Source: Apostichopus japonicus (lineage: Eukaryota > Echinodermata > Holothuroidea > Aspidochirotida > Stichopodidae). Taken from it: 64,000 bases of DNA. Location: NCBI RefSeq assembly GCF_037975245.1, contig NC_092578.1, positions 14,554,321 to 14,618,320 on the forward strand, given 5' to 3'. The notes beneath the pieces are model-generated. The model was not told the DNA's origin, searched no databases, and saw nothing but the letters and a program-made list of their open reading frames with translations. Positions 1 through 64,000 of the stretch are shown in pieces; the first letter of the stretch is position 1; the number at the start of each line of letters is the position of its first letter. The position numbers were made by a program, and so were the translations under genes.

Positions 1-1943
1 ACTCGAGGAGAACTAAATTCTCTGTAGAGAATGCCACTGGACTTCACATATTTATGAGTACTCCCATTTTTACTCACTTTATCATCTCCTGTTTCGGCTA
101 ACTGTCTGATTTTTTCCAAGGTGGGGTCCTGTTGTTGCTTTTCACGTAGCATGTCTGCAGTAACCTCTTCACCAATCGGGGACGATACCTTTAACTTTTT
201 AAAGGGCTTCTCTTTTGCTTTGCTCTGACTCCTTGTCTGGGCTGCGGCAACTGTATTTGGGTCATCATCATTCCTTATTGCCATAGGCTTGGTTACATTT
301 GGTGGTGGTTGTACTGGTTGATCCTGTGTCTGTGACTCTTCCCAATTCGGGTCTGGATTGGTAGGTTCTCGTACACCTGGGACATTCCCTAGAATTAAAT
401 CATAGACTGGATCATTCATACACAAGGCCGAAACTGAACCTGAGAAGTATGGAGTATCCACGAGTATGTTGGCAACGGGATATTGTCGTACCGTACCGTC
501 AATCAGGATGCAAGTTTTAACGTCACCTGTCATTTGGCTGGGCTTGACGTACTGAGATCTTACAACTACACCACTGCATCCACTGTCCCGTAATACTTTA
601 ACACTTTGATTCCCTATCTTACCCATTTGAACAGGCATCGACGATAAATTCTGATCTTTACATGCGGCTGTAACTTGAGTCAATACAGTTAACTTGTGAC
701 CACAATCTAATGTGAAGAATCCCTTCTTACTTGCTTGGAATAGATGAGGATCTGGCTTTACCATCATGAATGCCCCAATGTCTGTACATGCACCGCCAGT
801 TTCCTTTTTGTCTGGAAGGTTCTGTTCGGTCAAAGTTGAGGCGCGTTTCTCCATCATGTCACTAAATACATCTGTCATAAGAGCCATGGTTTGCATTCGC
901 TTTGTCCTACAGTCTCTTGCAAAGTGGCCTGGTTTATCACAAATATAGCATTTCCTGGGTTCACTTCTCTGCCCAGAATACGTTTTCCCTTTCTGATTTT
1001 GTTGCTGGAACTTCTGATTGTGATTGTGGAATCTTCCGTTGTTACGATTCTGGTTCCTCGTGGAATTACTGTTTTGAGTACTTCTACTATTCTTGGAGTG
1101 ACCAGGATACCAACCTCCATGTGCTTCTACATATTGATCGGTAAATTCACCCATTGTTGTGATGTTCTTCGGCTTTCTTTCTTTCAGAAATGTTTCCAAA
1201 TCTTTGCTACATGAGTTCAAGAACTGCTCTCTCAATATTATGTCTTGGAGTTGTTCATAAGTAGTTACTTCCTCTAATTCCATCCATCTATGGAGATAAT
1301 TCTTTAATTTTGTGACATACTTGGTTCCTGTATCTTCATGTGCAGGTCTAATATCACGAAATTTCTTCCTAAAACCATCGGCTGTAAGGTGGTATGCACG
1401 TAATAAGGCTTGCTTTACCTTGTCGTAATCTTTGGAATCCTCAAGTGAAAGTGATGAATATTCAAACAATCCACAACCTTGAATAAGTGCTGAAAGACTT
1501 GTGGCCCATACAGTATCCCTATCCCAACCTTGCAATGTGGCATAACGTTCAAATCTATTGATATATGCATCAATGTCGTCTTTCTCTTGGTTGAATGGTG
1601 GCAGTTTAGGTGGTCTACTTCTTGCTGCACTACCATTACCATGATAACCTCCATTGCCTATCTGTGCTTGTGCCTCAGCTTGGGCTTGCTTTGCTTCTTC
1701 TATCTTGAGTTGTATTTCTAACTGCTTTGCCTTTTCTCTTTCTATCTTTTCTTGTCTCTGCCTATCTTCTTCTTGTTCGTGTGCATCAATCGCCCTTTGC
1801 TTAGCTCTTCGATCTCTTTCTTCATCTCGTTCTTGCTTAAGCTTGTCCCTTTCATCATCTAAGAATTGTTTTAGTTCTACACCTTTGAGACCTAACTTTT
1901 CTCCGATTGACACAAGTTTTTCTAACTCTAGTTGACTAGTCAT
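1..1943 (-). mobile_element. Ty3/gypsy-type retrotransposon gag-protease ORF, partial
   Basis: A single open frame starts at the ATG at 1943-1941 and stays open to the left window edge (about 647 codons), so polymerase and integrase would lie outside the window. In order: an N-terminal K/E/Q-rich coiled coil (about residues 1-95), a capsid-like region rich in W, F and L (about 110-290), an N/Q/R-rich stretch, a CCHC zinc knuckle (CYICDKPGHFARDC, near plus 914-955), then a retropepsin-like segment with DSGCSG (near 575) and a downstream DLILGN. The order coiled coil, capsid, knuckle, protease is that of metazoan gypsy elements. There is no stop or frameshift in the visible part, so the copy may be young. 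It is a transposon gene, not a host gene. Confidence 0.93.
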
Positions 1944-2402
1944 GACTAATGTATAACAATGACAATGTATTGAAACCAATTACTGATGCCTGCAGTTTAG
2001 TTTAGAGTGCGCGCAATTTATAGTTACATCCGACAACAATGTAATTTCATATCATAGGTAACACAGTTGTACGATTAAACAACAATGATACACTAATTGT
2101 GTAAGTGGATTTCACGTCTGGCATAAAACATGTAAAATACAAAACCCAATTAACTACTTGCCAACCAACATTACGTTAGATGTTGCTTCAGTTCTTGTCG
2201 GGACCGCCAGTAAGACGCTAGAATGGAAGTACACGGTAGACCGACCAAATAAGAGCTGCTCTTGCGGAATTCGTCTGCGAATACAAGTAAATACAAACAA
2301 TTAATATACATATAATTCACAGGTTGAATTTTATGACACCAACCAGTTATGTATTTTTCACTTCTGTCAAAGAAAATGCTTATGCTTAAATCTTGGATAG
2401 AA

Positions 2403-2420
2403 TTCCCGGACAGGCCCCCA
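2403..2420 (-). other. Retrotransposon primer-binding site (tRNA-Pro-like)
   Basis: Read on the minus strand this is TGGGGGCCTGTCCGGGAA, which resembles the proline-tRNA primer site used by many retroelements. It sits between the start of the adjoining LTR (minus-strand LTR end GTGACA at 2432-2427) and the gag start, where a primer site belongs. The tRNA identity is an inference from resemblance. Confidence 0.7.
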
Positions 2421-2426
2421 TTTAAT

Positions 2427-4427
2427 TGTCACCCACAAAAAGAATGCAAGTGGCAATGCGACACATTCGCCTAGCGGCTATCCAAAATCAAAATGCAATG
2501 TAAAAAAGAAATACTCCAACCAACTAATGATGCAGAACAAGTTTTATAAATTCAACTTCTTAAGTGAATAGGTATTTATTGAGGAGGAACTTTCTCCTTA
2601 AAATAATAAAAAAAAGGAACATGCAAAATAAAGGTTACAGCGTTCTGTAATACTGCTTAGGAACACGTAGGACTCCTGAATACTTAGAGATAACAGATTG
2701 CTTTGGCGCAATCTTTACCAGAGGATAACATATACTAGATTTAGCTTAACTACTGAAAAGGTTAAGACTTTCCAAAGTTTTGATACCCCTGGATCTTTTT
2801 CAATTGCGAGAGAGCAAACTGGCACGTATAAATTTAGTCTTAATATATATTAATTGGATATTCTTTTCTCTATAAAAGAATGAGATTACCTCTTCTAATC
2901 TGAAGAGCTTTCCCCCCTTTACATCATGAAATTCTGATTTAACATTTATCTTAAAAAAAAAATGAGTTCTGAGTTGTCACTATGACGAATATTGCCTAAA
3001 GGTGTTGACAATACTTGTTGACACGTGGTTGCTGATATCAGGTTGTGGTAGGTGTTATAGTCGGTGATAAAACTATCCTCAAAAGCTTCCGGTCTTCGAC
3101 CCAATGTGAGAGGAAAGTGGCACTGTATCGGAACAAAATACACAATCAGATTCTCTGATAATACTTTGTCCAAATACAATATACTAAATATGTTGCATAA
3201 ATTTATAATACAAAATTTGTAACAATAAGCCATATATGAATCTTGAACAAAGTTTAGTTTGTTCCACATACAAACAAAAAATTGGTTAAACTCAAACATA
3301 TATACATTCCTACTCCAAAGCTATGGTGAGCACATCATAACTCTCCTTTATGCACACTAACCTCATGTTCACTCCACTAAACATATAACCCCTCTCTGCC
3401 AAAATCACTTGAATTAATTTGTAATGCTATAAAAGTTACCATCACTATTACAATCATAGCAAACATCCACTTTCTTAAGGAAAGTCAATTAAGGCGTGAC
3501 TTTTACTATCCAACATAATGAAAAATTACTACACAAAATTAAACTGACTTTTGTATGCATAATCACCTCCAAAAGTATACAAACTTTAAAGTGGTTGCAT
3601 CCCAAATATTACATATACAGAACAGATTAATATAACAAGTTTCTACTTACAATGGTTCCAGTTCTTAAACTGTCAGACGAGCTCTGCAATACAGCTTTAC
3701 TTTATCCGGTCAGGTGATGTACTTCCATCCCAACTCTGCCGACAAGCTGCCCTATCCAGAACACTAAATATTGTGTGATACTGGAATCTCCAGGGAAAAA
3801 TTGTGTTTCAAGCTTTCACAGTTAAATGCCAGATATTAATTAAAGTATGCCAGCCCAGGCTTCAATACAGGTATCCTATATATAGGATCCTGTGCCCCAT
3901 GATATGAAAATCACAATATTGTAGCTCCGTCTTTTTCAGCTAAGAGATATAGCAGGACTCAATCCGATGATGGTATTTTGGAGAGTGAATAAAAATCTTA
4001 TCCAACACTCACTTCACTGGCTGGATGTGATGTCACACATAATTAATAGTGTATCAATTTGCATAACTTGGCAATACAATACATTGTCATCTTGACTATG
4101 TCCTGCCCTGGTAGGTTTCTTTTGTGTGCACTAGCTATGCTATGCTACCCTGTACCTTTGTATTATTATACTATGCCCTGACCTGGTGATGTTTCTTTTG
4201 TATACATACTCAATTATGCTACCTTGTATTTCTGTAGTGAATAGAGGGATTTGGGTTTATGTAAATTGTCCTACATCCTTGGATACTACTTTCCAACATC
4301 AACAACAACCAGCATTGACTAAAGTAAAAGTTACTAAAAAAAAACTTTCTAAAATAAACAGCTGACAGATTGACTTCTTCTGTCATACAAATACAAATTA
4401 ACTAAATTATACTATTCTAATGTGACA
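2427..4427 (-). repeat. 5' LTR of the gypsy element; far boundary uncertain
   Basis: The inner edge is set by TGTCAC at 2427-2432 (minus-strand LTR end GTGACA), six bases from the primer site. A minus-strand AATAAA lies near 2574. The outer edge is not certain: the matching inverted terminus GTGACA occurs at 4422-4427 and would make a 2.0-kb LTR, but no second LTR is in the window to test this. The rest of 2427-5005 shows no exon I can support, although the missing first exon of the carbonyl reductase gene could lie here or further left. Confidence 0.4.
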
Positions 4428-5005
4428 CAGTGAATGAGGCAACATGGGTCATGTTATTTATGTGACTGCCACTATGCCAAGGGAATAACATGCCACATTC
4501 CATTTGTCCAGAAGCTTTGTGAGCAGTGAGGACAATTCTTATTCCCCTAACTTCAAGATGAATATCATGATATGTTCTCTTATTCCTCTGGCATCTTGAG
4601 CAAATATGTGTGATCACGTCTCTTTGTCAATTCAAGATTTGTAACTAAGGCTTTCGTTTTGTTTATTGCAATGATTGTATTTCCCCGGTAACATTGCAAT
4701 TTTTTTTACTGGATTTGCATGATGTCACAATGTAAATATTTGCTTTGTAATGTTTTCATTGTCACTTGGTCCAATATGGTGTAGAAATTAGGTTGGACTC
4801 GGAGGCAATACTGAACACTTTGCTTACACATACAATGTGTCACACAAAGGTCTATCAAAATTCAAATGGATATTGACAGTTTTCAAGCTAAACAAAAAAT
4901 ATTTTGATTTAAGTGATCTTTGCACATGCAATTGAGAAGTAGGGAATATAACCTATAATAATAATAAAGGCAGAAATTATTCATCTATTTTATTAATTCC
5001 TACAG

Positions 5006-8000
5006 GTCAGTGGGGCCAACAAGGGCATTGGTTTTGCTTGTGTAAGAGCTCTTTGCAAGCAGCTTAAAGATGACAATGCTGTTTACCTGACTGCCAGAAA
5101 TCCAGAGCTCGGCAAGAAGGCTGTGGCTGACCTCGAGAAGGAAGGATTAAAGCCACGATTTCATCAACTGGATATCACAGATCAAAGATCAGTGGAGGCA
5201 TTGAGAGATCATGTCAAAAAAGAACATGGAGGGCTGGATATTGTTATTAATAATGCTGGTTTTGCATTCAGAGTAAGCAAATGATAAATAAAAGATTCAC
5301 TGCGTGTTTCTTAGAGATGCTGGAAGTGTTAACAAAAACATTCGCAGAACCAAAAGTTTTGAAATTTTGTGAAATCAAACTTACTGTAGTTTTTTTGATA
5401 TTGGCGAAGGAAAATTTCCCAGACAGTTTGCAGTTATTCTTTTACCTTCATGCTCTAATTTTTTTATTTTCTTTATTACCCACTTACTGTATGTCGATAT
5501 ATACTTATAGATTGTTGGGGCCTTTCATAAACACTTTAAAGAAGCTTTGTGCATTGGTTTTGATAAGATTAAATATTTCCTTTACCAATTTCCACCAATT
5601 GCAGGATGAGATATTTTAGGGAAGTACCTTTCAATTTAATAAAATAGAAATTGACATGTTTTATGTCGTTTAAAATTTGGCATGATCTTCAAAGCAGTAA
5701 TTATTGAAAATTGTCAACTTTACAGTATGTTTTTTTTCTTTCTCCAAAACGTGTATCCCAGTTAGTGGAGGAGACTGAAATTGTATTTCGAAGTACCGTA
5801 ATTGTCTTCTAATTTACAGCTGGATGACAAGGCATCAGCTGCTGAACAGGCCGCGGTCTCCTGTCAAGTCAACTACTTTGGTACTGCCAGGGTCTTTGAT
5901 GTCTTATCACCAATTTTACGTCCTCATTCAAGGTATGCTTCCTAGTCAAGTAATAACTACATGTACCTAGATACTCAAAAAGCATTAATTGTGAGTCGTT
6001 TATGTACACAAGGTAATTGTCCATCCAATTGTCTCAGTTCAAAAAAAGTTACATACCAGTTTTACTCTTTGGAATAGATTCCAAGTTTCATTCAGCCTGA
6101 TAATTTTCAATATCATTTTGTTGTTCATTGTTTTGATGACATCATATTGGTTTACTTTCTTTTGCAGATTAGAAGCTTATATAACTTGTCAGGCAGATTA
6201 TCATCTCAACTTTCTGAGCTGTTCTGTTGCTCATGTTATGCTTCAAACGGAAGAGTCATTGCTATGAAACTAGGCTTTAGCAAGTTATACTCGACTCCTA
6301 CTGTTAGGTACAACTCTTCCCAGCTCAATACTTTGATGTTGCCACTTTTTGTTAGATATATACTACTTTTAAACAAAAGATGATCCCAAGTGAAAGTTTC
6401 AACATTTTTAACTTTTACTTTATTATTTTGATATTAATCTTGACTAGTCGAGCCAATGAACTAAATTGTTTTGAGATTCTAATATGAAATAACTTTGATC
6501 AAAATCAATTAAAAAAGGCTGTTTTTAGTGTATCATGGAGATGATTCTATTGCAGAGTTGTGAATGTATCCAGCATGACAGCTAAGGGAGTCCTGAAAAG
6601 ACTTGACCCGGAATTGAAAAAGGAATTCCAGAATACTTCCACGCGAAACGAGGTTGATATGCTTGTCAAGAGATACATTGAGTAAGCTGCCATTCCTTAT
6701 AGCTTCTGATCAACTGAATAATTTAATAAAATTTATGTTAAACAAATACTTATATATATCTTCAATGCATTCACTTGATATAAAAAAAAAGATAATTCTG
6801 GGTTGACAGGCTAGCAAAATGTTTTGAGACCACTTTTTGTGTAAAATGTGTGTGTGTCAGTGTTTTTCTGGCCTAAACATTTTAGACATTTTTTTCTTAT
6901 CTTAATTTGAGCTTAAACTAAATCAGAAACAACTGTAAACATGTTAGTTGTCATAACATTTACTAACCAATGGACCTAAGTTGTCAAAGGCAACAAACCC
7001 CAAAACCAATGCTTGATATTGTCTTGAATTATGTTTTTATCGTAGAACTCATACCAAAATAACAGGTTTTTAGTGTGAAGAAAAAAAAGTTGTGAGACAC
7101 TTCTTTGACATAATAGAAGAAAGTAAGCCACATTTCAAAGTAAGCCACATTTAATTTAGGAAATAATGCTTATTTTTTGATGATTTTTTGCAGGTTGATG
7201 GCTTCTGGTGAGGCAGAAAAATATGGTTTCACAACGGTATCTAACTATGGTTTCTCTAAGCTTGGACTTTGTGCTTTGACTCGGGTTCAAAACAGTGATA
7301 TGCAGAAAGATTTGAACAGGCCAGGAATTAATGTTTATTCAGTAAGTGAAAACATGAATATTCATTCATATGAGGAAGTTTGCAAAGTGACTACAATTGA
7401 ACACCCCCCCCCCACCTCTCATACTTTTCCACCCTTCAATGTCATTGGACAATATCTACATTGAGGTGATCAGAGTGTGTCTGACTGAATGGATTTGAAC
7501 AGAAGTGTCCAGAGTTTGGGTAGTTATGATAAACTAGTGTTTTTTTTTTAAACTTTCTCAATTGTTATTTGGCATCTAGCGACAGTAACTCGAATAGTGT
7601 ACAGGAAGGCAAAATCTTGATAGTAAGATTAAACATTCTTTGGTTAAGGTGGATTTTGGCCAAATCCATGGACATCTTGCCTAGGATTAGACACCTGTTA
7701 TATTCAGCTTGTAAACTTCACATATGGTACAGTTTTCATGTAGGTACCCATCAACTTAAGTTTTGTGCCACAAAAAGGGGGGGGGGGGTATGTACTCCCC
7801 AATATTTGAATCCTTCTGCAGGCCATGTCAACCTCTCCTCATTTTCTTTAGATGAACTATGCAAACCTTACTCGTCTGGTTTGTTTTATCATCTCTTATT
7901 GCTCCACAGGTGTGCCCTGGTTATGTGGCTACAGATATGTCAAGTTACAAAGGCCCTAAGACACCAGATGAGGGGGCTGATACACTGATTTGGTTAGCTT

Positions 8001-8071
8001 TACAACCACAAGGAACCACAATGGGTTCTGGAGAATTCTTTGCTGACAGGAAAGTTATAAGTTTACTTTGA
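5006..8071 (+). CDS. CBR1: Carbonyl reductase (CBR1-like short-chain dehydrogenase), 5' exon missing
   Basis: NADPH-dependent cytosolic reductase of the SDR superfamily. Five exons join in frame: 5006-5272, 5820-5932, 6556-6681, 7194-7341, 7910-8071 (stop TGA 8069-8071), giving 271 residues. All junctions are GT-AG. The cofactor motif SGANKGIG opens the first exon; NNAGFAF is near residue 85; the catalytic serine is in RVVNVSS (residue 133); Tyr and Lys are in YGFSK (residues 187 and 191). CPGYVATDM and the C-terminal PDEGADT match the CBR family, whose human member is 277 residues. Only about 10-15 N-terminal residues are missing; they must come from a small upstream exon that I could not identify before 5005. 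No stop or frameshift is seen. Introns 275-5273 onward contain no other supported gene. Confidence 0.92.
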
Positions 8072-10446
8072 CCCAGCGTAACATTGGCTGAACTAGACAG
8101 AGAGGCTGCTGTATCAACTAGAAGCAGGTTGTTATTTGTGATGTGTTCTTCCAGGCTGAAAATGATTTTCATTTTTTTTGTTTAGGTTTTATTAAGCATG
8201 ATTAGATCAGAATTGTCCTATAGGTATGGGATTGTTCATGCTTTGCTGTTGAAAGTAGTTATTGGAGGTCACTTGAAATAACTAAAAGTTCATTCATGTC
8301 ACCTGAGTCACGTGTTTGAACTCATTTTAAAATGTACCTTTCTGTAATGATAACAGTAAATGTAATTGACTTACTGTGAACATCTGTGGTAGATATTTTA
8401 TCACTTTGCTAAGATTTTTTGAAATGATGCATTCGTAGTCTCTTAGGCGACATAAAAATAACTGCCCTGATAATTGATATAAGAGTTGGAGTCAGGCATT
8501 GTGTTTAGTGATGATGATGTCAATTATAACAATTGTATAACATTTCCCTATTATTAGCAACCCTTCGGTCTGCCACAGAAAGTCACTTATAGGGATGCTG
8601 TGGTAGGTTGGTTAGTATTATGTAGACTGGAAAATTTAACCATGTTCTTCATCAAGGAGTTCCAAATCAGGAAAGAAAATTCAATCATCATCACTGACTG
8701 ATTAGATGGAGAGATGCTTGAGCAACTCTGCTTTGCAGACCGATAGCTAAGACTTATTTGACAACCATTGGAAGGGTTGTCATTGTTTATCTGAACGAGT
8801 TGTTGCAACTTGGGGCAAGTGTCTTAGCTGAGAGGTCCCTTCCCATCCCCTCTGTAGAGAAAAAAATATTATGAAGGGTATGTACCATCATCAAAATGGT
8901 TCCAAATTTGAAGTTGGAAGGTCCAATCTCAGTGTAAGATCAGAATGGATGACAAAGTACTGTTGTAATATTGACAATTTGAAAAAGTTTTGCTCAAAAT
9001 TTTCATAAAAGAGGGTGTTTTCTGGTTTCATACTGTGCATGATTGAATCTTCTGAACATAAAAAAAATGTGTTTTTGGATGTTTTTTTGTTCCACTCTAT
9101 GAAACTTCCCACAAAACTTCCTCACAAGATTACAAAAGCTGGAAAAGATCCACTGAATTATTGGTTAATAGCAAGGCTTAAAATATCAATCTGAATGATA
9201 AATGCAGCAATGGATGAAGTTATTTCCTTTTGTTTTATATACATGAGTTGATCCCGAGAGAGGGCCTGACACTCCTCTTCTGAAATTTATCGACACTAAA
9301 AGTCATCTGCAAACATAATATAAGGTGCACAGACATGCTTTTAATACTGTTCATTGATTTTTTCTTTTGCACCAACATTTTGGTAGTAACTTCAGTATCT
9401 ACCAATAATCGTCCCCCACACCCCCCCCCCTCCTTTGAGAAATCCTGAGTCTGCGACAGATATTGGTTTTTACATCTATTAGTCTTGAAACTGTCTCTAA
9501 ATGTTTTGTCAATGACATAATAAAAAAAACTAGACATCATCTAATTGGTATTAGCAGTTGCCTAAGACTCTTTCGTACTAGAAATGATATATCACACAAC
9601 TCTTTTAAGATTTCAATGTAAAAGCTTAGATTAGTTAGCAAATAAGTTAGCAACTCATCAGAACTGTACATATCAGGAAATAATCATTGATCCAGTATCA
9701 CATCGCCAACTGGGCAAACTTCTATACAAGTGCAGAGACGTGTATCAGTTTTTAAACAGTCAGTTACAATACTATTAATATGTGAGACAAAGTTTACAGG
9801 CTTCAAAACTGCTACTCCAGATTTGAACACTAAATTTGTCCATGCATATTATACAAAACCTGAGGTACAACCTGAGTACCTGGGTACCTCTAGCCATTCA
9901 TATTTATAGGTTTTTAAATAATCTTGGATGTGTATATATCCAAAATATTTATCAAAGAGTATAACATTTTTCACATTTTCTGGTTGGTAAAGCAATATTT
10001 AATATTCTATGGGAAAGTAGTCATATATTTTTCTTGATTTACTTCTAGTAAACATTGCCACAGATCTGGCCAGCTATTTTTTTCTTGATTTTCTTAGACT
10101 AGTAAAAATGGCCACTGGTCTGGCCAGATAATTGTCATCTTGATGTCATTATTCCAGTTTAGATACTTGGCATGTTTTGACAATTATCATCAGATCTCAG
10201 GAACATTTCATCTATCCCATAAGTGGGGACACTTTATTGTTTTATTTTTGAATGAAATTTACAAGATGAACTATTATATCTTGCCACCAGTGCACACAAA
10301 AAATACACTACCTATGTCTCAATTGAATTTTCTTTTCTCTATTTTTCCACTTAATTTGTAGTATTTCCATCACATTAATGTGTAAGATATCTTTGTTTGA
10401 TTCTGTCAGATATTATAAATGCCTCCAATAGTGAATCTTGAAGCTA
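8072..10446. other. CBR1 3' flank or UTR, no other gene
   Basis: AT-rich sequence without coding signals. It may be a long 3' UTR ending at the AATAAA at 10447-10452, or spacer. It contains a 12-base poly-C run near 9421 and a duplicated block of about 50 bp at 10027-10132 around GATCTGGCCAG / GGTCTGGCCAG. Confidence 0.5.
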
Positions 10447-10452
10447 AATAAA
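10447..10452 (+). terminator. Poly(A) signal AATAAA, plus strand
   Basis: Canonical AATAAA downstream of the carbonyl reductase stop. If used, the CBR1 3' UTR would be about 2.4 kb. Its position only 36 bases from the opposing PNKP signal supports it as a gene end, but usage is not shown. Confidence 0.4.
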
Positions 10453-10487
10453 ACCATGACTGCATCCTCAGTCAATTTCATTCCTAC

Positions 10488-10493
10488 TTTATT
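10488..10493 (-). terminator. Poly(A) signal AATAAA for PNKP
   Basis: On the minus strand, AATAAA lies 190 bases after the PNKP stop codon (10683-10685), a normal 3' UTR length. It is the first canonical signal after the stop. Confidence 0.6.
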
Positions 10494-10682
10494 GCTATGA
10501 ATATGTAAATATTCAAATCACTATGTAAAAGCTTTATACATTTAATCAGTAAACGTGAGACCACTAATTACCCAAGCAGTTCACATGAATTATGAAGCCT
10601 GGATTGAAGAAAAAAGCTTAATTACTATGGGTGTATTACTTGAGATGCTTATCCCTGAGGTGTCGTTTTGTTTGGATTATTA

Positions 10683-13600
10683 TCATTTTTCCATTAGAAA
10701 CATCTTATAAAGTTTTTCTTCTTTGGAGTTATTAAAGGAAGGAATGAAGTTCACTCGAATCACTTCATTGAAGCCTTCTTGCAGCTTTGGTTCAATGAAT
10801 TTATTTTTGTAGGAATGGAAGACCATATCGGAGATAGATGCATGGTTCTTGCCTGCGGGTGTCAAGGATCGGAACTAGAAGAGAAAGGCACAGAGACTTA
10901 GACTTGAATGCAGAAAAATACACATTTAGTGAAGATGATGTGGAGAGATCCTCTGGGGACAATAGTATGATATAACAGTTCAACAAGTAATGTAATACCA
11001 GGACTATGCTCAACAACACTCAACTATAATAATGCAACAAGTAATGTGATGCCAGGACTATACTCAACAGCATTCAACTATAATAATGCAACAAGTAACA
11101 GCTGTGCAACCATGTACACTTTGAGAGGGGGGCAGGCGGGGGGGAGAATGAACCGGGGTCGACACAATATTACAAAAAGCCCTTGTGTACAATACATAAA
11201 TATACAACATGTTTATGCGGTACAACCTGAACAGTCAACAATTCTTCAGCATGGTGTCAAAAGTTGCAAAATACAGCAAAAGTTTTGCATTTAAAGACCC
11301 CTACACTTTTTTTCCAAAATTTCTCAAATGAGATGGGACACCCCCCCCCCCCACAAAGGATGGTTAGATTGGGATCACCACAAGAAGAAAAATGGGAAAA
11401 AAAGGAGAAGATTTTGATTCCTTGCAAACAGACCTTTTCATTATGCCTGGCTTGATCTTGAGTAACATTGAAGACAAAACATCTACAAGCTACACCGGCA
11501 TTCTTGGCACAGTCAATGTACCTGAGGAGATGATAAAAGGACATGAATACAACATTGAAACTATGCAATTGGAATGAAATACGCTCTCTATATATCAAAT
11601 CAACCAAATATATGATATAGAAGCCACTGTGAGGCCTCAACCTACATGCATTAGTTGAAAAACCTATTTCAAGAAGACGAGAAAAAAATTAAAGTTTAAG
11701 AAAGAATCTTCTTTAACAGATTTTCCTATTTGCAATCTGTTATGTTAGAAAGTAATATTTGGTGGAGGGAGGGATGGTTTGGGGACAGATGAACTTACAC
11801 TCTCATATGAGAGGGTTTTTAGTTTACTTCCTCACATATTTTACTTATTTGCAGTTATATTGTCTTGTTCACCTTGTATTACTATGTGTTGAAACAAATA
11901 AATTATCAAATCACCAATATGAAAGGGACCATTTTGGAAGCAAGGAGGAACCAAGGAGAAACAGAGGACACACTGAAAACCCTTAAAAGTCGCTCTTTCA
12001 TAAATGAGTCTTTTTGATAACAGGTGCGTATCCAGGGGGGGCGTTGGAAAAAGAGAGAAAAAAAAGAGAAGAAAAAAGGAAAAAGAGGGGAAAAAAGAGG
12101 AGGAGGAGAGGAAGGAAGGGAAAAGAAAACGAAGAAAGAGAGAAAAGGAGGGAGTAAAAGAAAAACGCGAAGACACCGGGAAGAGAAAGAGAAACAGTGA
12201 CATCATTACAGCGCTGATCCCTATTATAAACACAGGGTAGCCAGTGACGGATCGAGGATTTCATAAAAGTGTGACTCACCCCACCCCTTACACCGACAAC
12301 TCCATTTTTTGTGTAAAAGTAAGTTGGCCTGACGTTTCGATCCTAGCAGGATCTTCTTCAGAGGCTAAATGACAAGTTACAGTAACAGAGGGGACAAAAA
12401 CACGCACAGAATACAGACAGGTTAATGAGCACGGTGAACACAATGAGATGGATGAAAGGGGATTATAAGTAGAAAGCAACAGGAGAAGAGGAGAGGAAGG
12501 AGATAAACTGTGGAGGGACAAAGAGAGGATTAAAGGCACAGGGTAAGGAATAAACTGGAGAGGGACAAAGACAGAAAGGTGTGAAGAAAAATGGAGGGGA
12601 AGAGAGCTGTGAGAAGAAGAGTGAAAGGGGGGGGAGGGAGAAAGGGGAGAAGGAGTAGGGAACAGAGGAAAGTTAGTCATGTCCTTCCTGAATGTTCAGC
12701 CCATGAGGTTGAATGGTACGAAGGCGTTGCATCCAGAGCCTCTCTCTGCTGATTCGTACTAGGTCAGGACGGCTACCTAAGGATTCAATCCCCTGTAGGG
12801 ACATGTCGTTAATGGTATGGTTGGGAAGGTTAAAATGTTCTCCAACTGGGGTCTCAGTCTTCATGGTGTTGACTGTGGATCTGTGACCATAGAATCGCTT
12901 CTTGAGGGTGGTTTTGGTTTCGCCAACATACTAGATGCCGCAAACTCTACAAGAGATCAGATAGATGACATTGGTGGTAGTGCAAGTGATGTGACCCTTA
13001 GTCTTGTGTGTGAGTTGCATGCTGTGGCTGGTGATGGAATTGGATTCAACAATGTGGTGGCTGCAGACGATGCATCTCGAAGTACGATCACATTTGAAGG
13101 TACCATGCTGAATGGGTGTGGGGTTAGAAGTTAGAGGTGGAACAGCAGCACGTACAAGAAGGTCTCGTAGGTTGCGTGGTCGTCTGTAGGCGATGATGGG
13201 TTTTTCAGGGACGGCTCGTTGGAGTCTATCTGAAGTGAGGAGAATGTTGTGGTTGTTAGAGGTGATTTTCTGAAGGGGAGGAAGATTTGGGTGGAAAGTA
13301 ACAACCAGGGGCAGCTTGTTGTCGCAATCTCGTCCCTTTTTGTCCTTCACTGCCAAAGTAGATGATCTGGAAAGGGAGCGGACTCTCTGAATGGCTTCAC
13401 GCACCCTTCTGGCACTATGGCCCCTGGCAATAAGGTGTTTTTCCAAAGCATCTGTATGGCGAATGAAAGAGGAATTGTTAGAGCAAATGCGACGAAGACG
13501 AAGTGCTTGACTGTAGGCCATTCCAGACTTGCAGTGACGGGGATGGCAGCTTGAAGAATGGAGATACTGGTGTGTGTCTGTGGGCTTGGTGTATAAGTCT

Positions 13601-15761
13601 GTAGAGAGAGAACCGTGTTCCTTGCGAACAGTCACATCGAGAAAGTTAACCTGTTGGTGAGAGTAACCAGAGGTGAAATATTGCTATCATAGGCAATCAT
13701 TAAAGCTACATTTTGTGGAGAATCATAAGCCCAGAGTCATCTAAACATACCGTTTTCTTGCCTCGACATCGGGATTGGTGTTGTCGATGGCAACGCTTAG
13801 TCCTTTCTTCAGAGATGCTTGACAAGCAGTGACACATTTCTGCCAAGTTCCCATCATGTCCTACAAGATCAAAGGGAGAGTAACCTGCAGAGAACTCCTC
13901 AACCTCAAGGACATTCATTATCAGGGATGTGCCACGCTGGGCGGCCCCGCCCAGCACTAAAAATTATCGCCCAGCACTGTCTTAAAAGTCGTGAATCCCG
14001 CCCAGCACTATTTTCATCTAAAATCCTGACATTCCTAACAATATATTCAACAAAAATTGGGCCTAGCCTATGCCAAAATCATACAGACTAATAATGCATC
14101 AGTTACGCATGGGAGAAACATTACTTACGGCTCTCAATCGGTCCCTTGTAAAATCTCTTTGAAACAAACTAATAACTTTTACCAGGTACGTAATATATTT
14201 CACTAAAAAAATTTAAAAATGTAAATTGTTAGTAAAACTGGTACTTGTGTATGTGCTTAAAAAGCTACACAAGGCATTTGGCATCTGAGCACCTTCAAAA
14301 ATCGAAAATTTCTAATTTCTAATTTCCCCTTTGACCCCACCCCAGGGCGGTGATCAGTACACCCGGCACTCAGTAAATCCTGGGCATATCCCTGCATTAT
14401 CCATTATAAATAATCAAATCTTTCAAAACACTTGGCGTGGGCATGTGCCGTTGCCTACAGAGCTAACTTTGCATGATATGACTCAGCAATGTTTCCCTAA
14501 GCAAAGTGATTCCATAATTTACATAATTATCAGTTACATGCATCTCATTATAAAGGAGTAGAAGCACTTCTGGGCAGTTGTGTGAACAAAGCACCTACCT
14601 AATAATTGCAACAGACCTGCAAGCTCATTTTCTAGACTTGCTTAAAGTCTTTCATAAAATTGCAGAAAGTTCAAGTTTACATCTTGTATATTTCATCTTT
14701 TTATACTGCTCCATTTAAAGACTACTTCAGCCATGATATACTTCAGTACAGTAGCTCTGAATTTTTACTTACAAAAATAACACTACTCTTACTCTATATC
14801 AACACACACACACAGCTATCTAAAGAGCATTGCTTGTGTATCATTACCATATCTATCAACAACTAGCAACTTATGAAAAAAGTGTATTTACTAACCCTCA
14901 ACTTAATATTTACTTACCCTATTAACATGTACATAGTTATGCTGTAGTAGGTGTTTTTTGACAAATGTACTTTTACCGGCTGTAAAATAAAAGAATGAGC
15001 AAGAAGCATGTTAACACACACATTAGCCATGAACCACAAACACATGAAACAACATGAACACATGAACCACAAAATCAAAACATGAACCCAAAATATATTC
15101 ATAGTAGTTTCTTCCATTCTTGTCACAACAGATACCAAACATCAAAGGACTTGTATTAATAACAGAAGACTGTACCGATAACTAGAAAAGACCTACCACA
15201 CTCTTCAAGCTGATGTACCTGTAAGCCTACCCCACTTTGAATAAACAACCATGAGCTGTATATTTTTCTCCTTATCAGGTGATTATGCTAAATTTAAGCT
15301 GTGTGAGAAGAATAATTTGATCCTTTTTGCATAACCTGTGTTCACATTTATAGTTTGTATTAGTTTCAGTTAGCCTCTGAAGAAGATCCTGCTAGGATCG
15401 AAAGGTCAAGCCCTCTGACATTTTCATGTTTACCTACAGAGGCATTTTGCAGTAGATAAGCAGTTTGCTAACAGTTTTGTCTTTTCTCTCTTTGCATATT
15501 AACCTTTTGTTAGTATTTTGCACAAAGATGATCAACGATCCAGGGTTACCGTATTTGACATGTCCTCTTGTTTCTCCCTTTTTTTTTTGTAAAGTGAGCA
15601 TTTGAATGAATAAGGTACTCTGCAAATCACAATATTTCATTTTAAAAGTGCTCTTAAAATTGTTTCATATTCTAGATCACATGATACAGTCAGCAAGTAA
15701 GGTTTTCAGCAACTTTGTAGTATTGTGACTTACATGCTGGAAAACCAACCATAAGAAGAAC
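10683..15761 (-). CDS. PNKP: PNKP exons 12-16: 5'-kinase domain
   Basis: Residues 489-647. The Walker A loop GFPASGKST is split by an intron inside its serine codon: exon 12 is only 28 bp (15761-15734), exon 13 carries GKST. The catalytic aspartate follows NR at the exon 13/14 boundary ([11 protein letters not shown]), then [25 protein letters not shown] and the C-terminal [14 protein letters not shown]. All match animal PNKP. Intron 14 (13750-11522) contains a Penelope-like element and another repeat on the same strand without damaging the exons. Confidence 0.95.
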
Positions 15762-18700
15762 CTGGAAAAAATAGAATTAAGAATTATTAGGATTTTCTGG
15801 CGGCTGAAGTTGACTGCTTAGCGAAATTGCTGAAACTTTTCTGAATCTTTTATCAGGAAAGCCACTTGATCTAGCATTTTGTGTAGCAAAGATATCAATT
15901 TTTTTCAAATTATGTGATAGTTTGTAAATGCACCTGGCAACAGCAGAGTGGATGATGTCATCAGGGCACTTTTACTCAAAATGTCTTTGCTCTTCTTTTC
16001 AATTTGTCAATCATTTATTCACAAACAAAAAGAATATTTCTACAAAGGAAATTAATTTTGATGAAATTCTAAGTACATAGAACTTTGGCAGTTAAGCAAA
16101 CATTGCAAATATAAAGGTTTCAAGGATAAATCAACAAGAAGATTATCATAGAAAAGTACAGCTTTTGAAGAACATTTACCGTTATGACATCACAGATCAC
16201 ACAGCTTCTTTTTATAATAAAATTGAATCAAATTTTCAGATTTTATACTACTCAACTTTTCAGCACAGTTAGACCATATTTTATAACAGGTTACTGATAC
16301 AAGTTTGAAATAATCTTTGACCAAACTTAAGGAGTAAATCCAGCTCTCCTGAGCCCATTCTCTAAATGCTCAAACTTTATATTTAAGAAACATATACCAA
16401 TGACATACTGTACCTCTTGGGACGATGCAGGCAATTCGGTGGACGGCTCCAAAAGAGGTCTTGTAACAGGACTCCTCTGTTTGAGAAATATAGAAAAAAT
16501 CCTTAATACTAAGCTTTTATGACTGAAGTGACACCAGTAAAGTTTTTGTCCAAATGCACTGTCTAGCACACAAGATGGTTTCCTATGCCTAGTACTACCT
16601 TTGGCTGTTGATAACAATGAATAATCGAATTGATCAAGATAAAGCTACCAACATCAACATTTTCTTGGAATTTGACTAGAATTTGTTACAAATAAAACTT
16701 TCTGTCGTTTAAACTTTTGAAATTTGCATCAGATATATTAAACCCCTCATATGATTCCAATACATTGTTAAAATGGCAATAGGTTTGAGAGACTTGAATG
16801 AATGTTGAGATGACCCGGAGGCAAACTAGACAAGAGCTGAAAATGACTCATTAATGGAACCCAAATGATTATCAGTTTCAAGATGACTCACTGGATCAAA
16901 GCTTGGCAGATTAAAGGGAGCTTTCTTCTTTCCCTGGAAGAATTCTTCTGGCGTTTTGAAAGGCAGGCCAACATTGAGGGCAAACTGGTTGGAATTTTAG
17001 AAAAAGAAATATTGGTCATTTCCTTTTTCAGTTCAGTATCAATAACAAATATGCAAAATGAATCAGGCAGTGGAGGGGGAGTGGAGGGATGGGCGAGATG
17101 GGAGACGGATGGAGCAGCTGGAAGAAAGGACAGGTGGGTAACATAAACAATGGCTGGGTGGAAATATAGAGGGGTGGGTAGAAGACTGGAAGGGTGGGTG
17201 GAGGTAAAAAGGAACTTGGAGTAGATGGGAAAAAAGAGAGGAGGTTTGATTGGAAAATGTGGGTAGAGGGAGGGGGAAAAGGGTAAGGTAATAAACTTAC
17301 TAATCTGTCACTGCATGAGAAATCCTTCTTCCTTTTGGGAACCCAATCTGCCGGTCTGCCTGCAGCATCTGCATCAAATATCCAGCAAAAGCATTTCTAT
17401 CAATCTGTCGGGTTCAGTAGGTTCTTTCTATAATAAGGTCTGGTATAAGTAATCCTTTTAGTAGTTGTTACCATAGCTAAGCCTATGTGTGATCCTACCT
17501 GAGTAATCCCAAGTAAGACTTGGTATGGCTAAGCCTACATAAGGAAGACTAAGTGTAAAGTAACCTAAGTGTAATCTTTGTATGCTGGAATGTTATCTGT
17601 CTTTGGAGACTAATGAGTAAATGAGGATACTAGATCAGTGGAGCACACACACTACGATGGTGTAGGATTATATCTGGGGGAGGGGGAAGGGAGGGGGAAG
17701 GGAGGGGGTGTGAGGATGATTCAAATTAACTGCAACAGCAAACTCAGAACAATCTAATAAAGAGACATTCTAGGAACATTTTAATCATTGAGAAGTAAAC
17801 TTGTAATCCAAACACAGAGCTAGAGGAGTTCTTGGTTTAGTGAGAAAACTAATTTGGGTCGTCTCGACGATGTGACCACATTGGTACTGTTAAACATTTT
17901 TGGGAGCGTGAATTTATAAATATCATTTGCTCTGAACTTGTCAGTCAGGTAATATGAATACAGTTTGGTGAAGTGTTGGTTTGTATTTATCGGGTTATCT
18001 GCCATTCATATGTAACACCTTTAACCGTTAAGACTTTTCTTTTAATACCACTGACAATCGTTGATGATGAGTTCACTTACCACCGACAAAGATTGATGAA
18101 GCTAGGTCAACCATGATGTCATCGTTTCTCTTCTCTTGAAAGAATTCCCACATACCCAGACAGGGCTTCCTGTACATACCAGATCCCGTAGCTATAAATA
18201 CCTGAAGGGTGATCAAAATAACCACATTGTAAACATTGAAATAACTTACATGTTTGGTTTTCTTGAAAAAGAAAACTTTAATGAATATAGAGAAATTAAG
18301 TTGAATGTTTGGTATCTAAGTAAAACAGTTATGAAAAAAATGGCCAATTACTACATAAAGGTTAATAAAGATAATTTTATAGCATTTCTCACATATATAA
18401 TGATATAGGTAGACTCACCTGGATTGGAATACCAAGCTTCATCAAGATCTTGGACAGCTTTTTCTTGAAATCTCCCAGCTTCAGTTTTCCTCTACCAATT
18501 CCCAACTAAGATCAACAGTAGAAAATAAAATTAAAGGCATTGATAAAAAAAATGAAAAACACATGAGAGAAATACCAATTGATGAGAGTTCATCTCAATT
18601 ACCAACATGACCAAATAACAAATTCCATATTTTTGTATAACTGATTATTTGTAAGTTATAATGCTTTCATGTTTATGACTTTCACACATGGGAAAAAGTT

Positions 18701-21700
18701 ATCAAATGGCAACATTGTAGATGTATCCATTCATACATTAATTTTACATGAGTGATTTTAATGTTCCAGTTAGAGCTGGAAGGTCATTTCTAAAAAAGAT
18801 GGTAGTAGATCTTGGCACGAGACTGCGCATAGAAGTGGAAGGTATTGAAAACTAATTGATTTCATCCTTAAACTACGATACACTGCAGACTATATGTTTG
18901 ACATCTGTGTAATGAGATGACCAGCCACCTTTAAGGCATTATAACAGCTTGTGGAGTTATATGCAGCAGTGTCATGCTTATCCAATGATCAGATGAGGCA
19001 CCAGGTGGGCCCCCAAAGGGCAAAGGAACCCAACATCTTGGAGCTTCCATGAACATTTCCAAACATACCAAATTTGTATTTTGGGCACTAATGGGGGGGG
19101 GTGGAGCAAACAATTGGTGTCTTAGGACTTGAGAGGGTGTTCATGAGACACTGACTGTTATTGAAAGTTATTTTTGTCATAATGGTACATATCTCATGGT
19201 GGGTTCATGCACAGCTGAATGATGTTCAGTTTAAGATCTGTCAAATTTTACAAATGTTGCAATAGCTTCCAAAATTGTCTTACCTGATTGGTAAAGAAGA
19301 CCACCTAGAAGATAAAAAATAATAAATAGAAAGTTATAAAAATCATGCAATGCTGGTAATGAACAACTCTACTCATTTGCTGCTATAGTCATGTGCAATG
19401 CTACTCCTAGGCACTGCAAATAATACTAATGAGCAAACCTTCTTCATGTGTTTCTACTGTGAGCAATGCTACTCGTGAGAATTTAAAAATATTCATGAAC
19501 ATTGCTACCCAGAAGGCAGGCCATGCAGGGAAATTTCATGCTGAGTAGCACCTTTGAGGCTTTATGAAGCTGTTGTTATGAACTAGTGAAAGATGCTATC
19601 ACTTGGTGTAAAAATTGGTGTCCTCTAAATTTGTCTAGCAAGTTGCGCATTTTGAAATAGCATAAATGCAATACCGCATAAAAGTACTCTCTTCGATATG
19701 CAAAGAGATGCCATAAATTATATCTTAATGGAACACATTCCTTCTCAACAGATTGATACAATGATGGTTTCCGTTACACTGCATGGATGTATTTACTGTT
19801 ATACAATGACGAGACCAATAAAGATATGCATTGTCTCACAATCAAGAATCAGACACCAGCTCTTGGAAAGTTTAGAAGTAGAACTACTCTTAAACAAATT
19901 GTATATTTTTAAACAATGCAAGGTAAAGGTGCTATTGACAAAGCTTACTTCCTCATCTTAGTCAAAACAATGAGTACAATTTAACAAATATTATTTCTAG
20001 TCAATTGATACTGTTAGCCTGGGAAAAAAATGCAATTTATATCTTTACAGAACAATGTTGGAGAGGTGATGATCTATTTATAACCCATCATAATAGGCAA
20101 TAGGCCATATGGTCTTGGTTGGATAACAGGAAGGCTTGATTTACTTGCTTCTCCTGTTAAAACAAGGAAGTGTAAATTGGATAGCCACAGGATGTGATGA
20201 GTATGTATTACCTACTATTAGGTTTCTCTCACAAGTATGTGGGTGATTAGTATTCCATATTCACAAATGAAACAATTTATGACCAAGCATTTTGGGTTTC
20301 ATATATTGTTACCTCCCACGAGTAGAGATACATAACTAGCTAATTCGGTTTCACAACGATACCTCCATACTAGAAAACAAATTTATATGTAAATTACAGT
20401 ACATATGTCTGAAAATACAGTCTTGCTTCTTTTAAGTTTTAAAAATTTATGAAAGTGTCTTCCAAAATACAACCCTGTATGATCATGCTCAAGATATTAC
20501 TTACAGAAATGATTTTTTCAATATAATCGTAACAATAATTGGTAACCTATAGAAGCAACAATCGTTAAGAACGGAATCAACATCATGTTCAAAAATTAGA
20601 CAATGGGAGCATACCTTGTATCCATCAGCTTTAAGTTGTTTTAATCTTCCGTAAGTTTCTGGTAGATATATTCTAAAATACATGATAAAGAATAGAGAAC
20701 GAAGAACAGTTGCTAACTACAAAGAAACAATGAAATTGTCCAAAGAACCTCCTGCAGTATTTTGATATTATGTGTTTAACATATATACAGCATTATACCA
20801 TTTCTGAGCACCAAGCCAGTCATGGAAATAAATCAAATCAAATCAAATCTCATTTGAGATCTGTACATGCAAAACATACAGTGCAAAATAAAATGTCTTC
20901 TAAAAAAGCCGGAACCACACCTTTGTGAAGGTACTTCATGCAAGTGTTAGTAACTGGCATTTTACATGTTTTTTTTTGTGAATAAACTTTACTATTAATC
21001 TCACCTCCAATCATTTATGTCTCTAGGAAAAACTTTTCCTGAGCTTGTGGTGATAATAGTCCCGTCTATGTCAAATGCAGCCACCTGAAACAGATTCAAT
21101 TATAGTCAATTTTAATAGAGGAAAAGCACAATGTGAAAGGAAAGTATAATATATCAACATTTAAAAAGTCGCAGCTTTGAGCAACAACAGCTCTAAACAT
21201 TAATACTGTAATTTAATTTAGTGGGTAGTTCCACTGCAAATATTGTTAGCTTCTATTAAGCTACGGAATGATTTGCCAAAAGACATTAGGACTAGTCCGA
21301 CACTGCCAATATGTAAATGTCTTTTGAAGACGTATTTTTTTAGTTATTTACGTAAATTTACCTTTTTATAATCTCTTTGTTGTAATAATTTGTTATAACC
21401 TCTTATTGTACTTTTATAACCTCCTATTGTTGTTTTTTTTTTTAACCTCCTATTGTATTTTTAATAACCTCTTATTGTCTTTTACTTTTTCGTGTTGGTA
21501 TTTTAGGATTATTTTTATTAGGTTATTATTTGTTTTCACTGTATTTATTTCAGTTTTATCATCTTTTGTGAAGTGCTTTGATTCTTTTTGTGATTTAGGG
21601 CTATATCAATGACGTATTTATTATTTATATTATTTTATTAATACCTCAATTATCAAATTTTTAACCAAAGAGCCATTCGCCGGGGTAACAATTCCTCGAT

Positions 21701-24078
21701 TTTCTTCTCTAGCCGTTTTCCAAAGTTGTAAATAAGATGTATCTCCTTCAGTTTTGGGTAGAATCCTTAGCAATGTGAGATAAACCCATTGGTTGATGTC
21801 ACAAGAATATTCTCACACATTAGAAAACTTATTATTTTCGCCCGCCTCAATTCCTTGTATTATTCAAACTGTGTCAAACCTCATACCAATGATCACCGTT
21901 CCCACAAAGTGTAGAGATACTTACATTTGATGATGCTCTCACTCCTTTAGCAGTGTAAATTACCAGTTTTCCATGTTCTTCCCATTTCTCCTCATCAGAA
22001 ACTTCACCAGTTTTAGGTTGTCCTCCTTTCCCTCCAGTTTGGACACTATTCTCTCTCTGCTTTCTTGCATCTGTACTAGAACTCCCCGACTTTGACAATT
22101 CTTTCTTAGCATTTTGTTGCAGAGCTTTAAGTCTCTTCTCAATACTAGTGTCGTCATCAGTAACTTCTTCGTTTTTAACTTTCTTGTGATGAGTTTCCTC
22201 CAGAGTTGTAGTCTCATCTTCCATTTCCTCTGCTTTTCTTTTCTCTGCAGATGATCCTTGCAATGATCTCTGATCTTTCTCCAGTTTCTGCTCCGCAGAC
22301 ATATCGCTCTTATGTATCTTTGATTTTTTGACTTTTTGCGGCTCCTCGCCATTACTCTCTTCTTCTTTCTCCATCTCGGATGCCTGCCTCTTTCCTGACG
22401 AAGTTCCTACCAACAGTTCCTTTTGTCCATCGTTAACTGCTTCAGGTTCATCCCTTAGATCTGAGGTTGTACCTGATTCATGCTGTATTACTCTGTATGC
22501 ATACCTTCCTTGCAGTAGGGAAAAAATCTCTCCGCTTTGCACGCTTTTTGGTTCTCCCTTGGTCAAGAGCTGCCCGTCAACAACTCCACAATGAGAGCCC
22601 AGCTGTTATGATATATCAGGAATGAAAAATATAACATTCATTGTATATTAGGAACAGAAGCAACTATCAAGCACTGCTTAAACAGTATAATAAATAATAA
22701 ATATTTGTTTGTTGTCCAATTTATTGAAAAAACTTTGAAATATTATCACTATTTTTTCTTTACATTTCAAGAGCTGTAATATGTGTATCTTATCTCTGAT
22801 CTTGACCAATTTAATAGTTTTGACTGCTTTCATGTTTGTCAGATATGACATCATTAATGTGCATCAATGAGTACAAGAGGAAGCAAGATATTCTTCTCCT
22901 CTTCATTGCAAAAGTGGTTGGCAATTATAACCACAAAACTACTGAGATTTCTTTTTCACGATTTTGGTGAAATTTTTTATAAACTATAAATAATTTAGTG
23001 ACCTATTATTAAAGGGTGTGAAGACTCTCGCAAAAAGAACCATCTCATGCCGGTAATCTGACCTAGTTTGGAATGAGGTGTAACAGAAATGTTAGACACC
23101 ACCATCGATCCCAGAAAATACACACACAGCTTGCTACGGTCGGTAATTAGACGTTAGTGAACAGTCAGTACATACAGCTACGGTCAATACCCACAACACA
23201 GTGTAAATACTGTAGTAGCGATGGACATCTCAGGTCTAGATAAAAGATAACAAGGTATCATGTCTGCATTTTGTAGCAACACCAACAAACGTCACTTGCA
23301 AGCAACGGAAAGTTAACTTTTTCAGATGGCCGCACACTGTTTGGGGCGAGTCTTCAAAGTCTTTAAGTATCAAAGATTGCTTGAAAACAACAGTTTAAAA
23401 AAACAACAGCAATTTACTGAAAAAAAATGCAGCCTGTGGGAACAAAGACTGATTCTGTGTTTACAAACCTGTGTAACAGTTACAGTTCTTGTATTATTGT
23501 CAGTAATCTGAACTTCAACTGTAAAAGAATATGAAAGATTTATAAGGAAATTCTGGTGGAAAATAAACATCAGTTTGTTTAATGAGATTCTGATATCCTT
23601 TTAAGGCATTAGATTGCAGAGTTGTTAAAAGAACCTTTCTATTTGTAAGGTTGATTTGAGTCATGCAGGCCAATAACTTTTCTGACTTGAGTCACAAACT
23701 TGAAATTTAGTGACTCAAGTTATCATTTGTTACCAGAGCTGGAGATCTCGAGTCCAGATTCAGACTTGGGTCCGGACTCCAGTCAATTTTAAAATGGACA
23801 TTAGACTTGACCATACCTGGACTAGGACTTGGGAGTCTGTCCAGTTGTTCAAACGGTTAATTGTTATACTGTAGCCTTTATATATATAATATGGCATTAA
23901 GTACATAAACCACAGAGAGAACTGACTGATTACCATGGTTTCTGGAGACTTTCTTGTCTACAATGCCAGTTACGATATTTCGGCCGAGATGAACGGATTC
24001 TCCAATACTCTTGATGACTACAGGTGTACGACTTTTATCTTCTCTCCCTTCAGAGTCGCATGGTTGCAAGGTTATCAT
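10683..24078 (-). CDS. PNKP: Bifunctional polynucleotide phosphatase/kinase, complete gene
   Basis: Nuclear DNA end-processing enzyme: it removes 3'-phosphate and phosphorylates 5'-hydroxyl at breaks, working with XRCC1/XRCC4 in single-strand-break repair and end joining. Sixteen coding exons join without a break into 647 codons plus stop: 24078-23934, 23518-23469, 22602-21925, 21084-21005, 20672-20615, 19304-19284, 18505-18419, 18201-18081, 17368-17301, 16984-16892, 16476-16414, 15761-15734, 14979-14918, 13860-13751, 11521-11434, 10874-10683. Every junction has GT-AG and keeps phase. Domain order FHA, linker, phosphatase, kinase is that of animal PNKP; human is 521 residues, the excess here being in the linker. 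The ATG at 24078 is chosen because FHA similarity starts after it and an acceptor (TTTTCAG) lies near 24152, implying a 5' UTR exon upstream. The frame is also open further upstream, so a longer N-terminus cannot be excluded. Confidence 0.95.
10980..11102 (+). repeat. Tandem duplication of about 56 bp in PNKP intron 15
   Basis: The unit containing CAACAAGTAATGTRATRCC, then AGGACTATRCTCAACA and CTATAATAATG occurs twice in direct orientation with few mismatches. Confidence 0.8.
12004..12318 (-). mobile_element. Repeat family R1, copy 1 (purine/pyrimidine-rich, ends CAGGTGCGTATCCAGG)
   Basis: One end at 12023 reads CAGGTGCGTATCCAGG, a hAT-like terminus. Then comes an AG-rich tract (12050-12200) and a conserved tail containing GGATCGAGGAT and TACACCGACAACTCCAT. 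The same order, inverted, is found at 29662-29962. The ORFs over the purine tract are low-complexity artefacts. Confidence 0.75.
12327..12365 (-). ncRNA. Hammerhead-ribozyme-like motif of the Penelope-like element
   Basis: Minus strand: stem I GCCT, core CTGAAGA, stem II GATCC with loop and GGATC, core GAAA, then C-G and TC, then AGGC closing stem I. The spacing and invariant core letters CTGANGA and GAAA fit a type I hammerhead with an almost absent stem III, the kind known from Penelope-like elements. It lies just beyond the 3' end of the Penelope-like coding fragment on the same strand. Activity is not shown. Confidence 0.6.
12673..13687 (-). mobile_element. Penelope-like retroelement, 5'-truncated, with GIY-YIG end
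   Basis: The minus-strand frame carries the conserved region after the reverse transcriptase ([33 protein letters not shown]-like [12 protein letters not shown]) and then the GIY-YIG nuclease (VIYLISC, YVGET, RFYGHR), ending at the stop at 12673. A TAG at 12931-12933 interrupts the GIY-YIG motif where the family has glutamine, and a TAG near 13687 marks the upstream limit. The RT core is absent. So this is a dead, 5'-truncated copy lying in PNKP intron 14, in sense orientation to PNKP. Confidence 0.9.
13933..14012 (+). repeat. Short repeat CGCCCAGCACT, three spaced copies
   Basis: CGCCCAGCACT occurs near 13947, 13969 and 13999 with spacing of 22-30 bases, directly upstream (in gene direction) of PNKP exon 14. 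Confidence 0.7.
15373..15411 (+). ncRNA. Second hammerhead-like motif, degenerate
   Basis: Same core as the 12327-12365 motif but on the plus strand: GCCT, CTGAAGA, GATCC/GGATC hairpin, GAAA. The following bases are G-GTC and AAGC instead of C-GTC and AGGC, which weakens stem I and the bp after GAAA. It marks the end of a second Penelope-like insertion in PNKP intron 12; no coding remnant is recognisable next to it. Confidence 0.45.
16414..21084 (-). CDS. PNKP: PNKP exons 4-11: HAD-type 3'-phosphatase domain
   Basis: Residues 292-488. Motif I DIDGT carries both catalytic aspartates (296 and 298); motif II is VVFFTNQ, encoded alone by a 21-bp exon (19304-19284); MGIGRGKL-type sequence reads LGIGRGKL; motif III is GMYRKP with the lysine; motif IV is [13 protein letters not shown]. 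These are the four HAD phosphatase motifs in order, so the domain looks active. The last part ([16 protein letters not shown], then LPSFDP) leads to the kinase. Confidence 0.95.
17670..17712 (+). repeat. G-rich tract with quadruplex potential
   Basis: Five or more runs of at least four G separated by A or AA in PNKP intron 8, near exon 9. Confidence 0.6.
21261..21640 (+). mobile_element. LINE (CR1/jockey-type) 3' end in PNKP intron 3
   Basis: A 37-codon tail at 21261-21371 reads [18 protein letters not shown] and on to a TAA, matching the C-terminal end of CR1-like reverse transcriptases (LWNSLP...IR...S). It is followed by four copies of TAACCTCYTATTGT and an AT-rich end with GGGCTATATCAATGACG, a typical LINE 3' tail. 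It is antisense to PNKP. Confidence 0.8.
21925..22602 (-). CDS. PNKP: PNKP exon 3: FHA end and long charged linker
   Basis: One 678-bp exon, residues 66-291. After the end of FHA (about residue 110) comes a low-complexity K/E/S/D/T-rich linker of about 150 residues with basic patches ([19 protein letters not shown]) that could serve nuclear import, and acidic serine/threonine sites ([15 protein letters not shown]). The exon ends with [22 protein letters not shown], which corresponds to the start of the phosphatase module. The linker is much longer than in human PNKP. Confidence 0.9.
23013..23362 (+). mobile_element. TTAA-flanked MITE, copy 1 (350 bp), PNKP intron 2
   Basis: Flanked on both sides by TTAA (23009-23012 and 23363-23366). 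The ends are inverted: AGGGTGTGAAGACTC on the left and, read inward from the right, AGACTTTGAAGACTCGCC. TTAA duplication points to a piggyBac-like non-autonomous element. No coding capacity. Confidence 0.85.
23469..24078 (-). CDS. PNKP: PNKP exons 1-2: FHA domain
   Basis: Residues 1-65, continuing into the first part of exon 3. The phosphopeptide-binding signature is visible: HLGRN (FHA arginine), then KKVSRNH and VEVQI. FHA domains of PNKP bind CK2-phosphorylated XRCC1 or XRCC4, and the SRNH motif and arginine needed for that are present. The FHA fold finishes in exon 3 with [13 protein letters not shown] and the segment ending RYAYRVI. Confidence 0.92.
23740..23850 (+). repeat. Degenerate GGACTC-rich repeat
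   Basis: Imperfect repeats of GACTTGG / GGACTCC in PNKP intron 1, similar in style to the stretches at 62220-62350 and 62800-62945. Probably remains of one repeat family. Confidence 0.5.
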
Positions 24079-24741
24079 TTTAGTGGTTAGTGCACACTCT
24101 CTCAGTTTACGTTGACCAAGGTAAAGATTGCAGTCTGTAATGCTGAAAATAATCCATAAACTGATTAAATAACCTGTAGAAAATTGAATAATAAGAAGCA
24201 AGACAATCAGAAAGTTGACATGATAATAAAAACAAAGAAAACATTTCAATTGACCTCCCATTGTAAAATGCCCTGTATTTGGTTGGCCTGGCATTATGGA
24301 TTGTACAGTTATAATAGACATGTATAGTACAGTGAAAGACTGATTTATGTTATCAATCAGCAAAATGGATGCAGCAAAACATGGCCTTTGGAAGCTACAG
24401 TACATGTATGCATGCAAATTGTAGTTGACCTTTTCTAGTAGTTGTTAAATTGTACTGTATGCTATTGCATGCAATAGTAATGAACCATCTGGTAAGAAAT
24501 ATTAAATAATATTAGGTCATGCACTTACAATGTGCAACACGGATTGGGAAACAAACCTACAAACTGGGAACATCTCTTGTTTATCTCTCACAGTTACATC
24601 TCTACAAATGTAATGTACCCTGAAATTTACAATAAGTTGATGTTCTCCAAGTATGAACTTTATTTTTTCTAGTACCAAGGCCAAACATTCCGCTTTCAGC
24701 ATCCTCATTCTCCTATTCACAGGCTTTACATTATTACTTAA

Positions 24742-25106
24742 AGGGTGTGAAGACTCGCGCAAAAAGAAACTTCTAATGCCGGTAATTTGACCTAGTTCGA
24801 ATGAGGTGTAACAGAAGTTTTAACAGCACCATCGATCCCAGAAAATACACACACAGCCTTGCTACCATCGGTAATTAGACACTAGTGTACAGAGTCAGTT
24901 CATACAGCTGCGGTCAATACCCACAGCACAGTGTATCAACGATACAGCGATGGACATCTCAGGTCCAGCTAAAGATAACAAATAAGGTATCACGTTTCAT
25001 TACTGTCTGCATTTTGTAGCGACACGAACAAAACGTCACTTGCAAGCAACAGAAAGTTAACTTTTTCAGACGGCCGCACGCGGTTTGGGGCGAGTCTTCA
25101 ATGCCT
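24742..25106 (+). mobile_element. TTAA-flanked MITE, copy 2 (365 bp)
   Basis: Direct-orientation relative of the 23013-23362 element, flanked by TTAA at 24738-24741 and 25107-25110, with the same AGGGTGTGAAGACTC end and interior (for example CCATCGATCCCAGAAAATAC). It lies about 660 bp upstream of the PNKP start codon. Confidence 0.85.
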
Positions 25107-25110
25107 TTAA

Positions 25111-27214
25111 GTAAGGCAAGACTTACATGCAGTAGACTGAATAACTTCTAACATGTTTCTCCTCTAGTTTAGGAATAAGGGGCCAGGTATACACAGATAA
25201 TTAAAATGGAAGCCTGGAGTTTCACAATTTTTGCCACTCAAGTCCTGACTTAGATCAACTTAATCAAGTTCCCCACTGCCAATTTCCTGAATTACAGCTC
25301 GCATCAGTTTACTGTACGAGCAGCTCTATAATATTTGCTGATAACAAGCAGTTCTTGGTTTCAGTGTCAACACTGTTTCACATTCTACCCTGAGAATACA
25401 AATAGAAACACAAAGATAAAGTAAAAGTCAGATCCAAAGTGTCATAATGACATCACAGATTTACAAAATGACATCTCCCAAACACAACTTTTAAACTTCC
25501 ATATCTCCCAAATGGATTTTGGTACCATTAGCTATTTGGGGTATTAATTCTTCACAAAGATCTCTGTCATTTAAGCCAAAGAAGATGGTTGGGTTGGTGT
25601 GGGTTATAAGTCTCAAATTCTTTTTAAAACACATATAATATTGGTTGCGCCTATTCACCCCGCAGCCAGATAACAGGAAGTGCCCTCATTTCTTGTCCCA
25701 CTGCCAGGTGCCAGCTGAACAACGGTCAGTATGCAACTCAGCGACTCTACATTGTTTTTTTTTACTTTCCAGTCAGAAGAGTAAGGAGTACTGTAGTGCC
25801 CTCACCCTTCGACTGGCTACACTTGGGGAGCACTATGCTAAACTTTGAGCTCTTCTAGCTCAATTTCTAAACAGTCATGGTGGCAAAAGTTAAATGTGCT
25901 GTGATAGCCCAAGCCGTCAGCTATCATAATTTATATGGTAGGACATGTCGGTTTAAAAATTCGAAGACTTTTCTCCAGCAGACTTGAAAAGTGACAAGTT
26001 TAGTGTGTAAGTCAATGAGAGCAATTAATTGTGGTGCGACACCGTTACTCCATTACGCCTAACGAGTATTGGCTAAATAGCCTACACTACAGCTCTGTTA
26101 CAGTATATGTATTATGTACTACTAGTACTACGTACGGTCCTGACTGAGTACTACTACTAGTACTAGTACTTAGTAGTAATACTACTGGTCTAGCCTACTT
26201 GGTTAAGTATAACTGCTGTGTCAATCATAATGGGTACTAATACACATGGGCGTCACGCGAATATCCAATAGCTTTACTTAGCTCAAAAAGACTAATATTC
26301 TTCTATCTATTCAGTTGCAAATGTTCTGCACTTGTTCGTCAAGACTTAATGGGCCTAGGCTAAGTTTTAACGTTAGCCCCCTAGTCTGAGTCGTATCAAC
26401 TAGTGTAGGGCTTGGTTCCGCTACAACAAAATGTATGACTACTAGTACTAGGCCTAGTACTAGTAGAGTTACTACAGAAATACATCATGATTTATATCTG
26501 TGACTACTAACGTTATACTCTTACTCTTAGCGATGCAAATCAACCCTCCGCGTTCAGTTAGAATTTCTCGAAGATGACAGTTGATACTCTGTAAGATTCT
26601 TCAGTCTGTTTTCTGCAGTATTTCTGCCGATGTCACACTTCCACCGTCAGCAATGGAGTTAGCACTTACATACGATGTCAACATTGAAAATTAGCCCAAC
26701 TAATAATATTGCGAAATGCGCGCGAATTATTGAAAACAAACGTAGTGCAAGAAACATACACTTGTTTGGGGTGCCAAAAAGTTTTCGTTAGGCTATTGTT
26801 TATGGAACGCGAAAAGTAAACATAATGTCACGACGAAATATGTAGCGAGATGACTGAGAAAACTACTGTGGTGACTGCACAAACTTGTTGTGAGGACGTA
26901 AATAATATTTTGACGATGTTAACATGTAGTGTGTCGTGACTACAAAATAAATCGGATTTCAAAGGTGAAGAAATATCTGGAGGATATGCGACATGGCTAC
27001 ATAAGGACGTAACCGATCACCCAATAGGTGTGTTCGACTGGTACTCTCTCGTCGTTGTTACGTGAATACCTGCTTGCGTGGTGATTAGCTCACTCGACGG
27101 AACTCCAATTATTCGTCATACTTGTAACTATACGCGTGCGTACTTATTATCCTTTTGCATTCATTTACTTTTCTCCATCTGTTCATAGTACACTGTTACT
27201 AGCCATAAAAACAC
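25111..27214. other. Spacer upstream of PNKP, no gene seen
   Basis: No exon or ORF I can support. It holds a cluster of ACTAGT/AGTACT words at 26120-26470 including a perfect 28-bp palindrome at 26439-26466. A PNKP promoter or 5' UTR exon may lie here but cannot be placed from sequence alone. Confidence 0.5.
26439..26466. repeat. Perfect 28-bp palindrome
   Basis: Each 14-base half reads CTACTAGTACTAGG; the two halves are exact reverse complements with no spacer. Confidence 0.9.
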
Positions 27215-27380
27215 CAGGGGCGTATCCAGGATTTTCTAACCCGGGGGGCGCGAATTACTATCTAAGCGGAGCGTCACTATCGGTTGGCGCGGAGCGTACA
27301 AGAAATTTCTGGTTTTGATACCCCCAGATCACCGGAAATGGCACTTCTTGGGCTTGAAAATGACCAACCAGATGTACACT
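27215..27380 (+). mobile_element. hAT-like MITE end, left part of an undelimited element
   Basis: Starts CAGGGGCGTATCCAGG after AAAAACAC and then carries CTATCTAAGCGGAGCG and GGTTGGCGCGGAGCGTACAAGAAA, the same internal block as the 1094-bp elements. The right end was not found; a candidate near 27990 lacks a matching duplication. Confidence 0.6.
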
Positions 27381-28022
27381 TTTGCCTGAGAACCAAGTAT
27401 TTCCCAATAGTTTTTTTTTCCATCCATAACCTTTTTGAAGATTGTCAACAGTCGCACATCATGTTCGACCTCATTGCATGTCCTGTGGATCATTCATTGC
27501 TTTTGTAGGTGATTCTACGTCACGGCCCACAATATCCGAAAGCCCCACTTTTCAAGGTTTTAAGCCCATTATTTGTTCAGAATTTGAAAATTGAGATTTC
27601 TCGTGAATAAAATCACTTCAAAACATACCAATAATGTTACACAAAATTCAATCTATGGACAATTAACATAGAAAAACCTCCTTCAACCCCTAACAGACAG
27701 GTCAAAATTGCACTAGTAGAGGGAAGTATGATGAAGAATGTTGGTCAGGAAATTTTCGAAAATTCAGACACAGTTAATTTATTGGTGTAGAAATATTAAA
27801 ACCTCTTATAACGGCTATTATAAAACTTGGTTGAAGGAAATGAAAAATACCAGATATTTCCGAAATCAGATATTTCGAAACCGAACACTACACAAATAGG
27901 CGTAGAAGGCGGGGGCTGCAGCCCCCCAACCAATCCCCCCCCCCCCTGAAAATTCGGGCAATATGCTGAGAATTTTTCGGGCACCTACTGAAAGTAAAAT
28001 AAATAGCAATGATGTAGCTTAA

Positions 28023-28827
28023 AGCAGCATTTTGCGTCCTCGACTATGATATTTCTCAACCTCACTGACTCCACTATGCCATAACGACATACATAACTAG
28101 CTTATCTATTTATATTTTACTTCAAATTGTGGCATTAAAGTCGAAAAAAATTGCAACTTTCAACTTTGTTGTTCTCCAAGATATTTTCCGTTGGGAACCC
28201 AATAAACCTCGCCCATAATATGAATATTTAAACACTACGAACGTCATTGACAGATACGTAATATAACACCACGCTTGATTTGTGTACAGTCTATATGGCA
28301 GTTGTACCAGGGAGTTGCATAACAACTCCCAACGCAAAGTCTTGAATCTATTTTTAGCAACGGCGCATAACTAAACCTGCATCTCTGATTGGTTGAATTC
28401 AAACTAGTGGGTTTGGGAACTGAATGAGATTTAATTTTGTATGTGGAATACTCGCCAATTAACGTTTTTGGCAGGGAAAAACTTGGCTAATATCTTAATT
28501 TGCTGTTTTGTGATTTGATGTATGTAAAAAACTCGATGGACATGTCAGAAAAGTAGAAAACGGCGACCAAACGCAAAATGCTCATGAATAAACATACTAT
28601 TCACTGATTGGTGGAATTCAAACTAGTGGATTTGGAGATATGAAAACTTTGTCGAGGACACTTTTACTTATTATCGATATAAATCGTTAATTACTCGCTA
28701 ATTAACGCTCTTGGCAGGGTGAAACTTGGATGGTATCTTAGTTTGCTGTTTTATGATTGATACATGTAAAAAAATCGATGCACATGTTAAAAAGGTGGAA
28801 AAAAGCGACCCAACGCAAAATGCTGCT
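28023..28827 (+). mobile_element. TTAA-flanked MITE (805 bp) with internal duplication
   Basis: TTAA at 28019-28022 and 28828-28831. Perfect inverted ends AGCAGCATTTTGCGT / ACGCAAAATGCTGCT. The interior holds two direct copies of a block of about 210 bp (28380-28590 and 28600-28820) sharing GAATTCAAACTAGTGG, CAATTAACG-like and TTTGCTGTTTT words. No coding capacity. piggyBac-like by its TTAA site; a different family from the 350-bp MITE. Confidence 0.88.
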
Positions 28828-29269
28828 TTAAGGAAATGAATAGTTTAAAAATTATCTCCTTGGTAATTAAAATAAAGTTCTAAGCTAATTCGCCATTACT
28901 ACTGTAAAAGAGCGTTTTGACATAATTGGACCTGTATGCCTTTTCTCCATTTACATAAGACATTTCGTTGTTTTAACTTGTTTACAATAGCATCCGGCGG
29001 TATACTGCGCAACTTTCACGGACCGCACGGCACACGATGCCATGTGATGTAGTGACCGATGCTTGCTTATATGATATGTTGAAGCGCGCGAAAAATTTTG
29101 GTTATATTTTTCGGGTAAGTCGTTTAGCCCACAAATCCAATTTGGCTCCAACGCCTTTACTACACACATAGACAGTTTTGAGGCTGTTCATCCTGGAACA
29201 TGCAATTTCATGCTTACTGATATGATGTGATATCTGCTCTTTGCTTTACAAATTCGAACAGGCTTGTAA

Positions 29270-29420
29270 CGAGTAATTAGCCAAGGGAGGCACGAAGCCT
29301 GTAGGCAAACTACGGTATCTAAGCGTAGCGCCACCATGAGTTGGCGCGAAGCGTACAAGAAAATGTTGGCCGAAAATGCCTCCCAGATCGCTGGAAATGA
29401 CACTTCCCATGCATTGTAAG
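29270..29420 (+). mobile_element. Fragment with the GCGGAGCG block
   Basis: Contains TATCTAAGCGTAGCGCCACC, GTTGGCGCGAAGCGTACAAG and CGCTGGAAATGACACTT, a diverged copy of the block found in the 1094-bp elements. Ends not defined. Confidence 0.6.
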
Positions 29421-29661
29421 TTGCATCTAATCATTGTCTATTTTGAAATTACTAGCGATGCGATATCATAAAGGCGGTCGCCCCCTTCCCGAAATGCGTC
29501 ATGTTCCCCGACGACTCGGTCGAGTTCAAGACCAGCCACAGCTGGTTCCATAGCACAATTGTACAATTGTTTAAAGCGTCCATACACACACACGCGTTAT
29601 GATAGACCATATATAGTATATATATATAGATACATTAGTGAGAGAGGAAAAATGGAACGTC

Positions 29662-31083
29662 AAAAATGGAGTTGTCGGTGTAAGGGGTAGGGTGAGGCGA
29701 ACGTCCCCTCCGTAATCCTCGATCTGTCACTGGCTACCCTGTGTATATAAAAGTGATCAGCACTGTAATTATGTACGTTCCTCTTTCTCTTCCCGAGGTC
29801 TTCTACTCTCTCTTTTTCTCCTTTTTCTCTCTTTCTTCTTTTTCTTTTCCCTTCCTTCCTCTCCTCCTTTTCTTCCCCCCCCCCCCCTCTTTTTCCCTTT
29901 TTTCTTCTCTTTTTTTCTCTCCTCTTTTCCTTACCCGGGGGGCGCGCGCCCCCAACGCCCCTCAGGCGCGGCGGAACGGAAAAATTATTGGGGGGGCTAA
30001 TGTGTGGAGGCTATCTAAGCGGAGCGCCACCATCGGTTGGCGCGGAGCGTACAAGAAAATTTTGGGTTTTTTCAACCCCCCAGATGGCCGGAAACGGCAC
30101 TTTCCGAGTGTTTTATGCTGCGAATACCCAGCCCTAAAATATGGGTCTCAAGCCTGCAATTTCTCAGATTGCACGTAAAAGTCTGTAAAAACATTGTAAT
30201 TTGTATATTCGATGGTTTTTTAAGAGACTAGCTATTACTCGTAGCGTACTCGCAAAGATGTTTTTGAGTGTAGTAAGGGCAGTGGCGGAGCTAGAGTATT
30301 GGTCAGGGAGGGCAAGAATGGTCTGTAGGGGCGCTTTCGACACTATCTAAGCGGAGCGCCACCACAGGTTGGCGCGGAGCGTACAGAAAATTTTTGAGTA
30401 AAGATACTCCCTAGATTGCAGGAAATGACCCTTTCCGGGGCCTTGCTTATTTGCAGATAAACGGAGAATAAATAGGTGTCGTCGCCATTTTGTCGGAAAA
30501 TTAAACCAACAGAATATGACAAATGTCAATAGGTATATGAGAGCGCAATAAAATAGTCAAAAATCGCGAATAAGTAAAAAGTAGTGAAAAGCTGAAAAGG
30601 GCGCCAGCAGTCCATTTGAGTCTGTCAGGGGGGGGGGGGGGCATCCGCCCCCTGACTGTATATATGGACGCTCCGCCACTAAGTAAGGGGATGTTGGAGA
30701 ACTGGCTGAAATGAGGCAAGTCATTGGCCTAAGACGAAGTTGTGTTACGCTTACCGGTACTCACACTCACTGCTTCCACTTTTCACTGCTTCCCAACCGC
30801 GTGAAGACGCGGTTGGGGTGACAATGTGGTCTATAGCCAGGGGACGGGCCGAGGGTCCCCCAGCAATTACTAAAATTATTACACCTATAGCGTATACGTG
30901 TGCATCGGACAGATCGACAAGTATGCATTGAAAAATGGGCAGATGCACGTTTCAGAGCCTTGGTAAATATTGGGGGGGCTTATCATGCATTTGCCCCCTC
31001 AACTTTTTTATTGGGGGGCTGAGCCCCCCCAAGCCCCCCCGGTTCCGCCGCCACTGACGCCCCTCCCCCTGGATACGCGCCTG
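29662..31083 (+). mobile_element. Repeat family R1, copy 2, split by a nested insertion
   Basis: From 29662 (GGAGTTGTCGGTGTAAGGGG) through a CT-rich tract (29780-29935) to 29962, then resuming at 31057 and ending CTGGATACGCGCCTG at 31083. Inverted relative of 12004-12318. The interruption is the 1094-bp element at 29963-31056. The outer target duplication was not found. Confidence 0.75.
29963..31056 (+). mobile_element. hAT-like non-autonomous element, copy A (1094 bp)
   Basis: Exact 8-bp duplication ACGCCCCT at 29955-29962 and 31057-31064. Ends are imperfect inverted repeats: CAGGCGCGGCGGAACGG on the left; read inward from the right, CAGTGGCGGCGGAACCGG. An 8-bp duplication with CAG-type ends indicates hAT. 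The interior twice carries CTATCTAAGCGGAGCGCCAC with GGTTGGCGCGGAGCG. No transposase. Confidence 0.9.
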
Positions 31084-31915
31084 ATCACATTTGACACCTA
31101 TTCTGTGTGATGTAGAGTGCGTCATGTGGCCGGCTGGAGCTGCTTTGTTTTGATGACGTTTAGACCAGTCGCACGATTTTCGGACTGACTCGAGCGTCTC
31201 AAGTTGACCCGGTCGAACGCACCTACTGTAATCCATTCTCTGTCATGAAGATGTGTCATGAAAATGTTATCTCTAAATTAACCTTGAATCAAACACATGA
31301 TGTGGGTTAGGAACAAGCTGTATATCGAGACAAGGTTATCAAACAGGGATGGGTTTGGGAAATTGTGTCTTTCATACAAATTTTAACATTATTTGTCATC
31401 GAAAGCATCGTCCTCTTAGGCCCATGTTTTAACAAGGGAAATAATTAAAAATGTTTTTATTTCTCAAGAAAGTACAAGGAAAACTGTAAAGCCATTTATT
31501 TAGGTAATATGTCTGTATACAGATATCACGTAAGCCCAAATTTAAAATTGATTGAAAAAAATATGCCCCGTCTCCCCTCAATATGCAAATAATAATTTTG
31601 AAACAGAGATTAAGTATCAAATTTATTTTAAATAATCTTTTAGTCAAATTAATATCAATTAATAAGCAATTAAGATGATTTTAACCAATGATATTACTAT
31701 ATCGATCAATATCCATGACGCCATGGCTATTGTTGCCTACGTCATGGTCACGTCAGTGTTTCCAAGGCTACCGTCATGAAACCCCTAGCCTTCCACACGG
31801 TTCAGCGAGTCTAACGTAAAGGTGTCGCAACAATAATTTATTGCTACTTGGACTTACAAACTAAATTGGTTAATTCCTAAGTCTTCAACCGACATGTCCT
31901 ACCCGCCATATGATA
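31084..31915. other. Spacer without recognised features
   Basis: AT-rich sequence; I see no exon, RNA gene or repeat end. Confidence 0.5.
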
Positions 31916-31923
31916 GCCTGAAC

Positions 31924-32945
31924 CACTGGCGGATCCAAGGGGGGGGGGCCAAGGGGGGCCATGCCCCCCCCAAAGGTGGGCCAAAAAGTGTTTCCGAACA
32001 TCCGCTAAATCATATGATTGGAAATTAAAAAAATCGAGAGGAATAGCAGTGGTAGACTAGTCTAAACCTTTTCGTTTTCTGGTTTAAAATTAAATGCAGA
32101 GCTCCCAACTGACCCGCAATTCGCGGGAATTAGACCCGCATTCTAACACCCAAACCCGCTGACCCGCACAAGCGTCCGAAAAAACCGCATTGTAATTGTC
32201 AAGTATACATAAAAAAATTTGCATCAAATTTTGACTTAGCAACCATCATTTCTTTAGCATTTAGCATAATAGAGTATAAAACCTCCTTTACAGCATCATT
32301 TGAACCTCAAATTAGCCTATATTTCTTTTCATTGGGCCGAGCAGCGAACATTTTCATGCCACGGGAAAGAATGAATTATCACCTACTATTCAATTTATTG
32401 ATGTTACACACACAAAAATGCATATTTCTCAGAAAATTTTGGGTGACAAAAGCCTTTCTAAGTGCCACCATTTTACATGTAGGCATCACCAGGATTCCAA
32501 AAAAATTCAAAAGGGGAGGGGGACACCCCCTCCCCTTATACCCCTCCCCCAGGACGGCGATTCGTGGCATGGACCAGCATTTGCCTTCTCAAGAGTTGGG
32601 AGCTATGTAAATGTATGAGCATGAGGATTTACAGTTTAACACCATTTTGCAGTTACAGGCTGGTTGTAAGAAATTTATAACCTATGGGAAATAAAATTTC
32701 TTGAGAAAGATGATCCCAACTTTGTTTTATAAATATTTTAGAAAATTACACCTGGGAAACATTTTTTTTAGAAGTAAATTAACATCACCATTGAACACTT
32801 TTGTCGCACCAAATTGCATCTGAGGGCATTCAGCAATAGAAAATTTTCCAAAGGGGAGGGGGAACCCCTCCCCTTAGACCCCTCCCCCATATCACTCTAA
32901 TGCCACTTTGGCCCCTCCCAAACAAAGGCCCTGGATCCGCCAGTG
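31924..32945 (+). mobile_element. hAT-like non-autonomous element (1022 bp)
   Basis: Exact 8-bp duplication GCCTGAAC at 31916-31923 and 32946-32953. Ends CACTGGCGGATCCAAGGG and, read inward from the right, CACTGGCGGATCCAGGG. The interior is non-coding, with two similar G-run/C-run hairpins (near 32508-32560 and 32850-32890), each built around GGGGAGGGGG and CCCCTCCCC. Confidence 0.92.
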
Positions 32946-32953
32946 GCCTGAAC

Positions 32954-34145
32954 CATCACAGCTGACATTAAATTTTTGCCATCATTACCCTTAAGATTTT
33001 GAACGAGAAGAGGTCGAAATTTAGCTTAGTACTTCCAAACCTATCTGCCTGCTTTCGCTATGGGATCTTTCCGTTTCACCCAAAATTTCTCAAACGCATT
33101 AAATCACCTTTAATTATGCCAATTTTGAGACCATTAGTATGACCAACAATATATTTCATCCTTTTCAACATCCAAGCATCATTAACGTCGATTAACATTT
33201 CAGACGGACGTACACTATATTCTAATTGCGGTATGGTTTTTCCTTTAACGTAAATTGCTCCAATGACTAACGCACTATTAACTCTCCAAGTTCGCTAGAG
33301 CATATAGATAGAGGTTGTCTATCAGCATATATGTCCAATCCAACATATATGATAGCTGATATTAGGGGATATTATAATCCAGTTTAAATCATCCGGGTAT
33401 ATATTCTCTATGCATCAGAGTAGAAAACCGTACCGGTGTGAAAGTGTAGAACCCCCCTCCCCCCACCCCCACCCCCCTGACCATTTTAATTCCGGTGCAT
33501 GTAAATTTAATCCCGTTAAGAAAAATTGAAAGAAAAGTTTAGAATAGATGTGATTGACTAAAGAGATTTCCAATGATATTATCCATATTGTATTATGTTT
33601 TGTGGTGTGATATTATCCATAAGTATACTTCACTTACACAATATTTTTTACTGCTGGCATTGCATTCATAGATTTGAGCTATAGAAGAAAAGCAATCCTT
33701 AAAGAAAGACTTCACCTTGAATCCCGTTACAAGCGCATCTCAGAGCAGGGAGTGTATAATGCTAACAAATATCAAATGCATTCACTCCCCCCCCCCCCAA
33801 CCGCCCACCCCCAATGATCATTGATTTGATAAACCCCCTTTAACACATAAAAAGATTAAAAACGATGATGATGTCTGAAATTAATCACTAATTTAGATCA
33901 TTTGAGACGATGTTTTGTGCTACAGGATATGTACATTATTCTAATATGGATATCTTTCTAAACTGGTATATAAATGGTTTCTCATGTTATCATACCTTTG
34001 CCATTTTTTTTACAAATTTTATAATAAAAGATGATCATTTATGCTGTAAAACTTCATCACTTAACTAATCATTGTTAATTCAACAAAGGCACTCTGGTTA
34101 AATATATTCTGTTAGTATACGACTTTTCCAAATATGATATATCAT
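32954..34145. other. Integrin 3' flank
   Basis: Presumably contains the integrin 3' UTR on the minus strand. I found no canonical AATAAA close to the stop; CATAAA on the minus strand near 34040 is a weak candidate. Poly-C runs at 33450-33475 and 33787-33798. Confidence 0.4.
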
Positions 34146-36301
34146 TTAAATCGGTTCTTCCTTCTCTATATTCTCATCATCAGCCTCATCTGTTGGTGCT
34201 GTTGCAGGAATTCCATCCTTGTCGAACTTCTTGCGTTTGAAGAATCCAAGCTACATAAGAATAAATAAAATGATTAGTTTATATAATAACAAGAAAGAAA
34301 CGTGTTTTTTTTGGGTCAAAGGTCTAACATTCCAGCGAGGTATGGTATAACGAACTTAGTTATGACATTCACTGTTAGGTGACAGGGCTGTACGTATGTT
34401 GGTTAGGAGGGGGGGGGGGGGGTGGGTGCAAGTGCTACATACTAAACTTGTAATATATTAGTGTTACAAATTCTCCTTCTTTTGTTTTAGTCTTAAAGTA
34501 AAGGAATTGGAACGAGGTCTAAAGATATACAGAACTTCATATAAAAGATGAACGGTGTAGCTGCTTCATGTTGGAATTCCCAATTCTACAGTTACCTTAT
34601 ATTTTATTGATTAAATTAACGACACAAATTACGACGACGCACAGGTAACGTACACTTTGTGCCCACAAAATCCATGATTCACAATATACAAAACTCCCAG
34701 TATTATATCTTTGAAGATAATTCTTGGTTCGGGAGATAGTGAAGGTGAAGGGGGCGGAGGCGGTCAAGGGGTTTGGTAAGGGGGCGTGATAAGGGGAGAG
34801 CAATTGGCTGCTCTATCTTTTTCATATATACTTACCTTCCATAGTATAATGATGATCAAAATGAGTATCAATAGACCAACAAATATCGAAACCAGAATCG
34901 CCCAAATCGGAGCATGAAGCGTCTCTTTAAGGGTGTTGGGAGTCGCCCTTAAAGAGATCTATGGAAAACAGATGAGAAGGCAAAAATAATGAGAACTATA
35001 CATGGAGATAGGATTTACAACACTTTTATATTTTATTTTGGTATATTTGTATGTTCTAGATTGCAAACATCACTTAAATTATTCAAGGAATTATTTTGAA
35101 AACTTTCCATCTGCTTCTATATGTGATGGAAATTTATGGCTAGAACGGGATTCGAAACAGTGACCTCTGATTTACAATTTTTCATTTACATATTTAATTG
35201 TATGGTTTTAAATACACACAACAAAATACTAAACCTGTAAAACTTTAGAATGGTGCACCCTCTTTCCCTTCCTGTTCGCCTTCCCTTACCAACGCCCACC
35301 GCCCTCCCCCACCCCCACCTCCCATCCTTGTAGCATCAGGTTCTTCTCGTCCAAAATATTTTAATTAAAATGTGTGTATATAATTCACATAGCCTATAGC
35401 GTCAGTGTAGAAATATATGTTACCATTGCAGTTTCGTGGAGTCCTAAGTCAGGCTGAGCAACGTACGGCAAATTATGAATATCCAATGAAGCAGAAGACA
35501 CGATTTGCCAAGAAAATATGTTTTCCTGTCAAAGTGAAACGATACAAATCATTTTAGTTAAACGATGTAAAATAACACTGCTTGTTTTGTTTTGTTATGT
35601 AACGTAACCCATGCAAAATGCATGTTTCCTTTTAAAGAACGAGAAGCCACACAAGATTCATATTTGGTGAAACATTTCGCGTTCCATAGAGTTCAACCAA
35701 TACAACGGTTTAAACGTTTATTTACGCATATAGTTAAGTTAAATTTTTGTAGAGCCCTAGTATTCAAAGTGGACATTGCTACTCATTGTAGGACCGCCAA
35801 ATTTTGGAGGGGCACCAAAAAACAAAACAAAAAGGAAAAAAGGAAGAAGAAATTGCCTGATACTTGTGGGAAAATTATGTAATAAAACACTAATTACTTG
35901 AAAAGTTGAACAATACGACACCATTTTGCAACTAAATATACCGCGGTTAGTCAAATAAGAATTTCTCAAAAGTGAGGGGGATTCCTCCTCCCTGCCGACC
36001 CATTCCTCATTCATTGCGCAACTTTCCTCATTGTGATGAAGGTGAAAATTGGGGTAAAACAAATATGAATACCAGCCTGAGGGTTGAATATAGAAGTCTT
36101 TTAAAATATTAGGGTTGTATAAACTATTGAAATGTTTGCAAATTCGATCATATTTACTACTTGTTTTGGTCTTTTTTGTAAACTAATCATGTGTATTGTT
36201 TATATACGTGTTTGGAAGGTAATCGACAATAATGGATACACACTCAACTATATATCATCCTAGGTTTGCTTTACGATAAAGACATCTTCATGAACGACTC
36301 C
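34146..36301 (-). CDS. ITGA: Integrin alpha exons 27-30: membrane segment and tail
   Basis: A 27-bp exon (36301-36275, GVVHEDVFI) and the exon at 35525-35424 complete calf-2. Exon 34958-34836 ends in a hydrophobic membrane helix (WAILVSIFVGLLILILIII). The last exon encodes the tail starting LGFFKRKKFDKD, the GFFKR motif that clasps the beta chain, and ends with an acidic stretch and TAA at 34148-34146. Confidence 0.95.
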
Positions 36302-39300
36302 CTTAGAAAACTAAAAACAGAATCTTATTGCGAATGGGAGATATTCTTGCTTAACTTTAGTGTCTATAGGCTGTCCTTTTGTAAATCTGTGATATCATAT
36401 TGGCGTGTTCCTCTATAGGATCTGAAACGTTTTATTTTCCATTTTATTTTTTGCTGTTCATGTTTCCAGTGTATAGGCTATTATTTTAGCAATGCCATTA
36501 TTAAACAATAATCAGTAATAGTTTCAATATTTTGAGATAAACAATTTTCACACCCATCACACTTACAGAAAATAAAGAGTGTAAGATATAAAACAAAAAC
36601 GAACGAAATTGAATACCATGCGGCCCAATGATGTCATTGTTAGACTTGTTCAAGTCTTTAACATGGTGGGTGAAAGAACACTAAAACCTGTGATAGTTCC
36701 TAAATGAATCTTTTCTTAGTTCATGTTCTTGACAGTTATCTCTATCACTATAGACCAACGACGAATGGTACGTTTTAAGAAAAGTCACCACAGATAATGC
36801 CAGGTCACGAACACCAAACAACTTGATCCACTCTCAACCCCAGCCCCACCCCCTCCCCCTTACATGGAGACATGTAACCCGTGTGAAATAATAACGATGT
36901 TATATCAAGTGTGTATAGTATCACGAGTGCCTTGGATAATATTATGATCAGATTAAAGGTTAGTTCGTGATCTATCGTCTACTGTTTACCGAAGAGCCCA
37001 AGGCTGAAAAGCGACGGTTGTTTGTGAGCTCTTTGAAACATTGAACATTATGTGACCATTCTCGTCGTTCTAAGCAAATTTCTAAGCGATGCAGTTGACT
37101 TAAGAAAGCATGAATTTCTCACGAAGAAGCATTGAAGAGAAACATACAAACCTTCGATAGAGTTTTAGACCAAGTTCTGGAGCGTATTGTCAAAATGACA
37201 GTTTCTTCTTTCAAAACGTTTTCTAGACTGCATTCTATCAGGACACACCCATCGTATTCACGTGAACAGTTAGCCACGTAAGTTTCTGAAAGATCTGTTC
37301 GGGTCATTGCCACAGGTAACTCCTCCTCCTCATGATAATTTGACCAGTTACCTTCCACGTTCCTCCGTTGCCTGTTCCTCCCTCCTTCAGTCTCATTTCT
37401 AAATTCCTGGTTTTCCTCTGGAAATGTGTGCGTTGTTAGCTGAAGAAAAGAACATTCTTGTAACTATTGATAAGCGAAAATTTAGGGCGTCCTGCAACGA
37501 CATAAGGAAAAGCTTCAATTCTTAGGTCACACAACATGTTATCTGTCAACATGTAGAAAATAAATTTACCTTTAACCTACTTTTTCTTAAACTAAATTGC
37601 ACGATCCTATCTCTTCGTCCTATAAAATTGTGTAAAACAAATACATTCGAGAAAAAAAAATCGCGTCATCGGTAACATATATCCTAAACGAACTTAGGTA
37701 ATAATTTATAATTTGTCCAAAGTAAATTTATAATTTGTCCAAAGAAAAGAGCAAACTTTGTAAATATGAGTACCGCTTCCTCAACGCTACAACTAAAGGA
37801 ATGTCACAGGTATGTGGTGATATGTGGTATTTTGGGGAATATAATTAGAATTTTAACACATTACGGGCACTTTTGCATTGGCCTTGCGAACTTACACTAT
37901 TTGGTATGAAAAAGTTCTATGGTGATATATTTTATAAGTATTAAGATATATCTTATAAGTATTACATCTCTGCAATGCTAAAAACTAACATTTAACCTCT
38001 CCGGATTAATGGAACTTTTGATGACGTCACACATGCCTCCGTTGCTAAGCGATACATGAGTGAGGTAAAGAAGGTACTCCTCATCTTGGATAAACATTGG
38101 CCATCTAACCCTCAGGGTGGCGTTTCCGATCGTTCCTGGTCCATTGTTATTTACCTTTTCGTGAAACGCAAATGTAAAAATGTTTATACGAAAATAAGAA
38201 AATTATTAGCAGGCAAGGAATAAAATTTATTAATGTCATTGATAATTGTAAAAAAAAAAGAGTGAGTGTGTGTTGCAGGATATGAACGAGGGAGAGGATA
38301 CGGTATAAGAGGCGCCGTATATACGCCACAAACGCAGCTGAAAGACGTGCAGTTACATCGCCTAAGATAAATATTTTGAGAAATGGTGAAACCTGGTGTC
38401 TCAGAAAGGAGAACATTTTGCAATAAAAAGTTCACAATTGAGAGATGAAACTCCTAAGATGCAAAAAAGAAACGTCAAAAGTTTGGGATAAATATTCTAA
38501 AATTGTGTGAAAAATCGTGGGGATATTGATATGAAAAGTCACAATTTTCAGATAAAGAGTATAGACTCGAGATGAAACGGAGAAATTACGAAATAAAAAC
38601 GTCACAACTTTGAGCTGAAACGTGAATATATTTTGGGATGATATGTTGCAATGTCAAACCTCAAACTGAATTGTCAAAATTCTAAAACACAGAACTTTTG
38701 ACCACAATATTATGAATCTACCCGACAGCCTGGATGAATATTTACATGTTTTCCGACAACTATTTCCCTGTGAAAATGTTACCTAGATGGATATGTTTTT
38801 ATCTACTATGTCCCCACGCCCACTCATATAATGACGCCCCCTGTCAATAGTCAGTGCAGTATGTATTTCTTAAGTATTTAGCGCATTTTACCATGGATAA
38901 TGTCAAAATACACTCCATTTATCTCTTCATGGTGTCTAATTACTGAAGATATGAGTTAAGATGACTGTATGATAACGATCCACCTGATCATGCAGCAGGA
39001 AAGGTTCAATTGGGAAGGGGAAGTAGGGGGGGAAACAAACTTTGGGGGATCATTGGAACACGTGAATTTGATCTGAGAGGGTAAATCACAATGTTAATTT
39101 AATTACCGATAAAATAGATCCTCTACAGGATTCCCTACCACAATTCCAACAATTTTAAATATTTTCAAACGTATAATGACACTTTTTGATTAAATTTTCT
39201 TCTTAAGCAAACTTTTTAATTACAAAAAAAGGAAGATAACAAATGCAATTTTCACTGTATGAAAAGGCAGAAAAGATGTTGAATGTGGGCAAACTTCGGG

Positions 39301-42300
39301 GTCGTGGGAACATGTTACTTTGATCTGGAAGGGTAAACCAAAAATTACACGAGAAAATACATCCCCTGAGCATTCCGTACCACAATTACAAGCTTTTAAA
39401 TAATTATCAACGAAATGCACTTTTTAGTTAACTTTTCTTCTAAAATTTCAGCAATACTTCATTCAATTACCTTGTTTTGTCAGCAAAAGTTCACTTTTTA
39501 ATTTAAAAAAAAGAAGAAAAAAAAACCCAACGAATGTTTAGTTAATGAAACCAGGAGAGATCACCAGCACCTGTGACCCAGGTTCCTGTCCCCGTAAATG
39601 ACTCACCAAGTATTTATGAATAATTTCGTCCCCAAGGAGCTCATCGGTGTCGTTGTAAATCAACTGATCAATGTTTGCAAGTCTAAAAGGAAAATAACGC
39701 AAAAAATCAACGAATTGTGTTATTCTCTACCTGTCTGCACGACACTTATTAACACCCACCAAGACCAGCTTAATTACCACCACTCCCCACCCTTTCCCTA
39801 TCATCTTGTATTTCTATTGTTTAGTATATGTCTCGTGTACTGGACACATCTATTCACTGCGTGTGACCTTTTGTTTGAATCATGTGACTTGACCGGAAAA
39901 GAGACATCCGCAGCTGCGCAGATGGAAGCGCACATATTTATTGAAGATCGTTAGTCCAATTATCTCTCTGAGTATTTGCGATACTAAAACATGTTAATGA
40001 TGTCAAACAATTCCTCACCCACTCAGTGTAACATCTATTTTCGGCTCCAGAGAAATTTCGAGGGTTTTATTGTTGTTCTCCAATGGATCACTATTTGCAC
40101 TGCGAACAGAATCAAATAAAAGATACATAAAAGTACAGATTACTTTACTTCAAATTTTGTATTCCCACCGAAGTAAGTAAGTGTTGAGGTTTTATTTCAT
40201 CTTCTGGCCAGATTTCTCACTTTGTAGTTTTTACAACGGACGATCTTTAAACGTCAGATATTAAAGTTTTATATAGGCTATTCATTGGTCAAATACCAGG
40301 ATATGGCCACAGATTATACTTTAGTTAGGCACTTACTTCTAATTTAGCAAAGTTACGTAAATAATTTGGCGAATTACGATTACGGTTAGTATATTGTAGG
40401 CGGTGTTCAAACAAGAGACCGACAGAAACCATGGAGGAGTACTATATCTATTTATAAAATCTATTTCGAACTATTCAATTCAATATTTTCCTTTAAGATT
40501 TAATGACACACACACACAACAGACTAACCTCCCCACGTGGAAACTCGTCAGTAGAGAACGACTATCGCCAGGAACGGATTGAATATCAAACGTCATAACA
40601 AACTTAATTGTCTGAAAGAATAATGATCATAATACTTATTTATATAGAACATTATACACCGGCGGTCTCAATGCACTTTACAACAAACAAAAATGTCGGT
40701 ACAAATATACATCAAATAAGAACAAAGCTTAAAGATACAGAAAGAATCGGTACACGTACAAGGTCCAATGAGGGTAGCTCGTGAATAAGTGAGTTTTTAA
40801 AGACGCTTTTAAAATTATCTATGGTAGGGGCATTCCTAATGTGGGTGGGGAGAGTGTTCCAGAGTTTAGGGGCCGCAAATTGAAAAGAACGCTCACCGTA
40901 CGTCTATAGTTTTCATTTTTGGTGGCATTAGCAGAATAGCACTGTTAGATCTGAGTGAGCGAGTTGGAATTTGTAAGGTTAGTTGGATATATAGTTTGGG
41001 GCAAAACCATGGATTGCTTTGTAAGTGAGGATGAGAATTTTGTATTTAATTCTTTCAGAAACAGGAAACCAGTGAATGAGTAGGTGGAGAATGGTATGTT
41101 TAATGTGAGATCTGTTATCTGTGAGTAACTAATATGGAAGCGGTGTTTGAATGCGCTGAAGCTTAGAGATTTGGTTTAAGCAGGAAGACCAAATAAAAGG
41201 CTGTTACAACAGTCAAGTCTGGATTTTACCAAAGCATGGATAAGTGTCTCAGTCGACTTTTCATCAAGATATTTGCGAATTTGTCTAATTTTTCTGATAG
41301 CGTTTGAAGCAGAGCGGTAGATATTATTTACATGAGGCACCAATGTGAGTTTATCATCAAAATAACACTCATATCTTTAACAGAGGGAACAGGGAGATAA
41401 ACTAGAATCACTAATCTTAACGGAAGTTACAGGGGTGACATTACAGAACCCTGACGAAACATGCATCAGTTCGGTTTTGTTGTCGTTGTGAATTAGTCTG
41501 TTGTTTACTCACCAGGTTTTTATTTCGTTTATGCATGATTCAAGTTGTTCAATAGTCTGATCCTTTTGATCAATACTCATGGACACATAAACTTGTGTAT
41601 CGTCTGCAAAAATCATCCCTTGCAGACTGTGAAATGTGAGAATGTTTTCAATGGGGAGGTGTAATATGTGAAAACAGGTAGTCCTAGCACTGATCCAGTG
41701 GAACTCCATATTTAAGATAGCGGGGTCAAGAATGTGTATCGTTAATGGTAACAGTCTGCGAGCGGTTTGTGAAATAAGTATCAAATCATATAAATAACAA
41801 AATATTGTATCCAGTTAAGAATGCAAGAAACCCATTTATAATCTCGCTTGTGCTTCTTCAAACATCGTCATGGTTACGTCACATCAATATGCAATTACAT
41901 TTTGCAAATACATATTTACCTTATTCACGCCACTCTCCAACAACAATTTGCATTCATCACCCAAACAGGCAACTTGTGGATAATTCATGCATGGTTTCAA
42001 TAGTTTACCAGAGTTCTTTCTATTATAATGCTTTCACAATAGTTTCACATCAGTGTACGAAAGTTTAAAACTACAATATTATTACCGACTCAGGCTGTAC
42101 TTACGGTACGACCTCGTAGGGGATTTCCCAAATCACAGACCACTCTGGATAATGACCTCTGTTCTTTGCAAATTATTGCCAAATCCTGTTAGAAAAAAAT
42201 ATATATATGAATGCAGTGTATACGTGAATGTTCTCTCAGTATTGCATGTGCAGCTTTAGCCAATCTTATAGCAGCAATTTTTTTTATATACTGCTGTATA

Positions 42301-45300
42301 TTTATACACAAGACATATTTTGGAAGTGAATTTCAATTATGCAAAGGCTACTGTCTGAGGCAATTGGTGGATTGTATGCAAGTGCCAAGAGTACATGTAC
42401 AAGTGCAAAGTGCCAAGTGTACAAGTGTACATGTGTTTCGCATTCTTTACTCTCTTTGATTTGCTTCGTAGAAAGGAGGATGCCAATCATAATATGTTAT
42501 CCACGTGCAAAATACTATTTCTTTGGCCAGTTGCCATGTTATTGGTTTATTTGGGTATCTGATACAGTTGGGTTGCATAGCCGATTGCAACCATCTCAGG
42601 AAAACAAGTTAGTAAGTGCTAATTGTTGTGGTATTTAATTAATCAACTATTTGTTTGTGATTCTTCAGCTGGCTAAGCCTATCTTTAGTACCTGATGTCA
42701 TGGGTAATAATATTGCTACAGTTAACTCATCTACTGAGGACGATTAGTGAAATAAACTGAATTGAGCTGTATTTATGCACATGTTTGTTTCAATATACAT
42801 GATACTGTAAAGGCCTATTAATAGGCGCTATAACATATCCGATGCGTCAGTGGCGGCGGAACCGGGGGGGCTTGGGGGGGCTCAGCCCCCCCAATGAAAA
42901 AGTTGAGGGGGCAAATGCATGATAAGCCCCCCCAATATTTACCAAGGCTCCGAAACGTGCATCTGCCCATTTTTCAATGCATACTTGTCGATCTGTCCGA
43001 TGCACACGTATGCTATATAGGTGTAATAATTTTAGTAATTGCTGGGGGACCCTGGTCCCTCGGCCCGTCCCCTGGCTATAGACCACATTGTCACCCCAAC
43101 CGCGTCTTCACGCCCCGTGAAAAGTGGAAGCAGTTAGTGTGAGTACCGGTAAGCGTAACACAACTTCGTCTTAGGCCAATGACTTGCCTCATTTCAGCCA
43201 GTTCTCCAACATCCCCTTACTTAGTGGCGGAGCGTCCATATATACAGTCAGGGGCGGATCCCCCCCCCCCTCCTGACGGACTCAAATGGACTGCTGGCGC
43301 CCTTTTCAGCTTTTCACTACTTTTAACTTATTCGCGATTATTGACTATTTTATTGCGCTCTCATATACCTATTGACATTTGTCATATTCTGTTGGTGTAA
43401 TTTTCCGACAAAATGGCGACGACACCTATTTGTTCTCCGTTTATCTGCAAATTAGCAAGGCCCGGAAAGGGTCATTTCCTGCAATCTAGGGAGTAACTTT
43501 ACTCAAAAATTTTCTGTACGCTCCGCGCCAACCTGTGGTGGCGCTCCGCTTAGATAGTGTCGAAAGCGCCCCTACAGACCATTCTTGCCCCCCCCCCTGA
43601 CCAATACCCCTAGCTCCGCCACTGCCCTTACTACACTCAAAAACGTCTTTGCGAGTACACTACGAGTAATAGCTACTCTCTTAAAACACCATCGAATATA
43701 CAAATTACAATGTTTTTACAGACTTTTACGTGCAATCTGAGAAATTGCAGGCTTGAGACCCATATTTTAGGGCTAGGTATTCGCAGCATAAAACACTCGG
43801 GAAGTGCCGTTTCCGGCCATCTGGGGGTTTGAAAAAACCCAAAATTTTCTTGTACGCTCCGCGCCAACCGATGGTGGCGCTCCGCTTAGATAGTCTCCAC
43901 ACATTAGCCCCCCCAATAATTTTTCCGTTCCGCCGCGCCTGCGATGCGTCCTACAGTAGCGTGAATGGTACAGATAGGAAGGAGAGCAAGAGAATATCGT
44001 TTTCATTGTTTTGTATATAAATATATTGTATATAAATATATTCAGTTCTTCATTGAAATGCATGCATTATCAATTAAATGATTGTAACTTTTGGCTTGAC
44101 AAATATAGTAATTTATTCCACTTTTTATAGTTCAGTTCTTATTTTTTCAATAAGTGAATAGATATATTCATACTTATTTTGAAGGATGGGGATTTTCCAG
44201 CACTACAGCATATCAACATCTTTATACCGAAAATGTATCAGTACATGCTACAAAGTCATGTCATGTGCATAGTTTAGTGATCGTTACGAATATCGGTAAA
44301 TTAAACCTGCAGGATTGGCAACATACCAATCTCTCTTACTTTCCATTGGCTGCCTCCACCTGCAATTAGCATTCTTTTCACAGACTTGTTATTTCCGGCA
44401 AGTTGCATGCGCGCGGTGGTAAGAACAAAAGAACCCCCAGCCTCCCAGGGAGAAAGTAATTCACATAACTAAATGCAATGTTGTTTTCTTTACAGTGTAA
44501 AGTTGAGTTCGTAACACTTTCCATTTTATACTGTCGATGTCTGAATGACGTGCGAAAAGTGTGTGGAATCTGATCGAACTGGGTGGAGCCCAGCTCCTGC
44601 AGAACTTGTGAATCTATATAATAATAAGGAATGCTAAGCAGAAAGGAAAGAATTTGTGTATAAGACGAGCCGTGTTTTTTTCTTGTGTTTTTTTTTTTGG
44701 AAAAAGTAATAAAAAGATAAACTAGTCGATGCCTCAGCCGATACATGAATATTTAATACGTTTGTGTACAACGAAACTGGAAAGATGGAGAATTACATTC
44801 TAAAAATGATAACAATGGCAGGAGTCCCGAAACTGTGCTTCTAAAGTTCTATGCTAAACGAATTATTTCAATGGGAGGGGAACGACGCTATTACTATGGA
44901 GTTGACGTTTTGCCATGGAGACAGGTAGGATTATCAACGAAATCATTATTAACCAATTCCATCAAGCTAGCTAACAGCATAATTATCTTACTTAGTCTTA
45001 GTATTAATTATTATGAGTGAAAACACCAGTTGCTTGCGTGCTTGCTCACAGATGTACCCTATGATTTCATTCACAATAGTATCAAAGTAACTGAAGCTAA
45101 TTATTTAACCCCATCACAATATATATGTGAATATAAAACAGCCGGATAGGATGTGACGTCCTACGCAGTGATATTGGTAATGGTATTACAGGACATAGGA
45201 ATGTGTGAGTGACTGCATTTTTAAAAACAAACTTAAAGTGTTTAAAACTATAGTTTACTAAGTACCTGGTTTTGGTTTAAGCATTGCCCCAATTATCTTT

Positions 45301-48300
45301 GTTAACAACGTTTATTTAACATATTATTTTTTTGAATATTTGTGTTGTATGATAATGATCCATAACAACGGCCCTCTCTGTAGACTGTAGTATTGGAAAT
45401 ATTTCATACCTTTTATTAAAAAATATTTCTTCTTCGTTTTAACCTTCAGTATACCAATGAAGTAAAAAAAAAGTAAAAGAAGTTCCTCTTATTGCTTTGA
45501 CATAAAAAGTAAACGTCTATGTGAGGTGAGCTATTGTACATGTGCTAGTGTTATTGGTCGAAAATTATGATCCTGCATATAGCAAGCACAACAAAATAAA
45601 TGCCAAATTTCGCAATTAAAGATACAGTGCATCTTTTTGAAGTAAATGGGTGAGATATATGTACTATAAGACGCAGAATATTGTACATCTTTGTGGACAA
45701 ATGTCCTTTAGTGAACGGTCCTCTCTAAGATTCAAACCATCATTGTTATTGTTCTTGCCCCCCTGTATAGCATAGTAAATTAGATGAAGGTAAAATATGT
45801 AGGTGTGTAATTGTTTGTGTAATCAATGTTGAGTTGAAATAAAACAAATGCACCTCTGGTTCGCTGTGCTGAAGTATGGAAAGAGGAGAAAACGAAAAGT
45901 TGAACAAGTAATCGCAATTCTAGAATAACAGCCTCTCACCCAAGGAAATCACATTGATTTCTCTACTCCCTGAAGGGATGGAATTTGTTTTAATTTCCGC
46001 ATTGGTGTGGCAAACTTACCGATTTTATGACAGTTTGTGCCGATAGCATCAGTGCTTGATGTGTTTCTACGTGTAATTTGGACTCGTATGCTTCATCGCC
46101 GGAATTCTCCACAGTCACTGTTAACTTAGGCTGTGATGTATCTCCCATGTGAAGCACAGACTTATCACTTCAGTCGTTTATATGAAGTATAAAAAAGAAG
46201 AAAGTTAGCTTTTCGTCCGGGAGTTGAAATCGCTTCCATGTTGACGAGAAAGAGTCTGTGCATAGGCAAAAAATTGTCATAAATACTCCCTACCCCCCCC
46301 CCCCCCACCACGCACCTCCCTTTCTTCTTTCTTCTTTCTAATTGTTCAGGTGGACCATTAGAAAGCTCTTTTACATACATGCTCTTGTTGTGTATGTAGT
46401 CCCATTCATATTATGCTGCAGAAAATCACGAGGTTATAGGAAGGAGAAGGGGTAGTCAAGTAATCTAATTATTCTTACAAATTCATCATTTACAGTTGAG
46501 TAATATATACTGTAGGCCTATTGCTGTGTAAACATTTAACACCCATTAACCTTTAAGACAGCTGAGGAATTTACATCATTGCATGGAAAATGTCAAACAT
46601 ATCTTGGCAACAATTTAACCCTTCCCTGACTCAATTCTCTATACATACCTTTCAACTGTCAGGCTTATGTTTGGAAAACATGTCTTTTCCAAGGAACAGG
46701 CAATCCGAATCTTGAAGAATATAAAGTAAGAAAAGAAACTATAAATCAACAATCAAGAAAAACAAACAAAACTGAAGGAAAATTAACCGGTGTTATAGAG
46801 TTCAAGGATGGCTGCGGGCTAAGGATTAATTTTGATTTGATGTAAAACCCCTTAAAAAAATCCATGTTGCTATCGTCCAGATTACAGCTTTGTACTATAT
46901 TTGTTTCTTGCGAAACGATCCTTTTGCACATACAAAAAAAAAACAAATATAAGCGACTGGACTACTGAGTTAACACAAAGACCATTCGTCCAACACGTCA
47001 AAAACAGAACAACACAAAACTCAAATGAGAAAAACAAGACTGTCACATTTGCCTATTTGTTCCTCGCAAAAGCGGTTTTACGATCGAGAATTAGATGGAT
47101 GCTGTATTCATGTTAACACGTCTGTTCAAAAGCCCGGGTGATGAATCACCCTCCCCATCCGCACTAGCCGGCAGAATTTTACAAAATAATTATAGGGTCA
47201 TTACATAAAAAATAAACATATATGGGCAGTACAACCCAAACAGTCGAAAATTTGTCAACAAATATAACACAAATTTGAATCTAGGCACCCTCTATTTACC
47301 AAATTTTCTCAAAAGAAAGAGGCCCCATCTCCTTCGACCCCATACCTGGACGACACAACATCTCCCCCCCCCCCCCACCTTTCGCCCTTGCTGCTCAAAC
47401 TTAAAGGCTGTTGACGAAACCAGAGGGAATTGGAGGAAAAAACAGGCAAGAAACAGCATCAAGTATTCAGCTCATAGTGGGAAGGAAAATGGCATTGTGG
47501 ATACTCAGAGCACTTCACTCTACATAGTCTATATTACTGATATATACCTGTTTTTTTAATGTTCGAGTCTCTCCATCCACCACAGGAGCTATTTCACCCG
47601 GAGGAAGGTCGATCTCTGTATTAGGAATAGCCACGACCTGAACCACAATAGGATCTACTTTATCGATTATTTGATCCTTAAAAGAGAAGAAAATCGTCGA
47701 AAAGTAAAGAATATAAAGGGGTCACAGGACGACACATATTGCTCCAGCCAAATTCTCGAATGCGGTCCCCATGGTTGGGTTTACCTGGCTAATCGAGCTC
47801 TGGGTTGCATCATGCTTGGTGGGTTCCTCGTGGTTCTAACATCTGTATACCCATCCCCAGTTTCGAAATAACCGTACACAATTCTTATCTGAAGTAAATT
47901 ACTTTTGACGTCACCGTCTACTACACAACCCGAGTGCCGAGGGAATGTCTAGTTTTTCGAAACAACACGACATACATATTACAGGGAACTCAAACCTTAT
48001 AATACTTTCTACATTCTCTTTTTATTCAACCCTTCACCCTGAAACCAGTGCCATCATTAGCCCATGTTAATTAATTAAAATCTTCAATATTTTAGGTTCA
48101 GCATTTTAAATCCCCTCTCCATTACAAACTATAAAATTATTTGAAATAAATACAAAAGGAAGCACATGTGGCTGAATCATTTCATATTTAGATTTGACCA
48201 AGTCTTCGGTATTACGTGTGAACAAATATAAAATCTGTGATATATCCCAAATGAAGTTACATTTTTCTTACCTGTTTGTTGACTTTGTTCATAACAGTGA

Positions 48301-51300
48301 TCTTTATTACGTTGACAATGATGGCTGACGCTGTATCTCATGCGTTTCATAAAACTTCGACTGCGCATGCACGTAGGACCTATAGCAGCACTTTGTATAT
48401 ACGCGTGGTGTACGAAAGAAAAGGACTGAATTTGGGTTCCAGTTCTACGATAAGTACTGCGATCCATATAATAGGATATGAGTGACGCTTAAACTAACCT
48501 TTAAAACTGCAGTAAGAGTTATTGAGAATTCCACATCCTTTGAGATAACTCGGTCTGCTAAGTTAATCATTCTCGTGTAGTTACCCTCATCATAAAATTC
48601 AGCTCTGTGTTTCACTTTTTCTGAATCTACCGTAATCTCCAAAGAGAATTCTGTACAAAATATTGAAAGAAAAAAGAAAATCCGCTATTTCATCTCTGTA
48701 ATATAATGAGGACTATAATATTTCAATTGTTAGATATATAACATATTTATTGTGTTAGGATATCATATCCCAGCCAGTCTTTTAAAGTAAAGACCACCAG
48801 TTCTTGATCCCAAAATATGCTTCTAGTGGAATGATGGCCACTGATGACAATATTGTACAAAGCATTTTGCTTTCACTGTGACAGAATTGTCCTTCAGTTT
48901 CAGTTAACACTCTTGAATTGTCTGCAATTCCGAATCAGAAACAGACAGTTCAAAGAAGTAAACTTTCTTCAGCTTTATTACCAGTACTAATGACTTCTCT
49001 GTGTTCAGGATAAGTATGCATGGTGTGTTGTTTAACATATATGCATGGTTGTAATGTAGGTCACGTCAGGTGCTGTTTACTTCATGAAATTATGATTGAT
49101 ATTGTAGTACGGTAAACTTTAGGTGAAAACTGTTCTTTTACACAATTCATTATGTATAGGCCTACTGTATTATAGCAAGCAGAAATGCATCCAAGACAAC
49201 TGTGTTCATTATGACGTCACACCACCTTTAATAGTACATGTGCTTTGGTGAACATTTAGTACTCACTGTGTGTATCTGGAGTCCCTTTTCCTTCATATTT
49301 CATATTAATTGTCACTTTAAACCTGAAAAAACACGTGATGAAATAGAAAATAATGTATCATGTTTTGAAGTCGATGTAACTAGATCGGAACCACTTAAGC
49401 CTAGTATAATCACCCATTTACATTTTTATTTGAATGGTATAGTGTAACCCACATAAGTTTTGTTTTAAGCCATCCATGCCTTGCAAATAAAACGAGATTT
49501 AACAAATAGGGAGTTGTAACACCCGGTCCCTGAAGATAAAATTAAAATGCCATTTGTCCGACATATAGTCATAATCTTTTGACAAGACTTGTAATATTTT
49601 ATTTAACATTGACTGGCTGATAATGAGTTCTACTATTTTTTCTTTGTCTTTAATATGAACACAAACGACCATAGCCGGTCTACTTACCCACTTACAGTCT
49701 TGTTTTCAATATTTATATTATCATTTTTCAAATCCGCCGCCTCTGGGTCAAAGGTTATTTGAAGCAAAGGACGTATGATCGGCCTCGTACTACAAAAGAG
49801 GAAACGATGATATATTTGGCATGTACGCAGTGTATAGGTATAACCAGGGAGTTGTTATGGAACATAACAACTCCCTGGTATAACGTTATGTTATTAGTAG
49901 GCCTATATATGTTACAGATGAGCGGCGAGCGAGAGTTTGAATTAGAAGATGCACAAATATACACCTCTCAGATCAATCGTGTCCTATAAGAACTATAATA
50001 CTGTATCAATGCTAAGACTGTCTTTCTCATGGGAGATTAGAACAGAAAAAAAATCAAACACAATAGTAACATGTCACACCCACACCACAATGTGCGCACA
50101 ATTCAAACATTCGACCGCACACTGAGCACTACTACAGTGCGACACCGTTCACGCGTCCCCTGAGATCATCCCACAGGGTACAGCCACAGTTAATCAGCGC
50201 ATTAAACATGATCAACAACATTATCCTTGCAGATTAACGCAATTGGGCGGAGAGGGGGAATCCAAATGTAAATGCATCGACACAACGTAATGAATTTCTA
50301 GCCCAATTCAAACTCATTTCAATCAATCAATTGTAACAATCATTACAAAAGAGATATTATTAAAAAAGTAATAGTGAGAACATCAACACTGACAATAAAC
50401 AATATGAGAACAGACCTGTATTAAATCACAAAATATAGAGCGTATACAGTGGAAAGATAATTGAATGATCGAGGAGCCAACTCCCCCTCCCCCACCCACC
50501 TAATTCCGCCCACCCAATCCCGCCCACCCCACTGTGTAACTGTACGATCTCTACGAAACCAGGCTACAGTGAACTATGGACAAATTAGATAAAACTGAAA
50601 CATTAGAAATACATCCTTCAAATCGCAGGACCAATTATTTATACTTGTACGTTCGAGCGCGTTAGTAATGTTCGTTTCCAATTACCAGTCCCTGATGAGA
50701 TCATGAACTTGCAAGGCACTCTATACTATATTCATATATAATATATATACATACATACATAAATATATGCCTAATGAACCTACCGTATTCTACATAAAAG
50801 TAAACTTATCATATATTTTGTACTTACCGAACGACTAGCACTTTATCGGATGTGTAATCCCCAACTATTAAGTCTGAAAATATTTGATAAAATACCACAA
50901 AAATTGTACAGTAATTGTAAATTTGTGATTCCTTCAATCATTTAGCCATATTTATAGTAATAAACAGACCGAAAATTCCTCAAGTTGCAATCCAAAGATT
51001 TTCTTGAAAGTTATAATGTTTGAAGGCAACTTAGTATAGTGAACCGAGGAAAAGCAACTCTTGATACATTGATCAGTCTGTCTCACAAAAAGAGAGTCCT
51101 TGAAAGGAATTCATGACAACGTTATAAGGATGCAATTGTCACACATCGAAAGTTATATTTGAGAGCAAAAGATACGAAGTCGACAGAAGCTACGATTAGC
51201 TTCTACAATCATTGGCAGACATAATTGAAAAATGATTTGGGAAATAATTGAAAAGTGTATAATTTTGGAATGAAAAAAAATTAAGATAAACAAGAAACAT

Positions 51301-54300
51301 TTTAGCATTTACATTAATGATAATTTTATGAGTATGCTAAAATATTGATATATAGACACTTTCCCGCTCCCATATATATACACTTCTATCCTCCTCTTTT
51401 TTGTCCCCCTCTTCCTCTACCAACTCGCCAAAAGAGAGATTTATCCTTGCCATATATATCCCTCACGTTGACTACACGTTGTACTCGAAGAAGCTAAATA
51501 ATAGTACAACTTTACCTGGGTATGTGTTTTTATCAGCATCCCTGCCCCCTCTTATGAAATATCCAAAACTTTTGAAAGATATACCAAAGTCTTTTGGACG
51601 GAGAACCTGAAAAAAAAAATTCTTAATCAAAGTATTTTAAAGGTACATGATTGTAGGTATATTGCACCCAGTTGGGACAATTGTCAGTACGAGCAGAATG
51701 AATATCATGTTTGTATCAGATCAAGTTTAGGAACTGTTTGTACTGTCGACACCAGTGCTTTGAGAGCATGATATTGGAGTACAGTTTAGAGAGGTATTAG
51801 CATTACGAAATTGTCACAACTGGCTGGGTATTGATTTGGAGAAATGGATATTCATAAGGATTGCGTTCAGTTAGTTTAGAAGAAGTGACTGATTTGAGCA
51901 TCTTAAACAATATTATATTACGTTTAAAATTTCTCGAGAAAAATATAAAATTGATGACAAAATATGTTCCTATGACAGCTATTTTGGTGTTGTATTAAGA
52001 CATATAGGCTAAGAAGAGATCGTGACGTCAATATGCAAATTCAGTTTTATTAAGTAAGATTTTCGTTATTGAAAAATGATTTGTTTTAATCGAGGATGGC
52101 AGGGGATTAGGGAAAGACAATATAGGAAACTACAAAGAAGAAACGAACTGAAGAATACTGCTTTAATCTTACCTGTGTTGCAAGTGTGTTCAGTTTGTCA
52201 CCCCTCCTACCGTGGTAAATAAAGACCGCACCATCGCCATCATAGGGAGCCCCCACCGCTACATCTGTCGAATGAATAAAACTATGTCAGATGATTAATT
52301 CATTCGACAGTTTGATCGAACCTTTCAAGTGTAGGATAAGACCGACATTGACCTCATTTGAGGTGAATTGAAATAAAAAACAATGTTATTATTCGCTAAG
52401 TATAATAGGCTACTTCTGAATTTTGTTTTATGAAGAGGTGAAAGGGTAATATGAACTTAATTTACGATAGCAATCGCTACAGAATGTTAACTATTGCAGG
52501 TAAATACTAAGGACTAATTTCAAACAGAAATTAACCGTCAACTTGCCGTTTACTCCATCGTCGTTGATATCTCCTATAGCGGTAACCGATAAACCGAATC
52601 GACCGTTCGTAACCTTACCGTTTATCACGGTTTTAGTGTCTGATGGCAGTTTTCTCTGAAAAGAGATTGCACAGATATTGTTATGAATCCAAAACTGAAT
52701 AGTTTTGATAATTACGTACGATATGGCTTCCATGTCTGCTTTACAACCGCATTTCTCCATCTACTAACTAAAAACCATTACATTCAGTCAGCTTTACATC
52801 ATACCCACATTCTAAAATTCCTGCATGTATTTCATGTCGTACGACAGTGACAGTAGCCAAGCATGACGGCGGGGGTGGCTTGAGAGGCGAGATTGGGTGG
52901 TCAGGCGGGGCTACAGCGTCTAAGCACTGGGTCAATTTGGGGCACAGGAAGAATGGAAAGGGGGATCTAAGGAGATTATATTATTTTCCATATTATTTCA
53001 TTCTTATAGGAAAAACTGAATGGTGCAAAAAGAGACAAAGTGACAAACCTTAGTTCAAAGGCCCGACCCGGTTTTCGATGCATTTGATAGAAGTTAAACG
53101 TCTCGTTAAATATGATCTACTGACGTTCACTGAGTTACACAACGATCAACAGTGAAGCGACAAACAAGTCGATTCATTATTGCACAACGTAAAACTTCGG
53201 TTATTCTAGATCGGTTACTCTAAATCTAGATATGGTCCTTTCGGAAACAATACTAAATTCTTCAAATCCAGCATTGTTTTAGAGGGACATAAATAGCTAA
53301 TTACCGCTGCATTCTGGTAGAAAACATGTATTTGCCCCACGTTGATTTTATTTTGTGCCTTGTTCCAAAATGAGGGCGCCCCAACAACAATGTCATCGAA
53401 TCTGTTGGGGGAGGCAAAATGAACTTTCGGTTGAAAACATTTTGAATGTTACCTTATCAATGCCTAATCAATTTATATTGAACAAATTTATATTAATATA
53501 ATAATTGTACATAATAAAGTGGGTGGATGAACAGTTGTAACGTCAATACGTTTCAGAGAAGCGTAATAATTGTCTTAAACGATTTCATGCAAATAAAGCC
53601 CTCCCCAACCCCCTCCCCCTCCCCCTAATAAAACACACCCTCCACACCCAATGTACAATGTTTAATCTACTGTTGATCTCTGAACAATGCTTCCCATTCT
53701 ACCGGCTTGGATCGCCTCGAACTCCTTAACTTTTACCAGCATACATGTAAATGTTCATTTCCTTTTTAGTGATATATCCTTATTTATATAATACTTATTT
53801 TGAAATCTTAATTTAGTTATATATTATGTATTTACCCATCGTCATTGAAGTCTGCAACGGCTAGACTGTATCCAAAATAGCTGCCGAGCTCTTCACCAAT
53901 AAGAGACCCAATTTGCTTGAGGTTAACTTTTCCTTTTTTGTATATAAACACCTTCAGAAAAGAAGTAAAAATGACTGATACTTTGAGTCGCCATAGCCAT
54001 CGTTATCGTTTTCGTCATCGGCAGTGACGTTGTCATTGTCATTACCATTACCATCGTCTTCGTCATGCCATCGTCATCATCGTCATCGAAATATTCACCG
54101 CCATCGTCATCTCCTTATCATCGTCATTGTCATCGTCGTTGTCATCGTCGTCGTTATATAAGCAATGCCATCGTCATTGCCGTTTTCGTTGTCATGGATG
54201 GTGAAAACAACCTTCCACAAATTGTGAGGGTCGTGAAAAATGTATTTCCTTTATGAAGCTTGCTGAATTCCAGTCCAACGACTCTTTCATGCTTTCTGAG

Positions 54301-57300
54301 CATCGATTTTTGAGGGGTGCACGCATGGAGCCTAGGGGTTTTTCATAAAGGAAGCAGCTGAGTCGTGGGCTTAACACTTTGTGGACCGATGGTATTAAGG
54401 GTTTATTGGACTTAGCTGTGTTCGTCATCTCGAATGGGGTGTATTGGACTTGTTCCGTTTTGCTTTTTTCTTTTGATTCGCTACCGACTTGCCTGGACAG
54501 GAAGTAGGAGAGTGGAGGGGTTTTATTCCCACTCCACACCTCCCCTGGATGCAATAATTCCCTTTGCTTTGGTCGGGTATTAGCAAAGTACGTAGTCACG
54601 TGTATCCATTCATAGTATACGGACTAAAGATTATAGTCTGTTAAAATGTTATATACTTAATGCTTAATAATATGTAATGGTAAAAGAATAATGGTAAAAG
54701 AATAATACACAGAGACAGAAGCAGAATAACAAGACTTCTCCTCAAGCTACAATGATGAAGAAATTTACTCTGATCTGTTCAGTCCCAATACTGATACACT
54801 TATTCATTATAACCAGTGATTATATGTATTGTACTTGTGCATAATACACAATTTAAAGGTTAGAGGCTATGTTGGTTAGACCAACCGGTTAAACAATCCC
54901 TGCTATAACTGAACGCTGCTATAATATCCTAACGGATGGTAGTATATAACTTATTTATAATATTAGTTATATTACCATGCCGAAAAGAGAAGCAGCTCTC
55001 GGACTACCGGTGACGTAACTTAGGCCGCGACCCGTGAAACGACCATAACCCACTGCATATCCTACACGAAGAATAAAAGTAACATAATAATGAATTATTT
55101 TAAGGCAGTTATAGATATTGAAAAATACGAAAATCCAAACTGATTTGAATCAATTACTGATATTCTCTAAACCCAGCAGCCTTGCATGGGGACTTAAATC
55201 ACGTGACTATGACATTTAGTATCACGAATCTATTGACAAAACGTACACTTCACATGATCTTAAACGAAAGAAGAAAACGTAAAATATTGTTGGTTATAAA
55301 CGTGCAGGAACGGTATCACTATAATAACAGATTTATTTCTAATTACATCGACAATTTTCTCTTACTTTGACAGATTGTAAAGTTCCCCTATAACATTAAC
55401 TTTCAGTACTGTTATACCTCTTGTCAGTTTGGAAAGGAATTTCGATAGAAATTGGCTCATACATCCGGAAATCCCTTCCCAAGCTTCATCAATTTCCAAA
55501 AGGTTCGACTGATGGTTAACATCAATTCGTCCAATAATCAACACTAAAGACATGAACAAATGTAAATACATCACAGAAACCAGTTTCAAAAACCAGATAC
55601 ATATGTGAATAATGCGCCATAAACAGAAAAGTCTCGACATGACCAGGTAGTACTTGTCGTCTGATTATCAACCTATAGTACTTAGAAACAGCCATGAGCC
55701 ATGTCAATGTAATTTAAATAATTGAAGATGAAAAATCGTATAACCTTCATCTTACCTTGTAAACTGCCGTCAAAAGCCACCTCTCGTTCTGGTGCGTTTA
55801 TAGTTTTAGACTGGGTTTGAACAAAGATATTTCCTGTAAGAATGAAACACATTTTTGTTTCTCTTTCTGCCGCCACATTGTAGCCTGGGATAAGGGGGAG
55901 GGGTAGAATGAGAACCCATATGTTTAGTGCCTATACCCGTGGAGGCTTAGAAAGAATGAAGGGGTGGTGGGTGTTAGGGCGTTCATGTTATCAATTATCT
56001 CGTAAAATTTTGCATGTATGCTGTTGCATGACATTTTGCTTGCTTACCTTGATGTCCATATGACCCCGGTGTTCCGAGAATAAATTTACCCTCCTATATA
56101 GAAAAGGAAAATATGTTGAAATGCATTCGTTTAATTTGACAACGAGGTGTTATCGAAGTACATCGTGAGTGAATAAAACAGTCTTATATGTTTTTAATAT
56201 CTCATCAGGATTTGTTCCTTTTATACTGTTCATGGATCGATGTTTTTGAGATACCATGAATGCAATAATGCTTAACTGTTTAAAAAAAACCAGGAGCTTT
56301 AATTGGCTGTTAACTTAAACGAGAGCAAATAACTTGAAAAAGGCGGATGCATGGTTGGAGGGGGGGGGGGTAATACTGCTTTAGTGACTTAACATTCTAG
56401 TACTAATTCCTTCGCTAAATAATAAACAATATTCTAATAAAGAACTTATAAAGCTCATTTTCTTTACAATCTCACAAACACTTTATTTGCCCATGCGCAA
56501 AGCGGCTTTAGGACATGAACAATTTTGATTTCAAGGGAAGCTCCACTGTTTACACTTGGCAACTGAGAAAAAAGTAGATGAACTGAAAGTTTAAATACCG
56601 ATGTTAAATCGCCATCCATACCAGCTTGACAACCGCTTCCCACGATAAAAGGAGCACGCCCTGAAAATCAAAATTATGAAAGAAAAGTAGGCAGCATCCA
56701 TTATCTACGGAAGCGTAGAAGGGACATGCTGAAGAAAGAGTAACAAACTCGTCAAAATGACACAATTCAAAAAAATGACGTTTTGCCGAGTTTAACAACT
56801 GGTCAAAACGACAAAATCATTAAATTTGCCGAGATGCAACAAGTCGTCATCATGACAAAATTTCGAAAATTGACGTTTTGCCGAGATACAACAAGTCGTC
56901 AAAATGACAAAATTCTGAAAATTGACGTTTTGCCGAGATACAACAAGTCGTCAAAATGACAAATTCTGAAAATTGACGTTTTGCCGAGATACAACAAGTC
57001 GTCAAAATGACAAAAATCTGCAAATTGTCGTTTTTCCGAGATACAACAAGTCGTCAAACTGACAAAAAACTGAAAATTGACGTTTTTGCCGAGATACAAC
57101 AACTCGTAATTATGACAAAAATCAGATTGTTGTCGTTTTGACGATTTGTATCTCGGCAAAACGTCAATTTTCAAAATTTGGTCATTTTGACGAGTTGTCG
57201 TATCTCAACAAAACGTCAATTTTCAGAATTTTGTCATTTTGACGACTTGTTGTATCTCGGCAAAACGTTAAGATCCACCATGTCCCTTCTTCGCTTCCGT

Positions 57301-60300
57301 AATTATCTATGTCGTTTATTATTATTAATGAAAATGGGGGGGGGGGGGTGAAGAGTGAGGCGATTTATAGATTTTGATAGACCATTTGCAGGGGAGACCA
57401 TTTCAATGAATATTGTTCAATATTGTTTCAAAAGTGGCCAAACATAGCACAATTTGCTTGAAAGCACCCTCCATTTTACCACTTCTCGGAACTTCTCTTC
57501 TGATCCCTTCTCAGAAGAACATAATAACGTCTCAGCCCCCACCCCCCTCAGTACAAAATAATGGTGTTTGTACCCTTCTCTGATTGCTGTGTTAATTGTC
57601 GGATTTATGTTAATATTATTTCATCTACAATACGATTTCCAAGCCAAAATGTCAGCTTCAACTAATACAAAATACAGAATTCTATTGTATAGCTTACTGT
57701 CGGTAGTTTTCGCTGGACATACTATTTCATGATTCTTCTGTGTAAAATTTTCGCTCGAAAAGAAACATTTTCCACAAATTGCGATGAAAGAGGGTAGTAT
57801 TGCTTTGTAGAACGGGGCACAACTCTGTGTGCAAACAGGAGAAATAAAATATAATGGTGGATAAAAATACATATAAAACAATTATCACATGTGCACTCTG
57901 CTGTCGTGTACGTGTTTATACCGATACAACTCTGTCCTAAACGTATACTGTTTTCAAATCTTGTTTACAGCGGGATTTGATTACGACAGCATGCATGGTG
58001 AGAATTAGCTCGTCTGCAGCTCAGTATATGTACTGCAAGCATGCATATGTAGGTGATGACTTTTTAAACAGAACTTAAATTAGCCTATTATTTGCAAAAA
58101 AAAGGTAAATTCCTCTAGAAAAGAAGTATCTCATTATCTATTTTTAATGTCAATGTAGCCTATATGTTACGTGTGTTTGTTTAGGCCGTGTGTAGGTTTA
58201 TTTTGTAGGTTGTCTGGTTGACCCTTGATACGTCACACTTACACTACCCGTCTATCTAAGATTTTTTTTTTTTTTTGGAAATATGATTCTAACCGACTGG
58301 TATACTATTGAAGACGTTAGGCTATAATATACGGCATTTATAAAATATCTTGTTTATGTATTCGTTACACACAAAAGGTTTACCATAGTCTATTATCAAA
58401 CCACTGAGTGTTGTCTAAGCGTTTGTGATCATAAAATAAGGTTAAACTCTCTATACGAATGACAAATTTAACTTAAATGGACGATTTGGTAAACAAAAAA
58501 GTGGTAGAAATTCTAATATGGCCACAAATTTTCAAATGTATAGACAACACACTCTTCGGACTTGCTGAAACAGTTACTGCAATATTTGTTTATGATTTTA
58601 CTCTCGATAACATATCAAAAATTGGTTACCATGACGTCACCATTGGGTCCGGCACTTCTCACCGTGGCTCCCAACCACTGATGAGATTTATTGCTGACGC
58701 TTCCTTTGGAATCGTCTGGAAAGAGATATTTGTTATAGAACTATTGATCAATCAATCAATCAAATATGCGAGATAGGATGTAATGTTCACTCAGGTTTTA
58801 TGCGAGAAAGAGATATTTGTTCAATTTTGTTTTGGTAAGGGAAAGTATAGAGAAACTATTTTGTCGGATCATTTGAAGTCAGCTTTGTCGTTTGCTCAAT
58901 CTCCTCCTCCCTCATATTGAACCCTTTTCCGGGCGAGCCCTGTCCCAAAGGAGGGGAAGATTTAAGAGCTTTGTCGTTTGCTCAATCTCCTCCCCCACAT
59001 TGAACCTTTTTCTGGCGAACCCTGTCCCAAAGGAGGGGAAGATGGGCAGGGATTGAGGTAAGGGTATATATATGTCATTGCACTGTATGTACGTCTGCTG
59101 TTGAATTTTTAAAGAGATATCCTCATGCCATGAAAAGTGCCAGAATGTATTTGCAAAAAGTGGGAGAAGTGGGTGGGGTCAGATGGTAATGGGCCTAATG
59201 GCGTAACATCATTAATTAACATAGGCCTCATTCATTGAGTAAATGTATGATATTTTACTTCTTAAGTTATTCAGTGACACTTACCAAGGGTAATGTAGGT
59301 ACATGTCACATTGACATACGGTGGATTTAATGGACATTTGTACACCGCTCCAGACTGGGAAACTCCATTTATTCCATTATCTTGCAAAGGAGCTCCAATA
59401 ATTAACCTACATACAATAAGAGAAATAGGAATAACTATTTTTCATGAAAGCTATTATTCGATAAAGTGGCACCACACCGTACATACTACAAAACAAATTG
59501 CGAGATTTGTGGATGATTCCCGTCTTTAACTAAATGGTGGCATGATATTTGGGAAACTGACACTAGAAAGATAGGTTATGTATATATTATGTAGGGCTAT
59601 GTTGTGTTCTGGTTTCTACGTGACGTCACTCACCATGTCCCGAGCCGGCATTGTTATATTTACGCTTGCCGAGATATGTTACTTGTTATAGTCATTTACA
59701 AAAATGTCACATCACAATTCGATTTGTGGAATTATATGTTTACGTATTTGCATTTTAATCACCGCATAATTATAATCTATGATTAGGCAAGGTAATATCA
59801 TATCGGTCTACTGACTATACTCTATAGAGCTCATTGCACAGTTTACAATAAACCCACTTCACAATCAGCCTTAAACACTGCCCAGTCTCCCAAAATAGAG
59901 AGATACATACCAGAATGTGAACAATAAGTAACAGTAACAAGTAACCAGGCGTGTGCTAAATCGTCTTTCCCTTCCCATGATCCTGTCACCCCACACCCTG
60001 CTACTCCACCCCAATTTATTTGCAGAACATAAAGACTCATCTGCATGAACTGATAGTGGTGTAGCGCTACCTTACATCAGCTGTAGGGAGGATAAATTTC
60101 GTGGGATAAAGCAAGTTGGTCGTTCACCGTTTTTCAGCGTAATATAAAGTATTCATGTAGTTTTCTACTTACATATTTTCCGAGCCTTCTGTATGAACGT
60201 CGGCAGAAAATCCAAAGTACGTATCACGTGAAGTTGCATCAACGGTGATAGGTGAGTGAATATCCAGGTTATAACCGAAGACGATAGTTAAAAATGTAAA

Positions 60301-60354
60301 TAAATTAAATACAAACAAAGTCAGGCAAAATATACGACTCTTCACATTTGCCAT
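34146..60354 (-). CDS. ITGA: Integrin alpha chain without I domain; one exon not located
   Basis: Type I membrane receptor subunit that pairs with a beta chain for matrix adhesion. Twenty-nine exons are placed, with phases that agree across every adjacent pair: 60354-60173, 59406-59285, 58715-58630, 57824-57698, 56660-56599, 56093-56048, 55833-55756, 55061-54976, 53951-53836, 53401-53305, 52655-52547, 52264-52173, 51606-51516, 50873-50828, 49789-49688, 49322-49267, 48650-48499, 47676-47548, 46167-46020, 42185-42105, 40611-40529, 40099-40019, 39682-39607, 38154-37990, 37439-37152, 36301-36275, 35525-35424, 34958-34836, 34250-34146. The total is about 1,020 codons; one exon (length 3n+2) is missing between 47548 and 46167. 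Human alpha-V is 1,048 residues. No I domain lies between propeller blades, and a dibasic cleavage site is present, as in the alpha-5/V/8/PS2 group; the exact orthologue is not settled. Confidence 0.95.
37152..46167 (-). CDS. ITGA: Integrin alpha exons 20-26: calf domains and furin site
   Basis: LTVTVENSGDEAYESKLHV and the cysteine pair in IICKEQRSLSRVVCDLGNP (exon 42185-42105) identify calf-1; FVMTFDIQS, EISLEPKIDV, NNNGPGTIGNATLRVRWP and CDVIKSSINPE identify calf-2. Exon 37439-37152 encodes RNRQRR, a furin-type site that would cut the precursor into heavy and light chains, followed by a cysteine pair in CVLIECSL. The LINE fragment and hAT copy B sit in the two largest introns. Confidence 0.9.
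40640..41790 (-). mobile_element. Degenerate LINE (CR1-type) reverse transcriptase fragment
   Basis: The minus strand reads GMIFADDTQVYVSM (RT catalytic FADD box), TIEQLESCINEIKTW, then with frameshifts and stops DNKTELMHVSS, IRKIRQIRKYL and KSRLDCCNSLLFGLP, all in the order of CR1-like RT. It lies in the integrin intron between 42105 and 40611, sense to the gene. Inactive. Confidence 0.85.
42848..43941 (-). mobile_element. hAT-like non-autonomous element, copy B (1094 bp)
   Basis: Exact 8-bp duplication CGATGCGT at 42840-42847 and 43942-43949. Same length and interior as 29963-31056, but inverted. Lies in an integrin intron just beyond the exon 42185-42105. Two internal GCGGAGCG blocks (near 43505-43562 and 43850-43895) match those of copy A. 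Confidence 0.92.
47548..49789 (-). CDS. ITGA: Integrin alpha exons 15-18: thigh domain
   Basis: Begins with TRPIIRPLLQITFDPE, equivalent to the ARPVV start of thigh domains, then FKVTINMKYEGKG, FSLEITVDSEKVKHRAEF, DVEFSITLTAVLK and IDLPPGEIAPVVDGETRTLKKQ. The next expected piece, the CGxDNxC segment opening calf-1, was not found. Confidence 0.88.
49843..49879. repeat. Perfect 17-bp hairpin with 3-base loop
   Basis: ACCAGGGAGTTGTTATG, loop GAA, then its exact reverse complement. Lies in an integrin intron, 54 bases before exon 49789-49688 in gene direction. A shorter relative occurs at 28306-28330. Confidence 0.9.
50828..60354 (-). CDS. ITGA: Integrin alpha exons 1-14: signal peptide and beta-propeller
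   Basis: Exon 1 starts at the ATG 60354-60352 with a hydrophobic signal peptide (about residues 1-27, ending VFG) followed by YNLDIHSP and YFGFSADVH, the usual start of mature alpha chains. FG-GAP repeats follow: LIIGAPLQDNG, SHQWLGATVRS, CQAGMDGDL, FILGTPGSYGHQGN, YAVGYGRFTG, YFGYSLAVADFNDDGFDDIVVGAP, FGLSVTAIGDINDDGVNDVAVGAP, and FGYFIRGGRDADKNTYPDLIVG. The D-x-N/D-x-D/N loops of the last three are Ca2+-binding sites. Exon 11 (52655-52547) uses a GC donor (GCAAGT). The introns hold a foldback element and a CATCGT-rich microsatellite. Confidence 0.93.
53990..54190 (+). repeat. Imperfect CATCGT/CATCGTC microsatellite
   Basis: About 200 bp of interrupted ATCGTC/ATTGTC units in the integrin intron between exons 55061-54976 and 53951-53836. 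The ORF over it is not a gene. Confidence 0.85.
56706..57301. mobile_element. Foldback element (596 bp) made of tandem subunits
   Basis: Ends TACGGAAGCG / CGCTTCCGTA, flanked by ATTATC at 56700-56705 and 57302-57307. The left arm (to about 57120) is five to six tandem units of 50-60 bp containing GACGTTTTGCCGAGATACAA and AAGTCGTCAAAATGAC. The right arm carries about three units inverted, so the element folds back on itself. In the integrin intron between 57698 and 56660. Confidence 0.88.
58889..59045 (+). repeat. Tandem duplication of about 80 bp
   Basis: The block from GCTTTGTCGTTTGCTCAATC to CCCAAAGGAGGGGAAGAT occurs twice head to tail with few differences. Confidence 0.88.
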
Positions 60355-62200
<1,846 letters not shown>

Positions 62201-62219
62201 TGAGTGCAGTAATACTTGG

Positions 62220-62945
62220 GTAGAAATACTCGAATCCGGACCTGCATTCGAGTGCAATTTTTGTGGAATAGGATTCGGATTGACTTGGACTCGACTTGTA
62301 CTTATCTAGGACTCGGACTGCGATAAATTCGGACATTAGACCGAGTCAAGGCGAGTTCATCAATATTTTCAATCCTTATTTTTGTTTCATTTTATAGACA
62401 CTCAATTATGTGATTGACATTGAACTAAAGTGTTGGATATACAAAGGGAGAGAGAAAGACATTGTGTATACCTATAAAAACTTGTAAAATTCAGAACAAT
62501 ATTGAGCAAACCGTAAACTGGGAGGCCTCGGCTCTGGCAGTCTGGCAGAGGGAGGGGGTAGTCAAAACCCGGTGTATAGAGGGCTTGCGAGTGAAACTCC
62601 TTCAGTATTTTGGTGGGCTAGTTACATCTCCCGAAAGGGTGGTTGGGTCAGCCAGATCTGGGCAACCTACCCCCACAACAACTTTCCTCAGGTTGGTTCT
62701 TGTCTAGTTAAATGCTTCCGTTCTGATTAAAATGCTTGTCTAGTTTGCGCCATTTAGTCTTATTTTCCCCTTGTTTTACTGCTTTATTTTATTCACTATA
62801 CGTGAATCGGACTTGTATCGATGTGCCTTAATTTGGACTCTGAAGTTGTCTCGAACTCCGTCTGCTTTGGACTCGGCCTTTTTTCGGACTCGCTGGTTGA
62901 ACTCGGAATCGTACCTAATAGACTTGAGTACAGCCTTGGTGAATA
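62220..62945. repeat. Degenerate GGACTCG-rich repeats
   Basis: Words such as GGACTCG, GACTTGGACTCG and CGGACTTG recur at 62220-62350 and 62800-62945. Non-coding. The rest, to 64000, shows no gene I can support. Confidence 0.5.
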
Positions 62946-64000
62946 TCGGAAAGTGTGTTAATAGATCCGAATTTCAAAGTTGTATATAGGTGATCCCAAA
63001 ATTCTATACAGATATACACAATGTTAAATTTAGTGTGTAAGTAGGGTCAATAAAATCATTTTGCATACACGCACACGCGACAAGTTAGGATGATAACCAA
63101 AAAAGAATATTCCTCGAAATATTATGCAATTGACCAAATGTTTTTTCCCCATTCACTATACACAATCACAAGTAAATATGAAACTGCATCATAACAGGAA
63201 AACATCTTTATCGAACAGGATGCACATTTTAGTGAAAAGTTGAGTCATCTTCAGACCACTTTATGACTTGAAATATCAGCGTAGGAAAGTTGCTTATTGG
63301 TGTGTAAAGAAGCAGGGTTATGACGAAAATCTACGCGGTCATGATGATATGCAAAATGAAAGGTGCCGTGTATGGTTAATATGATCAGCTATGCCGGGAG
63401 GGTCGCTTACACCTACTATATAGTGATAACTTCAACAACGCTGTAGAGATCATGCTCATTATACGATTTAGTGTGCTCCTCAACAGGACCATCTGTATGG
63501 AGAATATGCTACCCTACTATTGAATGTACTGGTGCTTCGAAAGGCCATAGTAGAATTTCCTATATAATAGCGTAGAGTTTTATAACTAGCGCCATCATAT
63601 GCATGATTCAGATTATTTAACGTTTCTTTGTTTGATTGCATGTAGCTCTGTTATAACATATTGTAGGTATCTTACCGCTATATATTGCTACCATTGACTT
63701 ACACGCTCAATTCGTCACATTCCAATGATGCTAGAACTTTAGGGGCATGTTTTCCAGAGGGACTGAGAAATCATTTGAAGCAAAAATAAATATGAGCAGC
63801 ACAAATTTCATTTTGTGGGCAGTATAAGTATAGCCTACCACATCGAATGAAATGTAAATTTCTATCCTAAGCTCACCAACATAGAAATATTTCTCAATGT
63901 TGTAAGTACATTCTATACACAGGTATTCCCCCTTGAGAGCTTGGTGTACCATATTGTTTATAGTTCTTGCGGTAGGAAAATTAAAATAGGAATAGGTGAG

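What the first reader, a model, noticed from the sequence alone, without database searches (positions are those of the whole stretch)
29955..43949. Two 1094-bp hAT-like elements, same length, inverted, 12 kb apart, each with its own 8-bp duplication
Copies at 29963-31056 (duplication ACGCCCCT) and 42848-43941 (duplication CGATGCGT) are the same length and nearly the same sequence. Each has its own exact target duplication, so they are independent recent insertions and not one segmental duplication. As an inverted pair straddling the 3' end of the integrin gene they could pair in a transcript or promote inversion.
Basis: seen in the sequence. Interest (0 to 1): 0.72.

Follow-up and report, generated by a model that had tools for sequence, protein, structure and literature searches.

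The report
Young nested hAT-like MITE family
Two near-identical stretches beside and inside an animal integrin gene are independent copies of a small jumping DNA that carries a second, related jumping DNA inside it and has spread recently as one unit; this is a well-dated but familiar kind of genome parasite.

Summary
A (29963-31056, +) and B (42848-43941, -) align at 97.2-97.6%, share no flank, and each has its own exact 8-bp duplication. They are composites: both hold the same 402/403-bp hAT-like element at the same internal site with the same duplication, AGTAAGGG, so nesting came before either insertion. A genome search listed 40 near-full-length copies, A included, a lower bound. Of 41 copies analysed (A, B and 39 others), 41 carry the nested unit and 40 have exact, mutually different 8-bp duplications; the sample is biased towards composites because the query was one. 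Divergence is low (mean 1.07% from the majority base); four copies on four contigs differ pairwise by 1-2 substitutions in about 1,092 bases. A and B fall in two subfamilies, so neither came from the other; the equal length is coincidence. No transposase was linked to A/B; a neighbouring element (31924-32945) shares a related end with a hAT of 804 aa. B lies in an integrin-alpha intron; A lies 3.1 kb past the stop codon. No evidence supports transcript pairing or inversion. It is a young, probably recently active, non-autonomous hAT-like family: a new member of a known kind.

The parts
29963..31056 (+). Copy A of the composite element (subfamily 1)
29955..29962 (.). Left 8-bp duplication of A, ACGCCCCT
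31057..31064 (.). Right 8-bp duplication of A, ACGCCCCT
30280..30681 (+). Nested 402-bp hAT-like element inside A (ends CAGTGGCGGAGC / TAGTGGCGGAGC)
30272..30279 (.). Left duplication of the nested element in A, AGTAAGGG
30682..30689 (.). Right duplication of the nested element in A, AGTAAGGG
30011..30104 (+). Left subterminal module (two GCGGAGC sites) of the outer element in A
30343..30436 (+). Same module at the left end of the nested element in A
42848..43941 (-). Copy B of the composite element (subfamily 2), in an integrin-alpha intron
42840..42847 (.). 8-bp duplication of B, CGATGCGT
43942..43949 (.). 8-bp duplication of B, CGATGCGT
43222..43624 (-). Nested 403-bp element inside B, same site and same duplication (CCCTTACT on the + strand)
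31924..32945 (.). Third hAT-like element C (1022 bp, ends CACTGGCGGATCC, duplication GCCTGAAC); its last 200 bp are 66-67% alike to the end of a hAT with an 804-aa frame elsewhere in the genome
29662..31083 (.). Older repeat H into which A inserted (limits approximate); it ends CAGGCGCGTATCCAGG on the - strand at 31083
12021..12309 (+). Paralogue of repeat H without A: shows the pre-insertion arrangement with a single ACGCC...
27215..27346 (+). Solo left end of a third related family: CAGGGGCGTATCCAGG followed by the same subterminal module
45993..46169 (-). Integrin-alpha Ig-like domain 2 exon (upstream of B in the gene)
   Evidence: E=2.2e-7
37981..38202 (-). Integrin-alpha Ig-like domain 3 exon (downstream of B in the gene)
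   Evidence: E=5.5e-13
34146..34250 (-). Integrin cytoplasmic-tail exon (LGFFKR...), stop codon at 34146-34148; motif recognised from memory

Best explanation
A and B are two copies of a young, non-autonomous, hAT-like cut-and-paste family (a MITE). An older element of about 684 bp first received a related 402-bp hAT-like element in its middle. The composite kept functional outer ends and was then moved as one unit, probably in trans by a hAT transposase encoded elsewhere, each time duplicating 8 bp of target. It split into at least two subfamilies; A and B are one of each. Shown: nesting with a shared internal duplication, many independent insertions, low divergence. Inferred: hAT transposase in trans, and that the left-end GCGGAGC module is its binding site. 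No function for the integrin gene is indicated.
For: Own exact duplications and no flank homology; same nested element with AGTAAGGG in both; equal divergence of nested and outer parts, 10/399 vs 16/683, Fisher p=0.84, and 1.04% vs 1.08% over 41 copies; 41 of 41 copies with the nested unit, 40 of 41 with exact duplications, 40 of 40 different; nested duplication exact on both sides in 34 of 41; four copies 1-2 substitutions apart in all 6 pairs, on contigs C3, C8, C17, C21; two subfamilies; pre-insertion paralogue for A; 150 hAT transposase matches listed in the genome.
Against: No transposase was linked to the outer ends: of 150 matches listed, 30 loci (1.5-kb flanks) were scanned and none shows the outer terminal pattern. 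One, L076, holds a 178-column, 80% match to the outer left region about 420 bp beyond its hAT match, but it looks like a separate diverged copy. The duplications do not follow the Ac/Hermes preference nTnnnnAn (2 of 40, 3.8 expected). The 39 extra copies are best matches to a query that contains the nested unit, so 41 of 41 is biased; the search for outer elements without the nested unit did not complete (21 tries).
Confidence: 0.87

Rival explanations
1. A and B arose from each other by a local duplication or local hop within this region, later separated and inverted.
For: Same length, 97% identity, 12 kb apart.
Against: Different exact duplications, no shared flanks; A and B lie in different subfamilies, with A-B divergence 2.96% against 1.37% from A to its nearest copy and 2.22% from B to its nearest.
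Confidence: 0.02
2. The inverted pair is functional: it pairs in the integrin transcript or drives recurrent inversion of the 3' part of the gene.
For: Inverted orientation at 97% identity around the last integrin exons.
Against: B is intronic; A is 3,090 bp past the stop with 5 AATAAA and 3 ATTAAA on the coding strand between. An inversion between A and B would have swapped their duplications; both are correctly matched. A and B are two of at least 41 dispersed copies. No RNA or population data were tested.
Confidence: 0.04
3. The unit is one complex element whose apparent inner ends are ordinary subterminal repeats, not a second transposon.
For: Outer and inner left ends are homologous (66.5% over 206 columns), and the inner unit is present in 41 of 41 copies, though that sample is biased.
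Against: The inner unit has inverted ends and an exact 8-bp duplication (AGTAAGGG) in both window copies, exact on both sides in 34 of 41 copies.
Confidence: 0.08

Closest known systems
hAT-derived MITEs such as Mar in Drosophila (PMC3517528, abstract and outline seen)
   Same: Short, non-coding, inverted ends, conserved duplications in recent copies; hAT superfamily.
   Different: Here the mobile unit is a composite with a second hAT-like element nested inside; its own transposase is not identified. Mar was placed in the Buster group by its transposase.
MER6, a mariner MITE carrying an inserted SINE (PMC6887750, abstract and passages seen)
   Same: A MITE that took up another mobile element and then spread as a composite.
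   Different: MER6 is Tc1/mariner with a SINE and diverges about 19-23% from consensus; here a hAT-like unit sits inside a related hAT-like unit, about 1% diverged.
Hermes (hAT), asymmetric ends read by BED domains (PMC10368747, passages seen)
   Same: 8-bp duplications; imperfect terminal repeats; short repeated subterminal motifs at the left end.
   Different: Motif here is GCGGAGC, not AAGT/AAGC; the nTnnnnAn target preference is not seen.
hAT proteins with CGG/GCGC-binding domains, mainly hAT-19 type (PMC8097297, abstract and passages seen)
   Same: Motifs of the four tested hAT proteins match subterminal regions of their own elements, most motifs in the study hold CGG; here CGG-containing GCGGAGC recurs at the ends.
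   Different: No such protein has been tied to this family.

Membership tests
hAT superfamily | 8-bp target duplications | tested here: met
   40 of 41 copies exact, one with a single mismatch
hAT superfamily | Short terminal inverted repeats of CAG... type | tested here: met
   CAGGCGCGGCGGAAC / CAGTGGCGGCGGAAC, 13 of 15 matched; that CAG... is typical of hAT is recalled
hAT superfamily | Moved by a hAT transposase | tested here: inconclusive
   150 Dimer_Tnp_hAT matches listed in the genome; 30 of the 150 loci scanned, none with the outer terminal pattern. Neighbour element C has an end 66-67% alike to that of an 804-aa hAT
Ac/Hermes group of hAT | Target preference nTnnnnAn | tested here: not met
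   2 of 40, 3.8 expected; not filed here
Buster group of hAT | Target preference nnnTAnnn (recalled) | tested here: inconclusive
   6 of 40, 3.8 expected
MITE (non-autonomous, multi-copy, short) | No transposase reading frame | tested here: met
   No stop-to-stop frame of 90 aa or more lies wholly inside A or B (list). Of three overlapping frames scanned against Pfam, two gave nothing and one (29660-30010, mostly flank) two weak matches below the curated cut-offs, neither a transposase
MITE (non-autonomous, multi-copy, short) | Many homogeneous copies | tested here: met
   40 near-full-length copies listed, a lower bound; mean 1.07% divergence over 41

The most novel reading that the evidence does not exclude
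The composite is still transposing in this species, and several hAT-like families with different terminal repeats share one left-end GCGGAGC module because a single CGG-reading hAT transposase (or a set of related ones) recognises it. Nesting one such element in another doubles the module in the left half and may have made the composite a better substrate. The target preference (almost no T at position 1, few A at position 8) would be that transposase's signature.
Probability: 0.2. Interest if true: 0.5.

Novelty: new member of a known kind. Interest (0 to 1): 0.33.

Why it matters
It gives a clean, dated case of two DNA transposons fusing by nesting and spreading as one unit, in an animal genome with copies young enough (1-2 substitutions apart) to suggest recent or present activity. 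If active, it is a natural marker for insertion polymorphism and a test bed for how asymmetric hAT ends work. For the integrin gene it is probably neutral.

Tried and rejected
Pairing or inversion role: rejected for lack of evidence (see rivals). Segmental duplication: rejected. The exact subterminal 20-mer in viral contigs: 0 matches. Structured RNA (Rfam, gathering cut-offs) and tRNA (bacterial settings): none in the window. A bacterial promoter/terminator scan was uninformative for an animal genome. The fold of the nested unit as DNA is stable (z -3.85), as expected for inverted ends; not used further. A possible diverged empty site of the outer element at 29148-29180 scores 18 against a maximum of 16 in 300 shuffles; too weak to use. 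The own duplications of repeat H and its paralogue were not found, so H is not filed. The left end and duplication of the 804-aa hAT element were not found in a 5.7-kb stretch. Four paper searches with all terms required gave 0 papers. Others gave lists seen as titles and abstract starts: 6 papers for the letters CAGTGGCGGA with 'transposon', none opened; 12 for hAT transposase and subterminal terms, three opened (opened); 8 listed of 31 for nested MITE terms, one opened. No claim is made that the family is unpublished.

Full report
What is there. They align over 1082 columns with 30 or 26 substitutions, depending on the aligner, and 24 gap columns. The equal length is therefore an accident of compensating indels. 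The 1-kb flanks share nothing beyond a 20-column match at 90%.

Inside A (30280-30681) and inside B (43222-43624) lies a 402/403-bp element with ends CAGTGGCGGAGC / TAGTGGCGGAGC and an exact duplication AGTAAGGG on both sides. In a scan for hAT-like ends 80-6000 bp apart, 25 left-type and 19 right-type candidates in the window gave three pairs with at most one mismatch in the 8 bp: the two nested elements and a third, C, at 31924-32945 with duplication GCCTGAAC (the end pattern used did not cover the outer ends of A and B). Because A and B share the nested unit at the same site with the same duplication, nesting came before both insertions. Nested and outer parts are equally diverged between A and B (10/399 and 16/683, Fisher p=0.84).

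A has a sequence like its own pre-insertion site in the window. A sits in an older repeat H, near 29662-31083; a paralogue at 12021-12309 has a single ACGCC... where A has two copies of ACGCCCCT around the element. The alignment there runs through a C tract and has gaps, so its exact columns are uncertain, but the number of copies is not. No such site was found for B in the window.

The genome. The window lies in an unnamed assembly of 671.6 Mb in 35 contigs. A search with A scored 40 candidates, of 4785 from the first look, and listed 40 near-full-length places, A included; B was not among them, so this is a lower bound. I fetched the 39 others. With A and B, 41 of 41 have both ends and at least 380 bases of the nested unit; 40 of 41 have exact 8-bp duplications, all 40 different, and the exception has one mismatch. 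The nested duplication is exact on both sides in 34 of 41. Because the query contained the nested unit, the 41 of 41 is biased towards composites. Mean divergence from the majority base is 1.07% (0.46-2.04%), mean pairwise divergence 1.98%. L009-L012, on four contigs, differ by 1 or 2 substitutions in all 6 pairs. Comparing 190 bp at each end of the 39 fetched loci, two pairs of loci share 52-55 bp at 92-95%, and two loci (L012, L038) have flanks that resemble each other within the locus; nothing else matched at E 1e-5. Linked diagnostic sites split the set into 14 copies with A and 25 with B, with 2 intermediate.

Target choice. In 40 exact duplications, T at position 1 occurs once (12.5 expected, p=9e-6) and A at position 8 three times (12.2 expected, p=8e-4), a symmetrical avoidance; G is enriched at positions 1 and 7 and T depleted at 6 at p below 0.01. 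The p values are uncorrected for 32 tests. nTnnnnAn occurs in 2 of 40 (3.8 expected), nnnTAnnn in 6 of 40 (3.8 expected). Hermes prefers nTnnnnAn (PMC10368747, passage), so this family is not Hermes-like in that respect.

Ends. Outer element, nested element, and a solo end at 27215 share a left subterminal module that begins 44-64 bp inside different terminal repeats; a fourth fragment at 29316 has it without a clear end. GCGGAGC occurs 15 times in the window (0.87 expected), 14 of them in these modules or the nested ends; several of these are copies of one another, so they are not independent. hAT proteins bind subterminal repeats, some with CGG or GCGC preference matching their own ends (PMC8097297, passages), and Hermes reads its left end asymmetrically through BED domains (PMC10368747, passages). 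That the module is a binding site is my inference.

Transposase. The search listed 150 Dimer_Tnp_hAT matches, a lower bound. I scanned 30 of these loci with 1.5-kb flanks; none shows the outer terminal pattern. L076 holds a 178-column, 80% match to the outer left region and a short match to the right end, about 420 bp beyond its hAT match; it looks like a separate diverged copy. L069 and L061 have shorter matches of 25-52 columns. Four loci with an 804-aa open frame share about 200 bp, terminal repeat included, with the end of element C at 66-67% identity; one was scanned and matches DUF4371 and Dimer_Tnp_hAT. So a relative of the neighbouring element is tied to a hAT protein, whereas the A/B family is filed as hAT-like on duplications and ends.

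Gene context. Integrin-alpha exons lie on the - strand: Ig-like 2 at 45993-46169, Ig-like 3 at 37981-38202 and 37119-37463, and the LGFFKR tail with stop at 34146-34148 (motif recognised from memory). B lies between the Ig-like 2 and 3 exons; whether another exon lies in between was not settled. A is 3,090 bp past the stop. The correctly matched duplications show that this haplotype carries no inversion with ends in A and B.

Verdict. The finding is real and its main inference (independent recent insertions) is right; the family is young and composite. The suggested effect on the integrin gene is unsupported. It is a new member of a known kind.

Noticed in passing
31924-32945: A third hAT-like element (1022 bp, duplication GCCTGAAC) 867 bp from A, with an internal 52-column repeat at 88%; its last 200 bp are 66-67% alike to the end of a hAT element with an 804-aa open frame in four genome loci.
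   Followed up: partly
L071-L074, L078: Three of the four loci with the 804-aa hAT frame are identical over 2,869 bp (all on contig C7) and the fourth is about 98.8% alike, suggesting very recent movement or local duplication of that element.
   Followed up: partly
L078:3-611: A 203-aa frame upstream of the hAT frame matches Pfam Herpes_teg_N (E=3e-9); whether it belongs to the same element is unknown.
   Followed up: no
L076:2012-2337: A diverged relative of the outer element (80% over 178 columns at the left region) close to a hAT transposase match.
   Followed up: partly
12931-13683 (-): 250-aa frame that reads like a retroelement protein (impression from memory); no Pfam match at E 0.1.
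   Followed up: no
56749-57268: 52-bp tandem repeat, about 6 copies, followed by an inverted-looking stretch of a similar unit.
   Followed up: no
61934-62134: A perfect (TA)100 microsatellite.
   Followed up: no
4997-7464 (+): Exons of a short-chain dehydrogenase gene: strong match in the first (E=3e-16), weak in the second (0.07).
   Followed up: no
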